Shown here in pieces: positions 1 to 64,000 of a DNA stretch of 64,000 nt (the first letter of the stretch is position 1; each line of letters starts with the position of its first letter). The DNA comes from Emticicia sp. 21SJ11W-3. GTDB taxonomy: Bacteria; Bacteroidota; Bacteroidia; Cytophagales; Spirosomataceae. Under the pieces are notes generated by a model. The model worked only from the letters and a program-made list of their open reading frames with translations, was not told the DNA's origin and did not search any database. The position numbers and the translations under genes are program-made. Where the stretch lies: NCBI RefSeq assembly GCF_024138715.1, contig NZ_CP092074.1, positions 4,464,001 through 4,528,000 of the forward strand. The letters are read 5' to 3'.

Positions 1-107
1 TTGCCTATATTTACCACTATTGAGTCTATAGCTGCACTTTTTATCATTGCAAAGCCATAGGTATCAGTACCTACAACCAACAACAGCAGCAAAAAGAACT
101 TCTTCAT
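1..107 (-). CDS. Exported protein, N-terminal part only
   Basis: An open frame starts at an ATG on the minus strand at 107 and runs off the left edge of the window. The first residues (MKKFFLLLLLVVG) are a lysine pair followed by a leucine-rich stretch, which is a typical signal peptide. About 35 residues are visible, with no recognisable domain. It lies downstream of the membrane partner of an ECF sigma factor and could belong to the same transcription unit, being on the same strand with an 85-base gap. Function unknown. Confidence 0.55.
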   Translation of the reverse strand, partial: MKKFFLLLLLVVGTDTYGFAMIKSAAIDSIVVNIG

Positions 108-192
108 GGCAGGTAATACATTAAAGATAAGAAGTAACAGGTGTGTTTATGCAAACCAGATTCAAAACCCGGTTATTGTCAGAAACAGGCCA

Positions 193-996
193 TTATTTAA
201 CGGTAGAATCGGCAGGTATGGATTCATTTTTGAAACTCTGCTTCACAAATGCCCATATCTTGTTAGGCTTGCTAGGGTCTGCGGCCTCAGGGGTTTTATC
301 AACCTGCCTGGCAAGGCGTGCCTGGCGGCTTTTTTTCTTCTCTTTTGGCGCAATTACATAATCGTCTTCATCTTCAGGAATCTCCAGTATAGCTACCCTT
401 TCCCGCTTAGCAGGGGCAACTGCCGTAGCAACTTTATCAATAGGCTTACTGGGTCTGAAGATAATGGGGGCGTCAAAAATAACAGGGCGTACATAAGCCG
501 GCTCGTTTCTTGATGTTACATTGTTGTAGCTAAACTCCTGCTCGCCGTCTTCAGTAGTTACCAGATTATCAAACGCTTCATTGGTGTTTTCGTTTGGCTC
601 CTGCACAAATGGTTTCACTTCGTTTAAAGACCGGCCATTCTTTTTATGCGCTTTCCGGCCCGTATTCTGCTCTTGTGGCTTATCTTTCAGCGCTACCAAA
701 GCAGATTCATTAAACCGGGCTTTTACTGAAGGCGGTTGTGAAGATTTAGCAGATGGTGTATGACGAGGCTCCATTTTATTGGCCATTATGCTACTTTTGT
801 CTGCAAGCACCCCATAAACTCCGGCAAGGCCAAGCATCACCATTCCTGCTGCAACGGCTTTCCACCATCCGAAACGCTTCTTAACCTCTTGTTTTTGTTC
901 AAGGTGCTGCCACACCCGGCTTTTATCCCAATCGGGGTTAAAGTCAGAATTCTCAAGATTTTCTCTGATTTTACTATAAAAGTTCTCTGTTTGCAT
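193..996 (-). CDS. Single-pass membrane protein, putative anti-sigma partner
   Basis: About 267 residues, not recognised as a named family. The N-terminal 43 residues are charged and would be cytoplasmic. One transmembrane segment follows at about 44-65 (WWKAVAAGMVMLGLAG). The rest is a low-complexity, charged and proline-rich periplasmic region. This layout, with overlap of the preceding ECF sigma gene by some 20 bases, is that of an anti-sigma factor, but no zinc-finger or FecR domain is visible, so the role is inferred from context. An in-frame GTG lies one codon upstream (999); the ATG at 996 is preferred. Confidence 0.6.
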   Translation of the reverse strand: MQTENFYSKIRENLENSDFNPDWDKSRVWQHLEQKQEVKKRFGWWKAVAAGMVMLGLAGVYGVLADKSSIMANKMEPRHTPSAKSSQPPSVKARFNESALVALKDKPQEQNTGRKAHKKNGRSLNEVKPFVQEPNENTNEAFDNLVTTEDGEQEFSYNNVTSRNEPAYVRPVIFDAPIIFRPSKPIDKVATAVAPAKRERVAILEIPEDEDDYVIAPKEKKKSRQARLARQVDKTPEAADPSKPNKIWAFVKQSFKNESIPADSTVK

Positions 997-1528
997 CACT
1001 TTTATTAGCTATTTGTAATTTCTTTTGCAATAATTTGCGTGCATGGTTCAACTGCGACTTTGAGGTTCCCTCGCTTATCTGCAGTTGCTCTGCAATTTCT
1101 TTATGTGTGTAACCTTCAATGGCATACAGGTTAAAAACCGTACGGTACCCATCGGGTAATTCGGCAATCAGCCTGTAAATCTCCTCTGTCGAAATCCTGT
1201 CGAGTATATGATCATCAACTGGTACATCCACCGCTTCACTTTCAGGCATCAGATGAAAACTTGCCTGCCGGCGCAGTAGCATTAATGCCTCATTCACCAC
1301 AATTTTTTTCATCCAGGCCTCAAACGACCGCAGGTTATCGAATCTGAAATGGATAATGCCATCAAAAATCTTCAGAAACGAATCTACCATTAAATCTTCG
1401 GCCAGCATTCGCTCACGTACGTAACGGTACGCAATCCGATACAAAAAGCTGCCATAATGCTCAAAAATTTCTTTCTGGGCAGCAGCGTCTTTTTGTCGCA
1501 GACGTTCGATTGTAGAGGTTAGAATCAA
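974..1528 (-). CDS. ECF-family RNA polymerase sigma factor
   Basis: 184 residues, the usual length for an extracytoplasmic-function sigma-70 factor. Region 2 is seen at about residues 30-60 (YVRERMLAEDLMVDSFLKI), and region 4 with its helix-turn-helix at about 124-170 (LPDGYRTVFNLY, then HKEIAEQLQISEGT). It would direct core RNA polymerase to a small regulon, probably released from the membrane protein encoded immediately downstream. The frame opens with TTG: a stop codon sits two codons upstream and no ATG lies nearby, so a TTG start is the best reading. The target regulon cannot be told from the window. Confidence 0.9.
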   Translation of the reverse strand: MILTSTIERLRQKDAAAQKEIFEHYGSFLYRIAYRYVRERMLAEDLMVDSFLKIFDGIIHFRFDNLRSFEAWMKKIVVNEALMLLRRQASFHLMPESEAVDVPVDDHILDRISTEEIYRLIAELPDGYRTVFNLYAIEGYTHKEIAEQLQISEGTSKSQLNHARKLLQKKLQIANKSDANRELL

Positions 1529-1727
1529 AGTTTAAACGTGGCTTTTAGTGTTAATGCGTAAAAGTGCCAAAAAGTTGTATCAGCCAATAAAAAAACCTGA
1601 AATTAAACAAAAAATAAACCAATTGCAGGAGTAAAGCCGGGTATAAACCCATCATTGAGTGATTCTGAAAAAAGCAGCAACGGCTTTCGCCGCCTAGAGG
1701 AAGAGAATGTAGAAGGTATTACCCTTA

Positions 1728-1753
1728 CCCCTCTCTGATACCGGAGAGAGGGG
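1728..1753. repeat. Intergenic stem-loop (9-bp stem)
   Basis: CCCCTCTCT at 1728-1736 pairs perfectly with AGAGAGGGG at 1745-1753 around an 8-base loop. It sits between the 3' end of the GH18 gene and the sigma factor start. No T-run follows on the minus strand, so it is not a classic intrinsic terminator. It may stabilise the 3' end of the glycosidase transcript or be a dispersed genomic repeat. Confidence 0.5.
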
Positions 1754-1769
1754 CATTAAGGGTTATTTT

Positions 1770-2753
1770 TTATTTACTACGTTGAATTGCTTTCAGCAAA
1801 GACGTGTCATCGGTAGTATCAAGTGCTATTTCCCATATCATTACACCTCCGCAGCCACGTTTTTTGGCCAGTCTGGTTTTGTTCTCAATGGTGATTGTTC
1901 CGTTGTAGAAGGCGCCTTTCCAGTAATCATCGTACGCGCTGGCGCCGTCTTTGATTAAATCGCTATAACCCGGACCATAGTTACCCATACCTTTTTTTGA
2001 ATAGAAGGGTAGGCCCAACACGGCTTTGTGTGCTGGCAGGCCGCGTTCTTTAATCCAGTAGTCAAGACTTTTTACAGCTAATGAGTACGGCGAGTGTGCA
2101 ATAACATAACTCGGGCCGTAATCAGCGTCATACGCCATCAGATTCAGCCAGTCCATCTTATCAAATGCTGCTTTTTTGATTCCACCACCCGTTTTGCCAT
2201 AAGAAATAACGGCTGCGGTAAGTTTCTTGCCTTTTTTATGCAGGGAATCTGCCAGCTCTGAAACCAGACTTACATAATGGTCGGCTGACGGGCTGTCTTC
2301 ATCCGGATACTCCCAGTCTAAATCTACTCCATCAACACCATAAGTTCTTACAAACTGCAAAACGTTTCTTACAAACGTATGGCGCCCATCGGCGCGCTCG
2401 GCCATTTTATGAAAACGGGTGTCGTCTCCGCCCCCATCGCCAATACCCCAGCCCCCAATAGAAATAAACACCGATTTTTTATGCTGATGTGCCACTTTTA
2501 CCAGGCTTTTCAGCGACTCAGGATTACCCAGTGGCAACAGGGTGTCTCCGGTTTTTGCCGGAATGGCAAACGAATAATTGATATGCGTAAGCAGGTGCAT
2601 GGGCAATTTTTCAGCCGGGATGGAAGGCGTGTAATAACCTACCACCTTAAATTCTTTGTTTTGTGCAGATGCAGCATGTGCCACTACTGAAAGCATCAGT
2701 AACGATAATAACCACGATTTAACTTTCATTTTTCTTTGGATTTGGTTTTGCAT
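1770..2753 (-). CDS. GH18 family glycosidase (chitinase or endo-beta-N-acetylglucosaminidase)
   Basis: 327 residues with a signal peptide; cleavage is likely after AASA, about residue 30. The GH18 hallmarks are present: SIGGWG near 98-103 and DGVDLDWE at 141-148, where E148 is the catalytic acid and the preceding aspartates support substrate-assisted catalysis on an N-acetyl group. The chain ends with a WEIALD motif typical of the last barrel strand. Its ATG directly follows the TAA of the upstream hydrolase gene, so translation is probably coupled; an internal ATG at 2729 (MKVKSW) would give a tighter signal peptide. Among fucosidases, an aspartylglucosaminidase and a GH125 mannosidase, cleavage of the chitobiose core of N-glycans is as plausible as chitin degradation. 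Confidence 0.85.
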   Translation of the reverse strand: MQNQIQRKMKVKSWLLSLLMLSVVAHAASAQNKEFKVVGYYTPSIPAEKLPMHLLTHINYSFAIPAKTGDTLLPLGNPESLKSLVKVAHQHKKSVFISIGGWGIGDGGGDDTRFHKMAERADGRHTFVRNVLQFVRTYGVDGVDLDWEYPDEDSPSADHYVSLVSELADSLHKKGKKLTAAVISYGKTGGGIKKAAFDKMDWLNLMAYDADYGPSYVIAHSPYSLAVKSLDYWIKERGLPAHKAVLGLPFYSKKGMGNYGPGYSDLIKDGASAYDDYWKGAFYNGTITIENKTRLAKKRGCGGVMIWEIALDTTDDTSLLKAIQRSK

Positions 2754-4922
2754 TTATTCAATTACCAGCCAGGTGTAACCCTCAGCCGGTAGCTGAACTG
2801 TTATTTCAATAGAATAATCACGGTTTAATAGATAAGCAGTTGTTTTGCCGTTTTGTTCTCTTACTTTAGCTACTTTGGTTAAGCCCGAATAATAGAGCGG
2901 CAGCTTAATTCTACGGCTGATGTTTTCTTTTAGAGGATTATAAAGCATAACCAGGCCTTTGGTTGCCAAAGCAGGATTCACGTGCATGATACCGTCCCAG
3001 TCGCGGCCGTCCGGGCGCCGCAGATGTATGATGTCAGAATTAAGGATATCTCTGTATTTTTTATACCATTTAATGGTTTCAGTTACCACTTTTTTTGTTT
3101 CCGGGGTATCATATAACCGAGGGCCACGATAGCACGCCTGTATGCCTGCTCCGTAATACTGCATCATGAGTTGTTTGTAGTCTTTCAGATGCTCGCTCAG
3201 AGGCTCCAATACTGCTTCGGCTCCGCCACCCTGGTATTTGGTGAGCGGCACAAAACCCCAGCCCATTGAAGGAGTTTTATCCCAGGTGCCATCAAAAATA
3301 TTCTGGCGGTTCAGTATTTTCTGTTGCTCTCTTGACAGCGAAAAGTTAACCTCTCTGTAACCCAGCGCAATTTTGTGTGAGCCATCCATAAAATACCAGT
3401 CGGGCGCGTTAATATAAACACCACGGGCATTGAGCCATTGATAAAACTCTTTTTGCATTTGCATCTGTACCCATTGCGAATCATCTAAACCTTTGTGGCC
3501 GGGGTGGCTGGTAGAAGCGCACACATCGCCCGGATACGGGCCGTCATGTTCCAGCAGGTCAAATCCGGTTTCGCTGATAAACTTTTTCAGGCTTTTGATA
3601 TAATTGATTCCCCACTCACTGGCCAGACAAGGCGCATGGCCAAAGAAAGCGCCTTTATCAGGCAAACCCGTTACGGGGTCTATTACGTCGTTCGCATCAT
3701 CAATCCGCCTGCTGCTGAATAATGAATAGCCACCGAGTTTAATTCCTTTACTGTGCGCGTAGTCGGCCAGTTCTTTAAACTTCCGGATGTTCGCATCTGA
3801 TGCGTCTTCCATATTCAGGCCGCTGCCAAAGCTCAGTATCACCATTTCGTAGCCGGTTTCGGCACATTGGTCAATTACACCTTTCACGGTGGCAGGGTCT
3901 GTGCTGATGAGGTGCATAAAGATGGGGTTCTGGGTTGTCCAGGGTGCAATGGCTCTATACATTTTCCGGCGGGCCAAACCGTTTCTTTCCCTGTCGTAGC
4001 TGTCAAGAAGCAGTTCATACGTGCGGATGGATTTATAGCTTGCTCCGGATGCCAGGTCTATACCTACGCCTAAAGTCGGATACACCTCTACCACACAAGG
4101 GGTTTCGAAATTGTAATTCACCTGCGATGTATAGGTACTGTCTATCTTCCAATGTGTGGCCTGGTCTGAAAGCTCATAGCGCATGGCATTGTTGTAAGCA
4201 TAGTTGTTTTCTATGTATAGCTTTTGCGGTTTTTTCATCTTCTCAGGCTTACCTACTACCGCCGATTCTTCTTCTGGTGTGGCCAGAACCTCATTTACAA
4301 CCTGTGCCAGCCTGAATGCCCCCTTCGATTGATTACTGATAGTAACCCATTTACTAAGCAGCGGGATACCGTCAAAAACTTCATAATGCACTGCTACCTC
4401 GATACCTTTCAACTCTGGCAAACCAGACTGAAAGAACAGCATAAGGCTCTTACCTTTGGGTTGCGTAGGGTTGGCTGTCCATGTAGTGGGTTTCCAGTCA
4501 AAATGAGGTTTCACTTCTCCTGTTTCATAACGCACAAATTTGAAGTCGTCCGGCCCGGCTGTTAAACCTGGTATCCACTCTTCCAACAGATATGCGTGTT
4601 CTTTTTGCCCGTATAGTCCACCAACATTAAAGGTCTTGCCATTGATAACCACCCGTGCCTCGGGTCTCACCGAACGCACAAATTGTTCGTTGGTTGAAAG
4701 GTTTTTGAAACTGACGGTGGCCGCGTTCGGACTAATTTTTATCCGGCGGCTAATCAATCCGTTCGTAATTTCAAGCATCTGTCCGTTCTGCAGAACATTC
4801 ACTTCACTGTTTTGCATAAAAGGTCGCACCAGCCAGTCTTGACTTGGGGTCTGGGCGAATGTCTGGCTGACAGCCAACAGACCAATAAAAAGCAGATTGT
4901 TGAAGGTCTTACGGTGGCGCAT
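2754..4922 (-). CDS. Exported glycoside hydrolase, alpha-galactosidase (GH36)-like
   Basis: About 722 residues beginning with a signal peptide (MRHRKTFNNLLFIGLLA). The N-terminal half is beta-rich and resembles the sandwich domain that precedes the barrel in GH36-type enzymes. The middle reads as a TIM barrel with a conserved acidic segment (GFDLLEHDGPYPGD) that would hold the nucleophile, and the C-terminus is a beta domain. Family assignment is tentative. The ATG at 4922 is one base after the stop of the upstream fucosidase gene; an ATG at 4937 would overlap that gene and give a poorer signal peptide. By context it removes a terminal sugar such as alpha-galactose from the same glycan. Confidence 0.6.
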   Translation of the reverse strand: MRHRKTFNNLLFIGLLAVSQTFAQTPSQDWLVRPFMQNSEVNVLQNGQMLEITNGLISRRIKISPNAATVSFKNLSTNEQFVRSVRPEARVVINGKTFNVGGLYGQKEHAYLLEEWIPGLTAGPDDFKFVRYETGEVKPHFDWKPTTWTANPTQPKGKSLMLFFQSGLPELKGIEVAVHYEVFDGIPLLSKWVTISNQSKGAFRLAQVVNEVLATPEEESAVVGKPEKMKKPQKLYIENNYAYNNAMRYELSDQATHWKIDSTYTSQVNYNFETPCVVEVYPTLGVGIDLASGASYKSIRTYELLLDSYDRERNGLARRKMYRAIAPWTTQNPIFMHLISTDPATVKGVIDQCAETGYEMVILSFGSGLNMEDASDANIRKFKELADYAHSKGIKLGGYSLFSSRRIDDANDVIDPVTGLPDKGAFFGHAPCLASEWGINYIKSLKKFISETGFDLLEHDGPYPGDVCASTSHPGHKGLDDSQWVQMQMQKEFYQWLNARGVYINAPDWYFMDGSHKIALGYREVNFSLSREQQKILNRQNIFDGTWDKTPSMGWGFVPLTKYQGGGAEAVLEPLSEHLKDYKQLMMQYYGAGIQACYRGPRLYDTPETKKVVTETIKWYKKYRDILNSDIIHLRRPDGRDWDGIMHVNPALATKGLVMLYNPLKENISRRIKLPLYYSGLTKVAKVREQNGKTTAYLLNRDYSIEITVQLPAEGYTWLVIE

Positions 4923-4923
4923 A

Positions 4924-6300
4924 TTATTTATGGGCATTAGTTAGTTCATAAGTCCAGGCATACTGGCACGGAATAGTATTAGGGTTTAACTGCGGAGCAA
5001 CTATGGTAAGCACTTTGTTTTTGTATGTAAACTTAATATCGCCGTTAAAACCCAGCAATTTTACTTTGCTTGGTTTTTCTATATTTTCAATTATGATGTT
5101 ATCCTGCCATTTGCTGCTAATGGCATAGATATTAGCAGCTTTTTGGGTGAAATGCAGCTTTGAATCTTTTGCATAGGCGGGGGCTTTGTCCCATTTGCGC
5201 GAGCCATAAATGGCTTCTCCGTTTACCTTCATCCAGTCGCCTATTTCTTTTAATCGTTGCTGCATAATAACCGGAATCCTGCCGTCGGCTGTCGGCCCTA
5301 TGTTAAGCAGAAAATTTCCTCCGCGCGCAACAATATCTACCAGTTGGTGCACCAGTTGCTCGCCTGTCTGGTAAACTTCCAGGTTTTCATTGCGGTTATA
5401 GCCGAAAGATTCTCCAATACCACGGCATTCTTCCCAGGGTCTGGTAAATCCATTCGTCGGCAAATTGTCAGTGCCGCCATGACCGTACTCAGACGTATAA
5501 AAACTGCCATGTTTACTCTTGGTATCATTACCCCAGCGGTCGTTAACAACCACACTGTTTTTTACGGGCGAATCATTATACAGCCAGGCCAGAAACTCTT
5601 CGCTTTGCCAGGTTTTGGCAGGGTGGTCCCATTCTCCGTCTGTCCAAAGAATATCGGGCTGATATCTGGTTACGAGGTCTTTCATTTGTGGAATCATCCG
5701 TTCGTTTACATACTTTTTTACATCGCTTTTATAAACCGGATTAAACCATTCGTATAAAGAATAATAATAGCCCATGTGCAGATTTCTGGCCTTTACTGCC
5801 TTAGATAAATCTCCGGCCAGGTCCCGGTGCGGGCCCACATCAACGGCATTCCAGTTCCAAGACTGGGCACTTGGCCAGAGCGTAAAACCCTCGTGGTGCT
5901 TTGAGGTAAGGACTACATATCTGGCACCGGCCTGCTCAAATATCCTGGCCCAATCTTCAGGTTTAAACATTTCTGCTTTAAACTGCTGCACGAAGTCCTG
6001 GTACGAAGCCTTGCCGTAGTTTTTTTCATGAAACGCTACAAACTCTTTATGAATTTTAAGATTAGGTGCGAAGAGCCTCTGCCAATACCATTCGGCGTAG
6101 CCACTGCCAAAACCGTCGGCATTAGAATTGGTTGCCCAGGCAGGCACAGAGTAGATTCCCCAGTGAATAAAGATTCCGAACTTGGCATCCCGAAACCATT
6201 CTGGCGTGGGGCGCTGGTCGAGGCTATTCCAGTTGGGCTGATACTGGGCGTATGTTTGCAGACCTACCAGTGTTGTTAGTATTAGAAGGTATTTTTTCAT
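4924..6300 (-). CDS. Alpha-L-fucosidase, GH29
   Basis: 458 residues with a signal peptide (MKKYLLILTTLVGLQTYA), so periplasmic or surface. GH29 signatures are clear: FGIFIHWGIYSVPAW at 41-55, TSKHHEGF at 132-139 (active-site His-His) and DILWTDGEW near 216-224, where D221 matches the retaining nucleophile. A C-terminal beta domain follows. The enzyme hydrolyses alpha-L-fucosyl linkages. A second GH29 gene lies at 8385-9818 in the same run, suggesting two linkages are handled, for example core alpha-1,6 and antennary fucose. Linkage specificity cannot be read from sequence alone. Confidence 0.92.
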   Translation of the reverse strand: MKKYLLILTTLVGLQTYAQYQPNWNSLDQRPTPEWFRDAKFGIFIHWGIYSVPAWATNSNADGFGSGYAEWYWQRLFAPNLKIHKEFVAFHEKNYGKASYQDFVQQFKAEMFKPEDWARIFEQAGARYVVLTSKHHEGFTLWPSAQSWNWNAVDVGPHRDLAGDLSKAVKARNLHMGYYYSLYEWFNPVYKSDVKKYVNERMIPQMKDLVTRYQPDILWTDGEWDHPAKTWQSEEFLAWLYNDSPVKNSVVVNDRWGNDTKSKHGSFYTSEYGHGGTDNLPTNGFTRPWEECRGIGESFGYNRNENLEVYQTGEQLVHQLVDIVARGGNFLLNIGPTADGRIPVIMQQRLKEIGDWMKVNGEAIYGSRKWDKAPAYAKDSKLHFTQKAANIYAISSKWQDNIIIENIEKPSKVKLLGFNGDIKFTYKNKVLTIVAPQLNPNTIPCQYAWTYELTNAHK

Positions 6301-6317
6301 GTTTATAGGTTGAATAA

Positions 6318-6350
6318 AGGCGTGCCGCGGTTTGATGCCGCAACACGCCT
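6318..6350 (-). other. Intercistronic hairpin
   Basis: AGGCGTG (6318-6324) pairs with CACGCCT (6344-6350), and an inner GCGG/CCGC stem (6327-6330 with 38-41) stacks inside it. On the minus strand it lies after the aspartylglucosaminidase gene and is followed by TTTATT. It could act as a weak terminator or processing site that lowers expression of the downstream fucosidase. Confidence 0.45.
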
Positions 6351-6384
6351 GAGTACCTGAATTAACAGGTTATTATTTTATTCA

Positions 6385-7428
6385 TTACTTAGGAAAATGG
6401 CTCTTTGCCATAAATACCTTGCCGCCGTCGTCGGCCAGCGTAACCGAATAACTGAAACCATGCTGAATAGAATAGGCACCGTATTCGCCCTGTTTATTAA
6501 TGGCAATAAAACCTACCTGAAAGCCTTTGGCTTTTTCAGGGTTAATTTTTACAATACGCTCTACGGCTATTTTGCAGGCCTCTTCAGGCGTTTTGCCCAG
6601 GCGCATCATTTCAACCACCAGGTGGGTACCGGCAACTCTGATTACCTCTTCTCCCTGGCCAGATGAAGTGGCAGCACCGACTTCGTTATCCACAAACAAA
6701 CCGGCACCAATAATGGGGGAGTCTCCTACCCTTCCGTGCAGTTTAAATGCCATACCACTGGTAGTACAGGCACCTGAAAGGTTACCTGAGGCATCCAATG
6801 CAATGGTACCCATGGTATCGTGGTTGGCGGTACCGTCTTCAAAATAACTTGGGGCAAACGGGCCGCTACCATTTTTACGGGCTTTAATCTGCTGTTGTTC
6901 TATATTGATAACAGGTTTGTATTCAGACTTCTTCAACCATTCCTTGTAGGTCTTTTCAGCATCCGGCGATAACTTATCAGGCTCTTTTTTGAAACCATTT
7001 TCTAAGGCAAACTGTAAGGCGCCGTCGCCTACCAACATTACATGCGGGGTGGTTTCCATCAGTTTGCGGGCTACCGAAATAGGGTGTTTGATGTGCTGCA
7101 AAAATGCTACTGAACCGCAGTTGGCTTTTTCGTCCATAATACAGGCATCAAGTGTTACTTTCCCGTCACGGTCAGGATTCCCCCCCAGCCCCACACAACA
7201 ATTAATGGTATCTTCGATTGAATTGGCTGCTACCTCTACGGCATCAAGCGCGCGGCCGTTCTTTTTCAACACTTTCCAGGCCTCGGCGTTTACGGCCAGG
7301 CCGCTGTCCCAAGTGGAAACCACAATGGGTTTGCCGGCTATGGTTTTTGCGTTAGAAAATGCCCTGCTTGCCGACAGGAATGGTAAGCTAAAAGCCGACC
7401 AGCGTATAAATTTTCTTCTCGATTGCAT
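6385..7428 (-). CDS. N4-(beta-N-acetylglucosaminyl)-L-asparaginase (Ntn hydrolase)
   Basis: 347 residues. The N-terminus carries an RRKF motif and a hydrophobic stretch (Tat-like export signal). It belongs to the isoaspartyl peptidase/asparaginase Ntn-hydrolase family and matches the aspartylglucosaminidase branch: the NHDTMGTIALD motif places the autocleavage site between D204 and T205, T205 being the new N-terminal nucleophile. The WDSG motif near 40-43 and the GDSPIIGAG segment after the nucleophile are also family-typical. The reaction splits the GlcNAc-asparagine bond left after protein and outer sugars are removed, a specific marker for N-glycoprotein degradation and the strongest pointer to what this locus eats. 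Confidence 0.88.
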   Translation of the reverse strand: MQSRRKFIRWSAFSLPFLSASRAFSNAKTIAGKPIVVSTWDSGLAVNAEAWKVLKKNGRALDAVEVAANSIEDTINCCVGLGGNPDRDGKVTLDACIMDEKANCGSVAFLQHIKHPISVARKLMETTPHVMLVGDGALQFALENGFKKEPDKLSPDAEKTYKEWLKKSEYKPVINIEQQQIKARKNGSGPFAPSYFEDGTANHDTMGTIALDASGNLSGACTTSGMAFKLHGRVGDSPIIGAGLFVDNEVGAATSSGQGEEVIRVAGTHLVVEMMRLGKTPEEACKIAVERIVKINPEKAKGFQVGFIAINKQGEYGAYSIQHGFSYSVTLADDGGKVFMAKSHFPK

Positions 7429-7460
7429 TATTTTGTTAGTATTAGGTTATTGAGCTTCTT

Positions 7461-8378
7461 TTAATATTTCACAAATGTACGGTCTACGGTGCCGTTATCA
7501 TAAAAATCAAGTACGGCATAGGCAGGCTCGAAGTCTCTGAAAGGACCTCTCCACCAATTACCTGAAACCGCCCCGTTGTTATAATGCGTTACCCCCTGAT
7601 AGCTAAGCGCCTCCTGCATGTGCAAATGCCCGCTTAAACAAACCTTTACGTTTGGATAATTTCTGAACAGGTTAACTAATGCATGCGCATCGGTATGAAT
7701 TAAATAGTGCGGTTGCTGCAGGTCGCCGTTTTCGGGCACTTTATCAAAAAACAAACTGGCTGCCGCTGATAAAATGGGTATATGAGAGGCCACACAAATA
7801 TGCTGTTGTGCCGGGGTAGTGTCTAGCTCTGCCTTTAGCCATTCCAGCTGCTCAGGGTCAATCTGACCCATAAAGCCGCCCTGTGGATAAAGCTGGGTAG
7901 AGTCTAGCATAATGAATTTCCAGCCTTTTTTTGTAAATGCGTAATACCGTTTGGGCATCCGGAACTCTTCTACAACCCATTGTTTACCATAGAGGTTGTC
8001 GCCTTTTAAATCTGCTGTTTTATTAAACCATCCCCATATATCATGATTACCGATGAGATGTTTTATTTCCAACCTGTTGTTTTCTTTCAATAACTTGCTG
8101 AAAAGGTTGAACTGTTGGCGGGTACCTTGTTTTGTGTTTTCAAGTGCATCTAATATGGCATCACCGCCATTGATTATAAAATCCGGCCTGGGAGTCAGCA
8201 TATTGGCGCTTTGATAAGCTCTGGCCATGCCGGCTTCTGCCTCACGAATGGGTGAAACGTGCACATCTGACAGGTAGGCTACCCTGAATGCCTTTTTACG
8301 GGCAGATGCTGCGTTTGGTTCAACTCCGATCATGGTTCCTGCAATTGCACTATTTTTCAGAAATCGGCGGCGGTTCAT
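7461..8378 (-). CDS. Calcineurin-like metallophosphoesterase, exported
   Basis: 305 residues starting with a twin-arginine signal (MNRRRFLKNSAIAG). Metallophosphoesterase motifs appear in order: DVH near 38-40, GGD near 71, GNHD near 109, and GHLH near 246, which together bind two metal ions. It hydrolyses a phosphate ester or diester in the periplasm; the substrate is unknown. It lies 6 bases upstream of the following fucosidase gene and is clearly in the same transcription unit. Possible roles are removal of phosphate from mannose-phosphate glycans or an unrelated scavenging task. Confidence 0.85.
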   Translation of the reverse strand: MNRRRFLKNSAIAGTMIGVEPNAASARKKAFRVAYLSDVHVSPIREAEAGMARAYQSANMLTPRPDFIINGGDAILDALENTKQGTRQQFNLFSKLLKENNRLEIKHLIGNHDIWGWFNKTADLKGDNLYGKQWVVEEFRMPKRYYAFTKKGWKFIMLDSTQLYPQGGFMGQIDPEQLEWLKAELDTTPAQQHICVASHIPILSAAASLFFDKVPENGDLQQPHYLIHTDAHALVNLFRNYPNVKVCLSGHLHMQEALSYQGVTHYNNGAVSGNWWRGPFRDFEPAYAVLDFYDNGTVDRTFVKY

Positions 8379-8384
8379 ATCCTG

Positions 8385-9818
8385 TTATCTGTTAATTTTC
8401 AACGCCCATGCATAGCTGTTACCTGCGGATTTTCTGGCTTTTTCCGGAATCTCAACTACTATTTTACCATCCTTTGCCATCCATTTTATTTTCTCCTTGC
8501 TGCCCAATAAACTTACGGTTGCCGTTTTGGCCAAGGTAAGTTTACTGATTTCAATACTGGCAGGAAGCGTTTCGCCTTCATCAGCCCTATAAATGGCATA
8601 AGTAGTATTGCCATTATGCGTAAACACCAGTTTGTTTTGTTTACCCAGTTCGTTGTCACCTCTTGTATTATAAATGGCTTCCCCATTTACCTGCATCCAC
8701 TTACCAATTTCTTCCAGACGCTGATACGCCTCTGCATGGAAATCTCCCTCAGGGCCCGGCGCAATATTCAAAAGCAAGTTACCATTTTTTGATACTACGT
8801 CGGTCAGAATATGAATTAATTTTCTGGCCGGTTTAAAGTTCTCTTTTGGTATATAACTCCATGAATCGCCCATAGTCATACAGGTTTCCCAGGGTATTGG
8901 CATGTAATGGTCCGGAATCTGCTGCTCAGGCGTTACGTAGTTTTCAAATTCGCCACTTACGGTTCTGTCTACTACCAGCAAACCCGGCTGATGGCTTCTT
9001 GCCATTCCGGCAATGCGCGGCATATCGATGTCCTGGTCGAAAGGAATGGTTCTCTGCCATGAAACTGTGGAGTCGATAGTGCTGAACGGGCGTACCCAAC
9101 CCCCATCAAGCCAGAGGATATCCATCTTGCCGTAGTCGCTCATCAATTCTTCAATCTGGTTGTAGGTAAATTGCTTGAAAGCCTTCCATTTTTCAGGATA
9201 TCTGGCCGGATGGTACGACGGATTACGGTCTTTCGGCGGGAAATATGACCACCAGTAATCGTTAGAGTGCCAGTCTGGCTTAGAGAAATACGCGCCAATC
9301 ATGAAATCGTCTTTACGGAAAGCCGCAAAAACCTCTTGGGCAATGTTGCTCTTCGGGTTAGAGGCAAAAGGTGTATTAGTGATTTTATAATCGCTTTGTT
9401 TGGTGTCATACATCGCAAAACCATCGTGATGTTTGGTGGTAAAAACCAAGTATTTCATACCTGCATTTTTAGCTGCGGCAGCCCATTTGTCAGGATTAAA
9501 CTGAATGGGATTGAAAGACTTGGGCAGGTCTTCGTATGCTTTTTTATACTCATACCAGTTGTCTTTGAAAGGGCCTTTGCGTTCGCACCAGCCTTCGTCT
9601 TCAGGGCAAAGACTCCAGCTTTCTACAATACCCCATTTGCTGTAAGTACCCCAGTGCATCATTAAACCAAACTTTACATTCTGCCACTGGTTTAGTTTTT
9701 CTTTTACTTTGGGGTCGGTGGGTACAACATATTTATCATGATTCTGCTCTGAGTGTTGCTGAGCAGAAAGTGTATGCGCCAAAACGGCAATGATAAGTGT
9801 GACTAGCGTTTTTTTCAT
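8385..9818 (-). CDS. Alpha-L-fucosidase, GH29 (second copy)
   Basis: 477 residues with a signal peptide ending near SAQ (19-20). GH29 features are FGLMMHWGTYS at 50-60, TTKHHDGF at 127-134 and DILWLDGGW at 233-241, with D238 as the expected nucleophile. Compared with the first fucosidase it has a longer segment with paired cysteines (CPEDEGWC) near 71-78, so the two are diverged paralogues rather than a recent duplication. Genes for a metallophosphoesterase and a GH125 mannosidase flank it on the same strand. Confidence 0.92.
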   Translation of the reverse strand: MKKTLVTLIIAVLAHTLSAQQHSEQNHDKYVVPTDPKVKEKLNQWQNVKFGLMMHWGTYSKWGIVESWSLCPEDEGWCERKGPFKDNWYEYKKAYEDLPKSFNPIQFNPDKWAAAAKNAGMKYLVFTTKHHDGFAMYDTKQSDYKITNTPFASNPKSNIAQEVFAAFRKDDFMIGAYFSKPDWHSNDYWWSYFPPKDRNPSYHPARYPEKWKAFKQFTYNQIEELMSDYGKMDILWLDGGWVRPFSTIDSTVSWQRTIPFDQDIDMPRIAGMARSHQPGLLVVDRTVSGEFENYVTPEQQIPDHYMPIPWETCMTMGDSWSYIPKENFKPARKLIHILTDVVSKNGNLLLNIAPGPEGDFHAEAYQRLEEIGKWMQVNGEAIYNTRGDNELGKQNKLVFTHNGNTTYAIYRADEGETLPASIEISKLTLAKTATVSLLGSKEKIKWMAKDGKIVVEIPEKARKSAGNSYAWALKINR

Positions 9819-9939
9819 TTTACTTATAATGAGAAAAGAAAGTTTAGAGCTGCAAAGGAATTGGCACTTTCTGAGTCTTGTTTTCTTATTCTCTTGTTTA
9901 TCAATAATAATTACTGGTTATGGTTTAGACAGCCCCAAC

Positions 9940-9960
9940 TAACGAAACACCGTTTCGTTA
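9940..9960. repeat. Perfect 9-bp inverted repeat at the GH125 stop codon
   Basis: TAACGAAAC and GTTTCGTTA flank a 3-base centre, a 21-base near-perfect palindrome that includes the TAA stop of the GH125 gene. No T-run follows on either strand. It may be an mRNA hairpin protecting the upstream message or a binding site for a dimeric regulator. Confidence 0.6.
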
Positions 9961-11376
9961 TACGTTTAATAAATGCGGCCGTTCGCGTTCAATTTTCAGA
10001 ATCAGCTCTCCAAAAAGCGTGTTGGCCCATGCAAACCATTTACGTGTAAACTGAGAGGCATTGTCTTTATCGAAAGACTCATGCATAAAACCTGTGCCTG
10101 CATGTGTGGTTTTCAGGTAATACAACTGGGCCTTTATCTCCTGCTCACTAGTGGATGTCATGGCACGCATAATGATGCTCATGGGCCAAATCTGATTAAC
10201 CAATGTATGCGGGCTTCCGATTCCCTCGGCAGCTTTGCCCTTAAAGAAATACGGATTGCTGTAGCTCAGCACGAAACGTCTGGTGTTCTGGTACACCGGG
10301 TCGGTAGCTTTTACAGCCCCCAGATACGGCAGGCTCAACAGGTTGGGCACGTTGGCATCGTCTTGTAACAGGCAGTTACCAAAACCGTCTACCTCCATGG
10401 CATATACTGGCCCGTAGATTGGATGTTTGATGACAGCATATTTTTTAATAGCTGTTTCAACCTGATTGGCAAGCGCCTTACATTCTGTTGCAAAGGCGGT
10501 ATTATTCAGTACTTTCTCTGATATTTCGGCAAGCTGGCGGAAAGAAACAACCGCGAACAGATTGGACGGAATCAGGAACGGGTACTGGGTGGCATCGTCG
10601 GAAGGACGGAAAATACTGTGAATCAGACCGTTTGGTTTGGTATTATTACCATAGCCATTACCAGGTACAGTATCTGTAGACCAGGAGGTGGTACGACCAA
10701 AACGGTAAGGCCCCCTGTCGGTAAAGCGTTGTTGCACTTTGCAGGTGGCAATAATCAGTCTGGCTGCCTGAAGCCATCTGGCATCAAAAATACTGGTATC
10801 GCCAGAGGTCTTCCAGTAATGATAGGCCAGCCGAACAGTGTAGCACAGTGAGTCCAGCTCCCATTTCCGTTCATGCAACTCAGGTTTCATGTCTGTGTGG
10901 TCGGAGTACCACTCCGACTTACCCGGCCCATCGTTAAACGCATTGGCATAAGGGTCAATGAGTATACACTCGGTCTGGCGGTTGATTACCCCCGCTATCA
11001 GGTCTTTCAGGCGGGCATCCTGCTTAATTAAAGGCAGGTAAGGCCATACCTGCGCCGAGCTGTCGCGCAGCCACATGGCATGAATGTCACCCGTAATTAC
11101 AAACGTATCGGGTCTGCCGTTTTTGGTTTTGAAAATAACCGTAGTATCAAGCGTATTGGGGAAACAGTTTTCAAACAACCAGGCCAGTTCAGGGTCTTTT
11201 ACAGACTTTTTTATGCGCTCAATAGTGGCCTCAATGGCCGGGCTGGTAAAGTTTCTTTTGTCTGGCGCGACCCTAAAAGTAGGGAAACCAGCGGCAAAGG
11301 CATTGGTACCTGCCAGCAGGCCTATGCCAGCCAAAGAGGTAGTTTTAATAAAATCTCTTCTATTCTGATGCTGCAT
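9958..11376 (-). CDS. GH125 exo-alpha-1,6-mannosidase (formerly DUF1237)
   Basis: 472 residues, the standard GH125 length. The N-terminus holds an RRDFIK twin-arginine motif and a hydrophobic segment. The signature GDIHAMWLRDSS at 96-107 is characteristic of this (alpha/alpha)6-barrel family; further conserved parts are the SWSTDTVPGNGYG and IFRPSDDA segments. Characterised GH125 enzymes are inverting, metal-independent exo-alpha-1,6-mannosidases that act on N-glycans. It is the enzyme gene closest to the ROK regulator, which lies 36 bases upstream on the same strand. Confidence 0.92.
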   Translation of the reverse strand: MQHQNRRDFIKTTSLAGIGLLAGTNAFAAGFPTFRVAPDKRNFTSPAIEATIERIKKSVKDPELAWLFENCFPNTLDTTVIFKTKNGRPDTFVITGDIHAMWLRDSSAQVWPYLPLIKQDARLKDLIAGVINRQTECILIDPYANAFNDGPGKSEWYSDHTDMKPELHERKWELDSLCYTVRLAYHYWKTSGDTSIFDARWLQAARLIIATCKVQQRFTDRGPYRFGRTTSWSTDTVPGNGYGNNTKPNGLIHSIFRPSDDATQYPFLIPSNLFAVVSFRQLAEISEKVLNNTAFATECKALANQVETAIKKYAVIKHPIYGPVYAMEVDGFGNCLLQDDANVPNLLSLPYLGAVKATDPVYQNTRRFVLSYSNPYFFKGKAAEGIGSPHTLVNQIWPMSIIMRAMTSTSEQEIKAQLYYLKTTHAGTGFMHESFDKDNASQFTRKWFAWANTLFGELILKIERERPHLLNV

Positions 11377-11412
11377 TTAACAAATAGGTTAAAAATTAAA
11401 TTAGGGCTGGCC

Positions 11413-12648
11413 TTAAGCGGTTTTCAGCAGGTTTTCAACCACGTAGGTATGCACCCCATATATTTTGGCGTTTTCGCCCAGTTGAGAAATCTCAATTCTT
11501 AAATCTTCCTTGAAGTCGGTTAAGCAATACTTATTAATGGCGTGTTCTATCGGGTTTACGATGAGTTTCTGCGCTTTAGACAGCACGCCGTCAATAATAA
11601 TAATCTGAGGATTAAACAAATGCACGGCTATAGACAAACCCTTGCCCAATTCTAAGCCTATGTTGTGTATAATGTCAATAGCAAAGGCGTCGCCCTGTTG
11701 GGCAGCCTCAATTACCATTTCAAGATTAATGTCTTCAATTTTGTCTTTATATTCACCCAATTTAGACACTTTACCTTGTCTTAGGCCGTCTTTGATGTTT
11801 TTAAGCAATGACGAGGCCGAGGTTATGGTATCAAGACAGCCAACTTTTCCACAGGTGCAAAGCACGCCATCAGGATTCACCTGAATATGCCCCAACTCTC
11901 CGGCAAAACCAGAGGCGCCGTCAAATATTTCACCGTTTACTACTACGCCCAGACCAATGCCCCAGTCAACATTGATCGACAACACATGATGCTTGCCTTT
12001 GGCCAGCCCGAATCGATACTCGCCAAATGCATTGGCTTTAGAATCGTTCAATACGTAGGCTGGTAACCTGAAATGCTCCTCAATTGATTTGGCCAGCGAT
12101 TTATTCTCGCTGTTAAGGCTTTTATAGGTGTAGTTGATACCCGTATTTTTATTGACCAGCCCCGGGATAGAAACCCCGATAGCAATCAGTTTTTTACCTT
12201 TGGTTATTTTCTGCTCTATTACGTTGTCTACCAACGAAAAAAGTGTCTCCAGAAAGATGGGATTGTTTTTTAGCTGTAAATCAAAAACCTGTGTAAAAAT
12301 GACCTGATTACGGAGGTTAAGCAGAAAAACCTTGGTGTCGTGCGTGTTGATGTCTAGCACCAGAACAAACTTCTCTTTGGGATTTATGCCGTATATAGCC
12401 GGCCGGCGGCCCTGCTTTGACATCCCAAATCCTGTTTCAATAATCCACTTTTCTTCAACCAGTTCTTCAATAAGTGCAGTAATTGACGGAATACTGATGT
12501 GTAATGAGTGAGAAAGCTCTGCTATGGTATTGGTTTCGTTGAGATACAGCTCAGAGATGATGCCCTTTTTCTGTCTGTTTTTTTTGATATCGATGACCGA
12601 TTCTCTACTGGTCCCTTCAAGATCGTTATCGAGAGATACTTCTGACAT
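11413..12648 (-). CDS. ROK-family transcriptional regulator (NagC/XylR type)
   Basis: 411 residues. A winged helix-turn-helix occupies about residues 28-85 (TIAELSHSLHISIPSITALIEEL), followed by a ROK sugar-binding domain. The ROK zinc site is intact: ELGH at 251-254 and CTCGKVGC at 264-271. The phosphate-binding DxGxT motif of the sugar kinases is altered (DINTHDT at 99-105), as expected for a regulator that binds but does not phosphorylate sugar. It is the first gene of the minus-strand run and faces susC across a 678-base region, so it most likely controls both arms in response to a sugar such as GlcNAc or mannose. Confidence 0.9.
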   Translation of the reverse strand: MSEVSLDNDLEGTSRESVIDIKKNRQKKGIISELYLNETNTIAELSHSLHISIPSITALIEELVEEKWIIETGFGMSKQGRRPAIYGINPKEKFVLVLDINTHDTKVFLLNLRNQVIFTQVFDLQLKNNPIFLETLFSLVDNVIEQKITKGKKLIAIGVSIPGLVNKNTGINYTYKSLNSENKSLAKSIEEHFRLPAYVLNDSKANAFGEYRFGLAKGKHHVLSINVDWGIGLGVVVNGEIFDGASGFAGELGHIQVNPDGVLCTCGKVGCLDTITSASSLLKNIKDGLRQGKVSKLGEYKDKIEDINLEMVIEAAQQGDAFAIDIIHNIGLELGKGLSIAVHLFNPQIIIIDGVLSKAQKLIVNPIEHAINKYCLTDFKEDLRIEISQLGENAKIYGVHTYVVENLLKTA

Positions 12649-13326
12649 TGTTTATAATAATTTAATGAGGTTAGGCTCATAACAAACAGGCAGGCGCTTT
12701 AAAGAGGGCTCCGGTTATGATTTTATATTTTCGTATAGGGTGAATTTTAAAAAACAGTAAGCAATTTATTAAAAAAATAGCAAGACTTTTTCTTGATTCA
12801 GGCTTTTTTGCAAATCAGGCCTAAATATCATATAAAATTTAATAAGACTTCATATATTTTTAAAAAAATTTAATAATTAGTTTTTATTAATCAATTTTTA
12901 TTTATGTTTGTAACCACATTTAAGATTTTTTTAAAAATCTGTTCGCATCAAAAAGTATCACTATATCAATTTTATATTGATTTTTTTGAACCGCATTCTT
13001 AATCCACCATATACGTTTTGCTTTTTATCTCCAGTTTTCGCTACCCGTAAAACGGAGTATTTTAAGACCATTACTATAAGAATGTTTAACCTTAAATCGT
13101 CAGAGTATAGCTAAAAATTAACTAAATCTAGCCTATCTATGGAAGCAAAGTATATAGTAGGACACCCTCATAAAAACGTTTGCTTGTTTTGCCACCCGGC
13201 AAATTAACAGCACGTTGTCTGAGTGGTCATTTTCCTGTTATGCTTCAATGCCGATTCTGAAAATGCACCATTCAGCTGATTTTACCGATTTTCAAAGCAA
13301 TCATTTTTAACCCAAGTCAAATTTAT
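12649..13326. promoter_or_regulatory. Divergent control region between ROK regulator and susC
   Basis: 678 bases without a gene, very AT-rich in the first 350. Two inverted repeats could be operators: TTAATAA-n7-TTATTAA at 12870-12890 and ATCAAT-n5-ATTGAT at 12965-12981. A TATGTTTG at 12903-12910 matches the TAnnTTTG -7 element of Bacteroidota promoters. The distance to susC implies a leader of several hundred bases, common for susC genes. Operator identity is inferred only. Confidence 0.45.
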
Positions 13327-16300
13327 ATGAGAAATTTTTTACCAAAGTTGGTGGTAATACTTTTGATGGGCTTCAGCCTGCCGGTATTAGCCCAGACCAT
13401 TACAGGTAAGGTAACAACAAACGGAGAGCCGCTGCCCGGCGTTTCTGTAGCCGTTAAGGGCGCCCCTAACGGAACTATTACTGACACAGAAGGTAAATAC
13501 ACACTTACTGTGCCTAATCTGAAAAGCACTATTGTTGCTTCTTTTATTGGTTTTACAACGCAGAACATTGACATTAACGGACGCTCAATTATTGACATTG
13601 AGATGGTTGAAGATGCCAAACAACTTAACGAGGTAGTTGTAACGGCATTGGGTATTAAGAGAGAATCAAAATCTATTGGTTACTCGGCCCAGAAGGTGGC
13701 ATCGAAAGACCTGGTACAGGCTGCCCCGCCAGATATCGCATCTGGTTTGATGGGTAAAGCTGCCGGTCTGAACATCTCTCAACCAAACGGTGTGCAGGGT
13801 AGCTCTCAGAGAATCGTTATCCGTGGTAATAACAGTATCCTGGGCAGCAACCAGCCTTTGATCGTTATTGACGGTATACAGGTACAAAACGACCCCGTTG
13901 GTGGTACGCAAGGTAAAAGTGGTGACGTAACCAGCCCTAAAGACTGGGGTTCGTTCCTGAACTTTGTAAACTCTGACGAGGTAGAAGATATCACCGTCCT
14001 GAAAGGCGCCAACGCAGCTGCACTATACGGTGCACGTGGCGCTAACGGGGTTATTATGATAACCAGCAAAAAAGGTGGTAAAAGAGAAGGTTTTGGTTTA
14101 GACTATAACTTCTCGTCGCTATCAACAACGGCTTACCGTTTTCAGGATGTACAAAACGAGTACGGTTATGGTGGGGCATCTGCCCTTTGGTCGGCAACGC
14201 AACCATTCCCAACTACCTCAAAAGGCGAATTGCGCTACCCTGGTAACTACCCTTGGGATGCACAGGACGTAAACAATAACTACCGCAGTGGTGGCCCTAT
14301 TCCGGGTGGGTATTCATCTTGGGATATTTTCAGCTGGTATGGCCCGGCTTCATCATGGGGACATAAACTGGATGGCACTGAGCTTATCTGGTGGGACGGC
14401 GCTAAACGCAAATGGGCTCCACAACCAGACAACAGAAAAGCTTACTTTAACACCGGTAACACTACTACGCATAACTTGTCGTTCAGCGGTGGCGGAGACT
14501 ACGGAACTTTGAGAGTGGGCTTGACCAGATTAGACAACAAAGCTATTGTGCCGAACAGCAACTATGACCAGACCAATGTAAACCTGGGTTCGTCATTAAA
14601 TATTTCGAAAAAAGTTAAAGCTGAAATCACTACCAGCTACACGAACTATAACCGTCTGAACACGCCTGAGTCTGCCAACGATAACGGTTGGTCAAACTTT
14701 ATGATTCACGGTATGTCACGCGATTACATCCCGTTAGAGTTTGACACTTACAAACTACCAAACGGAAGCAAAAACATTTTTGACCAGACTTCTCCATTCA
14801 AATATTATCCTTACAACAACAATGCGTTTAAGGATATGTTCTGGAAATTCTACGAAAACAACCAGAGATTATCACGTAATCAGTTGTTAGGTTCAATCCG
14901 TTTATCGGCAGACATCACGCCTTGGTTGAACATCGCCGGTCGTACGTCGTTAAACAACTCAACTACCAGCATAGAAAGCAAAAATACGCCTGTTGATGTT
15001 GCGGGTATTCAGGGAGCTTATGGTATGGAGAACATCAACAATACCGACCTGAACTTTGAGGCATTCACAACCTTACATAAAGACGGTTTGTTTGGCTCTA
15101 AATTTAACGGTAGCTTGTTAATTGGTAACTCGGCTCTTCGTAGCAGAAGCCACGGTGTAAATACCTGGAACGCCGGTAACTTTGACGTACCGTTTAAATA
15201 TTACCTGAACAACAACCTTGATAAAACCAAAATCACAACCGGTGAAACCCGTTATGATTTAAACCTGAACTCGTTGTTTGGTATTGCAGACCTTTCTTAC
15301 AACAACTACCTGTTCTTGCAATTAACAGGCCGTAACGACTGGTCGTCTACCCTTCCGATTGCTACTTCGTCATACTTCTTCCCATCAGGAAGCTTGAGCT
15401 TTGTGTTTACTGAAGCAATTGACGCATTTAAAAATCAGAACTTACTAAGCTACGGTAAACTGAAAGTATCATTGGCCGAGAGTGCTAACGGTACTAATCC
15501 TTACCTGACACAGTACACTTATAATACCTCTACCATTACCAACACCATTAATGGTACAGCTGCTACTTCTTTTGGCGGTCTTCCGGTTCGTAGTTTGCAA
15601 ACTACCTTGCCTCCGGCTGGCTTATTGCAACCACAAAGAAACAAATCATTTGAAATTGGTACTGAGTTAGGCTTCCTGGGCGGTAAATTAAGCATGGAAC
15701 TGACTTACTACCAGACAAGAGCAACCAGCCAGATTCTGAGCTCATCGCTGGCTACTTCTTCAGGTGCTACTGCAGTAACATTTAATACAGGAGAATTGGC
15801 TAATAAAGGTTTCGAGTTTATTGTAAGAGCTACACCTGTTAACTCTGGTTCATTCAGATGGGATCTTGCTTTGAACGGTGCACATAACCAGAACAAGGTT
15901 ATTTCATTGGCTGACGGTATTGAGCGTTATCCGATTGCTGACCTTTGGGGAACTAACGGCGCCCTGATGTATGTAAAAGCAGGTGAAAACTATGGCACAA
16001 TTTACGGATATGACTATACGTATTTGAATGGCCAGAAAGTGGTTAAACCAGTGGTTGACAAAACAACCGGTAAAGTAGTTGGTACCCAATATGTAACCAC
16101 TGCCGACCCAGTTGCTATTGGTAACACCACTCCGAAACTGACAGGTGGTTTAACTAACAATTTCCGTTATAAAAACTTCAGCTTGTATATCCTGACCGAC
16201 TTCAAACTGGGTGGTGATATTTACTCGGCAGACTACGGTGCTTCAGTAGGTCATGGTTTGTCGCCAAGCACATTAACAGAAAGAAACGGTGGTGGTTTAC

Positions 16301-16716
16301 CATATACCTATCCTGATGGTAGCACAGCTAACCACGGTGTAATTCTTGAAGGCGTATTTGCCGACGGAACCAAAAATACAGACGTGGTACATTATATGTA
16401 TAAATATGCAGGACAATACATGGGTTGGTCTAACGTAAAAATGCCAAGAAGCAACCTGGTTTTCGAAAACTCGTGGGCCAAACTTCGTGAGGTAAACCTT
16501 ACTTACTCTATCCCGTCAGCCATTGTAAAACGTACTAAATTCCTTCAGGGGCTTGATGTATCGTTTGTTGGCCGTAACCTGTTCTATTTATTCACAACCT
16601 TGCCTGACAGAATGAATCCTGAGGCTATTAACGGTATTGGCAACGCCCAAGGTTTCCAATGGTCGCAATTCCCGGGCACTCGTGATTTAGGTATCTCATT
16701 AAAAGCAAGGTTATAA
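13327..16716 (+). CDS. SusC/RagA-family TonB-dependent outer-membrane transporter
   Basis: 1129 residues with a signal peptide (MRNFLPKLVVILLMGFSLPVLAQ). A carboxypeptidase-D-like beta-sandwich at about 24-105 (ITGKVTTNGEPLPGVSV) is followed by the TonB-box/plug region from about 110 (VVTALGIKRESKSIGYSAQ, then GAAALYGARGANGVIMITSKKG near 233) and a long beta-barrel ending in an aromatic-rich strand. It imports oligosaccharides through the outer membrane using TonB energy, capped by the SusD partner whose gene starts 18 bases downstream. It diverges from the glycosidase run, so it should transport products of those enzymes. Confidence 0.96.
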   Translation: MRNFLPKLVVILLMGFSLPVLAQTITGKVTTNGEPLPGVSVAVKGAPNGTITDTEGKYTLTVPNLKSTIVASFIGFTTQNIDINGRSIIDIEMVEDAKQLNEVVVTALGIKRESKSIGYSAQKVASKDLVQAAPPDIASGLMGKAAGLNISQPNGVQGSSQRIVIRGNNSILGSNQPLIVIDGIQVQNDPVGGTQGKSGDVTSPKDWGSFLNFVNSDEVEDITVLKGANAAALYGARGANGVIMITSKKGGKREGFGLDYNFSSLSTTAYRFQDVQNEYGYGGASALWSATQPFPTTSKGELRYPGNYPWDAQDVNNNYRSGGPIPGGYSSWDIFSWYGPASSWGHKLDGTELIWWDGAKRKWAPQPDNRKAYFNTGNTTTHNLSFSGGGDYGTLRVGLTRLDNKAIVPNSNYDQTNVNLGSSLNISKKVKAEITTSYTNYNRLNTPESANDNGWSNFMIHGMSRDYIPLEFDTYKLPNGSKNIFDQTSPFKYYPYNNNAFKDMFWKFYENNQRLSRNQLLGSIRLSADITPWLNIAGRTSLNNSTTSIESKNTPVDVAGIQGAYGMENINNTDLNFEAFTTLHKDGLFGSKFNGSLLIGNSALRSRSHGVNTWNAGNFDVPFKYYLNNNLDKTKITTGETRYDLNLNSLFGIADLSYNNYLFLQLTGRNDWSSTLPIATSSYFFPSGSLSFVFTEAIDAFKNQNLLSYGKLKVSLAESANGTNPYLTQYTYNTSTITNTINGTAATSFGGLPVRSLQTTLPPAGLLQPQRNKSFEIGTELGFLGGKLSMELTYYQTRATSQILSSSLATSSGATAVTFNTGELANKGFEFIVRATPVNSGSFRWDLALNGAHNQNKVISLADGIERYPIADLWGTNGALMYVKAGENYGTIYGYDYTYLNGQKVVKPVVDKTTGKVVGTQYVTTADPVAIGNTTPKLTGGLTNNFRYKNFSLYILTDFKLGGDIYSADYGASVGHGLSPSTLTERNGGGLPYTYPDGSTANHGVILEGVFADGTKNTDVVHYMYKYAGQYMGWSNVKMPRSNLVFENSWAKLREVNLTYSIPSAIVKRTKFLQGLDVSFVGRNLFYLFTTLPDRMNPEAINGIGNAQGFQWSQFPGTRDLGISLKARL

Positions 16717-16734
16717 TCCATTAAACACAGAATC

Positions 16735-18330
16735 ATGAAATATCTATCAAAAATATTTATAGTAACCTTACTGATTACGGCAGTATCATGTAAGAATGAT
16801 TTTGAGGAAATAAACGCTCCGTGGGACAAACCCAACAGCGCCTCAACGCCAGAGATGTTCAATGCGGTAATCAGTTCACTGCCATTGACAGCCGGAGAAC
16901 AATCGGTTATGAATGCCTGGTTGTACCCTATTACACAGCAGGCCGCCATTACTTCTGGTTCTTACCCATACGACAACGCCAAAAATGATGTTTGGCAGAA
17001 CTACTACTATACCCTTGGTAACGTAAGAGTAATTGAAGACAGAATTGCTAAAAGTGCAGACCCTGCCTCAATGAACAACGTGTCGGCCATGCTTAAAACC
17101 ATTATGGCTTACAAGTCGTTTAAACTGACAAACTACTACGGTGCGGTACCTTATAAAGAGGCCGGATATGCTGCTTTGGCAGCCGATAAAGGCGTGGGTG
17201 TGTATAAAACAAAATACAATACCCAACAAGAGATATACACAGATATACTGACAAACCTGAAATGGGCAGTTGATAACCTGAAAACCGATGCCTCTCAGTA
17301 TTCGTTGGGTAACTATGAAACACTTTTCAAAGGAGACATCAGTAAATGGATCCGGTTTGCCAATAGCCTGCGCTTGTATATAGCTGCTACTATTTACAAC
17401 AAAGATCAGGCTTTAGCAACTGCTCATATTACAGACGCGCTAACTAAACCATTGCTTGGCGACACTGAAAACGTAGGAATCTGGCCAGCTGACCTGAACC
17501 TTTCTCTACAATGGCGTGAGTGGTCTTTTTCTGCTAACTGCTACTTAAGAATGGGTTCAACTATGTGGAGCCTGATGTCTGCTAATGACAATAAAGACGG
17601 TAGTGGTATATTTGACCCACGTGCCCGTATATTTTATGAACCAAACAACGCAGGCGAGTGGGCTGCATATCCGCAAAACCCGGTTTCAGGCGTAACAGCT
17701 ACAGAAGGGGGTACTCCTTATGACAAAAAACGTTACACAGCCTGGAGCGATAAAGGCGCCAGCAACCTGTATTCGCCGGTTAATTTGTATTTCGAGCAGG
17801 ATTTAACCACTATCCCTGAACTTATTCTTACAGCAGCGCAGGTGCGTTTTATCAAAGCCGAAATTTACAACAGAGGTATGGGTGTTGCAGCCAACGCTGC
17901 CACTGCCAAAGCAGAATATGAGGCGGGTATAAAGGCATCGGTAAATATGTGGAAAGGCATTGCGTTTAAATCGCCGGTTTGGACAGTAGCAAAACCTTCA
18001 TCTGCTACAGCAACCGATGCAGAAATCAGCACTTTGCTGTCGAGCCCGGTAGTGGCTTACGCTGCCGACCAGGCTACTGCCTTGAAACAGATATATGCCC
18101 AGCTATGGATTGACCAGTTCAGACAACCATTTGATGCCTGGACATTGAAAAGAAGAACAGGAGATAAAACGCCGGTTTCAGCTTCAAATACACAGTATTA
18201 CACTGGTAACTTCGGTACTTACCAACGTTTTGTGTATCCTGACGACGAAATCACCTACAATGCAGACAACTTTAAAGCAGCTGCAGGCGGAACAAACCTG
18301 AACAGCACAAAATTGTGGATAACACAATAA
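16735..18330 (+). CDS. SusD/RagB-family glycan-binding lipoprotein
   Basis: 531 residues. The N-terminus (MKYLSKIFIVTLLITAVSCK) is a lipoprotein signal with the lipidated cysteine at residue 19. The remainder is helix-rich with TPR-like repeats, as in SusD; the YGAVPYKEAG segment near 132-141 and the LILTAAQVRFIKAEIYNRG segment near 363 are typical family signatures. It forms the surface lid of the SusC channel and sets glycan specificity. The gene follows susC by 18 bases and ends at a strong terminator. Confidence 0.95.
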   Translation: MKYLSKIFIVTLLITAVSCKNDFEEINAPWDKPNSASTPEMFNAVISSLPLTAGEQSVMNAWLYPITQQAAITSGSYPYDNAKNDVWQNYYYTLGNVRVIEDRIAKSADPASMNNVSAMLKTIMAYKSFKLTNYYGAVPYKEAGYAALAADKGVGVYKTKYNTQQEIYTDILTNLKWAVDNLKTDASQYSLGNYETLFKGDISKWIRFANSLRLYIAATIYNKDQALATAHITDALTKPLLGDTENVGIWPADLNLSLQWREWSFSANCYLRMGSTMWSLMSANDNKDGSGIFDPRARIFYEPNNAGEWAAYPQNPVSGVTATEGGTPYDKKRYTAWSDKGASNLYSPVNLYFEQDLTTIPELILTAAQVRFIKAEIYNRGMGVAANAATAKAEYEAGIKASVNMWKGIAFKSPVWTVAKPSSATATDAEISTLLSSPVVAYAADQATALKQIYAQLWIDQFRQPFDAWTLKRRTGDKTPVSASNTQYYTGNFGTYQRFVYPDDEITYNADNFKAAAGGTNLNSTKLWITQ

Positions 18331-18410
18331 TTTGCACAAATATTTTATTATATTTGAACGAATAATTCAAAAATATTAAGTAGAATTGTTTCATCATAGT
18401 TTTTCCAGAA

Positions 18411-18440
18411 AAGGCCCTCAATCGAGGGCTTTTTTCTTTT
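18411..18440 (+). terminator. Intrinsic terminator after susCD
   Basis: GCCCTC (18414-18419) pairs with GAGGGC (18424-18429) around a 4-base loop, preceded by AA and followed by a run of Ts. It ends the susC-susD transcript about 80 bases after the susD stop. Confidence 0.88.
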
Positions 18441-18586
18441 CAGGAGGTTTTTATCTTGAAAATTAAGAATCAGCAAAGCTTCTTGAAAACTTCACATAGA
18501 TTCATGAGGTATATCTATGGCAGGTTGATTTTTTATTTTATTTTCGCGCATTGTTTTTTGTGACTAAACCAACCAATCACTACTAT

Positions 18587-19399
18587 ATGAAATCCTTCCT
18601 TTTTAAGACTATTGTCTTTTTGAAAAAGCCAAGTATCATTTATCGTTTTCTGGCTATTCCTGTTGCATTTTATGCCATTTTTTCAATCGCCATTCCGGAC
18701 ATCCAATTCAATATGGCAAGCGGCAAGACGGTAGAAATGTCATTTGACCAGCTAATCAAAACGCCAAAAGCAGAATTGCCCCGCTATTTAAAAATTAAAG
18801 ATGCCGTTGTACCATCAGGGACTTACGTTTATGAAAGAAGCAAAAAGAGAGGCACTCTCAGAGGCATTTATTATCCGGTTTATCCAGAACAGAAACAGAG
18901 TATTAAAATCAGTGGCGCAAAAGTGGATAGCCTTCTCAAAGCAGCAAATGTTAAATCTTCATCACTTCAAAATGAGGCCGACAGCAGTGTTTCTATTCCA
19001 TTAATGCAGGATTACAGCAGCACAGAGGCCAAACTTGTGATTCATGATACGCATGTACAAGAAAGTGATATAGATGATAGCACAGGCCATTATTTTGATT
19101 CTCCGACTTTTTCTATCGAAGGCCGCAATAGTGGCGATGCCATACCTGATGATATAAAAAGTTTATTTACCGAAGATGGTATCAAGATTAGTAATGATGC
19201 CATATTGTTGAAAAAAGGTGAAACAGTTATGAAAACGTCATCGGCAATAATTCTAAGCGTTGTTGCCTTGATTATTGGAGTACTGGGTATCCTTACCTTT
19301 TTCCCTACAAATGTGCTTGCCAATTGGGCTGGGGTAAGTATTGTTTCAGAACCTGCCAAAAATGAAGGTGAGGCATCATCTCCTGAAAACAAAGCTTAA
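18587..19399 (+). CDS. Two-pass membrane protein of unknown function
   Basis: 270 residues from the ATG at 18587; a TTG 36 bases upstream extends the frame but is a weaker start. A hydrophobic segment at about 19-39 (FLAIPVAFYAIFSIAI) and another near residues 214-240 (IILSVVALIIGVLGILTFFP) frame a soluble middle domain of about 170 residues with many serines and charged residues, probably periplasmic. No family recognised. It stands alone between two terminators, with cvpA converging on it. Confidence 0.7.
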   Translation: MKSFLFKTIVFLKKPSIIYRFLAIPVAFYAIFSIAIPDIQFNMASGKTVEMSFDQLIKTPKAELPRYLKIKDAVVPSGTYVYERSKKRGTLRGIYYPVYPEQKQSIKISGAKVDSLLKAANVKSSSLQNEADSSVSIPLMQDYSSTEAKLVIHDTHVQESDIDDSTGHYFDSPTFSIEGRNSGDAIPDDIKSLFTEDGIKISNDAILLKKGETVMKTSSAIILSVVALIIGVLGILTFFPTNVLANWAGVSIVSEPAKNEGEASSPENKA

Positions 19400-19419
19400 T
19401 TATTTACCTGGCATTTTAC

Positions 19420-19449
19420 AAAAAAAGCACCCGCGCAGGTGCTTTTTTT
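19420..19449. terminator. Bidirectional terminator
   Basis: GCACC (19427-19431) pairs with GGTGC (19438-19442); the stem is extended by an A-run on the left and a T-run on the right, so it can work in both directions. It separates the plus-strand membrane protein from the convergent cvpA gene. Confidence 0.85.
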
Positions 19450-19461
19450 GTAAAACAGACT

Positions 19462-20019
19462 TCACTTTGCCTCACCCTCATCTTCCACAATATCCTTATG
19501 CTCCTCTGCCAGTTGCCTGATAAGATTCCCTCCGGCCGGTATCCAGTCTGAAACTTTTGAAATAACCGATGGCGCCACTTTAGTGATGACCGGATAAGTG
19601 ACCGATTCCTGCGTAAGATGTGGAGGCAGTTTTATGTCAATAGCATTGAGCAACCACAAGAAAACACTGATACCAAATACCCAGGTAAATATGCCGACTA
19701 TTGCCCCGGCGAAGCCATCAATGGTACCCAGAATAGTAAACCGGAGCGCCCGGCTGAGCATCCAACCCAGCTTATTGATTAAGAATATGGTAGGAAAGAA
19801 AATAATAGCAAAACTCAGATAAGGCAAAAATCGGTTAGCCGTGTTTTCGCCAATGGCGGGGGCCAGCCAGTTCATGCCTATACCCAGAAACTTAAAGCCC
19901 AACACAAGGGCTGCAATAAAAGCCAGAACACCAATAATTTCTATAAACAGGCCCTTTACATAGCCCTTATAGGCACCAAACAGAATGGGTACTATGAAAA
20001 TCAGGTCAAGCACGTTCAT
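19462..20019 (-). CDS. cvpA: CvpA family inner-membrane protein
   Basis: 185 residues with the CvpA layout: an N-terminal VLDLIFIVPILFGAYKGYVKGLF motif-bearing helix, then hydrophobic helices near 27-50, 65-85 and 100-125, and a charged C-terminus. Members are multi-pass inner-membrane proteins first linked to colicin V export and now to envelope stress; the biochemical role is not settled. It is a single-gene unit ending at the shared bidirectional terminator. Confidence 0.88.
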   Translation of the reverse strand: MNVLDLIFIVPILFGAYKGYVKGLFIEIIGVLAFIAALVLGFKFLGIGMNWLAPAIGENTANRFLPYLSFAIIFFPTIFLINKLGWMLSRALRFTILGTIDGFAGAIVGIFTWVFGISVFLWLLNAIDIKLPPHLTQESVTYPVITKVAPSVISKVSDWIPAGGNLIRQLAEEHKDIVEDEGEAK

Positions 20020-20330
20020 GTTCTAAAACAGGGTTATCAGGAATAATACGTAAAACTCCTGAAAAAATTTCTTTCCAGTTCCGGAGTTATACAAAGGTAA
20101 AATTTTTAAGCACAAAAAAGCGCTTATCAGACATAGAAAACCACCTCAAAAAAGTCGATTGGCAGATTCAGAAAACTACTCTAATTATCATAAAAAGACA
20201 GGTATAACACAAAAAATCAGGAATAATTCCCTTAAATACACCAAATTTCAGCCTCTAAAATTTATCCTGATATTTTTCTCTTGATTATCAATATCTTAAA
20301 AACTATTTAGATAAATTCTAAAAACAATTA
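20020..20330. other. Gene-free AT-rich spacer upstream of nrdB
   Basis: About 310 bases between the divergent cvpA and nrdB genes. No open frame with coding character and no NrdR-box pair was recognised. Only the nrdB promoter at its right end can be supported. Confidence 0.4.
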
Positions 20331-20361
20331 TTGCAAACTGTGGTATTAATCTGTAAGTTTG
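20331..20361 (+). promoter_or_regulatory. Bacteroidota-type promoter of nrdB
   Basis: TTG at 20331-20333, a 20-base spacer, then TAAGTTTG at 20354-20361, an exact match to the TAnnTTTG -7 element. The predicted start of transcription is close to 20368, which leaves a leader of about 40 bases before the ATG at 20409 and argues against starts further upstream. Confidence 0.6.
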
Positions 20362-20408
20362 ACTACACTTTCATGAAAACAATTGGAGTAACCTTAAATT
20401 ATACTAAG

Positions 20409-21395
20409 ATGACTGACGAGCAATTATTAGAAGTAGAACCCCTGCTCATTGAGGATAAAACAAGATTTGTCCTTTTCCCGATAAAGCATAACGATATATG
20501 GGAGTTTTATAAAAAACATGAGGCATCTTTCTGGACAGCAGAAGAAATAGACCTTTCGCCAGACCAGAAAGACTGGGAAAATCTCAATGATGGGGAGCGT
20601 CATTTTATATCACACGTACTGGCTTTCTTTGCCGCATCAGACGGTATAGTTAATGAAAACCTGGCGGTAAACTTTATATCTCGCGTTCAGTTTGCCGAGG
20701 CCAAATGTTTTTACGGTTTCCAGATTATGATGGAAAACATCCACTCTGAAACCTACTCGCTTCTGATTGACACCTACATAAAAGACCCCGTAGAGCGTGA
20801 TAAAATGCTCAATGCCATAGACCATATACCTTGTGTAAAGAAAAAAGCCGACTGGGCTTTGCGCTGGATAGACAACGGCAATTTTATTGAACGCCTGCTG
20901 GCCTTTGCAGTGGTTGAAGGCATCTTCTTCTCTGGCTCGTTCTGTTCTATTTTCTGGTTAAAAAAACGCGGTTTAATGCCCGGCCTTACTTTCTCTAACG
21001 AGTTAATATCGCGTGATGAAGGTCTGCACCGTGATTTCGCCTGTCTGCTTTATACCCGTTATATTAAAAACCAGTTGCCTGCCGAAACCGTTTATTCACT
21101 GATTAAAGACGCGGTGGCAATTGAGAAAGAATTTGTAACCGATGCCCTGCCGGTTTCGCTAATTGGTATGAATGCCGAGTTAATGTGCCAGTATATTGAA
21201 TTTGTGGCCGACCACCTGTTGGTGTCGTTGGGTCTGGAGAAAATATACAACACAGGCAATCCTTTCGACTTCATGGATATGATTTCGTTGCAAGGAAAAA
21301 CCAATTTCTTCGAAAAACGTGTGGGCGAATATCAGAAAGCCGGCGTTATGTCGCAAAAAGAGCAGATGTCGTTCTCGCTTGACGAAGAGTTTTAA
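20409..21395 (+). CDS. nrdB: Ribonucleoside-diphosphate reductase, beta (R2) subunit
   Basis: About 328 residues from the ATG at 20409, the usual R2 length; an ATG at 20373 lies almost on the predicted transcription start. Diiron ligands are visible: FWTAEEIDL (first acidic ligand), the [21 protein letters not shown] block with E-x-x-H ligands and the radical tyrosine just after the histidine, and [10 protein letters not shown] with the second E-x-x-H pair. The subunit generates the tyrosyl radical used by R1 to make deoxyribonucleotides. No nrdA lies beside it, which is unusual since the two are often adjacent. Confidence 0.95.
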
Positions 21396-21430
21396 TCAAG
21401 GAAAACATTTTGTTACATAGTTTGGTAATC

Positions 21431-21466
21431 AATAGGGGCAAAAGATGTTTTGCTCCTATTTTTTTT
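21431..21466 (+). terminator. Intrinsic terminator after nrdB
   Basis: A 13-bp stem with one G-T pair, AATAGGGGCAAAA (21431-21443) against TTTTGCTCCTATT (21448-21460), closes a 4-base loop and is followed by a T-run. It lies 35 bases after the nrdB stop. Confidence 0.9.
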
Positions 21467-21470
21467 AAAA

Positions 21471-22595
21471 TTAAAGACGCTGGTAAAGCTCAGCGAGCCG
21501 GGCGGCAATAGGCTTGCCTGCAAATTGCTTAATGTGTTCCTCTCCTGCTTCAACCAGTTTGTGCTGCAAGGTTTTATTGCTTAGCACTTCCTGCATTTTT
21601 TTTGCTATGTCGGCTGCATCAAGCGGATTAGCATAAAGTGCTCCCGCTCCCCCGGCTTCTTCAAGGCAAGAGCCTGTTGCTGCCACCACCGGCACCCCGC
21701 TGCTCAGGGCTTCAATGATGGGGATACCAAAGCCCTCAAACAATGAAGGGTACACAAACAGACTACAACCCTGATACAAAGCGGGCAAATCGTCCATCGG
21801 CACTCCACTCAGAAACCTGACAGACTGAATACGGTTTTGCTGTACGTATTTCTTCAGTTCCTCCAGATATGCCGATACTCCCCCTACCAGCACCAATTCA
21901 TACGCTTCGGTATTTAAGGCTTCAAATGCCTGTATAAGCCTTAGCTGGTTTTTCCGTTCGGTAAAAGATGCCACACATAGTATGTAATCCTTCGTAATAC
22001 CATACTTTTTTTTAACCTGCGCCAGCGTAGCCTTGTCTGTTATTGGCTGGCCAAACTGAGGTTGAAACCCCTGGTATATAACAGTTATCTTGTCGGCCGG
22101 TGTGCCATAAAACTCTATGATATCACGTTTGGTTTGCTCACTTACAGCCACAATGGCATCGGCGTTCTGGCAGGCATATCTGAATTTCCGCTGATAAAAA
22201 AACCTATCAACGGCAGGGTATTGCTCAGGATACCGCAGGAATATCAGATCATGAATAGTCACAACTGATTTTATACCGGCTGCTGCAAGACCCGAGGGAA
22301 TCTCATTACTCAAGCCGTGAAAAACCTCAATTTTATCAGTCTGTAAATCTTTAGTAATAAATCTGCTACGCCACAAGGCATTGGGCAGGTAGGCATAAGC
22401 CGCAGGAAGCTTAATATTTAATTGATTTTTGAAAGGCATCTGCGCATCAGGCCAGGTTGCTTTCTGCTTGGGTGTGTAAGCATAGTAGGCGTTTTGGGGG
22501 GCGTGTTCCAGCAAAGACTCCATAATAAACCTGCTGTAATTGCCTAAACCCGTGTAGTTATTAAAAGCCCGCTTGGCATCAAAACCTATTCTCAT
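21471..22595 (-). CDS. Glycosyltransferase family 4 (GT-B fold)
   Basis: 374 residues. The N-terminal domain begins MRIGFDAKRAFNNYTGLGNYSR, with the glycine-rich acceptor loop typical of GT4. The C-terminal domain has the E-x7-E nucleotide-sugar site in PSLFEGFGIPIIEALSSGVPV (about 291-311). No signal or membrane helix, so it is a cytosolic retaining transferase using a nucleotide-sugar donor, probably making a surface glycan or glycolipid. Donor and acceptor are not evident. It converges with nrdB and diverges from the M16 peptidase gene. Confidence 0.9.
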   Translation of the reverse strand: MRIGFDAKRAFNNYTGLGNYSRFIMESLLEHAPQNAYYAYTPKQKATWPDAQMPFKNQLNIKLPAAYAYLPNALWRSRFITKDLQTDKIEVFHGLSNEIPSGLAAAGIKSVVTIHDLIFLRYPEQYPAVDRFFYQRKFRYACQNADAIVAVSEQTKRDIIEFYGTPADKITVIYQGFQPQFGQPITDKATLAQVKKKYGITKDYILCVASFTERKNQLRLIQAFEALNTEAYELVLVGGVSAYLEELKKYVQQNRIQSVRFLSGVPMDDLPALYQGCSLFVYPSLFEGFGIPIIEALSSGVPVVAATGSCLEEAGGAGALYANPLDAADIAKKMQEVLSNKTLQHKLVEAGEEHIKQFAGKPIAARLAELYQRL

Positions 22596-22693
22596 TGAAC
22601 TATCTTTGCATTAAATTTGTAAATGAATATTAGGTCATACTTTTAAGAGACCTCCTTTTTACACCATTCAATATTTTTTTCCCTTAGGGGTTT

Positions 22694-23923
22694 ATGGAAT
22701 ATCAAATCTATACTTTACCCAATGGTATTCGTATTGCACATCGTCAGGTACCACACACACAGATTGTGCATTGCGGCCTGATGCTCGACATGGGTAGCCG
22801 TGATGAAAAACCCAATCAGGTGGGTCTGGCCCACTTCTGGGAACACATGGCGTTCAAAGGTACAAAAAAGCGCAAATCTTATCATATAATTAATCGTCTG
22901 GAATCGGTAGGAGGCGAACTGAATGCCTACACCACCAAAGAGAAAATCTGTTTCTACGCGTCGGTGCTGGATAATCACTTCGAAAAATCGGTTGAATTAC
23001 TGGCCGATATAACTTTTCATTCTACGTTCCCTGAAAACCAGATTGAAAAAGAACGCGGAGTGATACTGGAAGAGATGTCGATGTATCAGGATTCCCCCGA
23101 AGATGCCATCCAGGACGATTTCGATGGGATTGTATTTGCCAATCACCAGTTGGGCGCTAATATTCTGGGCACGCAAGACAGTGTAAAATCGTTTACACGC
23201 AAAAGCCTGCAGCAGTTTATAACAGAGAATATGGATACCGACCGGATAGTTTTTTCGGTTGTTGGCAATATATCGTTCAAAAAGGTGGTTCAGATTACCG
23301 AAAAGTATCTGAAAGAAATACCTGCCCGCAAGAGTGAAATCAGACGCGAGCCTCCGGAGTCTTATCTGCCGCAACAGGTAACACTTACCAAAAGCATAAC
23401 GCAGGCACACTGCGCCATTGGCCGCCCCGCCTATGCGCTGAAAGACGAACGCCGGCTACCATTCTTTATGCTGGTGAATCTCTTTGGCGGCCCTGGTATG
23501 AACTCACGCCTGAACATGACATTGCGCGAGAAATACGGATTGGTATATGGCATTGAAGCTAATTATTCGCCCTTTATAGATACCGGTTTTCTGGGAATAT
23601 ACTTTGCAACCGACAAGGCTAATCTGGAGAAGGCGAAGTCGCTCATCAGAAAAGAAATGCAATTGCTGAAAGACAAACCGTTGGGTAAGTTGCAACTACA
23701 CACAGCCAAAGAACAACTGATGGGCCAGATGGCAATGGCCGAAGAAAGCAACCAGAGTTATATGTTAATGATGGCCAAGAGTATTCTGGACCTCGGCAGG
23801 GTAGAATCGTTGGAAAGCATATTCAATGCCATAAAGAAAATTGAAGCCCATGACCTGCAAAGTGTTACGCAGGAAATGTTTGATGAAAACCAGCTGAGTT
23901 ACCTTACGTTTCTGCCTGAATAA
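22694..23923 (+). CDS. M16 family zinc metallopeptidase
   Basis: 409 residues, a single active M16 unit. The inverted zinc motif HFWEH is at 47-51 (H47, E50, H51), and the distal glutamate ligand sits in ERGVILEEMSMYQD near 118-131. The C-terminal half carries the FGGPGMNSRLNMTLREKYGLVYG segment that shapes the substrate clamp. No signal peptide is seen, so it is likely cytosolic, in processing or peptide clearance. In many genomes an inactive partner M16 gene is adjacent; none is present here. Confidence 0.92.
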   Translation: MEYQIYTLPNGIRIAHRQVPHTQIVHCGLMLDMGSRDEKPNQVGLAHFWEHMAFKGTKKRKSYHIINRLESVGGELNAYTTKEKICFYASVLDNHFEKSVELLADITFHSTFPENQIEKERGVILEEMSMYQDSPEDAIQDDFDGIVFANHQLGANILGTQDSVKSFTRKSLQQFITENMDTDRIVFSVVGNISFKKVVQITEKYLKEIPARKSEIRREPPESYLPQQVTLTKSITQAHCAIGRPAYALKDERRLPFFMLVNLFGGPGMNSRLNMTLREKYGLVYGIEANYSPFIDTGFLGIYFATDKANLEKAKSLIRKEMQLLKDKPLGKLQLHTAKEQLMGQMAMAEESNQSYMLMMAKSILDLGRVESLESIFNAIKKIEAHDLQSVTQEMFDENQLSYLTFLPE

Positions 23924-23969
23924 AAACATAGCAAGAAAGAATTATACTTTTCGAAGCATTTTGAGAAGG

Positions 23970-24004
23970 CCGGACGAGCCTTTAACCGACTTTTTTTACT
24001 TTTG
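23970..24004 (+). promoter_or_regulatory. Promoter of the class V aminotransferase
   Basis: TTTG at 23970-23973 and TACTTTTG at 23997-24004, an exact TAnnTTTG match, with a 23-base spacer. The ATG at 24026 lies about 20 bases beyond, which supports that start over the TTG at 24002 inside the promoter. Confidence 0.5.
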
Positions 24005-24025
24005 ATAAATGAAAATTCTGGTGCG

Positions 24026-25108
24026 ATGAAAAATATATATTTTACTGCCGGCCCGGCCGAATTATATCCCCGATTTGAGGAGTTTCTAAAACAAGCGGTT
24101 GAAGAGCAAATCGGCTCTATTTCGCATAGAAGTGGCCAATTCAGGAAAATATATCAGCATTGCGTCGAGAATCTCCGGGTTTTAATGAATATCCCCGAAA
24201 CATCAGGCATCTTCTTTACAGGGTCTGCCTCTGAGGTATGGGAACGTATCCTGCTCAACATGGTAGAACACGAAAGTTTCCATCTGGTGAACGGTTCATT
24301 CTCTGATAAGTTCTACAAATATGCCGGAAGCCTGAATAAATTTGCACACAAACAGGAAAAACCCATTGGTGAGGGCTTTAGCTATGCCGAAGTAGAAGTA
24401 CCTGAATATGCCGAACTGATTTGCACCACCCAGAACGAAACCAGCACAGGCGTGCAAATGCGTGAGGCTGATATTCATAAACTGAAACGCAGCCACCAGA
24501 AGAAGTTTATAGCGGTTGACATGGTGTCGTCTGCCCCGATTCCTGAACTGGATTTGTCGTTAATTGATACTGCCTTCTTTTCTGTACAAAAAGCCTTTGG
24601 TCTGCCTGCGGGCCTGGGCGTGTGGATTGCCAACGAGAAATGCCTTGAAAAGTCTAAAAAGCTGGCAAAACTGGAAGGCCTGCACATTGGTGCGCACCAT
24701 ACCCTGCCAGCGCTTTGGAAAAACTACGAGACTTTTGAAACCCCTGCCACACCCAATGTACTGGGTATTTATCTGCTCGGCAAAGTAGCAGAAGATATGA
24801 ACAGGATCGGGATTGATAACATCAGAAAAGAAACTGACGAAAAAGCCCGCAAAATATATAAGTATCTGGAAACCAGCAGCCTTTGCAGCATAGCCGTTCA
24901 GAACCCTGAGCACCGCTCAAGAACTGTGATAGTAGCCAACACAGCCAAGCCGTCGAAAGTGATTATGGATGCCCTGAAAGCAAAAAACATGATTATCGGC
25001 AGTGGTTATGGCCCCAATAAAGATACCCAGATAAGAATCTCAAACTTCCCATCAAACACACCTGAACAAGTAGATAATCTGTTGAAAGAGTTGAAGAATC
25101 TGGAGTAG
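24026..25108 (+). CDS. Class V aminotransferase (SerC-like)
   Basis: 360 residues from the ATG at 24026. The fold-type I class V signature is present, with the pyridoxal-phosphate lysine in FFSVQKAFGLPAGLG near residue 189. The N-terminus (FTAGPAELYPRFEEFL) and the VDMVSSAP segment ahead of the lysine resemble phosphoserine aminotransferase and alanine-glyoxylate aminotransferase. It transfers an amino group between an amino acid and a keto acid; serine biosynthesis is the likeliest role, but no other serine gene is adjacent to confirm it. Confidence 0.8.
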   Translation: MKNIYFTAGPAELYPRFEEFLKQAVEEQIGSISHRSGQFRKIYQHCVENLRVLMNIPETSGIFFTGSASEVWERILLNMVEHESFHLVNGSFSDKFYKYAGSLNKFAHKQEKPIGEGFSYAEVEVPEYAELICTTQNETSTGVQMREADIHKLKRSHQKKFIAVDMVSSAPIPELDLSLIDTAFFSVQKAFGLPAGLGVWIANEKCLEKSKKLAKLEGLHIGAHHTLPALWKNYETFETPATPNVLGIYLLGKVAEDMNRIGIDNIRKETDEKARKIYKYLETSSLCSIAVQNPEHRSRTVIVANTAKPSKVIMDALKAKNMIIGSGYGPNKDTQIRISNFPSNTPEQVDNLLKELKNLE

Positions 25109-25195
25109 GGGTATATCTATTGAGTGATTTAGTGAATGAGCGATTTAGTGATTGTTTCGCTTAAATCTGATTATATTCACTCAATCACTCCGATT

Positions 25196-25475
25196 CTATC
25201 CCCCTTTCAAAACATATTCGTCAGAAATGCCAGCAATCAGGATGATGCTGGTTACTGCCCCTGCCCATTTCATAATACAAACAACCTGCCAACTTACGGA
25301 TTTTAAGGGCTCAAACTTGCGCTAAGCCCGGTGCAGCATATCCCCATTGATTGAGATATAGATTCCCGAAGTCATTTACACCACCGTTGATTATCGACGG
25401 AATACTGTGCATAAGCAGTATAATAGCCACTGCTACGCGAAGTAAGTAGGTGTGTTGAGTTTTATAGAAATTTTA
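25196..25475 (-). pseudogene. DoxX-like membrane protein remnant
   Basis: No intact gene lies between 25109 and 25594. Read on the minus strand, a stop-bounded frame from about 25475 to 25311 gives a membrane-like stretch (LLRVAVAIILLMHSIPSI, then GGVNDFGNLYLN) that resembles the start of DoxX-family proteins. It meets a TGA; a second short frame continues to 25196 with MKWAGAVTSIILIAGI, again helix-like. No start codon and a broken frame indicate a decayed gene. The identification rests on pattern resemblance only. Confidence 0.4.
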
Positions 25476-25497
25476 TTACTTAAAAATTTCTATAAAA
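25460..25497. repeat. Perfect 15-bp AT-rich inverted repeat
   Basis: TTTTATAGAAATTTT at 25460-25474 is the exact reverse complement of 25483-25497, with an 8-base centre. It lies at the upstream edge of the DoxX-like remnant and before the DUF1801 gene. It could be a terminator-like hairpin, a regulator site, or the footprint of a lost mobile element. Confidence 0.6.
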
Positions 25498-25594
25498 TAT
25501 TGATTATCATTAATTTATACAGTACTGCATTTTTTTTCATTACAAAATTTTCTTTATTTTTGGCTTATACCATAAACCTATTAATTTCACGACC

Positions 25595-25990
25595 ATGATA
25601 AACCAGGAAGCCAAAAACATCGATGAATTCATCGGCTGGTTCCCGCCTGAAGTACAGAAAATATTGCAGAATATACGGAATCTGGTGCATGAGCTTGCAC
25701 CTGAGGCTACCGAGGCCATTAAATATGCCATGCCTACTTTTGTACTTAATGGTAATCTGGTGCATTTTGCGGCTTTCAAAAATCATATCGGTTTCTACCC
25801 TGCCCCTACTGGTACAGCCGCTTTTAAAGAAGATCTGGCACCGTATAAAACAGGCAAGGGTTCAATCCAATTTCAGTTGAATGAACCCATACCTTATGAT
25901 TTAATACGGAAAATCGTGTTGTTCAGAGTAGAAGAAAACCGTAAGAAGGCCAAACCGGCCCAAAAGAAAGCAAGCACACAGGCTAGTTAA
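25595..25990 (+). CDS. DUF1801 domain protein (YdhG/iron-chaperone-like)
   Basis: 131 residues. The core carries the DUF1801 pattern: IDEFIGWFPPEVQKILQNIR at the start, EATEAIKYAMPTF near 38-50, HFAAFKNHIGFYP near 56-68 and GSIQFQLNEPIPYDLI near 88-103, with a lysine-rich tail. The fold is related to the frataxin-like YdhG group; the cellular role is not established. An exact TAnnTTTG match (TATTTTTG, 25555-25562) lies about 33 bases upstream. The last 8 bases overlap the 3' end of the convergent MBL gene. Confidence 0.85.
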   Translation: MINQEAKNIDEFIGWFPPEVQKILQNIRNLVHELAPEATEAIKYAMPTFVLNGNLVHFAAFKNHIGFYPAPTGTAAFKEDLAPYKTGKGSIQFQLNEPIPYDLIRKIVLFRVEENRKKAKPAQKKASTQAS

Positions 25991-26621
25991 GAAACGGATT
26001 AGAACGGCGCTCCTGCCCTATGGTGGTAGAAGCGTTATGCCCGGGATATACCGTGTAATCGTCGCCCAGTGTCAGGAATTTATTTCTAATGCTATTCATG
26101 AGGTCGGTGTAGCTGGACATCGGGAAATCATATCGCCCGATACTACCCTTGAAAAGCACATCACCGCCAATTACAAACTTTTGGGTATGGTTTACAAAAG
26201 CCAGATGCCCCGGTGCATGGCCCGGCACAAATAATATCTCCAGCGTTGAGTTACCGAATTTTATCACATCTCCCTCGTCAATAAAACCATCTTCCTGCAC
26301 GGGTTCATAGCCGGGTATGCCCCATACTTTACAACGGTTTTCTACATCGCGCAGCACCGGCACTTCATTTTTGTGCATGAGCATTTTTACGCCAAATTTA
26401 CGTTTCACAAAAGCACTGCCAAAAACGTGGTCCAGGTGTGTATGGGTCTGCAACAGGTGTTTTACCGTCAGTTGGTTATCAGCAATAAAATCGGCCAGTT
26501 CTTCTTTCTCATATTGCGCCAGACAACCCGGGTCGATAATAACGGCCTCTTTGGTTTCATCCCACAGCACATAGGTATTCTCTGCCAGAGGCGAAAAAGT
26601 AAAATAATGAATATGAATCAT
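25983..26621 (-). CDS. MBL-fold metallohydrolase, glyoxalase II-like
   Basis: 212 residues, all catalytic domain, without the extra C-terminal domain of full glyoxalase II. Metal ligands are THTHLDH at 59-65 (H60, H62, D64, H65), GHAPGH near 133-138, the aspartate in GGDVLF, and the histidine in YPGHN near the C-terminus. Enzymes of this type hydrolyse thioesters or act as persulfide-linked hydrolases; the exact substrate is unknown. No signal peptide, so cytosolic. It converges on the DUF1801 gene with an 8-base overlap. Confidence 0.92.
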   Translation of the reverse strand: MIHIHYFTFSPLAENTYVLWDETKEAVIIDPGCLAQYEKEELADFIADNQLTVKHLLQTHTHLDHVFGSAFVKRKFGVKMLMHKNEVPVLRDVENRCKVWGIPGYEPVQEDGFIDEGDVIKFGNSTLEILFVPGHAPGHLAFVNHTQKFVIGGDVLFKGSIGRYDFPMSSYTDLMNSIRNKFLTLGDDYTVYPGHNASTTIGQERRSNPFLN

Positions 26622-26696
26622 CGGTTTTTGTAAATTTAGGGCTAAAGTTAGGAAGAAAATGAATGATTAATAAGGCTTTTACCTACCAGGCTTTAA

Positions 26697-28613
26697 CTAT
26701 CTGAATTTCTTGAAACTTTTCTTTTTGTCTTTGGCAGGTGGCTGCGCGTTATTGCTTTGTACCTTTTTCTTCGGGTTTGAAAGTAGGCGCTCGGCTAAAT
26801 CAGGGCGATTGAGCTTGAAGAGACGGCTACGGATCCAGTTCTTAAACTCCGGTTTATACCAGAAAAAGAAGCGGTTTTGTGCCAGTTTTTCTTCTTTGGT
26901 TTTGGCGGTTTTAATGGATTGCAGGGTATACGGGTGCACTCCGGAATAATAGATAACCTCGGCCACTGTCATTGGCGTAGGCGTAAAGTCTTGTACCTGC
27001 TCCAGCTGAAAACCCAGATCTTTGGTTTCAGCAGCCAGATTGGCCATATCGGCTTCTTCACAACCGGGGTGCGACGAAATAAAGTACGGTATCAGCGGTT
27101 GTTTCAGTCCGTGTTTATCCTGTATGTTATCGTATTTCTGCTTGAATTTCCTGAAATATTTAAAAGACGGCTTCCGCATTACACGCAGCGTATCATCAGA
27201 AGTATGCTCCGGCGCTACTTTCAGTCGACCCGAAACGTGGCGGGTTACCAGTTGCTCCATATAAGCATCATGATTCCCATCCTGATTGTTCTTGTTGAAA
27301 TCATCTACCAGTAAATCATAGCGGATACCCGAACCCACAAAGGCCTTCTTTACGTCCGGGTGCGCATCAACGTTCTGGTAAATCTGGGTAAGGGGTTTGT
27401 GCGAAGTATCCAGATTAGAGCAGATAACCGGATGAATACAGCTTGGCGCCTGGCAACGGGCACAGATAGATTCATCTTTGCCCTTCATGCGGTACATATT
27501 GGCCGATGGACCGCCCAAGTCGGAAATGTATCCTTTAAACTCAGGGTGCTGAACAATCTGGTCTACCTCTTTCATGATTGACTCCTCGCTTCTGGAAGCG
27601 ATAAACTTACCCTGATGCGCCGAAATGGTGCAGAAACTACAACCCCCGAAACAGCCCCGGTGCATGTTTATCGAGAACTTAATCATCTCATAGGCAGGAA
27701 TCGGCCCGCGCTTTTTGTATTTAGGGTGAGGCAACCGAGTATAAGGCAAATCAAACGACTGGTCAATTTCCTTTTCGTCCATTATTTTGAACGGCGGGTT
27801 AATAACCAATGTTTGCGCACCAACCTTTTGAATAATGCGGTTGGCCTGCCATTTGTTCGACTCCACCTCCACAATCTTGAAATTGGCAGCGTATTTCAGC
27901 TTATCGGCCAGGCACACCTCATGGCTTGCCAGTTCAACGGTGTTCCAGCCTCTGTCGTCAGGTAGGGCCTCAGCAGTATCCTGCATATAAGCCACCTGAT
28001 TAATATTTTTGATGGTGTTCAAAGGAACACCCTTTTTAACCAGTTTCAGTATTTCGCGCAGGGGTTGCTCTCCCATGCCATACACCAGTAAATCTGCCCC
28101 CGAATCGGCCAGAATAGTAGGCATCAGTTTGTCTTGCCAGTAATCGTAATGGGTAACCCGCCGCAGTGAAGCCTCAATCCCCCCAATCAACACAGGTACA
28201 TCCGGATACAGCTCTTTCAGTATTTTAGTATAAACCGTAGTGGCATAATCAGGGCGATACCCTGCCTCACCCCCCGGTGTGTAAGAATCGTTCGACCGCA
28301 AACGTTTATTAGCTGTATAGTGATTCACCATCGAGTCCATACAACCGGCCGTTACACCAAAGAAATATTTGGGTCTGCCATATTTTTTAAAATCACGTAA
28401 ATCGTCTTTCCAGTTCGGCTGAGCAATAATGGCCGTTCTGAAACCCTCGCTCTCAATAATACGCCCGATAACAGCCGTACCAAAAGCAGGGTGGTCTACA
28501 TAGGCATCGCCCGAAACGAGTATTACATCTACCTCGTCCCAGCCTCTTTTCTCCACTTCTTTCAAGGTAAGCGGCAGCCAATCTGTTATGGGTCTTTCTG
28601 GTCTTATTATCAT
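26697..28613 (-). CDS. YgiQ family radical SAM protein
   Basis: 638 residues. An N-terminal cobalamin-binding-like region (ADSGADLLVYGMGEQPLREI) precedes the radical SAM core, whose iron-sulfur motif is CFGGCSFC near residue 320. Later cysteines (CARCQAPSCIHPVICSNLD) may bind a second cluster, and the C-terminus is lysine-rich. This matches the widely conserved YgiQ/UPF0313 family, whose substrate is not known. It stands alone on the minus strand. Confidence 0.93.
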   Translation of the reverse strand: MIIRPERPITDWLPLTLKEVEKRGWDEVDVILVSGDAYVDHPAFGTAVIGRIIESEGFRTAIIAQPNWKDDLRDFKKYGRPKYFFGVTAGCMDSMVNHYTANKRLRSNDSYTPGGEAGYRPDYATTVYTKILKELYPDVPVLIGGIEASLRRVTHYDYWQDKLMPTILADSGADLLVYGMGEQPLREILKLVKKGVPLNTIKNINQVAYMQDTAEALPDDRGWNTVELASHEVCLADKLKYAANFKIVEVESNKWQANRIIQKVGAQTLVINPPFKIMDEKEIDQSFDLPYTRLPHPKYKKRGPIPAYEMIKFSINMHRGCFGGCSFCTISAHQGKFIASRSEESIMKEVDQIVQHPEFKGYISDLGGPSANMYRMKGKDESICARCQAPSCIHPVICSNLDTSHKPLTQIYQNVDAHPDVKKAFVGSGIRYDLLVDDFNKNNQDGNHDAYMEQLVTRHVSGRLKVAPEHTSDDTLRVMRKPSFKYFRKFKQKYDNIQDKHGLKQPLIPYFISSHPGCEEADMANLAAETKDLGFQLEQVQDFTPTPMTVAEVIYYSGVHPYTLQSIKTAKTKEEKLAQNRFFFWYKPEFKNWIRSRLFKLNRPDLAERLLSNPKKKVQSNNAQPPAKDKKKSFKKFR

Positions 28614-29236
28614 ACTACAAAATTAGGGCTTTTTACGAGAAACACGGCATTTTATTATTATATCGACCACAAACGCATAAAAAACCAACAAAAAGCGAAT
28701 ACTTAACAACAATACCAGGCCTTAGGTTTCAAAGAAGAAAAATTATACTTTTTCAATAAAGTGCCTGGTGGTATTTCCGGTTGGCAATTACGGGTATTTT
28801 TTTACGGAATGGAGACAAACAAAAACCGGCTGATTTTTTTGCGCATTTAAACGCGTACCGGAAACGTTCCCGAAAACGAAACCGGTATATTTTATTAAAA
28901 TTGTTTCAGAATGTCTTTGTTTAATACAAATTTTACATTAATATTCTACTGATTATTATCTGGCTGAAGTATTTTTGATGAAGCAACCCCAACACCTAAA
29001 AGCCGCTTCTTTTGTACTTTTTATAGAATTACCTAAACCCTAAATACACCAGCTCCGGTACTTATTCCACAAATAAACTTACGGCACTATCGTGAAACAA
29101 TTAACTATGGAAGGGAAATTTTAAAGTGTGCGGCTGTGAGCCTGTCAATGCCCTTTCGGGGCTATAGCTGGCAAAACAGCCGCAACCATCCCTGTTTCTT
29201 TTGATACCTCTATTCAACATAAACATACAGCGTGAA
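28614..29236 (+). promoter_or_regulatory. Long upstream region of the oxidoreductase operon
   Basis: About 620 bases with no supportable gene. It contains an AAACG-rich block with outer inverted repeat TACCGG/CCGGTA at 28856-28887 (a possible LacI-type operator), a TATTTTTG at 28970-28977 that fits the TAnnTTTG element, and a foldable segment at 29130-29183 close to the first gene. Together these suggest a regulated promoter and a leader of some 250 bases. Confidence 0.4.
29130..29183 (+). ncRNA. Candidate structured 5' leader element
   Basis: GCGGCTGT (29130-29137) pairs perfectly with ACAGCCGC (29176-29183). Inside, GA faces AAA, then GCC (29140-29142) pairs with GGC (29170-29172), and GCCC (29150-29153) pairs with GGGC (29159-29162) around a 5-base loop. 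The nested helix with purine-rich internal loops lies 54 bases before the ATG of the first oxidoreductase. No T-run follows, so it is not a terminator. It matches no riboswitch known to me. Confidence 0.4.
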
Positions 29237-30643
29237 ATGAACAACGATTCAAAAAATGATATTTCAAGAAGAAAATTCCTCGAGCTCGGCAGTAAGGGCC
29301 TAATGGCAACAGGGGCAATGGCTTTTGGCGTACCAACCATTGTGCCGGCCTCAGTTTTTGGTAAAAACGCACCCAGCAACCGCATTAATGTGGGCGCCAT
29401 TGGTGTGGGCCGGATATCGCGCGGGCATGACATGCCGGGCGTTTGGAAACATGAAAACGCACAGATTATGGCCGTTTGCGACCTTGACAGCAACCGGGTT
29501 GATGCGGCACAGAAACTGGTAAATGGCTATTATACCAAAAAGACCGGAAAAGACTTTAACGGGGTGAAAGGCTATGGCGATTATAGAGAATTAATGGGTA
29601 ACAAAGATATTGATGCCGTTATTGTAAGTACGCCCGACCACTGGCATGCGCCTATTGTTATACATGCGGTAGAAGCCGGCAAAGATGTGTACTGCCAGAA
29701 ACCGGCGTCACTTACCATAGCTGAAGGACGAATGATGGCCGATGTCGTAAAAAGAACAGGCCGCATTGTGCAGATTGGCAGCCAGCAACGGTCTACTTCT
29801 CAATTCAGATATGCGGTAGAGTTGGTAAGAAACGGAAGAATAGGTACATTGCAAAGAGTTTTTGTGGGTTTACCGGGAGACCCTTCGGGCAATGAAGAGC
29901 CTGAGATGCCTATACCTAAAAACCTAAACTACGATATGTGGCTGGGTACCACGCCGGAAGTGTTCTATACTGAAAAGCGGGTACACCCGCAGGTAGGTTT
30001 CGACCGCCCGGGCTGGTTGCGTTGCGAGCAGTTTGGCGCCGGAATGATAACCGGTTGGGGCGCGCACCATATTGATATAGCTCATTGGGGTATGAATACC
30101 GAACTTTCGGGCCCTATTGAAATATGGGGCAAGGCCGATTTCCCAACCAGCGGTTTATGGAATGTACATGGCATTTTTACGACCCATGCCATGTATGAAA
30201 ACGGAGTGGAGATGATTATCAGCAATGAGATTCCGAACGGCATACGTTTTGAAGGTACAGACGGCTGGATTTTCGTTTCCCGTGGTGATGGTGCTGTAAC
30301 CTCAAGCGACCCGATAGCCAAACAAAATGCTGCCAAGAAACTGGATGCGAGCGACCCTAAAATAATAACGTCTGAAATAGGGGCAAACGAGATACACATG
30401 ACCGGAAGCCCCGACCACCACGGCAACTGGCTGGAAAGCATTGCCAGCCGGAAAGACCCGATTGCTCCGGCCGAAATAGGGCATCGTTCATGCACCGCAT
30501 GCTTGTTGCACCATGCAGCCATGAAACTGAAAAGGAAGCTATACTGGGACCCCAAAACAGAACGTTTTAAAAACGATAAAGAGGCAAACGCATTACTTGC
30601 TCGCCCGCAAAGAAGTGCTTATGCCATTAAAGTCCGTAAATAA
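29237..30643 (+). CDS. Gfo/Idh/MocA family oxidoreductase, Tat-exported
   Basis: 468 residues from the ATG at 29237 (a TTG 36 bases upstream is less likely). The N-terminus has a twin-arginine motif (ISRRKFLELGSKGLM). The Rossmann motif NVGAIGVGRISRGH follows near 51-64, and the catalytic-lysine motif is CQKPASLT in place of the usual EKP. A Gfo/Idh C-terminal beta-sheet domain completes it. Such enzymes oxidise, or act through transient oxidation of, sugars with tightly bound NAD(P); the substrate is unknown. First of three related genes on one strand. Confidence 0.9.
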   Translation: MNNDSKNDISRRKFLELGSKGLMATGAMAFGVPTIVPASVFGKNAPSNRINVGAIGVGRISRGHDMPGVWKHENAQIMAVCDLDSNRVDAAQKLVNGYYTKKTGKDFNGVKGYGDYRELMGNKDIDAVIVSTPDHWHAPIVIHAVEAGKDVYCQKPASLTIAEGRMMADVVKRTGRIVQIGSQQRSTSQFRYAVELVRNGRIGTLQRVFVGLPGDPSGNEEPEMPIPKNLNYDMWLGTTPEVFYTEKRVHPQVGFDRPGWLRCEQFGAGMITGWGAHHIDIAHWGMNTELSGPIEIWGKADFPTSGLWNVHGIFTTHAMYENGVEMIISNEIPNGIRFEGTDGWIFVSRGDGAVTSSDPIAKQNAAKKLDASDPKIITSEIGANEIHMTGSPDHHGNWLESIASRKDPIAPAEIGHRSCTACLLHHAAMKLKRKLYWDPKTERFKNDKEANALLARPQRSAYAIKVRK

Positions 30644-30658
30644 CCCTAAGAATATCTG

Positions 30659-32032
30659 ATGAGAAAAAAACACTTGATAACAGGATTTGCTTTAGCGCTT
30701 GGTATGTTATTCATTAAAGAAGCATCTGCCCAGTCTTCAAAAGAAATTAAACTGATAACCCTGGACCCCGGCCATTTTCACGCTGCATTGGTTCAGAAAA
30801 ATATGTATCCGGAAGTAAGCCCCGAAGTACATGTTTATGCCCCTGCCGGAACTGACCTTGATTTCCACCTGCAACGCATACAGGGCTACAATACACGTAA
30901 GGATAACCCGACTCAATGGCAGGAGAAAGTATATACCGGCAATGATTACCTTGAGAGAATGCTGGCCGATAAGGCCGGAAACGTAGTAGTAATAGCTGGC
31001 AATAACCGTATCAAGGCCGATTACCTTCAGAAGTCAGTCAATGCAGGTTTCAATGTACTGGCAGATAAGCCGATGATTATCAACTGTGGTGATTTCGAGC
31101 AATTGAAACAAACATTTGCCGCTGCTGCCCAAAAGAACGTTTTGTTGTATGATATCATGACCGAGCGTTACGAGATTTCAACCATGCTTCAGCGTGAGTT
31201 CTCCATGTTACCAGGGGCATTTGGCAAGCTGGAAAAAGGAACCCCCGATAACCCTGCCGTAACCAAAGAGAGTGTGCATCATTTTTATAAGTATGTATCC
31301 GGCAGTGTGCTTACCCGTCCGGCCTGGTTTATGGATATTGCCCAGCAGGGAGAAGGCATTGTTGACGTAAATACGCACCTGGTAGACCTTATCCAGTGGG
31401 AATGCTTCCCGAATCAGGTTATTGATTATAAAAAAGACATCAGAATTAACGATGCCCGCCACTGGACAACCGATATGACTCTGAGCCAGTTTAAGGCCAT
31501 TACCAAGTTATCAGGTTTCCCTGACTACCTGAAAAAAGATGTGGTAAAAGACACCCTGCTGAAAGTATTCTGTAACGGTGAAATCAACTATCAGCTGAAA
31601 GGCGTACATGCCAAAGCATCGGTTATATGGGCGTATCAGGCGCCGGAGGGTGGCGGAGACACCCATTATTCTATTATGCGTGGTACGAAGGCCAATCTGA
31701 TAATCAGACAGGGAGCAGAGCAAAACTACAAGCCAACGCTGTACATTGAGCCTGTAACAAAGGCAGCCAATTACGAAACTGACTTAATGAAAGCTTTAGC
31801 GGTGGTTCAGAAACAGTTTCCGGGTGTTAGCCTCAAGAAAATCGCCAAAGGCTGGGAGGTTGAAATACCAGAGAGATACAAAGAAGGTCACGAAGCGCAT
31901 TTTGGTCGTGTAACCGAAAAATACCTTGAGTTTCTGAAACAAGGCAAGCTGCCTGCCTGGGAAGTACCCAACATGCTTGCCAAATATTACACCACTACGC
32001 AAGCCCTGAAAGTGGCAACCAAAACCCGATAA
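30659..32032 (+). CDS. Gfo/Idh/MocA-type oxidoreductase with family-specific C-terminus
   Basis: 457 residues with a cleavable signal peptide (ITGFALALGMLFIKEASAQ). The Rossmann region begins IKLITLDPGHFHAALVQK, lacking the usual GxGxxG glycines, and the conserved lysine lies in LADKPMI near 137. The C-terminal half fits the putative oxidoreductase C-terminal domain often found in Bacteroidota sugar loci. The gene starts 15 bases after the first oxidoreductase. The altered nucleotide loop leaves open whether it binds NAD in the standard way. Confidence 0.85.
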   Translation: MRKKHLITGFALALGMLFIKEASAQSSKEIKLITLDPGHFHAALVQKNMYPEVSPEVHVYAPAGTDLDFHLQRIQGYNTRKDNPTQWQEKVYTGNDYLERMLADKAGNVVVIAGNNRIKADYLQKSVNAGFNVLADKPMIINCGDFEQLKQTFAAAAQKNVLLYDIMTERYEISTMLQREFSMLPGAFGKLEKGTPDNPAVTKESVHHFYKYVSGSVLTRPAWFMDIAQQGEGIVDVNTHLVDLIQWECFPNQVIDYKKDIRINDARHWTTDMTLSQFKAITKLSGFPDYLKKDVVKDTLLKVFCNGEINYQLKGVHAKASVIWAYQAPEGGGDTHYSIMRGTKANLIIRQGAEQNYKPTLYIEPVTKAANYETDLMKALAVVQKQFPGVSLKKIAKGWEVEIPERYKEGHEAHFGRVTEKYLEFLKQGKLPAWEVPNMLAKYYTTTQALKVATKTR

Positions 32033-32050
32033 AATTAACCTGATTAAACT

Positions 32051-33211
32051 ATGGAGAACAACCCCAATAACCGACGCAAATTTTTAAAGGATAGTCTGGC
32101 AAGTACAGCAGGTATTGTACTTTCGTCGAGCCTTGTGAACGAAATTGCTGCAAAGTCTGCCACAGTTGAAGCACCTTATATACACCGTAATCTTGAACCC
32201 AGCATTCGTTTTTCGGTAATCGGCCTTAACCATGGCCACATATATGGCATGACAGAGGCCATTATTCGTGGAGGCGGGCAGCTTGTCTCGGTTTACGCAA
32301 AAGAACCTGATTTACTGGCGGCTTATGTAAAAAGATACCCGGACGTAAAACAAGCTGGCAGCGAGAAGGAAGTTTTGGAAGATAAATCAACCCAGTTGAT
32401 ATTGAGCGCTGCAATAGCCAGCGAACGGGCACCGATAGGCATCAAAGCCATGCAGCATGGCAAAGATTTTATGGCTGACAAACCCGGTATAACCAGCCTT
32501 GAGCAATTGGCCCTGGTAAGAAAAGTGCAAAAAGAAACCAGACGTATTTATTCTATTATGTTTAGTGAGCGTTTCGAAAACCGTGCTACCGTTAAAGCAG
32601 GCGAACTGATAAAAACCGGCGCCATTGGCAAGGTTGTGCAAACCATTGGGCTTGGGCCACATAGAATGAATACTAAAACCCGCCCTGAGTGGTTTTTTGA
32701 CAAGAATAAATTCGGGGGCATCATTACCGATATTGCCTCGCATCAGTTTGATCAGTTTTTGTTTTTCACAGGTTCTACCAAAGGCGAGATTGTGAGCTCT
32801 CAGACAGGTAATCTGAACCACCCTGAATTTCCGTTATTTGAAGATTTCGGCGATGCCATGGTAAAAGGTAACGGAGGCACAGGATACATTAGAGTAGACT
32901 GGTTTACGCCAGACGGACTAAAAACATGGGGCGATGGCCGATTGACGATTCTTGGGACGGAAGGGTATATTGAAATACGTAAGAATATAGATATTGCCAT
33001 TAAAGACAAAGGCAATAACCTGTATCTGGTAAACAATCAGAAAACCGAGTACATCGATTGCAGCAATGCCCCCCTGCCATTTGGCAGCCAGCTGGTAAGC
33101 GATATTGTAAACAGAACCGAAACCGCTATGACCCAGGACCATTGTTTTTTAGCGACAGAACTGTCTTTGAAAGCACAGAAATTTGCTAAAAGGTTGACAT
33201 TTGCGAAATAA
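32051..33211 (+). CDS. Gfo/Idh/MocA family oxidoreductase, exported
   Basis: 386 residues. An RRKFLKDSLASTAG motif near the start is a Tat-type signal. The Rossmann segment reads RFSVIGLNHGHIYGM, the lysine motif is MADKPGIT near 141, and a Gfo/Idh C-terminal domain follows. It starts 18 bases after the second oxidoreductase, so the three form an operon. Three exported NAD-type enzymes together suggest stepwise redox processing of one sugar or glycoside in the periplasm, with cofactor loaded before Tat export. Confidence 0.88.
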   Translation: MENNPNNRRKFLKDSLASTAGIVLSSSLVNEIAAKSATVEAPYIHRNLEPSIRFSVIGLNHGHIYGMTEAIIRGGGQLVSVYAKEPDLLAAYVKRYPDVKQAGSEKEVLEDKSTQLILSAAIASERAPIGIKAMQHGKDFMADKPGITSLEQLALVRKVQKETRRIYSIMFSERFENRATVKAGELIKTGAIGKVVQTIGLGPHRMNTKTRPEWFFDKNKFGGIITDIASHQFDQFLFFTGSTKGEIVSSQTGNLNHPEFPLFEDFGDAMVKGNGGTGYIRVDWFTPDGLKTWGDGRLTILGTEGYIEIRKNIDIAIKDKGNNLYLVNNQKTEYIDCSNAPLPFGSQLVSDIVNRTETAMTQDHCFLATELSLKAQKFAKRLTFAK

Positions 33212-33494
33212 GCAGCCTGAAAATTGCTATTAAATTACTTCGGGTAAGCATTTATAAATTTTAGTCAATGTTACTCAGACTTTATTGATGGGTAGCAATG
33301 GCTAATTTTGGTTATAACAGGTATGAAAATAAGGAAGGCCGCTCAAAGTACAATTTCCTTTTAAATGCTGGCAAATAAGAAAATACTTACGGCACAATAA
33401 TTTAGTATTCGGGAAATTTGCTGATATTGAATAACCTTATTCAATACCTGAATATTAGAGATTAAAAAAGTTATAAACCTAAACCCGTTGACCT

Positions 33495-33848
33495 ATGTTT
33501 ACCCGGAAAACCCTAAAAATTGCAGCTATTGTTGCCATTATTGTTTGTATTCTAGGCATTTTGTTAAGCTTGTTGGTAGCCTTAACTGTTGACAAAATGG
33601 CTTTTCTTCAAGTACTGTCCTGGCTGATTTTAGTCTATGCAAGTTATTGCGCAATGAAACTAACAGGTTACGATATTTACGAAGAAGATTTAAAAAAAAT
33701 TGGGTGGAGTATTTATGCACTATTTGTAATTTTTGTTTTGTTTCTTTTTATCGGCTTATCTCTGGGGCCAATTATTGCATTAGTAATAACTGCCCGTTTA
33801 CATTTCCAGAAAACAAGTATTGAATCATGGATAAAGGATAATTCTTAA
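33495..33848 (+). CDS. Small integral membrane protein, unknown
   Basis: 117 residues made almost wholly of hydrophobic helices: about 9-32 (IAAIVAIIVCILGILLSLL), 36-56 (LSWLILVYASYC) and 68-101 (IYALFVIFVLFLFIGLSLG). A short charged loop joins the second and third. No family recognised. It is flanked by non-coding stretches and followed by a strong stem-loop, so it is a one-gene unit. Confidence 0.65.
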   Translation: MFTRKTLKIAAIVAIIVCILGILLSLLVALTVDKMAFLQVLSWLILVYASYCAMKLTGYDIYEEDLKKIGWSIYALFVIFVLFLFIGLSLGPIIALVITARLHFQKTSIESWIKDNS

Positions 33849-33884
33849 TATCTAACCCTTCCTTTAATTACAAAATACCTTCTG

Positions 33885-33919
33885 ATACACCCGGAAACGT
33901 GCGTCTGTTCCGGGTGTAT
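33885..33919 (+). terminator. Stem-loop after the small membrane protein
   Basis: A perfect 12-bp stem, ATACACCCGGAA (33885-33896) with TTCCGGGTGTAT (33908-33919), around an 11-base loop. It is 36 bases after the stop codon. The following TAACTATTTAG is only weakly T-rich, so termination may be partial. Confidence 0.65.
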
Positions 33920-33949
33920 TAACTATTTAGTTGTTCTTGCCTTACTCTT

Positions 33950-34302
33950 CTACAATTGTTTTTATGAAAATTGTCCGCTTGCCAAAACACAAACTACTGA
34001 CGGCGTAGATACCCGCATTTACCCTAAATCGCTCTACGGTAAAGGTTACAACCTTTTTTGAATCATTGATAGAGCAGAAATAAACCCTGGCCAGGGTTAA
34101 AGACCCATTTCAAACAAAAACTTACCACAGGCACCCTGTACAAATGCACCTATAAGCGGCAGTAAAATACTTTTCTGGCATGAAACCCTGACAATGGCAA
34201 AAAAAGCTGCGCTCAAAATTCCATCGGTACGAACCATAGGTTGGGACATCGCCTTAACCCCAAACGACCCTACAATTATTGAGGGCAACGACAACTGGGG
34301 CA
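33950..34302 (+). pseudogene. Decayed partial copy of the ATP-grasp gene
   Basis: Stretches here align in order with the intact ATP-grasp gene just downstream: a CTTTTTTGAATCATT block (compare 35045-35059), an ACCCTGGCCAGGGT block followed by AAAGACCC (compare the CCTGGCCAAAGTAAGAGACCC part near 35260) and a frame reading KKAALKIPSVRTIGWDIA and IEGNDNWG near 34200-34300. The copy lacks the N-terminal half, has internal deletions and is frame-broken. It is a relic of tandem duplication or of a replaced gene. A 74-codon open frame at 34194-34418 covers the last part but is unlikely to be functional. Confidence 0.75.
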
Positions 34303-34513
34303 AAACCATTGTAGAGCTAGTAACAGGACAAGAACTGCAAAAAAAACCAGTCCGCAAGTGGCAAAAAAAACCTTTACCCAACGCTAGTGGACTTACCCTA
34401 AATCCAAAAAGTGCATAAAATACTTTTCTAATTTATAAAATTTTGTAATTTTAATTTTAAAAGTACTATTTGTAGGACTTTTAGGTAATTATTCGAAAAA
34501 TAAGCCATAGCTA

Positions 34514-35530
34514 ATGCATATTAAATACTTAGCCTATAATATAATTAAAACTGATTTTAGAGAACTTCATAACCTTGTAAAAAAACTAAGCGCAGAGAGG
34601 GGTCTTTCAATAACCGAAATTTATAAGGATATAGCCGTATGCCTTTTTAAATACAACACCAAGCTCCTGGATTATTTTTATCTGGGTTTGTTTAATGAAG
34701 ATACAAGACGCCCGGACTTCACCGATGTTTGGCACCTGCACCAGTTTCATCAAAAGTTTAATACAAAAGACTGCTCTGTTTTTCAAGACAAAGTAAAGTT
34801 CAGAGCGCGATTCAAAAACTATTTTACTTACCCTTATTGGGTTGTAAAGTCAGAAAAAGATATTGAAGGCCTACTGCAATGGGCAGGCAAGAACCAATTC
34901 TACAAGATTGTAACCAAAATACCATTAGGCAACTCAGGTAAGCAGGTTAAAGTTTTAGATTTAACTTTTGCTGGCAATGAAGTAACCGTTGACGGTATAG
35001 ATGCCCACAAGGCACTTCTTAAACTTTATAAGGAAGGATATATTCTTTTTGAATCATTCGTAGACCAGCACCCTGTTCTGAAAAACATTAACCCTATATC
35101 TGTCAACACAATCCGGATTGTAACATTTGTTAACGACCAGGCATTTGTTGAAGTATGGGTTGCTATTATACGCTTTGGCTGGAACACCCCCATAGATAAT
35201 TTCAGCAATGGCGGGCTTAGCTCTAATATAAAACTTGAAACGGGTGAGATTGATAACCTGGCCAAAGTAAGAGACCCTTTTACAAAAGAAAGGTATGCAA
35301 ATCATCCGGTTACAGGCAACGCTATTACAGGAGTGAAAGTCCCTTTCTGGAAAGAAACCATTGAGATGGTAAAAAAAGCCGCCCTTGAAGTACCAGGCGT
35401 TAGAACCGTAGGCTGGGACATTGCCATGACCCCAACCGGCCCTACACTTATTGAAGGCAATGACAACTGGGGAATTTATGAGGCCATATCAGAAGAGCCC
35501 GTCGGTAACAGGATTCGAGGCTTGCTTTGA
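34514..35530 (+). CDS. Sugar-transfer associated ATP-grasp protein
   Basis: 338 residues. The C-terminal part has ATP-grasp features of the sugar-transfer associated subgroup: SVNTIRIVTFV near 196-206, GGLSSNIKLETGEID near 234-248 and the metal-binding GPTLIEGNDNWG near 308-319. The N-terminal 100 residues are less conserved. Members are found in capsule and exopolysaccharide clusters and are thought to join a carboxylate to an amine on a sugar, though the reaction is mostly inferred. Here it precedes a sugar-phosphate transferase and an acetyltransferase gene. Confidence 0.85.
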   Translation: MHIKYLAYNIIKTDFRELHNLVKKLSAERGLSITEIYKDIAVCLFKYNTKLLDYFYLGLFNEDTRRPDFTDVWHLHQFHQKFNTKDCSVFQDKVKFRARFKNYFTYPYWVVKSEKDIEGLLQWAGKNQFYKIVTKIPLGNSGKQVKVLDLTFAGNEVTVDGIDAHKALLKLYKEGYILFESFVDQHPVLKNINPISVNTIRIVTFVNDQAFVEVWVAIIRFGWNTPIDNFSNGGLSSNIKLETGEIDNLAKVRDPFTKERYANHPVTGNAITGVKVPFWKETIEMVKKAALEVPGVRTVGWDIAMTPTGPTLIEGNDNWGIYEAISEEPVGNRIRGLL

Positions 35531-35692
35531 AATGATACGTCTGCCAGGTCAGTTCTGTATTTAAACCATATAGCCATACTTTCATTGTTTATCCAATATC
35601 AGTCTGATACCTGAAGTTGTATTCCATTCTTCTGAGTGATGCAAAAAACAAAATCTTTTTATTCAACTGAAATCAACATTTAGTTTTAATAG

Positions 35693-36298
35693 ATGTACAG
35701 GTTTTTTATTAAACACTTTCTGGACCTCCTTATTTCTGCGCTTGGCATTATCGTTTTAAGCCCTGTGCTAATAGTGGTAACGATAGGCCTGTTTATAGCT
35801 AATCAGGGAAACCCATTTTTTTTACAGCCCCGCCCCGGCAAAAATGGCAGGGTATTCAGTATTATAAAATTCAGGTCTATGAACAATAAAAAAGATATAC
35901 ACGGCAACTTGCTTTCTGATGCCGAGCGACTAACAAAAATGGGCGCTTTTATACGTAAAAGTTCAATAGACGAAATCCCCCAGCTAATCAATGTATTAAA
36001 AGGAGATATGAGCTTAATTGGCCCGAGACCCCTCCGAACCTATTATATGCCCTTATATAATGATACCCAGAAGCGCCGCCATGATGTACGCCCGGGTATT
36101 ACGGGTTGGGCACAGGTAAATGGCAGAAATGACATCTCATGGACTGCCAAGTTTGAAATGGATGTATATTATATTGACCACCTGTGCCTTGCGCTGGATG
36201 CCAAAATTGCATACCTGACATTAAAGAAAGTGTTCTTAAAAGAAGGCGTTAGTAAGCAGGGATACGCCACCACGGTTCCGTTTAATGGGCATAATTAA
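35693..36298 (+). CDS. Initiating sugar-phosphate transferase (PglC/WcaJ-like)
   Basis: 201 residues, the short monotopic form. One hydrophobic membrane segment lies at 9-33 (LDLLISALGIIVLSPVLIVV), followed by the catalytic motifs KFRSMNN near 61-67, SIDEIPQLINVLKGDMSLIGPRPL near 94-117 and RPGITGWAQVNGRN near 135-148. It moves a sugar-1-phosphate from a UDP-sugar to undecaprenyl phosphate at the inner membrane, starting a glycan chain. Together with the NeuD-like gene it resembles a PglC-PglD pair. Confidence 0.94.
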   Translation: MYRFFIKHFLDLLISALGIIVLSPVLIVVTIGLFIANQGNPFFLQPRPGKNGRVFSIIKFRSMNNKKDIHGNLLSDAERLTKMGAFIRKSSIDEIPQLINVLKGDMSLIGPRPLRTYYMPLYNDTQKRRHDVRPGITGWAQVNGRNDISWTAKFEMDVYYIDHLCLALDAKIAYLTLKKVFLKEGVSKQGYATTVPFNGHN

Positions 36299-36482
36299 AA
36301 AATTACAATAAGTGTATTAAAGAAATTGAATATAGCTTTCACTAATCGATGGCTGAGTAAAAAGGAAACCATATTGGGCAGCTGTCTGGAAATTGAAGAA
36401 ACACAGTATTGAGATAATCCACCATTATTATAAATGCCTTAAACAGGCAAGCAAAAACGAATAAATACTTTACTAAAGGATA

Positions 36483-37124
36483 ATGAATTATAAAGCTTTA
36501 ATTATTGGCGCCGGAACCTACGGACAGGTTTATTGTGAGTATCTAAAAGAAGAATATGAAGTAATTGGGTTTGTTGACGATAATAAAGAGCTCATCGGGA
36601 AGAATTTCTGTGGGGTGCCAGTAATCGGTGATTTTGATTATATAACCAGCAACATTGACAATTCAGTTCATATTTTCGTTCCGATTGGGCATAATCAAAC
36701 CAGAGTAGCCCTGATAAAAAAACTGGAAGCCGCCGGCTATAGTCTGCCGTCATTCATTCATAAAAGTTCACAGATTCATGAATCTGTCGCAATCGGAAAA
36801 ACAGTATATGCCCTACCAGATTGCAACATTATGCCGTTTTCTACCATTGAAGACTACGTAATGATCAGCATGGGTGTAAACATAGCACATCATACTATTT
36901 TAGGCCAGGGTAGTTTTTATTCGCAGGGTACAAACATTGGGGCGGGCATAACCGTGAGCCAAAACACGTTCTGCGGGCAGGGGTGTACTTTGTCTACCGG
37001 TGTTCATTCTGTGGGCCAGAACGTTCTTATAGGCTCAGGAGCTGTAATCATAAAAGACGTGCCGGATAACGCCGTGGTAGTGGGTAACCCGGGGCGAATA
37101 ATCAGATACAATAATCCGGATTAA
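36483..37124 (+). CDS. NeuD/PglD-family sugar acetyltransferase
   Basis: 213 residues. The N-terminal PglD-type Rossmann domain starts [16 protein letters not shown]; the C-terminal part is a left-handed beta-helix with hexapeptide repeats ([32 protein letters not shown]). H136 or its neighbour in NIAHHT would be the catalytic base. It should N- or O-acetylate a nucleotide-linked amino sugar with acetyl-CoA. The gene follows the phosphate transferase by 184 bases and likely modifies the sugar that enzyme uses. Confidence 0.9.
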
Positions 37125-37180
37125 AGATTGGTCAATTCGCATTTTTTTGTTATCATTGCTTCGCAGAACAACAAATTGCT

Positions 37181-37990
37181 ATGAGATTTAAACTTACCTT
37201 AAAGCCCACTAACCCGGGGCAAAAACTTACTCTTAATTATAACCATCCTTTTTCAAGCTGGATATACACCCGTATCAAAGAATCAGATGCCTCCTATGCC
37301 GCCTTTCTGCATCAGAAAGGCTATCGCACTCAGGATTCTACCAAAACCTTTAAACATTTTACGTTCTCAAAGTTTGTTGTACCTCAAAAAGCCAAAGCGA
37401 TTGAAAAGGGCGACGACTTTATGCTGTTATCTGACCAACCCATATATATTACCGTTTCTTTCTTCATTGATAAAGCAGCCGAAGACTTCATTATTGGCCT
37501 CTTTAACAATCAGCAAATCAGCATTTACAACAAAAAATACCAGGCCGATTTCATCATATCTTCAGTTGAATCGTTACCTGCGCCAGCTTTTGCCAATGTA
37601 CCCATGCGCTTTAAAGCCGCCTCGCCAATGGTGATAGCCGAAAAACGCGTCGACGGTACCGACGAATACCTACCCCCTACTGACCCCCGGTTTGCCAGAT
37701 ACTTAGTACAGAACCTGTTTGATAAATATGAGTCGGTACACGGCAAAAGTATAGACGTAGATACCGCCACGCTTGATAAGCTAATCAGGATTAAGCTCAT
37801 TGATACCGAAAAGATGCGTTCTAAGCTCATCTGGATTAAGCAAGACCGCAACGACGAAACTAAAATTAAAGGCTACGAAAATTTTAGTTTTGATTTAACC
37901 GCCCCAGCCGGAATAATAGAAGCAGGATTTTACGGTGGCATAGGTAAATACACCTCGGCGGCAGGCATGGGGTTTCTGGAAATTGTATAA
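37181..37990 (+). CDS. cas6: CRISPR repeat endoribonuclease Cas6 (first copy)
   Basis: 269 residues with two RAMP (ferredoxin-like) domains. The N-terminus (LTLKPTNPGQKLTLNYNHPFSSWIY) is typical of Cas6, with a histidine at about residue 27 as a candidate catalytic base. The C-terminal glycine-rich loop GFYGGIGKYTSAAGMGF (about 249-265) is the family hallmark. It cuts the repeat in pre-crRNA to leave an 8-base 5' handle, here expected to be ATTGAAAC. Base composition matches the host-like flanks rather than the AT-rich cas cassette that holds a second Cas6 gene. Confidence 0.9.
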   Translation: MRFKLTLKPTNPGQKLTLNYNHPFSSWIYTRIKESDASYAAFLHQKGYRTQDSTKTFKHFTFSKFVVPQKAKAIEKGDDFMLLSDQPIYITVSFFIDKAAEDFIIGLFNNQQISIYNKKYQADFIISSVESLPAPAFANVPMRFKAASPMVIAEKRVDGTDEYLPPTDPRFARYLVQNLFDKYESVHGKSIDVDTATLDKLIRIKLIDTEKMRSKLIWIKQDRNDETKIKGYENFSFDLTAPAGIIEAGFYGGIGKYTSAAGMGFLEIV

Positions 37991-38002
37991 AACAACAAGC
38001 TG

Positions 38003-38926
38003 ATGAATGTCTTCCACGACAATAGCCCTAAAAACCGGCTATTAGGGATCCTGAAAAATCTTTTGGAGCAACCGTGCCATTATACCATTAAAATGCTGGC
38101 CGCCCGGTATAATGTGAGCCAATCTATCATCAAAAAAGATTTTGATGAGCTAAAAAACGCGTGGTTTACATTAAAGTATGACAAACAATACCGATACTAC
38201 CTGGTCTCGGACAAATCGCTGGAACACCTTGAAGACGTGCTGTTTTTTACCGGGCCAGAGAAAGAGTTCTTACTTGAAGCACTCACCAAAGCCAACGCTA
38301 CCGACAAACGGCTTGAGAAAATAAGGTCTAAGCTGGAGCGCATTTATGACGTATCAAAACTGGGCAGCAGTTTGTTTTCAAGAACTTTTCTTGACAAGGC
38401 CAATCTGCTTGAACAAGCCCGAAAACAAAAACGCGTAACGACACTGCTTAACTACCGCTCGACCATGAGCAGCCAGGTAAGCAACCGTGTGGTTGAGCCA
38501 TTTCATATAAGTACCAAAGAAGACATACTGCATGCCTATGACCTGGAAAGGAAAGAGATACGCCATTTCAGGATTTCGAGAATTGAGCGAGTAGAACTGC
38601 AAACTGAAAACTGGCAACACGAGACCTTGCACCATGTAGCGGCAACAGACCCCTTCAGAATAGTCAGCGACCAGCAGGTATATATACACTTAAAACTAAA
38701 GACCGGCGCAGTGAACGAACTGATAGATAAATTTCCGGTTTCGCAGGCGTATATACAGCCAAGCAGCACAGAGAAAGACATCTACCATTTTGAGTGCAAA
38801 GTAAATGCCGAGTTTAAGGGCATCAGCAACTTCATTTTGGGTCACTCAGAATACATAGTTGAGATTGTTGAGCCTGAATCACTCATTGAACATATTAATA
38901 AGAAGGTGCAGGGGATAAAGTTTTAG
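38003..38926 (+). CDS. WYL-domain transcriptional regulator
   Basis: 307 residues. An N-terminal winged helix (YTIKMLAARYNVSQSIIKKDFDEL near 31-54) is followed by a WYL domain near 139-215 (LNYRSTMSSQVSNRVVEPFHI, ILHAYDLERKEIRHFRISRIERVEL). WYL domains bind nucleic acid or nucleotides and are recurrent CRISPR-Cas neighbours, usually as repressors. The gene begins 12 bases after cas6, so the two are co-transcribed, and it sits directly before the promoter of the interference cassette, its likely target. Confidence 0.88.
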   Translation: MNVFHDNSPKNRLLGILKNLLEQPCHYTIKMLAARYNVSQSIIKKDFDELKNAWFTLKYDKQYRYYLVSDKSLEHLEDVLFFTGPEKEFLLEALTKANATDKRLEKIRSKLERIYDVSKLGSSLFSRTFLDKANLLEQARKQKRVTTLLNYRSTMSSQVSNRVVEPFHISTKEDILHAYDLERKEIRHFRISRIERVELQTENWQHETLHHVAATDPFRIVSDQQVYIHLKLKTGAVNELIDKFPVSQAYIQPSSTEKDIYHFECKVNAEFKGISNFILGHSEYIVEIVEPESLIEHINKKVQGIKF

Positions 38927-39134
38927 GGGTAGGGCAAGAAATTCTTATTTTTATTACTTAAGAGATACAAAAAAAGCTTTGCAAATACGGTCCGATTTTT
39001 ATTAATACTTATTAATAATTTTTCAATTCCTTACTATTTACAAAGCAATCACAAAGTTACTCTCTATTTAAAAATAAAACACAAAATATGGCTGGGTAAT
39101 TCTAAAAAAAAATAAATTTAATATTTATTTATAA

Positions 39135-39165
39135 TTGGTTCTTAATTTATTTAGTACTACGTTTG
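39135..39165 (+). promoter_or_regulatory. Promoter of the interference cassette
   Basis: TTG (39135-39137), a 20-base spacer and TACGTTTG (39158-39165) give an exact Bacteroidota promoter. Transcription would begin near 39172, 12 bases before the ATG of the zinc-ribbon ORF. The surroundings are extremely AT-rich. Confidence 0.65.
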
Positions 39166-39183
39166 TCCTATAAATAAATTAAG

Positions 39184-39315
39184 ATGAAAGATAACACAGC
39201 GCCATTAATCAATAAGCCGATGTTTTGCCTCAATTGCGGCAAATTACATATTAGTAATTTTAAAGAATGTGAATTATGCAATGGTTTCTGCTTTATTACA
39301 AATGATAATCTATAA
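39184..39315 (+). CDS. 43-residue zinc-ribbon ORF ahead of cas genes
   Basis: A short frame encodes 43 residues with two paired-cysteine knuckles, CLNC at 15-18 and CELC at 29-32, followed by another cysteine at 36. That spacing fits a small zinc ribbon. It starts 18 bases after an exact -7 promoter element and ends 89 bases before the second cas6. Its base composition matches the AT-rich cassette. No known Cas family was recognised; it may be a regulator, an accessory subunit or an RNA/DNA-binding adaptor. Coding status is inferred from position and cysteine pattern. Confidence 0.55.
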   Translation: MKDNTAPLINKPMFCLNCGKLHISNFKECELCNGFCFITNDNL

Positions 39316-39385
39316 AAGCTATAATACCTTAAAACTTTTATTTAAAAAATTTATGGTAGGGCAAATATTGCACCATGCAGGAGTT

Positions 39386-39393
39386 TAAGTTTG
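39386..39393 (+). promoter_or_regulatory. Possible second -7 element before cas6-2
   Basis: TAAGTTTG matches TAnnTTTG exactly, 12 bases before the ATG at 39405. The nearest TTG (39368-39370) is only 15 bases away, shorter than usual, so this is a weak candidate. Confidence 0.3.
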
Positions 39394-39404
39394 AAACGTA
39401 AAAA

Positions 39405-40082
39405 ATGAATATAATAATGAGATTACACATTCACTTATCCCAAAATAAAGAGACAGTGCCTTTTACGTATCAAGAGAGGCAAGTCAGCAAACTGCATTAT
39501 TGGCTAGGACACAATGAGGTGCATGACAAATTATCTCTTTATTCATTCTCATGGCTAAAGAAAGGCAAACAGGAAGGTAAAAAGGGCCTAAACTTTATTA
39601 ATGGCAGCCAATACTTTATTAGTTGTTTTGATAGCCAGAATATTAAAAAAATCATTCAAAGTATCCAGACAGATAATGATTTTGGCTGGGGGATGAAAAT
39701 CATATCCCTAAGCCTTGAAAAAGAACCTGTTTTCAACAATGAACACTCGTTTTCGTTAGGCAGCCCGGTATTTATAAAAAGGCCTCGTTCGGGAGAGAAG
39801 GATGCGAAATTCTACTTTTATAACGATTCAGAAGCCAACATTTTTCTCACCCAAACCCTAATCAATAAGCTTAAGCAAGCAGGACTATCAAGTGAAAGCG
39901 TTGAAGTAAAATTTGATGAATCGTATGCCAGCCCTCATATAAAAGGCTGCACTTATAAAGGAATTAAGAATAAAGGGTCTATGTGCTCAGTGATTATTAA
40001 AGGTACACCTGAGCAACTTGCTTTTGCTTGGAATGTAGGTGTAGGTAATTCTACAGGTATTGGCTTTGGCTCACTAATCTAA
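39405..40082 (+). CDS. cas6: CRISPR repeat endoribonuclease Cas6 (second copy)
   Basis: 225 residues; an alternative ATG lies at 39417 (MRLHIHL). Recognised as Cas6 by the N-terminal pattern (PFTYQERQVSKLHYWLG, then LYSFSWL) and the C-terminal glycine-rich loop GVGNSTGIGFGSL (about 212-224). A histidine in LHYWLG near 34 or in the following HDKL is a possible catalytic residue. It differs strongly from the first Cas6 in length and sequence, and its AT-rich codon use matches cas5-cas3-cas8-cas7, with which it forms an operon (12 bases to cas5). It is the likelier partner of this interference complex. Confidence 0.85.
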   Translation: MNIIMRLHIHLSQNKETVPFTYQERQVSKLHYWLGHNEVHDKLSLYSFSWLKKGKQEGKKGLNFINGSQYFISCFDSQNIKKIIQSIQTDNDFGWGMKIISLSLEKEPVFNNEHSFSLGSPVFIKRPRSGEKDAKFYFYNDSEANIFLTQTLINKLKQAGLSSESVEVKFDESYASPHIKGCTYKGIKNKGSMCSVIIKGTPEQLAFAWNVGVGNSTGIGFGSLI

Positions 40083-40094
40083 AATTAAAGAATT

Positions 40095-40682
40095 ATGGAA
40101 AAATACTATGTAGTTAAATACAGCGGTCAATTTGGTTTTATTAAACCATGGACAGCGGTAAGAGACAGTGAAACTTTCTCTCAGCAATTTTTAACGCCAT
40201 CTATTGTAGAAGGCATTGAAAAAAAGTTGTTTCCGGAGTTGTTATCAGAAAATGGAATAAAAAAGATAGTTGGGCATAGACTTTCATATACTCAAATCAG
40301 TTCTCAGCAAGAAGTCATTCAAACCCGAGGTTGGAATTCTACCCGACAAGGAAAGCAAATTCTTTTCGATAGACCTAAAGCTATTTTGTTGAGAGGCATC
40401 TTATTAGAGCCTGTGCTTCATCTTGCCTTTTTAACTAAAGCAGATGCTGAATTAGCATTAAGCCAGCATATCTGTCTTGTCAGAAATGAAGACTTAATGC
40501 TCCCAGTATCACTCGAAGAAGTATCGAAATACGACTTCAACAATGATACTGAGCGATTTGCAGGCTATGAATTAATCTTTGAAAAAAACGAAAAATCATT
40601 CATTGCCGGCTATCACAGACTAACGAATGACGTAATGCATGGATGGCTTAAAATAGTTGGCACACCTGTAAAACAATTCTAA
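40095..40682 (+). CDS. cas5: Cas5 subunit of the type I (PGING-like) complex
   Basis: 195 residues with a RAMP-like start (KYYVVKYSGQFGFIKPWTAVRDSETFSQQFL). It resembles Cas5p of the Porphyromonas-type I-B variant. In Cascade, Cas5 caps the crRNA 5' handle and contacts Cas8. Its stop codon overlaps the cas3 start in TAATG. Position before cas3, rather than beside cas7, differs from the common I-B order cas8-cas7-cas5-cas3. Assignment rests on context plus family resemblance. Confidence 0.8.
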   Translation: MEKYYVVKYSGQFGFIKPWTAVRDSETFSQQFLTPSIVEGIEKKLFPELLSENGIKKIVGHRLSYTQISSQQEVIQTRGWNSTRQGKQILFDRPKAILLRGILLEPVLHLAFLTKADAELALSQHICLVRNEDLMLPVSLEEVSKYDFNNDTERFAGYELIFEKNEKSFIAGYHRLTNDVMHGWLKIVGTPVKQF

Positions 40683-42835
40683 TGGAAAAGTTATACGCTA
40701 AATCAGGCCCGGAATGGACTTCTTTGGAGGATCATCTTTTGCATGTAGCATTTGCTGCTAAAGCATTTGCCAAACACCTTAAAAAAAATGAAGAATTAGC
40801 ATACAAAGGAGCTATTTTACATGATATTGGCAAGGCACATCCTGCGTTTCAAGAGCGTCTTTTTAGCAATGCGAGGAAAAGTAAAACATTCAGACACGAA
40901 ATCAGCTCGTTATTCTTTTTATCAATATTTCCTGCTGACGAATACGAAGTTTTAATAGAAATGATTATTGGGCATCATAAATCTGTAAAAAATGATGCAG
41001 GCGAAAAGGGTCTACTTGATTTAGAAAAAGGATACGATTATTTGGATTATCATTTAGGAAAATGGGAAGAGTGGAGCGTTAAAGCCATTGAATTATTAAA
41101 TAATTTAGGAATACATGCCTCAACTATTACAAAGGCGCAAGCACTTCAAAACATAGATTTTGTAATAACATATTGTAAGAAAAAAACGAAAGAAAGGGGT
41201 TACTCAGAATGGCGTGGACTTCTAATGGGAGCAGACCACTTTGCTTCTGCCGTTATTAATGATACAGAAAAACATATTAAAAAAGCTTTTAAAAACCCAA
41301 ATCTCTGTTTTTTCAATAGAACAAGTGCTTTATATCCTTTATCATTAATTGATAATTTCCGCTCAGAAAAAAAACACACCATAGTTGTAGCATGCACAGG
41401 TGCAGGCAAGACTGACTACCTTTTTAAAAGATGTAAAGGGAGAGTGTTTTATACTTTACCTTTTCAGGCATCAATTAATGCAATGTTTAAAAGAGTTGCA
41501 CATTCACTTAAAGATACTAATCCGGAACTCGACATTAGGGTCTTACATGCTGCTTCATGTGTTGTGAAAAGAAAAAACGATGAAGAAGAAGAAAGCGTTT
41601 TACAATCATTATTTGGGTCCTCAATTAAAATTCTTACTCCTCATCAATTGGCAGCAATTGCTTTTGGAATGAAAGGATATGAAGCATTACTGCTTGACTT
41701 AAATAGTTGTGATATTATTCTAGATGAAATTCATACTTATTCAGGTATCTCTCAATCAATAGTTTTAAAACTAATTGAAATCTTAAAGGCAAATGATTGT
41801 AGAATCCATATTGGAACTGCTACAATGCCAACAATTCTATATAAAAAAATAATCGAGCTATTAGGAAATGATGTACTTGAAACCAGCCTTTCAGACGAAG
41901 AACTAGACAAGTTTAATCGACACAGGGTATTTAAAATTAACTCATTTGAAGATGCTAATCAGATTATATCAAATTCAACAACTCATAACGAGAAAGTTCT
42001 AATCGTTTTAAATACTGTTGACAAAGCTCAGCAAGTTTATGATTTGATTAAAGAGTCCTATCCTGAAATTGATAAACTTTTATTGCATAGCAGGTTTAGA
42101 AGATGTGACAGAAATGAAAAAGAACTAGATTTAATTGGCTTGGATAATGAAGGAAATCCGATACAGACATTTAATACTTCAAATAAAGCATGTATAGTTG
42201 TTTCCACGCAAATTGTTGAAGTAAGTCTGGATATAAGCTTTGATGTTATGATAACTGAAACAGCTCCTTTAGATGCTCTTATTCAAAGGTTTGGCCGAAT
42301 AAATAGAAAAAGAACTACAGAAAATGCAGAAACAATAAAAGATGTTTTTGTGATTGCTCCGCCTGAAAGCACTAAGGATGCTAAACCTTATGACATTGAA
42401 ATTTTGAAACGGACTTTCAATGTATTAAGCAATGGCGAAATTCTTAAAGAACGTGAACTTCAACAAAAAATCGATACAGTTTTTACAGAAATCAACTTTT
42501 TAAAGATTGAAGAGCATGCAGTTTTTAAGTCTGATGGAAGAATTAGCATTGATAAACTCACCCATAGTAGAGAACCCATATTAATGCAACTACTTGAAAT
42601 TGATTCCGTATCATGTATTCGTGAATCAGACCAGGATGAATACGAAAATTCTTACTTTGAAAGGAGGCTTGAATTGGAAATACCCGTCAGATACTTTTCA
42701 GTATGCAAAATGAATCAATCAGAAAAAGGGAATAAACCTTTTATTATTCCTGATAAAGCCTATGACCTAGAAAAAGGACTATTTGTTAAAGAAATAAAAG
42801 AAGAAAATTTTAACTCTAAGTTTCAAATTTTATGA
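40682..42835 (+). CDS. cas3: Cas3 helicase-nuclease
   Basis: 717 residues with an N-terminal HD nuclease fused to an SF2 helicase. HD residues: H18/H21 (EDHLLHVAF), H47-D48 (AILHDIGK), H72 and H98-H99 (IIGHHK). Helicase motifs: Walker A TGAGKT at 239-244, DEIH at 348-351 in place of the usual DEAH, TATMP at 379-383, and the C-terminal VVSTQIVEVSLDISFDV and LIQRFGRINRK motifs. It unwinds and degrades target DNA recruited by Cascade. It overlaps cas5 by one base and cas8 by four (ATGA), showing tight translational coupling. Confidence 0.95.
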   Translation: MEKLYAKSGPEWTSLEDHLLHVAFAAKAFAKHLKKNEELAYKGAILHDIGKAHPAFQERLFSNARKSKTFRHEISSLFFLSIFPADEYEVLIEMIIGHHKSVKNDAGEKGLLDLEKGYDYLDYHLGKWEEWSVKAIELLNNLGIHASTITKAQALQNIDFVITYCKKKTKERGYSEWRGLLMGADHFASAVINDTEKHIKKAFKNPNLCFFNRTSALYPLSLIDNFRSEKKHTIVVACTGAGKTDYLFKRCKGRVFYTLPFQASINAMFKRVAHSLKDTNPELDIRVLHAASCVVKRKNDEEEESVLQSLFGSSIKILTPHQLAAIAFGMKGYEALLLDLNSCDIILDEIHTYSGISQSIVLKLIEILKANDCRIHIGTATMPTILYKKIIELLGNDVLETSLSDEELDKFNRHRVFKINSFEDANQIISNSTTHNEKVLIVLNTVDKAQQVYDLIKESYPEIDKLLLHSRFRRCDRNEKELDLIGLDNEGNPIQTFNTSNKACIVVSTQIVEVSLDISFDVMITETAPLDALIQRFGRINRKRTTENAETIKDVFVIAPPESTKDAKPYDIEILKRTFNVLSNGEILKERELQQKIDTVFTEINFLKIEEHAVFKSDGRISIDKLTHSREPILMQLLEIDSVSCIRESDQDEYENSYFERRLELEIPVRYFSVCKMNQSEKGNKPFIIPDKAYDLEKGLFVKEIKEENFNSKFQIL

Positions 42836-44154
42836 TAACAACCGTTGTTGGAAAAACATTTTTAGAAGCATATAATGCAAAATATGAAGTAAATAAATCT
42901 CCGAAAGAGTTTTTTGAGGAAGTTTATTTTGAGTTATTCTATAATCACGCTAAATATATGCAATGGGTGACCAACTCTCCGTTTGTTCAAATGAAAACAG
43001 GCCAAAAACCTGAACTTTTGACTCATACTGAAAGAATTGAGAAGCTCGAAAACTTATTCGAAAAGGTTGAAAATTCAGAACCTGACGCAAGTTTTGCACT
43101 CGGTTTCCCTGCATCTGAATTAAAAGAATACGCAAGCACGTCTGGCCTGGTTAGTGATTTAGTTATACCAACAACACCCGATGACATTTACTTATCATGG
43201 ATTGGCAGCGGTCTAGGGATTGGAGTAGCCGGTGGGTTTTCCATACTTTATAATGATGCTAAAATTACCTTACAGACTTTCGAAGGATGGAAAATTTATA
43301 GAAAATACTTAGAAGATGATGGGTTAGATAAACTTAGGGGGAATCAAATAAATACTTGGAATGGACAGTGGTTGAAATATTCATTAGATAAAGATGAATA
43401 CAGGGAAGACTTTGATTTTACTGAATTAACTAATCAAAAAATCTTTGCTGTAAGTGAGTCATTGGCAGAGGTTAATACTGTAAACTGGTCAGAACTTTTC
43501 TTTAGTCTCTCTCAATTGTATCCACAAGGCGAATTAACTGGTTACGTATACGGATTCGGTCAAACTAACAAAACTATAGGGTTTATACCTTTTTATCTAA
43601 AATCTGGCACTAGAATAATTGATATTTATCGCCAATTATTCGGAGAACTAAATACTGACAAAAAGCGCTTTGAAGCTCTTTTTGGGATGCACATTAAACG
43701 CGCTTGTGAGCTTGGCAGTATAGGATTGCAAGCACTTAGGCCTGAAGGGCTTGTTAAGTATATGAAAGAAGATAAAACTATTTCATTAAAGAAAGAAGAA
43801 GATACATTTAATTATTACGCATATAAAACCTGGCTTATAGCAATGATATCAAAAAACAAAGATGAAATAACAGATTATACACTTGAATTGGCGGAGACCT
43901 TTTTAGAGTATAGAAACCGCGGGAGTAAGAATGATAGAAAAACTCTATTAGAAAAATTATTCTCAACGAAAACAAAAAAAGCTTTTTTAACAAATCTGAC
44001 AGAAATGATAGAAGGCTTTGAAAAAGAAGAAGATAGATTAAAACTTAGGAATTTTAGAAATGAAACTCATTTGATGACAAATGAAGAATTTGAATACTTT
44101 CACATATTACTAAAATTTGACTACACATTTGTTGAAAAAAATAATAAAAACTAA
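42832..44154 (+). CDS. cas8: Cas8-type large subunit (Csp2-like)
   Basis: 440 residues, no clear catalytic motif. Its position between cas3 and cas7 and its size fit the large subunit of Cascade, and the sequence resembles the Csp2 group of the PGING variant. The large subunit recognises the PAM and helps open target DNA. The C-terminal 130 residues are rich in lysine and glutamate and predicted helical; no separate small-subunit gene exists, so this region may take that role. Function is inferred from context and family resemblance. Confidence 0.75.
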   Translation: MITTVVGKTFLEAYNAKYEVNKSPKEFFEEVYFELFYNHAKYMQWVTNSPFVQMKTGQKPELLTHTERIEKLENLFEKVENSEPDASFALGFPASELKEYASTSGLVSDLVIPTTPDDIYLSWIGSGLGIGVAGGFSILYNDAKITLQTFEGWKIYRKYLEDDGLDKLRGNQINTWNGQWLKYSLDKDEYREDFDFTELTNQKIFAVSESLAEVNTVNWSELFFSLSQLYPQGELTGYVYGFGQTNKTIGFIPFYLKSGTRIIDIYRQLFGELNTDKKRFEALFGMHIKRACELGSIGLQALRPEGLVKYMKEDKTISLKKEEDTFNYYAYKTWLIAMISKNKDEITDYTLELAETFLEYRNRGSKNDRKTLLEKLFSTKTKKAFLTNLTEMIEGFEKEEDRLKLRNFRNETHLMTNEEFEYFHILLKFDYTFVEKNNKN

Positions 44155-44162
44155 ATAAAAAT

Positions 44163-45236
44163 ATGAATACTATTTATATCAGAACTTTAAAACGAGCAGA
44201 ACACACAGTGTTTTGTGTTGCAGATGGCCAAAAATATTATTATGATAATCAATTTGGAAGAAGAATTCCTTTCTCAAGTGGACAACAAGTAAAACGCTCA
44301 TTAATTGAAACATTATGTGATGCAATTAATCAAAAGCCTTCTCCAACTACATTCATATCTGAAATTGTAAATGTAAAAGGTAAGAAAGAAATCAATGAAG
44401 GAGAGGTCTTTGGCACTTGTGATCCGACTTTCGCAGACCAATTATTTGGAGGATGGATGAAAGCTTCCAAAGCTCTTGAAGGGGTTAAAAAAGAAAGGAC
44501 TCTAAAGAGAAGAAGCCCTCTTTCTATCTCTGCAATGCGAGCTTTACACCCACTATTGGCAGGAATGCAAAAAGAAGCTGGATCTTTTGATAGAAGCGAA
44601 AGACCTAATAATCTAATCGTTGTGAGAGATGAAAAAGGCAATCAATTGTCAGATGAGGATATAAATGACTTATTAGACGGAAAAGACCGAAGCCTAACAA
44701 GAAAATGGCTAAATGCATCTGATAGAGCCTCAGGCTTGTTTGTTTCAGATATAGCAATTGATTTAAGACGCTTATTTTCTGTCTCATTAAATAGTTTTGA
44801 ACCTGAAATGTCAGATAAGACTATTGATAAACTAAAAGAAGAAGGATGGAAAGAATCGGAAAACGTATTTGGCAAATGTCTTGTAGCACCAAAAGAATTA
44901 AGAAAAGAATGGATTAAAGGATTAGCTAAAGCAATCATTGACTGGAGAATCACCTCAAATCAGGCAAGAACATTTAGCTTAATGGATACTTTAGCAATAT
45001 CAATTAGTGATAATGCAAATCTGATAGCAGGTAGCATTAGAGCAAAATTATCGGAAGAAGATTCAGACAAAGCCAATCCAATTATTGAAGAAAACCTGAA
45101 AGGTGTAAACACATTTATTACACTTCAAGCCGGAGGATACATACAAACAAAAGGAGAAACTTCAGACGCCCTCGAAAAAGCAGAAGAAAAGCTGATAGAG
45201 CTTTTAACAAGTTTTGACTACGAGAATCAATTATAA
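44163..45236 (+). CDS. cas7: Cas7 backbone subunit (Csp1-like)
   Basis: 357 residues. The N-terminus (MNTIYIRTLKRAEHTVFCV) and the RRSPLSISAMRALHPLLAG segment near 118-136 fit Cas7/Csp1 of the PGING I-B variant. Several copies of Cas7 form the filament that holds the spacer part of the crRNA. The gene follows cas8 by 8 bases and ends the AT-rich cassette: three bases later cas4 begins with a sharply higher GC content. Lines sampled inside cas3 and cas4 give about 25% and 47% GC. Confidence 0.82.
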   Translation: MNTIYIRTLKRAEHTVFCVADGQKYYYDNQFGRRIPFSSGQQVKRSLIETLCDAINQKPSPTTFISEIVNVKGKKEINEGEVFGTCDPTFADQLFGGWMKASKALEGVKKERTLKRRSPLSISAMRALHPLLAGMQKEAGSFDRSERPNNLIVVRDEKGNQLSDEDINDLLDGKDRSLTRKWLNASDRASGLFVSDIAIDLRRLFSVSLNSFEPEMSDKTIDKLKEEGWKESENVFGKCLVAPKELRKEWIKGLAKAIIDWRITSNQARTFSLMDTLAISISDNANLIAGSIRAKLSEEDSDKANPIIEENLKGVNTFITLQAGGYIQTKGETSDALEKAEEKLIELLTSFDYENQL

Positions 45237-45239
45237 ACC

Positions 45240-45785
45240 ATGCCCATCACAGCTACCCTCATCAATTATCTGATGGTTTGTTACCGGAAAGTCTGGCTAC
45301 ACGCCAACGGCATCCGGATGGAACATACCTCTGAGATAGTTGCTGAGGGTAGGCTCATAGGGCAGGAAAGCTACCCCCAACGTGCCGAACGATACACCGA
45401 AATTGAGGTGTCGGCGCAATTCCCCCACCCTGCTTACCAGTTTATATCGCTGGCAGCAAAAATAGATTTCTTTGACCCCTCAACGGGTGTGGTGCATGAA
45501 ATAAAAAAATCAAACGCAAAAGAGCACGCCCACGTAGCGCAGGTGCAGTTTTATTTATATGTGCTGCGGCTTAACGGTATCCGGGCCGACTATGGGCTGC
45601 TTGAGTACCCAAAACTTCGTATTACTGAAAAAGTAAGCCTTTCGGCTTCTGACCAACAACAACTGGAAGCGCTTATTATAAAAACTCATGAAATTGCTAC
45701 CCTGAGCCATTGCCCCGACAGGCTGCCTGTCAGTAAATGTAAGTCTTGCAGTTTTTTTGAATTTTGCTGGGTTGGAGAAGAATAA
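45240..45785 (+). CDS. cas4: Cas4 spacer-processing nuclease
   Basis: 181 residues. RecB-type nuclease residues are the aspartate of KIDFFD and the EIKKS pair near 88-92. Four cysteines for an iron-sulfur cluster are in place: C14, C167, C170 and C176. Cas4 trims prespacers and selects those with a proper PAM before Cas1-Cas2 integrate them. It is followed by cas1 after 9 bases. Base composition resembles the host flanks, unlike cas7. Confidence 0.93.
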   Translation: MPITATLINYLMVCYRKVWLHANGIRMEHTSEIVAEGRLIGQESYPQRAERYTEIEVSAQFPHPAYQFISLAAKIDFFDPSTGVVHEIKKSNAKEHAHVAQVQFYLYVLRLNGIRADYGLLEYPKLRITEKVSLSASDQQQLEALIIKTHEIATLSHCPDRLPVSKCKSCSFFEFCWVGEE

Positions 45786-45794
45786 ACCTGAATC

Positions 45795-46799
45795 ATGAAA
45801 AAAACATACTACTTGTTTAATCCGGGCAGGATGTCGCGCCGCGACAATACGCTTAGTTTTACCCCTATCGACGAAAATAACGTGGAAGGGCAAACGCGTT
45901 ACATTCCCATTGAAACCGTAGATAACATCTATTGTTTTGGTAGCCTCGATGCCAATTCTGCTTTGTATAATTTCCTGGGTAAGAACCATGTATCTGTTCA
46001 TTTTTTCGATTATTACGAGCATTACACAGGCTCCTTTATGTCTAAAGATTATCTGCTGGCAGGCAAAATGCAGATAGACCAGACAAAGCATTACAGTTCT
46101 GACAAAAAACGACTTATAATTGCCCGTAAAATTATTGACGGTGCGGCGTTTAATATGCTCAAAAATCTGAGTTATTATGCCAACCGGGGCCGGAATCTGG
46201 CAGAGGCCATTAACCGTATCAGCAGCTATACCGTACTTATACCCGGTGCCACAAAAATTGATGAACTGATGGGCATTGAAGGGAATATCAGGCAGGCATA
46301 TTACTCAGGCTTTGATGAGATAATCAACGATTTTGAAATGGGGAACCGCACAAAACAACCGCCAACCAACGAGATTAACACCTTGATTTCGTTCGGCAAC
46401 ATGCTATGCTATACGGCTTGCCTGAGCCAGATCTATCATACACAACTAAACCCCACCATCAGTTTTTTGCATGAACCCGGCTATCGAAGATATTCTCTGG
46501 CCTTAGACCTGGCCGAGATTTTTAAACCTATATTGATTGACAGGCTCATATTTACGGTTCTGAACAAGCATCAGATAAAAGCTGGCGATTTCAGAAAAGA
46601 GCTAAATGCCTGTGTTATGAAAGACTCGGCGCGGAAAACATTTGTGCAAGCCTTTGAAGAAAAACTAAAAGAGACTTTCAGGCACCGGAAACTGAGCCGC
46701 AATGTATCATACAAGCAGTTAATAAAGCTAGAGTGCTACAAGCTACAAAAACATATTTTGGGTATAGAAGAATATAAACCATTCAGGATGCTGTGGTGA
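45795..46799 (+). CDS. cas1: Cas1 integrase, type I-B
   Basis: 334 residues. The N-terminal beta domain starts KKTYYLFNPGRMSRRDNTLSF, a typical type I-B opening. Catalytic metal ligands are the glutamate in GIEGNIRQAYY near 156, the histidine in SFLHEPGYRRYS near 223 and the aspartate in LALDLAEIFKP near 236. It integrates new spacers at the leader end of the array together with Cas2. The gene lies in an adaptation module cas4-cas1-cas2 next to the array. Confidence 0.96.
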   Translation: MKKTYYLFNPGRMSRRDNTLSFTPIDENNVEGQTRYIPIETVDNIYCFGSLDANSALYNFLGKNHVSVHFFDYYEHYTGSFMSKDYLLAGKMQIDQTKHYSSDKKRLIIARKIIDGAAFNMLKNLSYYANRGRNLAEAINRISSYTVLIPGATKIDELMGIEGNIRQAYYSGFDEIINDFEMGNRTKQPPTNEINTLISFGNMLCYTACLSQIYHTQLNPTISFLHEPGYRRYSLALDLAEIFKPILIDRLIFTVLNKHQIKAGDFRKELNACVMKDSARKTFVQAFEEKLKETFRHRKLSRNVSYKQLIKLECYKLQKHILGIEEYKPFRMLW

Positions 46800-46827
46800 C
46801 CCATTAACGGAAAAACAATAAACTGCT

Positions 46828-47091
46828 ATGTATGTGATTCTTGTTTATGACATAGGCGAAAAGCGGGTCGGCAAAATGCTTAAGTTTTGCCGGAAGTACC
46901 TGAACTGGATTCAGAATTCGGTGTTTGAAGGGGAAATAACTGAAGTAAAGCTGAAGGAAATGCTGATAGGCGCAAAGAAGATAATGAATGAAGAAACCGA
47001 CAGTATTATTATTTTTAAGAGCCGTGAAGAAAGGTGGCTCGACAAAGAAATTATAGGTATTGAAAGGATGAGAACCGATAACTTTCTGTAG
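46828..47091 (+). CDS. cas2: Cas2 adaptation protein
   Basis: 87 residues with a ferredoxin-like fold start (MYVILVYDIGEKRVGKMLK), D8 being the conserved aspartate. The C-terminus ends IERMRTDNFL. Cas2 forms the central dimer of the Cas1-Cas2 integrase. It is the last cas gene, 28 bases after cas1 and about 190 bases before the first repeat. Confidence 0.95.
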   Translation: MYVILVYDIGEKRVGKMLKFCRKYLNWIQNSVFEGEITEVKLKEMLIGAKKIMNEETDSIIIFKSREERWLDKEIIGIERMRTDNFL

Positions 47092-47175
47092 GGGGGTGTC
47101 GTCGGTGCCTATAAAAACAGTTCATTGACATACTGAAAAAATAACACTCAGCAGGCAACTTGCTGATTATCAATG

Positions 47176-47224
47176 GTCGTCGATGTACAGGCAAAATCCT
47201 ATCATTATACATCGACGACTTTTT
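47176..47224 (+). terminator. Terminator-like inverted repeat in the leader
   Basis: GTCGTCGATGTA pairs perfectly with TACATCGACGAC across a 20-base loop and is followed by TTTTT. It could stop cas transcription before the array, while the promoter-like pair at 47227-47257 restarts it for pre-crRNA. The long loop leaves a protein-binding role possible. Confidence 0.55.
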
Positions 47225-47226
47225 CA

Positions 47227-47257
47227 TTGATTTTTCCATCCAAAAACCCTATTTTTA
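47227..47257 (+). promoter_or_regulatory. Candidate pre-crRNA promoter
   Basis: TTG, 20-base spacer, TATTTTTA. Only the last base departs from the TAnnTTTG consensus. The predicted start near 47264 is 20 bases before the first repeat. Confidence 0.45.
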
Positions 47258-50200
47258 CATCATCTGAGCCGTTTTTTCAACGGCCACCAATCGCACCATA
47301 TAGGAATTGAAACATTAGATTAAGCCCTTTTGCATTAAAAGGCAGTTTAACCACCAATCGCACCATATAGGAATTGAAACAGCGAGTCATTTACACTGCC
47401 CAACAGCACAAAAGGCACCACCAATCGCACCATATAGGAATTGAAACGAAATATAAGGACCTGGCAAATGCTGATAAAGGAGACCACCAATCGCACCATA
47501 TAGGAATTGAAACTGAACCATGAGTCTTTACATACGGCATGGTACAACCTCCACCAATCGCACCATATAGGAATTGAAACTTTGATTGTTTCTGCCAACG
47601 CACAAAATTTATTGAACCACCAATCGCACCATATAGGAATTGAAACGAATAAACTCCTCCAGAGCCAACGCTGGCCCATATCGCCACCAATCGCACCATA
47701 TAGGAATTGAAACACTACTAAAATGCTTGCGACTGAAGAAGCCTTGGGTTCCACCAATCGCACCATATAGGAATTGAAACGAGGTGGCGTTCGTCTTCGG
47801 TGCCTTTTCTTTGCCCTCCACCAATCGCACCATATAGGAATTGAAACTTTAGCTATTCGTTTCTTACTCCGAATAAACCGGACCACCAATCGCACCATAT
47901 AGGAATTGAAACAGGAGGAAGTCGAAGAACTTAAACGCCGATACGGAGCCACCAATCGCACCATATAGGAATTGAAACTTTTCTTATCTCTTCTTTTTGT
48001 CTGTTGCTCTCAACCCCACCAATCGCACCATATAGGAATTGAAACTTTATTATAACGGTGTTGCTTAGATGCGATACTGTCCACCAATCGCACCATATAG
48101 GAATTGAAACTCAAATTGCGTTGGCAGCGTTCCGGTTACATTGCCGCCACCAATCGCACCATATAGGAATTGAAACATGGCCCTGAGCAATCTACGTACA
48201 CTTCTGCTGTACCACCAATCGCACCATATAGGAATTGAAACTGAGTTCCTTTTGCCCTCTCTCTACTTGTTCTATGCCACCAATCGCACCATATAGGAAT
48301 TGAAACAAAAAATAAGGCCACAAACGTGGCCTTTATTTCGATGCCACCAATCGCACCATATAGGAATTGAAACTTGACAGCTGCTAAATCACAAGTGTAT
48401 CAGGACTTACCACCAATCGCACCATATAGGAATTGAAACCGGATAACCAAAGGCCGACCCCTCCGTTGTTGTCTGACCACCAATCGCACCATATAGGAAT
48501 TGAAACATAGGTAAAACCGTTGTTTGGTTTATATCCGTAAAAGCCACCAATCGCACCATATAGGAATTGAAACTTCCATATTACCGGTCTTTCTATCGAC
48601 CTCGTAACTAACCACCAATCGCACCATATAGGAATTGAAACTCATACACGGTCATTTTACGGCCTGTTTGCCCTCTACCACCAATCGCACCATATAGGAA
48701 TTGAAACAAGTAACTGCCGGGCGTGGATGCAAAATAAAATAGATCCACCAATCGCACCATATAGGAATTGAAACGCCTTAAACTAGCTAAAGTTAGTAAT
48801 GTAATAGCTAACCACCAATCGCACCATATAGGAATTGAAACAACATTTTTAATGAAACAAATTAAGCATTTATGCAGAACCACCAATCGCACCATATAGG
48901 AATTGAAACTAAGTTACAAACCCGTTTTCCGTTCTGGCAGGCCAACCACCAATCGCACCATATAGGAATTGAAACGCTTCAGGCGGTCATGGTCTCAACT
49001 TACAGGCCGGACCACCAATCGCACCATATAGGAATTGAAACTTTCAGGATAAGCTAAGATTAATTCTGGTTTTTTGTCCACCAATCGCACCATATAGGAA
49101 TTGAAACAATGATACAAGAAGACATTGCAACGTCTTTGCAGATGCCACCAATCGCACCATATAGGAATTGAAACAATACTGCCGCTTAACGGTTTCGTTT
49201 TGTACCCTGAACCACCAATCGCACCATATAGGAATTGAAACGAAACCGACTACACTACACAAGCACCCGAGCCTTACCACCAATCGCACCATATAGGAAT
49301 TGAAACGCTATAAATATTAATTCGTATCTCCTGAGTATAGACACCACCAATCGCACCATATAGGAATTGAAACAAGTGGCAACTCTTTATCAGCGCGCAA
49401 TCTCACAACCCACCAATCGCACCATATAGGAATTGAAACTAATAAGTATTTGATAAGTACAATTATATTCTTGAGTACCACCAATCGCACCATATAGGAA
49501 TTGAAACCATTAATCTATTCCTTGATGCTGATGCCAGCGGCCGCCACCAATCGCACCATATAGGAATTGAAACAACCGAATGGATTTTTTATCCCGGCTC
49601 TACCTGCGCCACCAATCGCACCATATAGGAATTGAAACTTGTTAGCTTAAACTCGCTTGTGTTAAATGTTGTAGGCCACCAATCGCACCATATAGGAATT
49701 GAAACAACTCTAAACTTTAAAAGATTGCCGGGGATGGATATCCACCAATCGCACCATATAGGAATTGAAACTCAGGTGGTGGCAGCTCAGGAGGAGGTGG
49801 CGTTATAGCCACCAATCGCACCATATAGGAATTGAAACCCGCCTTAACTTTGAATTTGACAGATTCCGAAATAATCCACCAATCGCACCATATAGGAATT
49901 GAAACCCATAAAGTTTATGCCCTACTGCTTTTTTGTATTCAGCCACCAATCGCACCATATAGGAATTGAAACCCTACATCTACAATTTTAACGGGGAAAC
50001 CATCCATAACCACCAATCGCACCATATAGGAATTGAAACTTTTCCGACTGGGAATTTATCCCCTCTGGCGTTTATACCACCAATCGCACCATATAGGAAT
50101 TGAAACTATAATAAAATGAAAATAAATGATTTAAAATTTGCTACCACCAATCGCACCATATAGGAATTGAAACACATTGAAATCATTTGAAAGTGAATTG

Positions 50201-50475
50201 GCTTAATGCCACCAATCGCACCATATAGGAATTGAAACTATGTAATAGGCGGCGCGCCTTTCTTGCCGTCATTGTCCACCAATCGCACCATATAGGAATT
50301 GAAACATTTGCCAACGAGTTTGATGTTATCCGTGCCATTGCGCCACCAATCGCACCATATAGGAATTGAAACCCCCAATATTCAAAACCTTCAACGCTAG
50401 GATAAGGGTCCACCAATCGCACCATATAGGAATTGAAACTACTATGAGCGCTATATTAATGCCCGAAATCGTTAT

Positions 50476-50505
50476 CCACCAATCGCACCATATCGGAATT
50501 GAAAC
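50476..50505 (+). repeat. Variant CRISPR repeat (A to C)
   Basis: The repeat reads TATCGG at 50491-50496 where the others read TATAGG. Single change at 50494, in the middle of the array. Confidence 0.9.
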
Positions 50506-53500
50506 GATAATCTTATATAAGTAGAACTAGCAGTAGCGGCAACCACCAATCGCACCATATAGGAATTGAAACTTTTAACTTTGCTAGAGGCCTTTTTAGC
50601 CTTAACTCCACCAATCGCACCATATAGGAATTGAAACTATCTGTTAACTGTCCTCATAATTCTAAGGTTGACGTCCACCAATCGCACCATATAGGAATTG
50701 AAACTGTTTATCAATTTTTTTAGCGTGCCAAATAATGTATTCCACCAATCGCACCATATAGGAATTGAAACATTCAAAATAACTTTCTTCTGTTACAGTT
50801 TTAAAATACCACCAATCGCACCATATAGGAATTGAAACTAATTATGGCAAAGATAATATTCTATATCGTAGATTAACCACCAATCGCACCATATAGGAAT
50901 TGAAACTATAATAAAATGAAAATAAATGATTTAAAATTTGCTACCACCAATCGCACCATATAGGAATTGAAACAATTTAACAGTTCTCATATACTCTCTT
51001 TGCTTATCCACCAATCGCACCATATAGGAATTGAAACTAACTTGAATACCTAGCTTAATATCTTTGTTATCCGCCCACCAATCGCACCATATAGGAATTG
51101 AAACAAGGAATCCGACCAAACATTTTTAATGAAACAAATTACCACCAATCGCACCATATAGGAATTGAAACTAGAAAACGGGCGGCCTAGCGGTACTTCT
51201 GCTTCTCCACCAATCGCACCATATAGGAATTGAAACGAAAATGAGAAAGGCACACCTATCATTCTCAGCCGGCCACCAATCGCACCATATAGGAATTGAA
51301 ACATATCGGTAATGAGTGAGAAACCAAATTGATGAATTCCACCAATCGCACCATATAGGAATTGAAACAAACGCCAGGCCTCGCCCGGTGCAAAATCTGT
51401 TGGTCCACCAATCGCACCATATAGGAATTGAAACGTGGTTGAAATTAGTTTTGTGAGCGATCGTGGCTCTACCACCAATCGCACCATATAGGAATTGAAA
51501 CCCTATCATTAACTGTTTCATTTCTTTTGTGTCGTTTACCACCAATCGCACCATATAGGAATTGAAACAAAAGCCACGCCCCGGCGACCTTATAGGGTAT
51601 ATGTCCACCAATCGCACCATATAGGAATTGAAACTTACGGCAAAGAATAGTTTTGATGTTGATATTATGCTACCACCAATCGCACCATATAGGAATTGAA
51701 ACAGCAAGCATTTAGTCAAGGTGCTTAATGGTAAAGCAACCACCAATCGCACCATATAGGAATTGAAACTTGTATCCGCTAATAGAAACGGGGTTGACTA
51801 AAAACCACCAATCGCACCATATAGGAATTGAAACCAACACAATACAGCTTCAAGGTGAACAGCTGAAAACCACCAATCGCACCATATAGGAATTGAAACC
51901 GTTAATGACAAAGAGTATTCTTCATTATACTTTTCCCACCAATCGCACCATATAGGAATTGAAACCCTATGCCCGAGAATAAGTCTAACAGTATTATTTT
52001 CACCACCAATCGCACCATATAGGAATTGAAACCAACTAGTTCTACAACTACATCAACTTCAACTAGTTCCCACCAATCGCACCATATAGGAATTGAAACG
52101 CGTATTCATCCGCGTATCAACAATCAGGAGTATGTTCCACCAATCGCACCATATAGGAATTGAAACAAAGAATTCATATCAGCAACAGGAGAGAAGTTTT
52201 ATCCACCAATCGCACCATATAGGAATTGAAACTTAGCTACCGAATCAGCCTTAATTGATGGGGATGGCTCCACCAATCGCACCATATAGGAATTGAAACA
52301 CTTTTGTGCAACCTCTGGCAATATTCCAGGTTACACCACCAATCGCACCATATAGGAATTGAAACTTCAGGCAGTGTTGTACAAAAGCGTAGGCTTTCAA
52401 CCACCAATCGCACCATATAGGAATTGAAACTTTTTAAATACTAACAAATTTTAGCGATGGACGGAACCACCAATCGCACCATATAGGAATTGAAACTTGA
52501 AACGGCTTCAGATAACCCTGAAGCCGTTTTTACCACCAATCGCACCATATAGGAATTGAAACACGCCCCGGTGGCATCCTTAACGCTACTACTGTAATTC
52601 CACCAATCGCACCATATAGGAATTGAAACCCTAAAAATTCATTTCCTGTTTTTTCGTCTACCCACCACCAATCGCACCATATAGGAATTGAAACTAAGCA
52701 GATGTTAGCATCTTCTTATATGCTTCCTTCCCCACCAATCGCACCATATAGGAATTGAAACTCGCATCCGGGTAAAAAGAAAGCCCTGTTTTCTCACCAC
52801 CAATCGCACCATATAGGAATTGAAACTCCGGTAATTGATTGGGGGTTCTGGCTCCCCGATGGCACCACCAATCGCACCATATAGGAATTGAAACTTGTCT
52901 TTAAACCCTACGCCTGTTTGGTTTCCCCTTCCACCAATCGCACCATATAGGAATTGAAACTTACTTGTTTATGAAGCAATCCAAGTGCTTTTGTACCACC
53001 AATCGCACCATATAGGAATTGAAACTTTGATGTGTTTTTTATTCCTTTTGGATGTATCAACCACCAATCGCACCATATAGGAATTGAAACATTTCAACAA
53101 ATAAGACATTTATCAGGCAAACTATCCCACCAATCGCACCATATAGGAATTGAAACTTCAAAAGAGCCGGCCAATGGTGGCAGGCTTACAAGCCACCAAT
53201 CGCACCATATAGGAATTGAAACTCGTACAATTCATACACGATAGTTTTTTCGTTTGCTCCACCAATCGCACCATATAGGAATTGAAACTAAGCGTAAATA
53301 CTTTTTGATGAATATGATACTAGCACCACCAATCGCACCATATAGGAATTGAAACTTGGCAATCAGCAATGTACACGTGCCGTTTGCATTTCCACCAATC
53401 GCACCATATAGGAATTGAAACCCGTTCAATCTTGCTTATAAATACTTGCTTTTTTATACCACCAATCGCACCATATAGGAATTGAAACATAAGCCGCACT

Positions 53501-55644
53501 GGCCGCCATGCCTGCCACATAAGCCACCAATCGCACCATATAGGAATTGAAACCTTTTTATGGGTGGGCAAAAAGCCTGAGCATTTTACCACCAATCGCA
53601 CCATATAGGAATTGAAACCTTTATACTTATCGTCAGCAATGCGCCAGAAACCGTCCACCAATCGCACCATATAGGAATTGAAACGAGTACTTGTAAACAA
53701 CCTCGGCCGTTGCATCAAATACCACCAATCGCACCATATAGGAATTGAAACGTAAAACATAAGAGCATAATAAACAAAAAACCGGGGTCCACCAATCGCA
53801 CCATATAGGAATTGAAACAAATTCGCGTGCAAGGAACTGATAGAGACGTATATAACCACCAATCGCACCATATAGGAATTGAAACGACAGCAACCTTAAA
53901 TAATTCTGCTTGATTTCCTTGCACCACCAATCGCACCATATAGGAATTGAAACTAATATCCCGTCATATTTACAATGCTCAAAGCCTCCCACCAATCGCA
54001 CCATATAGGAATTGAAACATTGGGTTGGTTGGCGACCAACCCACTACAATAGACCACCAATCGCACCATATAGGAATTGAAACTCAACGGCAAAGGATTT
54101 ACTTTCGTGTCGACTTACTCCACCAATCGCACCATATAGGAATTGAAACTAATAATAATAATTTGTTTTAATCTTCAATAGCTGCCACCAATCGCACCAT
54201 ATAGGAATTGAAACCACGTTTTTAAATCTGTCATGAAGTGAAAAATTTTACCACCAATCGCACCATATAGGAATTGAAACTCGGGATAATACACATCTGC
54301 ACCGTTCTTTACTACTTTCCACCAATCGCACCATATAGGAATTGAAACACGCCCAACGTCGCGCTTCATTCTTTGCCAGTACAACCACCAATCGCACCAT
54401 ATAGGAATTGAAACCTATGGTAGCAAAATTAGGTCATAGCAGATTTTTAGTCCACCAATCGCACCATATAGGAATTGAAACTTCCGAAACACCTATCGTC
54501 CACAAGACCGAGTAACCCACCAATCGCACCATATAGGAATTGAAACCAAAATGCTTTCGCAAAGCATGGATTGAAAAAACCGCCACCAATCGCACCATAT
54601 AGGAATTGAAACCCGATAAAGAAATATCTACCCCTGAGAGTTCTAATGTACCACCAATCGCACCATATAGGAATTGAAACGTATAAAATTATAAATGATA
54701 CCACGGCCTTGACATCGCCACCAATCGCACCATATAGGAATTGAAACGCTTTACCCAAAATTTTACACACTAATTCGCCTGAACCCACCAATCGCACCAT
54801 ATAGGAATTGAAACAACCAGGCTTTGACGTCTCCTACTGTAACTTTGCCGTCCACCAATCGCACCATATAGGAATTGAAACAAACTATACTGCTACATTC
54901 GATTGCATGGCTTAAAAGCCCACCAATCGCACCATATAGGAATTGAAACTCAATCCAAAGTTATCAAAAGAGGCGAGAGAAACAACCACCAATCGCACCA
55001 TATAGGAATTGAAACGCTTTAGGGTCCGTAAATGTTAGTTTTCCAGCAGGGCCACCAATCGCACCATATAGGAATTGAAACTCAACCAGTCCGGCTTGAT
55101 GCCTAGCCGCCCGGCTATCCACCAATCGCACCATATAGGAATTGAAACTGCGAAGCGCGCCCCTGTCGCCTTTCGGATTTGTCACCACCAATCGCACCAT
55201 ATAGGAATTGAAACAAGCTTGTCTCCTTTAACGTTAGCCGTTGTTTGCGCCACCAATCGCACCATATAGGAATTGAAACTGAAATTAGCGATTCAGAAAC
55301 GTTTTTTAGCTTACCACCAATCGCACCATATAGGAATTGAAACTCTATCAGGAAATGAAGCGTTTGCAAGCAGAGACCGCCACCAATCGCACCATATAGG
55401 AATTGAAACGGCGCAAAGAGTGTAAACGGTCGGGCGGAATCAGTCCACCAATCGCACCATATAGGAATTGAAACGATACTTTAATTAAAAGGTTGTTGAC
55501 TGACAGAGAAACCACCAATCGCACCATATAGGAATTGAAACTAGGCGATTGCAATTCATAAGCTGTAACATAAGCAGACCACCAATCGCACCATATAGGA
55601 ATTGAAACTTCTTTATAAGAACTACCCAATACCCAAAAATTTCA

Positions 55645-55678
55645 CCACCAATCGCACCATACATATAGGAATTGAAAC
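55645..55678 (+). repeat. CRISPR repeat with 4-base insertion
   Basis: The centre reads CACCATACATATAGG instead of CACCATATAGG, a 4-base expansion giving a 34-base repeat. It should alter the repeat hairpin or Cas6 contact, so the flanking crRNAs may be poorly made. Confidence 0.9.
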
Positions 55679-55850
55679 ACCTCGTCAACTGGTCTTCCAA
55701 GGTTGATTTACACGACCACCAATCGCACCATATAGGAATTGAAACTATCGCCTAATTTACCAAAACCCTGTTGCAGTCTGGCACCACCAATCGCACCATA
55801 TAGGAATTGAAACTCCATTATTAGGCTCAAAACGCCTTCCGGAAACCATA

Positions 55851-55880
55851 CCACCAATCGCACCATATAGGAATTGAAAT
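55851..55880 (+). repeat. CRISPR repeat with altered last base
   Basis: The repeat ends GAAAT instead of GAAAC. The changed base is the last of the 5' handle, next to the spacer. Confidence 0.88.
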
Positions 55881-56049
55881 TTTTGTAATTGTGCAACTTT
55901 TTCAAGATAAGATAAGCCACCAATCGCACCATATAGGAATTGAAACGCCTAATAATACTGCTCTCCACATTTCAATTAAATACCACCAATCGCACCATAT
56001 AGGAATTGAAACTCTGATTTTAATGCGCTAACTGACCTTGTAGCTTCGT

Positions 56050-56311
56050 CCACCAATCGCACCATATAGGAATTGAAACATAATTTCAATACGCCGGTGT
56101 TGGGTATGGGTACGGACCACCAATCGCACCATATAGGAATTGAAACAATTTAACAGTTCTCATATACTCTCTTTGCTTATCCACCAATCGCACCATATAG
56201 GAATTGAAACATAATTTCAATACGCCGGTGTTGGGTATGGGTACGGACCACCAATCGCACCATATAGGAATTGAAACAATTTAACAGTTCTCATATACTC
56301 TCTTTGCTTAT
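56050..56311 (+). repeat. Tandem duplication of a two-spacer unit in the array
   Basis: Spacer 56080-56116 equals 56211-56247, and spacer 56147-56180 equals 56278-56311. The 131-base unit of two repeats plus two spacers is present twice in tandem. The second spacer also occurs at 50974-51007. Confidence 0.95.
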
Positions 56312-58240
56312 CCACCAATCGCACCATATAGGAATTGAAACATCTTGAAAAAAACATTGTATTTTCTGGCACCGCCTACCACCAATCGCACCATATAGGA
56401 ATTGAAACGAAAGCATGAACGAATTACAGTTGTTCAGCAATTACGCCACCAATCGCACCATATAGGAATTGAAACTTACTTCTTTGCTCTTCTTTCCTGC
56501 AATTCCTGCGCCACCAATCGCACCATATAGGAATTGAAACAACATTTCCGCTAGTTTTTGTTGGGTAAAATTCTTCCACCAATCGCACCATATAGGAATT
56601 GAAACTAAACGGTATTGAAGTACCGGCAATAGCCGCTTTTTCCACCAATCGCACCATATAGGAATTGAAACACGATTAGCAAGGCGGTAAAAGCTATATA
56701 AAGCAAATCCACCAATCGCACCATATAGGAATTGAAACCTTCTTCGGCCATGGTTTTCAAGTCTTCCATTTTCGCCACCAATCGCACCATATAGGAATTG
56801 AAACAAATTGATAGGCTCCTATGATAGCTTTGCTCCTAACCACCAATCGCACCATATAGGAATTGAAACTTTGATAAAATCTTTTTTATTGGTTACTGAC
56901 CATTCCCACCAATCGCACCATATAGGAATTGAAACTCGTAATTTTTATCGTTTATATAGCGGGTGAAATAAGCCACCAATCGCACCATATAGGAATTGAA
57001 ACTTTGGTGACGCAAAGTCAATCGCCATGCTTGCTAACCACCAATCGCACCATATAGGAATTGAAACAAAACCATGAGGGTTTGAAAGTTCAGGACAGAA
57101 GAGCCACCAATCGCACCATATAGGAATTGAAACGCCATTCCATACGCATCTATATTATTCGAATATTCCACCAATCGCACCATATAGGAATTGAAACTTG
57201 TATTAATTCCGTTAATGATTAATTGATAGGACAACCACCAATCGCACCATATAGGAATTGAAACTTAAATAGCTGTCCAAGATAGTTTTCTATTGATTGT
57301 TCCACCAATCGCACCATATAGGAATTGAAACATAAATTCGGTCAACTCTTCTTCTTTTCCTTTTTTTACCACCAATCGCACCATATAGGAATTGAAACAA
57401 GAAGTGTAATGTGTATGTGTGGGAGGATGAGGTGATCCACCAATCGCACCATATAGGAATTGAAACGTTATTAGGAAAAAGAAAGTAGTTTGTTTGAGAT
57501 TGACCACCAATCGCACCATATAGGAATTGAAACAAGAAACCAGATGCAGGCGGTTAAAAATCTGGCACACCACCAATCGCACCATATAGGAATTGAAACT
57601 GCCATTAGCAGCCACAAGCCTGTTCACATCACTACCACCAATCGCACCATATAGGAATTGAAACAGGCGCGACTACCCGGAAGAACTAATTAACTATTTA
57701 CCACCAATCGCACCATATAGGAATTGAAACAAACGGCCTTTTATCAGGAACTTAGACTATAACAAGCCACCAATCGCACCATATAGGAATTGAAACTCAA
57801 AAACTTGCTTTACAAAAAATGACATTGCAGCACCACCAATCGCACCATATAGGAATTGAAACTGTTTTTATTTTCTAATCTTCGTAAATAACTCCCTGCC
57901 CACCAATCGCACCATATAGGAATTGAAACCCTGTAAAATCTTGTATTAAATAGCCCTGCCCGCCGTCCACCAATCGCACCATACAGGAATTGATATACGA
58001 GATACAAAAATAGAATTTCCGGAATGACTTTACCTTTGCTGCCGCTGTGGCTATAAAATCAATCATTAGCATTAAACTATAATTTATATATCCTTAGCCA
58101 CTATTTTTCCTGCTTTCTTTCTATTCATTCACTAAATTGCTTTCCATATTCTTCAGTTTTATAGCTTACGCTGTTATCAATCAAAAAAAAAATTAAATAT
58201 TCTGTAATGTTTCGTTAGGTGGGTCGTCTATGTTATTGAA

Positions 58241-58759
58241 ATGGATTTAAAAGTATTTACACAATCGGTTCTTCAACACCAGGCACGCTTATACAGAGTG
58301 GCCAAACTCTACCTCAAGAACGCTGAGGAAGCCGAAGACACCGTGCAGGAAGTATTTTTGAAACTGTGGGACAAACGACAACAGCTTGAGACATACCAGA
58401 GTGTGGAAGCGCTGGCAGTACAGATGACCAAGAACCTTTGCCTTGACAAACTGAAGTCGTATGCCTACAACCACACGCAAACTGGTTTAGAGACCATTGA
58501 TATGGGCGAAATTGCCTACACACCTTATGAACAGGTGGAGTTAACCGATAGTAATGAATTATTAAAGAAGATTATTGACGCCTTGCCTGAAATTCAGAAA
58601 ACGGTTTTGCATCTGCGCGATGTGGAAGAGTATTCATTTGAAGACATTGAGCAGGTTACAGGCCTGACCGTCAACAATATCAGAGTTATTTTATCAAGAG
58701 CCCGGAAGAGTGTCAGAGACAGTTATTTAAAAGTGAACAATTATGCATCAGGAAATTGA
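58241..58759 (+). CDS. ECF-family RNA polymerase sigma factor
   Basis: 172 residues. Region 2 is at about 24-46 (AEEAEDTVQEVFLKLWDKR), region 4 at about 118-163 (LPEIQKTVLHLRDVEEYSFEDIEQVTGLTVNNIRVILSRAR). It likely serves the operon that follows: its last 17 bases overlap the gene for a membrane-anchored partner, and two exported DUF4097 proteins come next. It is a second, clearly different ECF factor from that at 974-1528. Confidence 0.92.
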   Translation: MDLKVFTQSVLQHQARLYRVAKLYLKNAEEAEDTVQEVFLKLWDKRQQLETYQSVEALAVQMTKNLCLDKLKSYAYNHTQTGLETIDMGEIAYTPYEQVELTDSNELLKKIIDALPEIQKTVLHLRDVEEYSFEDIEQVTGLTVNNIRVILSRARKSVRDSYLKVNNYASGN

Positions 58760-59492
58760 AAAATTATTGGAGAAGTACTACGAGGGAGAAACGTCGCTAC
58801 AGGAAGAAAAGTATATCAAAGATTTTTTCAGTAAAAGCGATGTACCACCCCATTTGCAACACCATGTGGCCGAATTTGGGTATTACCAAAAGGCAGCGGA
58901 AGAGCAACCCTCTGTGCAAATAAAAACTCAGGTATTAAACACCATACAAAAGCGCGGAAGGGTGGTGCAGTTTGGCATCGTCAGCAGAAGAATAGCCGCC
59001 GGCATTGCCTTGTTAATTGGCGGATTTACCGCCGGATACTATTTCAATAACAGTCGGCCGGATATACTGATTGTTGAAAGCACACCAGAATCAAACCTGA
59101 AAAAAACCTTACAGTTTGAACAGGTGAAACTGACGTCGGCCAGTGACCGGATTGATGCCGTACACCAAAGCCTTGAGCTGAAAGAGCTTGACCAGGAGCT
59201 GATACAGTTGTTAATCAATACCCTGAATTTCGACGACAACGTAAACGTACGTTTAGCTGCCTGCCAGGCACTGGCTCGCTTTGGAGATGAACCCATGGTA
59301 CGAGAAGGGCTCATTCAGTCGCTCAAAATACAAACCGACCCAAATATTCAGATTACGCTTATTGAGCTGCTGGTAATAATGAAAGAGAAACGCGCATCAA
59401 CTACCCTTGAGCAAATCTCTAAAGACAAAGCAGCATTGGATATTGTACGTCTGAAAGCACAGGAAGGCGCAGCCAGATTAATAACCTTATAA
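58743..59492 (+). CDS. Membrane-anchored HEAT-repeat protein, putative anti-sigma
   Basis: 249 residues. The N-terminal 75 residues are acidic and helical (EIEKLLEKYYEGETSLQEEK), like cytosolic sigma-binding domains. One transmembrane helix sits at about 80-98 (IAAGIALLIGGFTAGYYF). The outer part has HEAT-like helical repeats (NVRLAACQALARFGDEPMVREG). The gene overlaps the sigma gene. The architecture suggests it holds the sigma factor until an outside signal acts on the HEAT domain; this is inference. Confidence 0.75.
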   Translation: MHQEIEKLLEKYYEGETSLQEEKYIKDFFSKSDVPPHLQHHVAEFGYYQKAAEEQPSVQIKTQVLNTIQKRGRVVQFGIVSRRIAAGIALLIGGFTAGYYFNNSRPDILIVESTPESNLKKTLQFEQVKLTSASDRIDAVHQSLELKELDQELIQLLINTLNFDDNVNVRLAACQALARFGDEPMVREGLIQSLKIQTDPNIQITLIELLVIMKEKRASTTLEQISKDKAALDIVRLKAQEGAARLITL

Positions 59493-59589
59493 ACAATTAA
59501 CAACAAACGGATTTTCGAAGAAATGTAAGGCCTTGTTCAGAGATTATCCCATTTTTAATCGATTCAGAATTATCTAAAAGCAAATTACA

Positions 59590-60366
59590 ATGAAAAAACA
59601 CATGCTTATATTCGCCTGTCTTTTTCTGACAGCCCTTTATACCCAGGCGCAGGAATACAAACATAAACTTGCCAACAACGCCAGCAGCAAAATAGCCATA
59701 GAGCTGGATGCCGACAACCTGAAGATTGAAGGCCATGCCGGTGATGAGGTGATTATCAGAGGCGGAAGTACTGAAATACTACCTGAACAAGCCAAGGGTT
59801 TAAAAGCCTTGTATAATACAAACGTTGATAATACCGGTATCGGGCTTTCTGTTACGTCAGAAGGCGGAATATTAAAGATTGAAAAAGCATCAAGAAAGTC
59901 GGCTAAATACACAATTCTAATCCCGAATAAGGCCAGCCTGATATACACACAGATTAACTGGCAAGGCTCTTGGATAGCCATCAACAATGTAGAAGGAGAC
60001 CTGGAAATGAAAACCAACAATGCCGATATGAAACTGAATAACGTTACAGGGCCTATTGTAGCCAGCAGTATCAGTGGCAATTTCACGGCTGTTTTCAAAA
60101 ACGTGAACCAATCAAAACCATGTGCTATTTCTCTGGTGAGCGGCGAGATTGACCTTACGCTGCCCTCTACCACAAAAGCTTCGGTATTGGTAAAATCGGT
60201 AACAGGTGAGGTTTACAGCGACCTTGACATGAACCTGAAACCTGGTAAAGATGGTTTGCCAAAAGTGAGTGGCGGCCACAATATTGCAGGCACCCTGAAT
60301 GGCGGCGGCGTGAACCTGAATCTGAATTCGGTAAGCGGCAATATTTACCTACGCAAGCAAAAATAA
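59590..60366 (+). CDS. Exported DUF4097-type beta-repeat protein
   Basis: 258 residues with a signal peptide (LIFACLFLTALYTQAQ). The remainder is made of repeating beta strands rich in asparagine and glycine (IEGHAGDEVIIRGG, NNVEGDLEMKTNNADMKLNNV, VSGEIDLTLP), the DUF4097 adhesin-like beta-helix pattern. Such proteins are often found with ECF sigma and anti-sigma genes in Bacteroidota; function unknown. It lies 97 bases after the HEAT protein and just before a paralogue. Confidence 0.82.
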   Translation: MKKHMLIFACLFLTALYTQAQEYKHKLANNASSKIAIELDADNLKIEGHAGDEVIIRGGSTEILPEQAKGLKALYNTNVDNTGIGLSVTSEGGILKIEKASRKSAKYTILIPNKASLIYTQINWQGSWIAINNVEGDLEMKTNNADMKLNNVTGPIVASSISGNFTAVFKNVNQSKPCAISLVSGEIDLTLPSTTKASVLVKSVTGEVYSDLDMNLKPGKDGLPKVSGGHNIAGTLNGGGVNLNLNSVSGNIYLRKQK

Positions 60367-60390
60367 CAACCTTTGTCCTATATAAAAATT

Positions 60391-61095
60391 ATGAAAAAGC
60401 TATTAATATTACTTATGCTGGCATTTAGCCAGTACAGCGGCTACGCACAAAAAATAAAACTAATTGAAAAGCACCTGCCTTTTTCTGCCGCTCAATCGGT
60501 TAATCTTAATCTCAGATTTGCCGATGACATTCAGGTAAAATACTGGGATAAAGCCGAGGTTTACGTAAAAATTGCTGTAGAAATAAACTCTGGTAAGCTG
60601 AATGATGCGTTGACGGTAAGCAGTAACAGTACAACAAACGAGATAAGTCTGAAAACCGATTTTAACAATGCGCTGCTTGAAGACGGGAATGTAGAAGACT
60701 GCCCCGATAGCAAAGCCCACCAATCATCATGGAACCGCAACGGCAAAAACTATTATGTATGCAGTAAAATAAACTATGAGGTTTATCTGCCTAAGCAAGC
60801 CGAACTAGAGCTGGAAACGATAAGCGGAAACATCTGGATTAACTCTGTTTACAGCTCAATAAAAGCCAAGAGCATCAGCGGGTTTGTTGATGTAAGCTGG
60901 CCGAAAGGCAAAGGTGGAACCCTTGGCATGAAAACCGTTACCGGTGAAGTTTACTCAGACCTGAAAATTGATTTCACCAGCAAAAGACAAAAGAACCCTT
61001 TAGTTGGGTATCCGCTTGAAGGCACCGTAAATGGTGGCGGCCCCAAAGTAACGTTAGAGTCTATCAGTAATAATTTATATGTAAGAAGTAAATAA
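60391..61095 (+). CDS. Exported DUF4097-type protein, paralogue
   Basis: 234 residues from the ATG at 60391 (MKKLLILLMLAFSQYSGYAQ, signal peptide). Beta-repeat composition as in the preceding gene, with shared motifs ISGNIWI, KTVTGEVYSDL and GTVNGGGPKVTLESISNNLYVRSK at the end, showing common ancestry. A pair of cysteines (CPDSKAHQSSWNRNGKNYYVC) may form a disulphide. Last gene of the sigma operon, closed by a terminator. Confidence 0.82.
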   Translation: MKKLLILLMLAFSQYSGYAQKIKLIEKHLPFSAAQSVNLNLRFADDIQVKYWDKAEVYVKIAVEINSGKLNDALTVSSNSTTNEISLKTDFNNALLEDGNVEDCPDSKAHQSSWNRNGKNYYVCSKINYEVYLPKQAELELETISGNIWINSVYSSIKAKSISGFVDVSWPKGKGGTLGMKTVTGEVYSDLKIDFTSKRQKNPLVGYPLEGTVNGGGPKVTLESISNNLYVRSK

Positions 61096-61106
61096 TAAGT
61101 TGTTGG

Positions 61107-61157
61107 TCCGGTGGTTTAACCTGCTCATCACAGGATTTGAATCACCGGATTTTTTTA
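61107..61157 (+). terminator. Intrinsic terminator of the sigma/DUF4097 operon
   Basis: TCCGGTGGTT (61107-61116) pairs with AATCACCGGA (61140-61149) with one G-T pair, enclosing a smaller CCTG/CAGG stem, then a 7-8 base T-run. Confidence 0.85.
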
Positions 61158-61252
61158 TCCAATAACCAGCCACCCCAACACAATGGCTTATATTGAACCA
61201 TGCCCGACAATCCTGTAAGGGGCTTATCAGGCAAGGTTTTAACCACTATTCT

Positions 61253-61621
61253 TCAATTCTTCAGAACAGCCACGCGTGACACCTGGCTTTCAATGTTAAA
61301 ATCGTAGATTAATTTCTCATTTCCGGCAGATACCGCCAGGGTATAAGCGCCGTCGTCAAGATGCTCTACATTCAGCACCAATGGTTTATTAGTCTGGCTA
61401 AGCTCCTGATAAAACACTTCACCCTTAGCGTTATAAATTTCAATGCTTGCGGTATTTTTTGTTACATCATCAAAAAGTACTTTCAGACGAAGATTGCTCA
61501 TATCTAAAACACTGATTTTTGATTCGGTTTTTGTGTCTTTGGCAACCGGAGTTTCTGCTTTTGCATAGCTAAAGCTGCTGATAACTAAACCCAGGGCAAG
61601 AATAAAAAATGACTTTCTCAT
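61253..61621 (-). CDS. Small exported protein with beta-sandwich-like domain
   Basis: 122 residues with a signal peptide (SFFILALGLVISSFSYA). The remaining 95 residues alternate hydrophobic and polar residues (LRLKVLFDDVTKNTASIEIYNAKGEVFY, LDDGAYTLAVSAGNEKLIYDFNI), like the C-terminal sorting-type or DUF3244-like beta-sandwich domains of Bacteroidota. Without a larger cargo in front of it this is a stand-alone domain. Function unknown. Confidence 0.65.
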   Translation of the reverse strand: MRKSFFILALGLVISSFSYAKAETPVAKDTKTESKISVLDMSNLRLKVLFDDVTKNTASIEIYNAKGEVFYQELSQTNKPLVLNVEHLDDGAYTLAVSAGNEKLIYDFNIESQVSRVAVLKN

Positions 61622-61973
61622 GATACATAAAATTTAAAATGTTGAACCGTTTTTTTCTTTGATGAGTCAAATATACAGGTCATTTTTTTAGCAGAAATGC
61701 AGAATAGATAAACCCGGAACCTAAGATGATGAAAGCTGAGAAGGACTTGATATAGGCACATATCGACAAAAAACTGGCAATTTTGGGCTTACAAGGGCAT
61801 ACATCGTCATATTTCAGGTTTTTATCTACCTGCATCACGATTTGTTCCACATCATAAGAGAGGCATTAAACCTTTAAGAATACCGGGGGAGAGTTCAGCA
61901 CAATCAGAAATGGCTGCCCTTGCTGTTTAAATCAGGTAGGTTATGTAAGCAGCGGTGTAAAATTTAAAAACAA
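61622..61973. other. Gene-free stretch
   Basis: About 350 bases between two minus-strand genes, with no supportable open frame or RNA gene seen. The terminator of the alkaline phosphatase gene lies at its right end. Confidence 0.4.
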
Positions 61974-62001
61974 GCCCCATAAAAATATTATTCTATGGGG
62001 C
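61974..62001 (-). terminator. Intrinsic terminator of the alkaline phosphatase gene
   Basis: GCCCCATA (61974-61981) pairs with TATGGGGC (61994-62001). On the minus strand the stem is followed by TTGTTTTTAAATTTT. Confidence 0.8.
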
Positions 62002-62010
62002 CCTTACCAG

Positions 62011-63084
62011 TTATTTGAAATTGAATGCTTTTTTCAGCTTATCAAAAATATCGTTGTTCTTATAAAACCCTGCAAACATTTCAGCGCCTTTGCCGTAAGC
62101 AAAAACCGGAATCATCACAGCTGTATGCCCACCGGTAGTAAACTTGCCCTCCACTTTACCGTCTTTAGAAAGGCCGTTCAAAGAAAAGCCACCAGTTTCA
62201 TGGTCGGCCGTAATTATTACCAGGGTATTACCGTCTTTATCCGCAAAATCAAAGGCCTCGCCAATGGCTTTGTCAAAATCAAGCATTTCGTTCACAATAT
62301 ACTGGGTGTCGTTTGCGTGGCCACCCCAATCTATCTGAGACCCCTCTACCATCAGGAAAAAACCCTTTTTGTTTTGTTTCAGAATATTCAGTGCCGTTTG
62401 GGTAGACACCAGCAACTGGTCTCCCCTGCCCTCCGATATCTTCACCGGGTCGCCCTCTGCAATCAGCCCGGCCAGTTTACCGCTTTTTACTTTGGCCACC
62501 TCATCAATTGACTGCGCAACCTGATAATTTTTGCTTTTCAGTTCATCAAGCAGGTTTCTTCCGTCTTTTCTCTGATTAAAATACTTGCGACCACCCCCAA
62601 TAAACAGGTCAATATCTGTTTTAAGGAAATCAGCCGCTATTTCTTCCGACATCTTTCTTGAAGGCTGATGCGCAATAAATGAAGACGGCGTAGCATCTAC
62701 AATGGCACATGTAGCCACCAGGCCGGTAGCCAGCCCTTTCTGCTCGGCAATTTCAAGAATGGTAGGCAAAGGATTCTTATCTGCATCTACCCCAATTGCG
62801 CCGTTATAGGTCTTCTGCCCGGTAGAAAACGCAGTGGCACCAGCGGCTGAATCGGTAATAAAATTATCGGCCGAATGGTTCTTATGAAAACCAATTACCT
62901 TACTGCGCTCAATGTTAAGCGGGCCTTTAGCCGAAACAATGCCCGAGTAAATCTGGGCGGTACCCATGCCGTCACCAATCAGAAAAATAATGTTTTTTGG
63001 ATACTGATTTTTCTGTGCTTCAACTGTAAACGACCCTATTGTTGCCAAAACAGCAAACATGCTCAACCACAATGTTTTTTTCAT
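62011..63084 (-). CDS. Alkaline phosphatase
   Basis: 357 residues with a signal peptide (LWLSMFAVLATIGSFTVEA). Alkaline phosphatase motifs are in order: IFLIGDGMGTAQ near 33-44 (metal aspartate), TDSAAGATAFSTG near 77-89 with the phosphorylated serine, IDWGGHAND near 256-264, and ITADHETGG near 293-301 with metal-binding histidine. A periplasmic two-zinc phosphomonoesterase that releases phosphate from organic esters. Length is at the short end for the family. Its transcript ends at a clear terminator. Confidence 0.94.
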   Translation of the reverse strand: MKKTLWLSMFAVLATIGSFTVEAQKNQYPKNIIFLIGDGMGTAQIYSGIVSAKGPLNIERSKVIGFHKNHSADNFITDSAAGATAFSTGQKTYNGAIGVDADKNPLPTILEIAEQKGLATGLVATCAIVDATPSSFIAHQPSRKMSEEIAADFLKTDIDLFIGGGRKYFNQRKDGRNLLDELKSKNYQVAQSIDEVAKVKSGKLAGLIAEGDPVKISEGRGDQLLVSTQTALNILKQNKKGFFLMVEGSQIDWGGHANDTQYIVNEMLDFDKAIGEAFDFADKDGNTLVIITADHETGGFSLNGLSKDGKVEGKFTTGGHTAVMIPVFAYGKGAEMFAGFYKNNDIFDKLKKAFNFK

Positions 63085-63546
63085 TAAAATGCTTTTTTTT
63101 ATTAATACCCCGGCCTGCCCTTAAAAGACCATTGTGCACCTGATGCTACACCCAAAGACAGGGTATTAAAATGTGAATAATTATAAAACGAGGGCACAAA
63201 AAACGGAAAGAACCACTAAATAACAGACCAACATTTGTTATGATTTTATTAAGAAAAATACAATCCACACAAGAACAAGCCTGTTTTTGGCGTTTATAGA
63301 GCTAAAAACGTATATATATCCACCAAAATTTTTATCTACTAAATGTGCCATTTGCGTGGCATATTAGCCGTCCACCTCTCCATTTTTGATTAAATCTCCT
63401 AAATAATTATGTTTTTTGTTTACATTTTAGGAAATTTGAACAGCTGCATACGATGAGACACAAAGTATTTACTAACCGAATTTTATTATATCCTGAGGCT
63501 TATCTGAAGAGTTAAATTTACTCTGATGTCTCTTAAATGCGAACAC
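63085..63546. other. Gene-poor stretch with a possible barrel remnant
   Basis: About 460 bases between divergent genes. The only coding-like trace is a stop-bounded minus-strand frame at 63102-63215 (37 residues, no start) that ends in an alternating, aromatic-tipped strand pattern, as outer-membrane barrels do. The rest is AT-rich promoter-like sequence for the response regulator. Confidence 0.3.
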
Positions 63547-63987
63547 ATGAAAACTAAGAATTATAGGATTTTCTACACTGATGACGACCTTGACGATAAA
63601 GAAATTTTTAAAGAAATAATCAACGAAATACATCCCGATTTTTTGATTGAGTTTCAGAGTGACGGGATAGAGTTGCTATCGATGCTGAAAGAAACCCAGG
63701 CCAAGCCGGACATACTGTTTCTTGACCTGAATATGCCTTATGCCGATGGCTTTGAGGTATTGAGTGAAATACGACAAGACTCATCGCATAAAAATCTTCC
63801 TGTGGTGATACTCTCTACATCAAACGATACCAGTTCTATTGCCAAAGCAAAAGAATCTGGGGCTACTCTGTATGTTTGTAAGCCTGATTCTTATACCAAA
63901 CTCAAGAATATTCTTGCCGAGCTATTGAGTTTAAACTGGAACAGCTATTTAGAATCGCAGCCTGTGAAAGAATTTGTTTATTGTTGA
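63547..63987 (+). CDS. Stand-alone response regulator receiver protein
   Basis: 146 residues from the ATG at 63547; an ATG 21 bases upstream is also in frame. The receiver fold is complete: acidic pocket D12-D13-D14, phosphorylated aspartate D60 (LFLDLNMP), S90/T91 (ILSTSND) and K112 (VCKPDS). No output domain, so it works as a CheY- or Rcp-like relay with an unlinked histidine kinase, probably a hybrid or phytochrome-type kinase elsewhere. Confidence 0.92.
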   Translation: MKTKNYRIFYTDDDLDDKEIFKEIINEIHPDFLIEFQSDGIELLSMLKETQAKPDILFLDLNMPYADGFEVLSEIRQDSSHKNLPVVILSTSNDTSSIAKAKESGATLYVCKPDSYTKLKNILAELLSLNWNSYLESQPVKEFVYC

Positions 63988-64000
63988 ACAAATATCTTTT

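What the first reader, a model, noticed from the sequence alone, without database searches (positions are those of the whole stretch)
39135..39315. Undescribed 43-residue zinc-ribbon ORF as first gene of the cas operon
An exact promoter (TTG-N20-TACGTTTG) is followed 18 bases later by a small frame with two CxxC knuckles, then by cas6-2. It is below usual gene-calling limits and so is easily missed. It could be an accessory factor of PGING-type Cascade or an autoregulator.
Basis: partly seen in the sequence, partly recalled or inferred. Interest (0 to 1): 0.7.

Follow-up and report, generated by a model that had tools for sequence, protein, structure and literature searches.

The report
Zinc-ribbon gene under CRISPR self-repression
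A tiny, unannotated gene for a probable zinc-binding protein is the first gene of a bacterial CRISPR defence operon, recurs at the same spot in related bacteria, and sits behind a promoter that the CRISPR machinery itself appears to switch off with a built-in guide RNA.

Summary
In detail: a 43-codon frame with two CxxC knuckles lies at 39184-39315, 18 nt after TTG-N20-TACGTTTG and before cas6b. It is a real gene family. I found it at 17 loci (window included; one has a disrupted frame) in Bacteroidota, always on the cas strand directly before the first effector-operon gene. In 10 of 17 the next cas start is within 13 nt or overlaps. The one pair close enough to judge well has dN/dS about 0.08. 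It accompanies at least five Cas8b lineages of subtype I-B, so it is not a PGING-specific Cascade part. No known family matched.

Its promoter matches the spacer of a mini-CRISPR on the opposite strand. This has one clear and one weak degenerate repeat and an 18-nt spacer that pairs with the -33 region everywhere except positions 6 and 12, beside a CCA PAM. Such guides (>=14/15) occur in 25 of 58 cas regions, all 25 with a YCA PAM, and 16 of 17 ZR loci have one at >=13/15. This is the signature of CreR/CreA-type autorepression by Cascade.

What the protein does is unproven. I favour a small modulator of that feedback; a CrePA-like CRISPR-repressed toxin remains open.

The parts
39184..39315 (+). 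43-codon zinc-ribbon gene (ZR), first cistron of the effector operon
   Evidence: relatives; dN/dS of relatives
39135..39137 (+). TTG, -33 element of the ZR/cas promoter (overlaps the last target base and the PAM)
39158..39165 (+). TACGTTTG, -7 element (TAnnTTTG)
   Evidence: strict TAnnTTTG follows the PAM in 15 of 22 guide loci against 2.9% background per 61 nt
39118..39135 (-). target of the mini-CRISPR spacer (16 of 18 nt match; mismatches only at positions 6 and 12)
39136..39138 (-). PAM, 5'-CCA-3' on the minus strand (TGG on plus)
39020..39049 (-). degenerate repeat psiR1; its 3' handle GGAATTGAAA equals the array repeat
   Evidence: (p 0.01)
39002..39019 (-). pseudo-spacer psiS ATTATTAATAAGTATTAA
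38973..39001 (-). possible second degenerate repeat psiR2 (15/30 over 38973-39002; 12/18 in the stem part)
   Evidence: weak
39052..39059 (-). TAACTTTG, putative -7 element of the guide RNA promoter
   Evidence: 15 of 22 guide loci have such a box
37181..37990 (+). cas6 (first copy)
38003..38926 (+). HTH-WYL regulator
39405..40082 (+). cas6b (second cas6)
40095..40682 (+). cas5 (I-B)
40682..42835 (+). cas3
42832..44154 (+). cas8b
44163..45236 (+). cas7b
45240..45785 (+). cas4
45795..46799 (+). cas1
46828..47091 (+). cas2
47284..57929 (+). CRISPR array, 158 exact copies of CCACCAATCGCACCATATAGGAATTGAAAC

Best explanation
ZR is a genuine small protein gene and the first cistron of a type I-B effector operon. 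Shown by sequence: conservation, position, closeness to the next cas gene, purifying selection in the pairs that can be measured, and a mini-CRISPR on the opposite strand whose 18-nt spacer fits the operon's -33 region beside a PAM with mismatches only at positions 6 and 12. Inferred from the CreR/CreA precedent: the guide RNA, processed by Cas6 and loaded in Cascade, sits on the promoter and keeps ZR and Cascade low; when Cascade is scarce, occupied by ordinary crRNAs or blocked by anti-CRISPRs, ZR and Cascade rise together. Inferred and weakest: ZR is a trans-acting zinc-ribbon modulator of this feedback (for example binding the guide-Cascade complex, cas mRNA or RNA polymerase) rather than a subunit of one Cascade type, because it is shared by at least five Cas8b lineages and is enriched at guide-bearing promoters. 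My probabilities: real conserved gene 0.97; CreR/CreA-type control of its promoter 0.92; modulator rather than toxin, leader or subunit 0.5.
For: Gene: 17 loci, all on the cas strand directly before the first effector-operon gene. In the family profile search (222 genomes) 13 of 14 hits with E<=1e-4 lie beside cas operons (12 of them are rows of the profile itself); the exception, G088, lacks the LxNRP part. Cas1-anchored set of 80 public loci, 65 of them with a gap that I could set: 7 carry ZR, plus a degenerate copy in L140. Selection: dN 0.077, dS 0.974 over 51 codons for G172/G160; G102/G171 0.36/1.27; Arachidicoccus/G102 0.41/1.19; other pairs saturated. Next cas ATG within 13 nt or overlapping in 10 of 17. 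Guide. Phase control: skipping positions {6,12} gives 25 of 58 regions with >=14/15; eight other evenly spaced phases give 9-11 and three half-shifted pairs 16-17; all 25 matches have PAM YCA although the PAM was not searched for. ZR regions 11 of 13 against 14 of 45 without ZR, Fisher p 0.0008. In six guide loci (L124, L128, L160, L163, L183, L192) no small ORF intervenes before the first long gene, so cas control looks like the base function and ZR an add-on.
Against: No expression, RNA or binding data. ZR is missing from most relatives of the same operon, so neither Cascade nor the feedback needs it. In Chitinophaga qingshengii (L189) the ZR frame is disrupted while the guide persists; two degenerate copies (L140; L113 of G119) have no guide. 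G066 has ZR but no convincing guide (12/15, p 0.37), and in G172 and Arachidicoccus the match is only 13/15 (p 0.04-0.05). Single-locus p values are 0.01-0.05 (100 resamples; the resamples reached 12-14 of 15); the strength is the joint pattern. A first scan with other repeat anchors missed the targets of G093 and G118. G111 has a strong repeat relic (24/29) but no target. The AlphaFold model is modest (pLDDT 72.6; the other four 53-69) and Foldseek found nothing at E<=0.001. psiR2 in the window is weak.
Confidence: 0.55

Rival explanations
1. ZR is a CRISPR-repressed protein toxin (CrePA-like): Cascade with the mini-CRISPR guide keeps it off, and loss or inhibition of Cascade releases it and stops growth.
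For: Same site as creTA in H. hispanica, between cas6 and cas8 (passages of PMC8501985). Protein toxins under CreA control exist (CreP; section of review PMC12737573). The slot holds interchangeable small ORFs: ZR in 17 loci and other small ORFs in six guide loci (L134, L150, L152, L175, L179, L202). ZR is enriched in guide-bearing regions; both degenerate copies (L140, L113) lack a guide.
Against: ZR shares promoter, and often translation, with Cascade, so any boost of Cascade would also boost the toxin. Six guide loci lead to a long gene with no small ORF. ZR has no similarity to CreP's KilA-N domain or to other families in Pfam or PADLOC. L189 keeps the guide with a disrupted ZR.
Confidence: 0.3
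2. ZR is a cis-acting leader ORF: its translation, perhaps zinc- or redox-dependent, tunes translation of the next cas gene.
For: Short first ORF, with the next cas ATG within 13 nt or overlapping in 10 of 17.
Against: Codon third positions are 36% identical against 53% and 57% at first and second, so amino acids are what is kept; gaps of 50-120 nt in the other seven loci.
Confidence: 0.1
3. ZR is a small structural subunit of the I-B effector or adaptation complex.
For: Closeness to the first effector gene.
Against: At least five Cas8b lineages share it, and 15 of 19 genomes with the window's Cas8 type lack it.
Confidence: 0.08
4. The ORF and the guide match are chance in an AT-rich intergenic region.
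For: AT-rich sequence; single-locus p value of 0.01 for the window.
Against: Joint pattern over loci, PAM, phase control and dN/dS.
Confidence: 0.02

Closest known systems
CreR (Cas-regulating RNA; Liu et al. 2023, Cell Host Microbe, seen only as cited in reviews)
   Same: crRNA-like RNA from degenerate repeats beside cas genes, partial complementarity to the cas promoter, reported for type I-B among others.
   Different: Here an unmatched protein gene stands as first cistron behind the promoter; the match is about 18 nt; the guide runs opposite to the operon in 24 of 25 regions. Transcription and repression are not shown here.
CreTA (type VIII toxin-antitoxin; passages of PMC8501985 and PMC9458426)
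   Same: Site between cas6 and cas8 in H. hispanica; in H. hubeiense pairing at 1-5 and 7-11 beside a PAM upstream of the first product.
   Different: CreT is a toxic RNA with a mini-ORF; ZR is a conserved protein and shares its promoter with Cascade.
CrePA (section of review PMC12737573 read)
   Same: A protein gene behind a promoter repressed by Cascade and a crRNA-like RNA.
   Different: CreP typically carries a KilA-N domain; ZR is a 37-57 aa zinc ribbon of untested toxicity inside the cas operon.
Generic small zinc ribbons (e.g. archaeal ribosomal Zn-ribbon proteins)
   Same: Weak sequence (best E 0.015) and fold resemblance (best hit prob 0.96 but E 0.36).
   Different: No significant sequence or structure match.

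Membership tests
CreR | degenerate CRISPR repeat(s) outside the array beside cas genes | tested here: met
   (15 of 21 chosen loci with p<=0.05, window included); psiR1 clear, psiR2 weak
CreR | spacer partially complementary to the cas promoter, with PAM | tested here: met
CreR | Cas6-processed RNA that represses cas through the effector | not testable with these tools
   needs RNA and reporter work
CreTA | toxic RNA (CreT) repressed by CreA | tested here: inconclusive
   first product here is a conserved protein ORF; toxicity not testable
CrePA | protein gene behind a promoter with a CreA-like guide target | tested here: met
   (sequence only)
CrePA | KilA-N domain typical of CreP | tested here: not met
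   no Pfam match for ZR with E below 0.01
CrePA | toxicity of the protein | not testable with these tools
   needs expression
PGING-type (Csp1/Csp2/Cas5p) cas operon | hit to a PGING model of NCBIfam (model names recalled) | tested here: not met
   none at E<=1 for cas5, cas8, cas7; PADLOC I-B models hit
Zinc ribbon | two conserved CxxC knuckles, 7-11 residues apart | tested here: met
   invariant in the 16 rows of A6 and in 17 of 17 rows
Zinc ribbon | binds zinc | not testable with these tools
   -

The most novel reading that the evidence does not exclude
The slot behind the Cascade-repressed promoter is a cargo site for interchangeable small proteins (the zinc ribbon, at least one acidic family) that are released when Cascade fails, making them CRISPR-failure effectors (protein toxins or anti-anti-CRISPR factors) encoded inside the operon that makes their own repressor.
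Probability: 0.35. Interest if true: 0.88.

Novelty: new variant of a known kind. Interest (0 to 1): 0.72.

Why it matters
It adds a conserved gene family, unmatched in the libraries searched and not found in the paper searches made, to type I-B CRISPR loci, and gives CreR/CreA-like control in Bacteroidota an exact geometry. It suggests that Cascade-repressed promoters carry swappable small-protein cargo, so the question of what a cell does when its CRISPR system is inhibited becomes directly testable in harmless environmental bacteria.

Tried and rejected
Known families for ZR: Pfam, NCBIfam (window member only), PADLOC, PDB sequences, Foldseek: nothing significant (a DrmA hit at 0.0086 for one of 12 members and Pfam hits at 0.01 or worse are taken as noise). 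Plasmids: none. Sampled genomes of the order (390), class (345) and phylum (345): no strong ZR outside the window's own family, but only about 20 candidates per genome were scored, the weak hits there (11 genomes at 0.001-0.01, counting one of the own family; G930 and G1102 below 0.001) were not followed up, and the Cas1-anchored scan did find ZR in Chitinophagaceae, so absence elsewhere is not proven. Viral contigs: two scans, none confirmed. G088 (E 5e-5) rejected: no cas genes near, no LxNRP. The weak family hits G054, G082 and G174 have no cas gene near; G119 contig C88 (E 0.004) does lie directly before a cas8 (L113, 51% to G160's) and keeps LINRP and the first knuckle, so it is probably a degenerate copy, not counted among the 17. 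Mismatches at 6 and 12 are not independent proof, because those positions were skipped in scoring; the phase control replaces that argument. Eight regions left out were run later: L177 15/15 with PAM CCA, L145 13/15, the others 12 or fewer or no candidate. Nine further Cas1 loci with gaps under 90 nt were not tested. A sense-strand repeat-like element at 39361-39390 was tested as a guide over 36.5-41 kb without a target other than itself. Rfam: nothing at gathering scores in four loci, one chance hit in the window stretch. The hairpin before ZR in G172, G160 and G155 was thought a possible tRNA fragment: its loop occurs once per genome, there only.

Full report
1. The window has the order cas6a (37181), WYL regulator (38003), a gap, the 43-codon frame (39184-39315), cas6b (39405), cas5, cas3, cas8, cas7, cas4, cas1, cas2 and a long array. 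By PADLOC the effector is subtype I-B; no PGING-named model was hit. The tool's kinship, with a contig length shared by G105 and Emticicia sp. BO119, suggests the genus Emticicia; that is inference.

2. The frame is a gene. Searched alone against 222 genomes of its family, it gave G102 4.5e-5, G045 2.9e-4, G172 8.5e-4, G093 8.8e-4 and G116 2.3e-3, among many chance matches (88 of 222 genomes at E<=1). Regions around these and weaker hits showed G102, G045, G172, G093, G116, G160, G183, G155 and G066 beside cas genes, and CxxC scanning of other relatives' cas loci added G171 and G131. With a 12-row profile the family search gave 12 hits at E<=1.4e-14 (the rows themselves), G118 at 5e-6 (beside cas), G088 at 5e-5 (no cas, rejected) and four weaker ones, of which one, G119 contig C88, lies directly before a cas8 and looks like a degenerate copy. 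The independent test is the Cas1-anchored scan: of 80 loci from public genomes, 65 of them with a gap that I could set, seven carry ZR (L125, L133, L136, L159, L161, L162, L189) and L140 a degenerate copy; five of the seven were not in the profile (E 9e-14 to 5e-6 among 48,280 frames). Total: 17 distinct loci, the window included, one of them (L189) with a disrupted frame; two degenerate copies are not counted.

3. Position and selection. In all 17, ZR is on the cas strand directly before the first gene of the effector operon; upstream lies a cas6 or a WYL gene, in a few loci with another gene between (G118, Flavipsychrobacter L161, G172). By BLAST of Cas8 the effectors fall into: the window's type (window, G171, G131, and G102 at 31-33%); G045, G093, G118, Chitinophaga; G116, Arachidicoccus, Niastella; G183, Flavipsychrobacter, L140; and a Csh2-like set that is itself divided (G172; G160; G155 with G066). 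One member of each of the first four and G172 was typed, and all five hit Cas8b models (Cas7 types). The next cas ATG is within 13 nt or overlaps ZR in 10 of 17 and 50-120 nt away in seven (start codons are my choice). Conserved over 17: four Cys 17, L 16, N 16, P 15, F 15; codon positions are 53, 57 and 36% identical over all pairs; dN/dS is 0.077/0.974 for G172/G160, 0.36/1.27 for G102/G171, 0.41/1.19 for Arachidicoccus/G102; the other four pairs tried are saturated.

4. The promoter looks like a Cascade target. Looking for array-repeat relics in the gap, I found an opposite-strand relic with p<=0.05 in 15 of 21 loci chosen for this. The 17-18 nt after its handle match a site next to YCA; in 21 of 22 guide loci that site is 45-137 nt away (L192: 773). 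In the window: psiR1 39020-39049, spacer 39002-39019, weak psiR2 38973-39001, target 39118-39135, PAM TGG(+) 39136-39138, overlapping the -33 TTG. Spacer and target agree at positions 1-5, 7-11 and 13-18. For H. hubeiense creA a paper reports pairing at 1-5 and 7-11 with a TTC PAM (passages of PMC8501985).

5. Controls. Over 58 regions (52 Cas1-anchored gaps and six others), skipping positions {6,12} gives 25 with >=14/15; eight other evenly spaced phases give 9-11 and three half-shifted pairs 16-17. All 25 matches have PAM CCA or TCA, although the PAM was not part of the search; 24 are opposite-strand guides. Eight regions left out there were run later: one more at 15/15 with CCA (L177), seven below 14 or without a candidate. 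Strict TAnnTTTG follows the PAM in 15 of 22 (background 2.9% per 61 nt), and a guide-side box is present in 15 of 22 within 95 nt, for which no background was computed. For the 17 ZR loci, 16 have a guide at >=13/15: 12 with one geometry (opposite-strand guide, YCA, target ending 34-60 nt before the ATG), Arachidicoccus with a sense guide (13/15), and G172, G160, G155 with a sense guide in the 5' leader and PAM TTTA; G066 fails (12/15, p 0.37) (region bounds were set by me). Single-locus p values are 0.01-0.05 with 100 resamples. Per 1000 positions a chance match of 14/15 is expected about 1e-4 to 2e-3 times, before allowing for several handle candidates.

6. What sits behind the guide. Among the 58 regions, ZR regions have the guide (>=14/15) in 11 of 13 against 14 of 45 (Fisher p 0.0008); long gaps can hold a guide more easily, so this is suggestive. 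In guide loci without ZR the target lies at or shortly before the first long gene in six (L124, L128, L160, L163, L183, L192; in L128 that gene was not identified), or another small ORF fills the slot: L134, L150, L152 (57-60 aa, net charge -13, -6, -7, alike by eye), L175 (51 aa, -8), L179 (64 aa, -10) and L202 (85 aa, -1) (no significant Pfam match for the four scanned). L142, L156 and L184 were not resolved. So cas autorepression looks like the base function and the small proteins like add-ons.

7. Mechanism. Reviews describe CreR as crRNA-like RNA that represses the cas promoter through the effector and is relieved by crRNAs or anti-CRISPRs, and CrePA as a protein toxin under such control. 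By that precedent ZR is made together with Cascade when Cascade is short or blocked. That the guide is transcribed and represses is inferred. That ZR modulates this loop is my best guess (0.5); a toxin 0.3. The model (pLDDT 72.6) has two short strands and matched no PDB entry at E<=0.001.

8. Novelty. The guide is a new member of the CreR/CreA kind. The protein family has no match in the libraries searched, and the paper searches listed nothing that I recognised as it; I looked at listings and at passages of five papers only. The original CreR and CrePA papers did not appear in these searches and I saw them only as cited.

Noticed in passing
L134 2884-3057, L150 2858-3037, L152 2874-3056; also L175 3005-3160, L179 3754-3948, L202 958-1215: Other small ORFs, five of the six acidic, occupy the slot between the Cascade-target promoter and the first long gene; L134, L150 and L152 look related to each other.
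   Followed up: partly
L113 8595-8753 (G119 contig C88): A probable degenerate ZR with LINRP and the first knuckle only, directly before a cas8 51% identical to that of G160; no guide found.
   Followed up: partly
window 39361-39390: Sense-strand repeat-like element (19/30) just before cas6b, p about 0.015; no target found.
   Followed up: partly
L074 8854, L076 4800, L077 8911: Lone CRISPR repeat cores (22-23 of 29) about 75-110 nt upstream of cas6b, with a T-run in place of the 3' handle: possibly a Cas6-bound leader.
   Followed up: no
L055, L058, L060 upstream of ZR: A strong hairpin (GAGTCGACA...TGTCGACTC and variants) between a sense guide and the ZR ORF; its loop occurs once per genome.
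   Followed up: partly
L061 9624-10128, L062 4408-5092, L055 8530-9188: The WYL-to-cas gap in relatives holds oppositely oriented genes that by eye resemble BrnT- or HigBA-type toxin-antitoxin pairs or a RadC-like protein.
   Followed up: no
window 47284-57929: CRISPR array with 158 exact repeats.
   Followed up: no
L068 (G164) about 9227-10280: cas8 is interrupted by about 1 kb of other sequence.
   Followed up: no
L156: A sense guide with a 15/15 target and TCA PAM, the one exception in orientation among 25.
   Followed up: no
L069 3470-3498 (G111): A strong opposite-strand repeat relic (24/29) without a recognisable target.
   Followed up: partly
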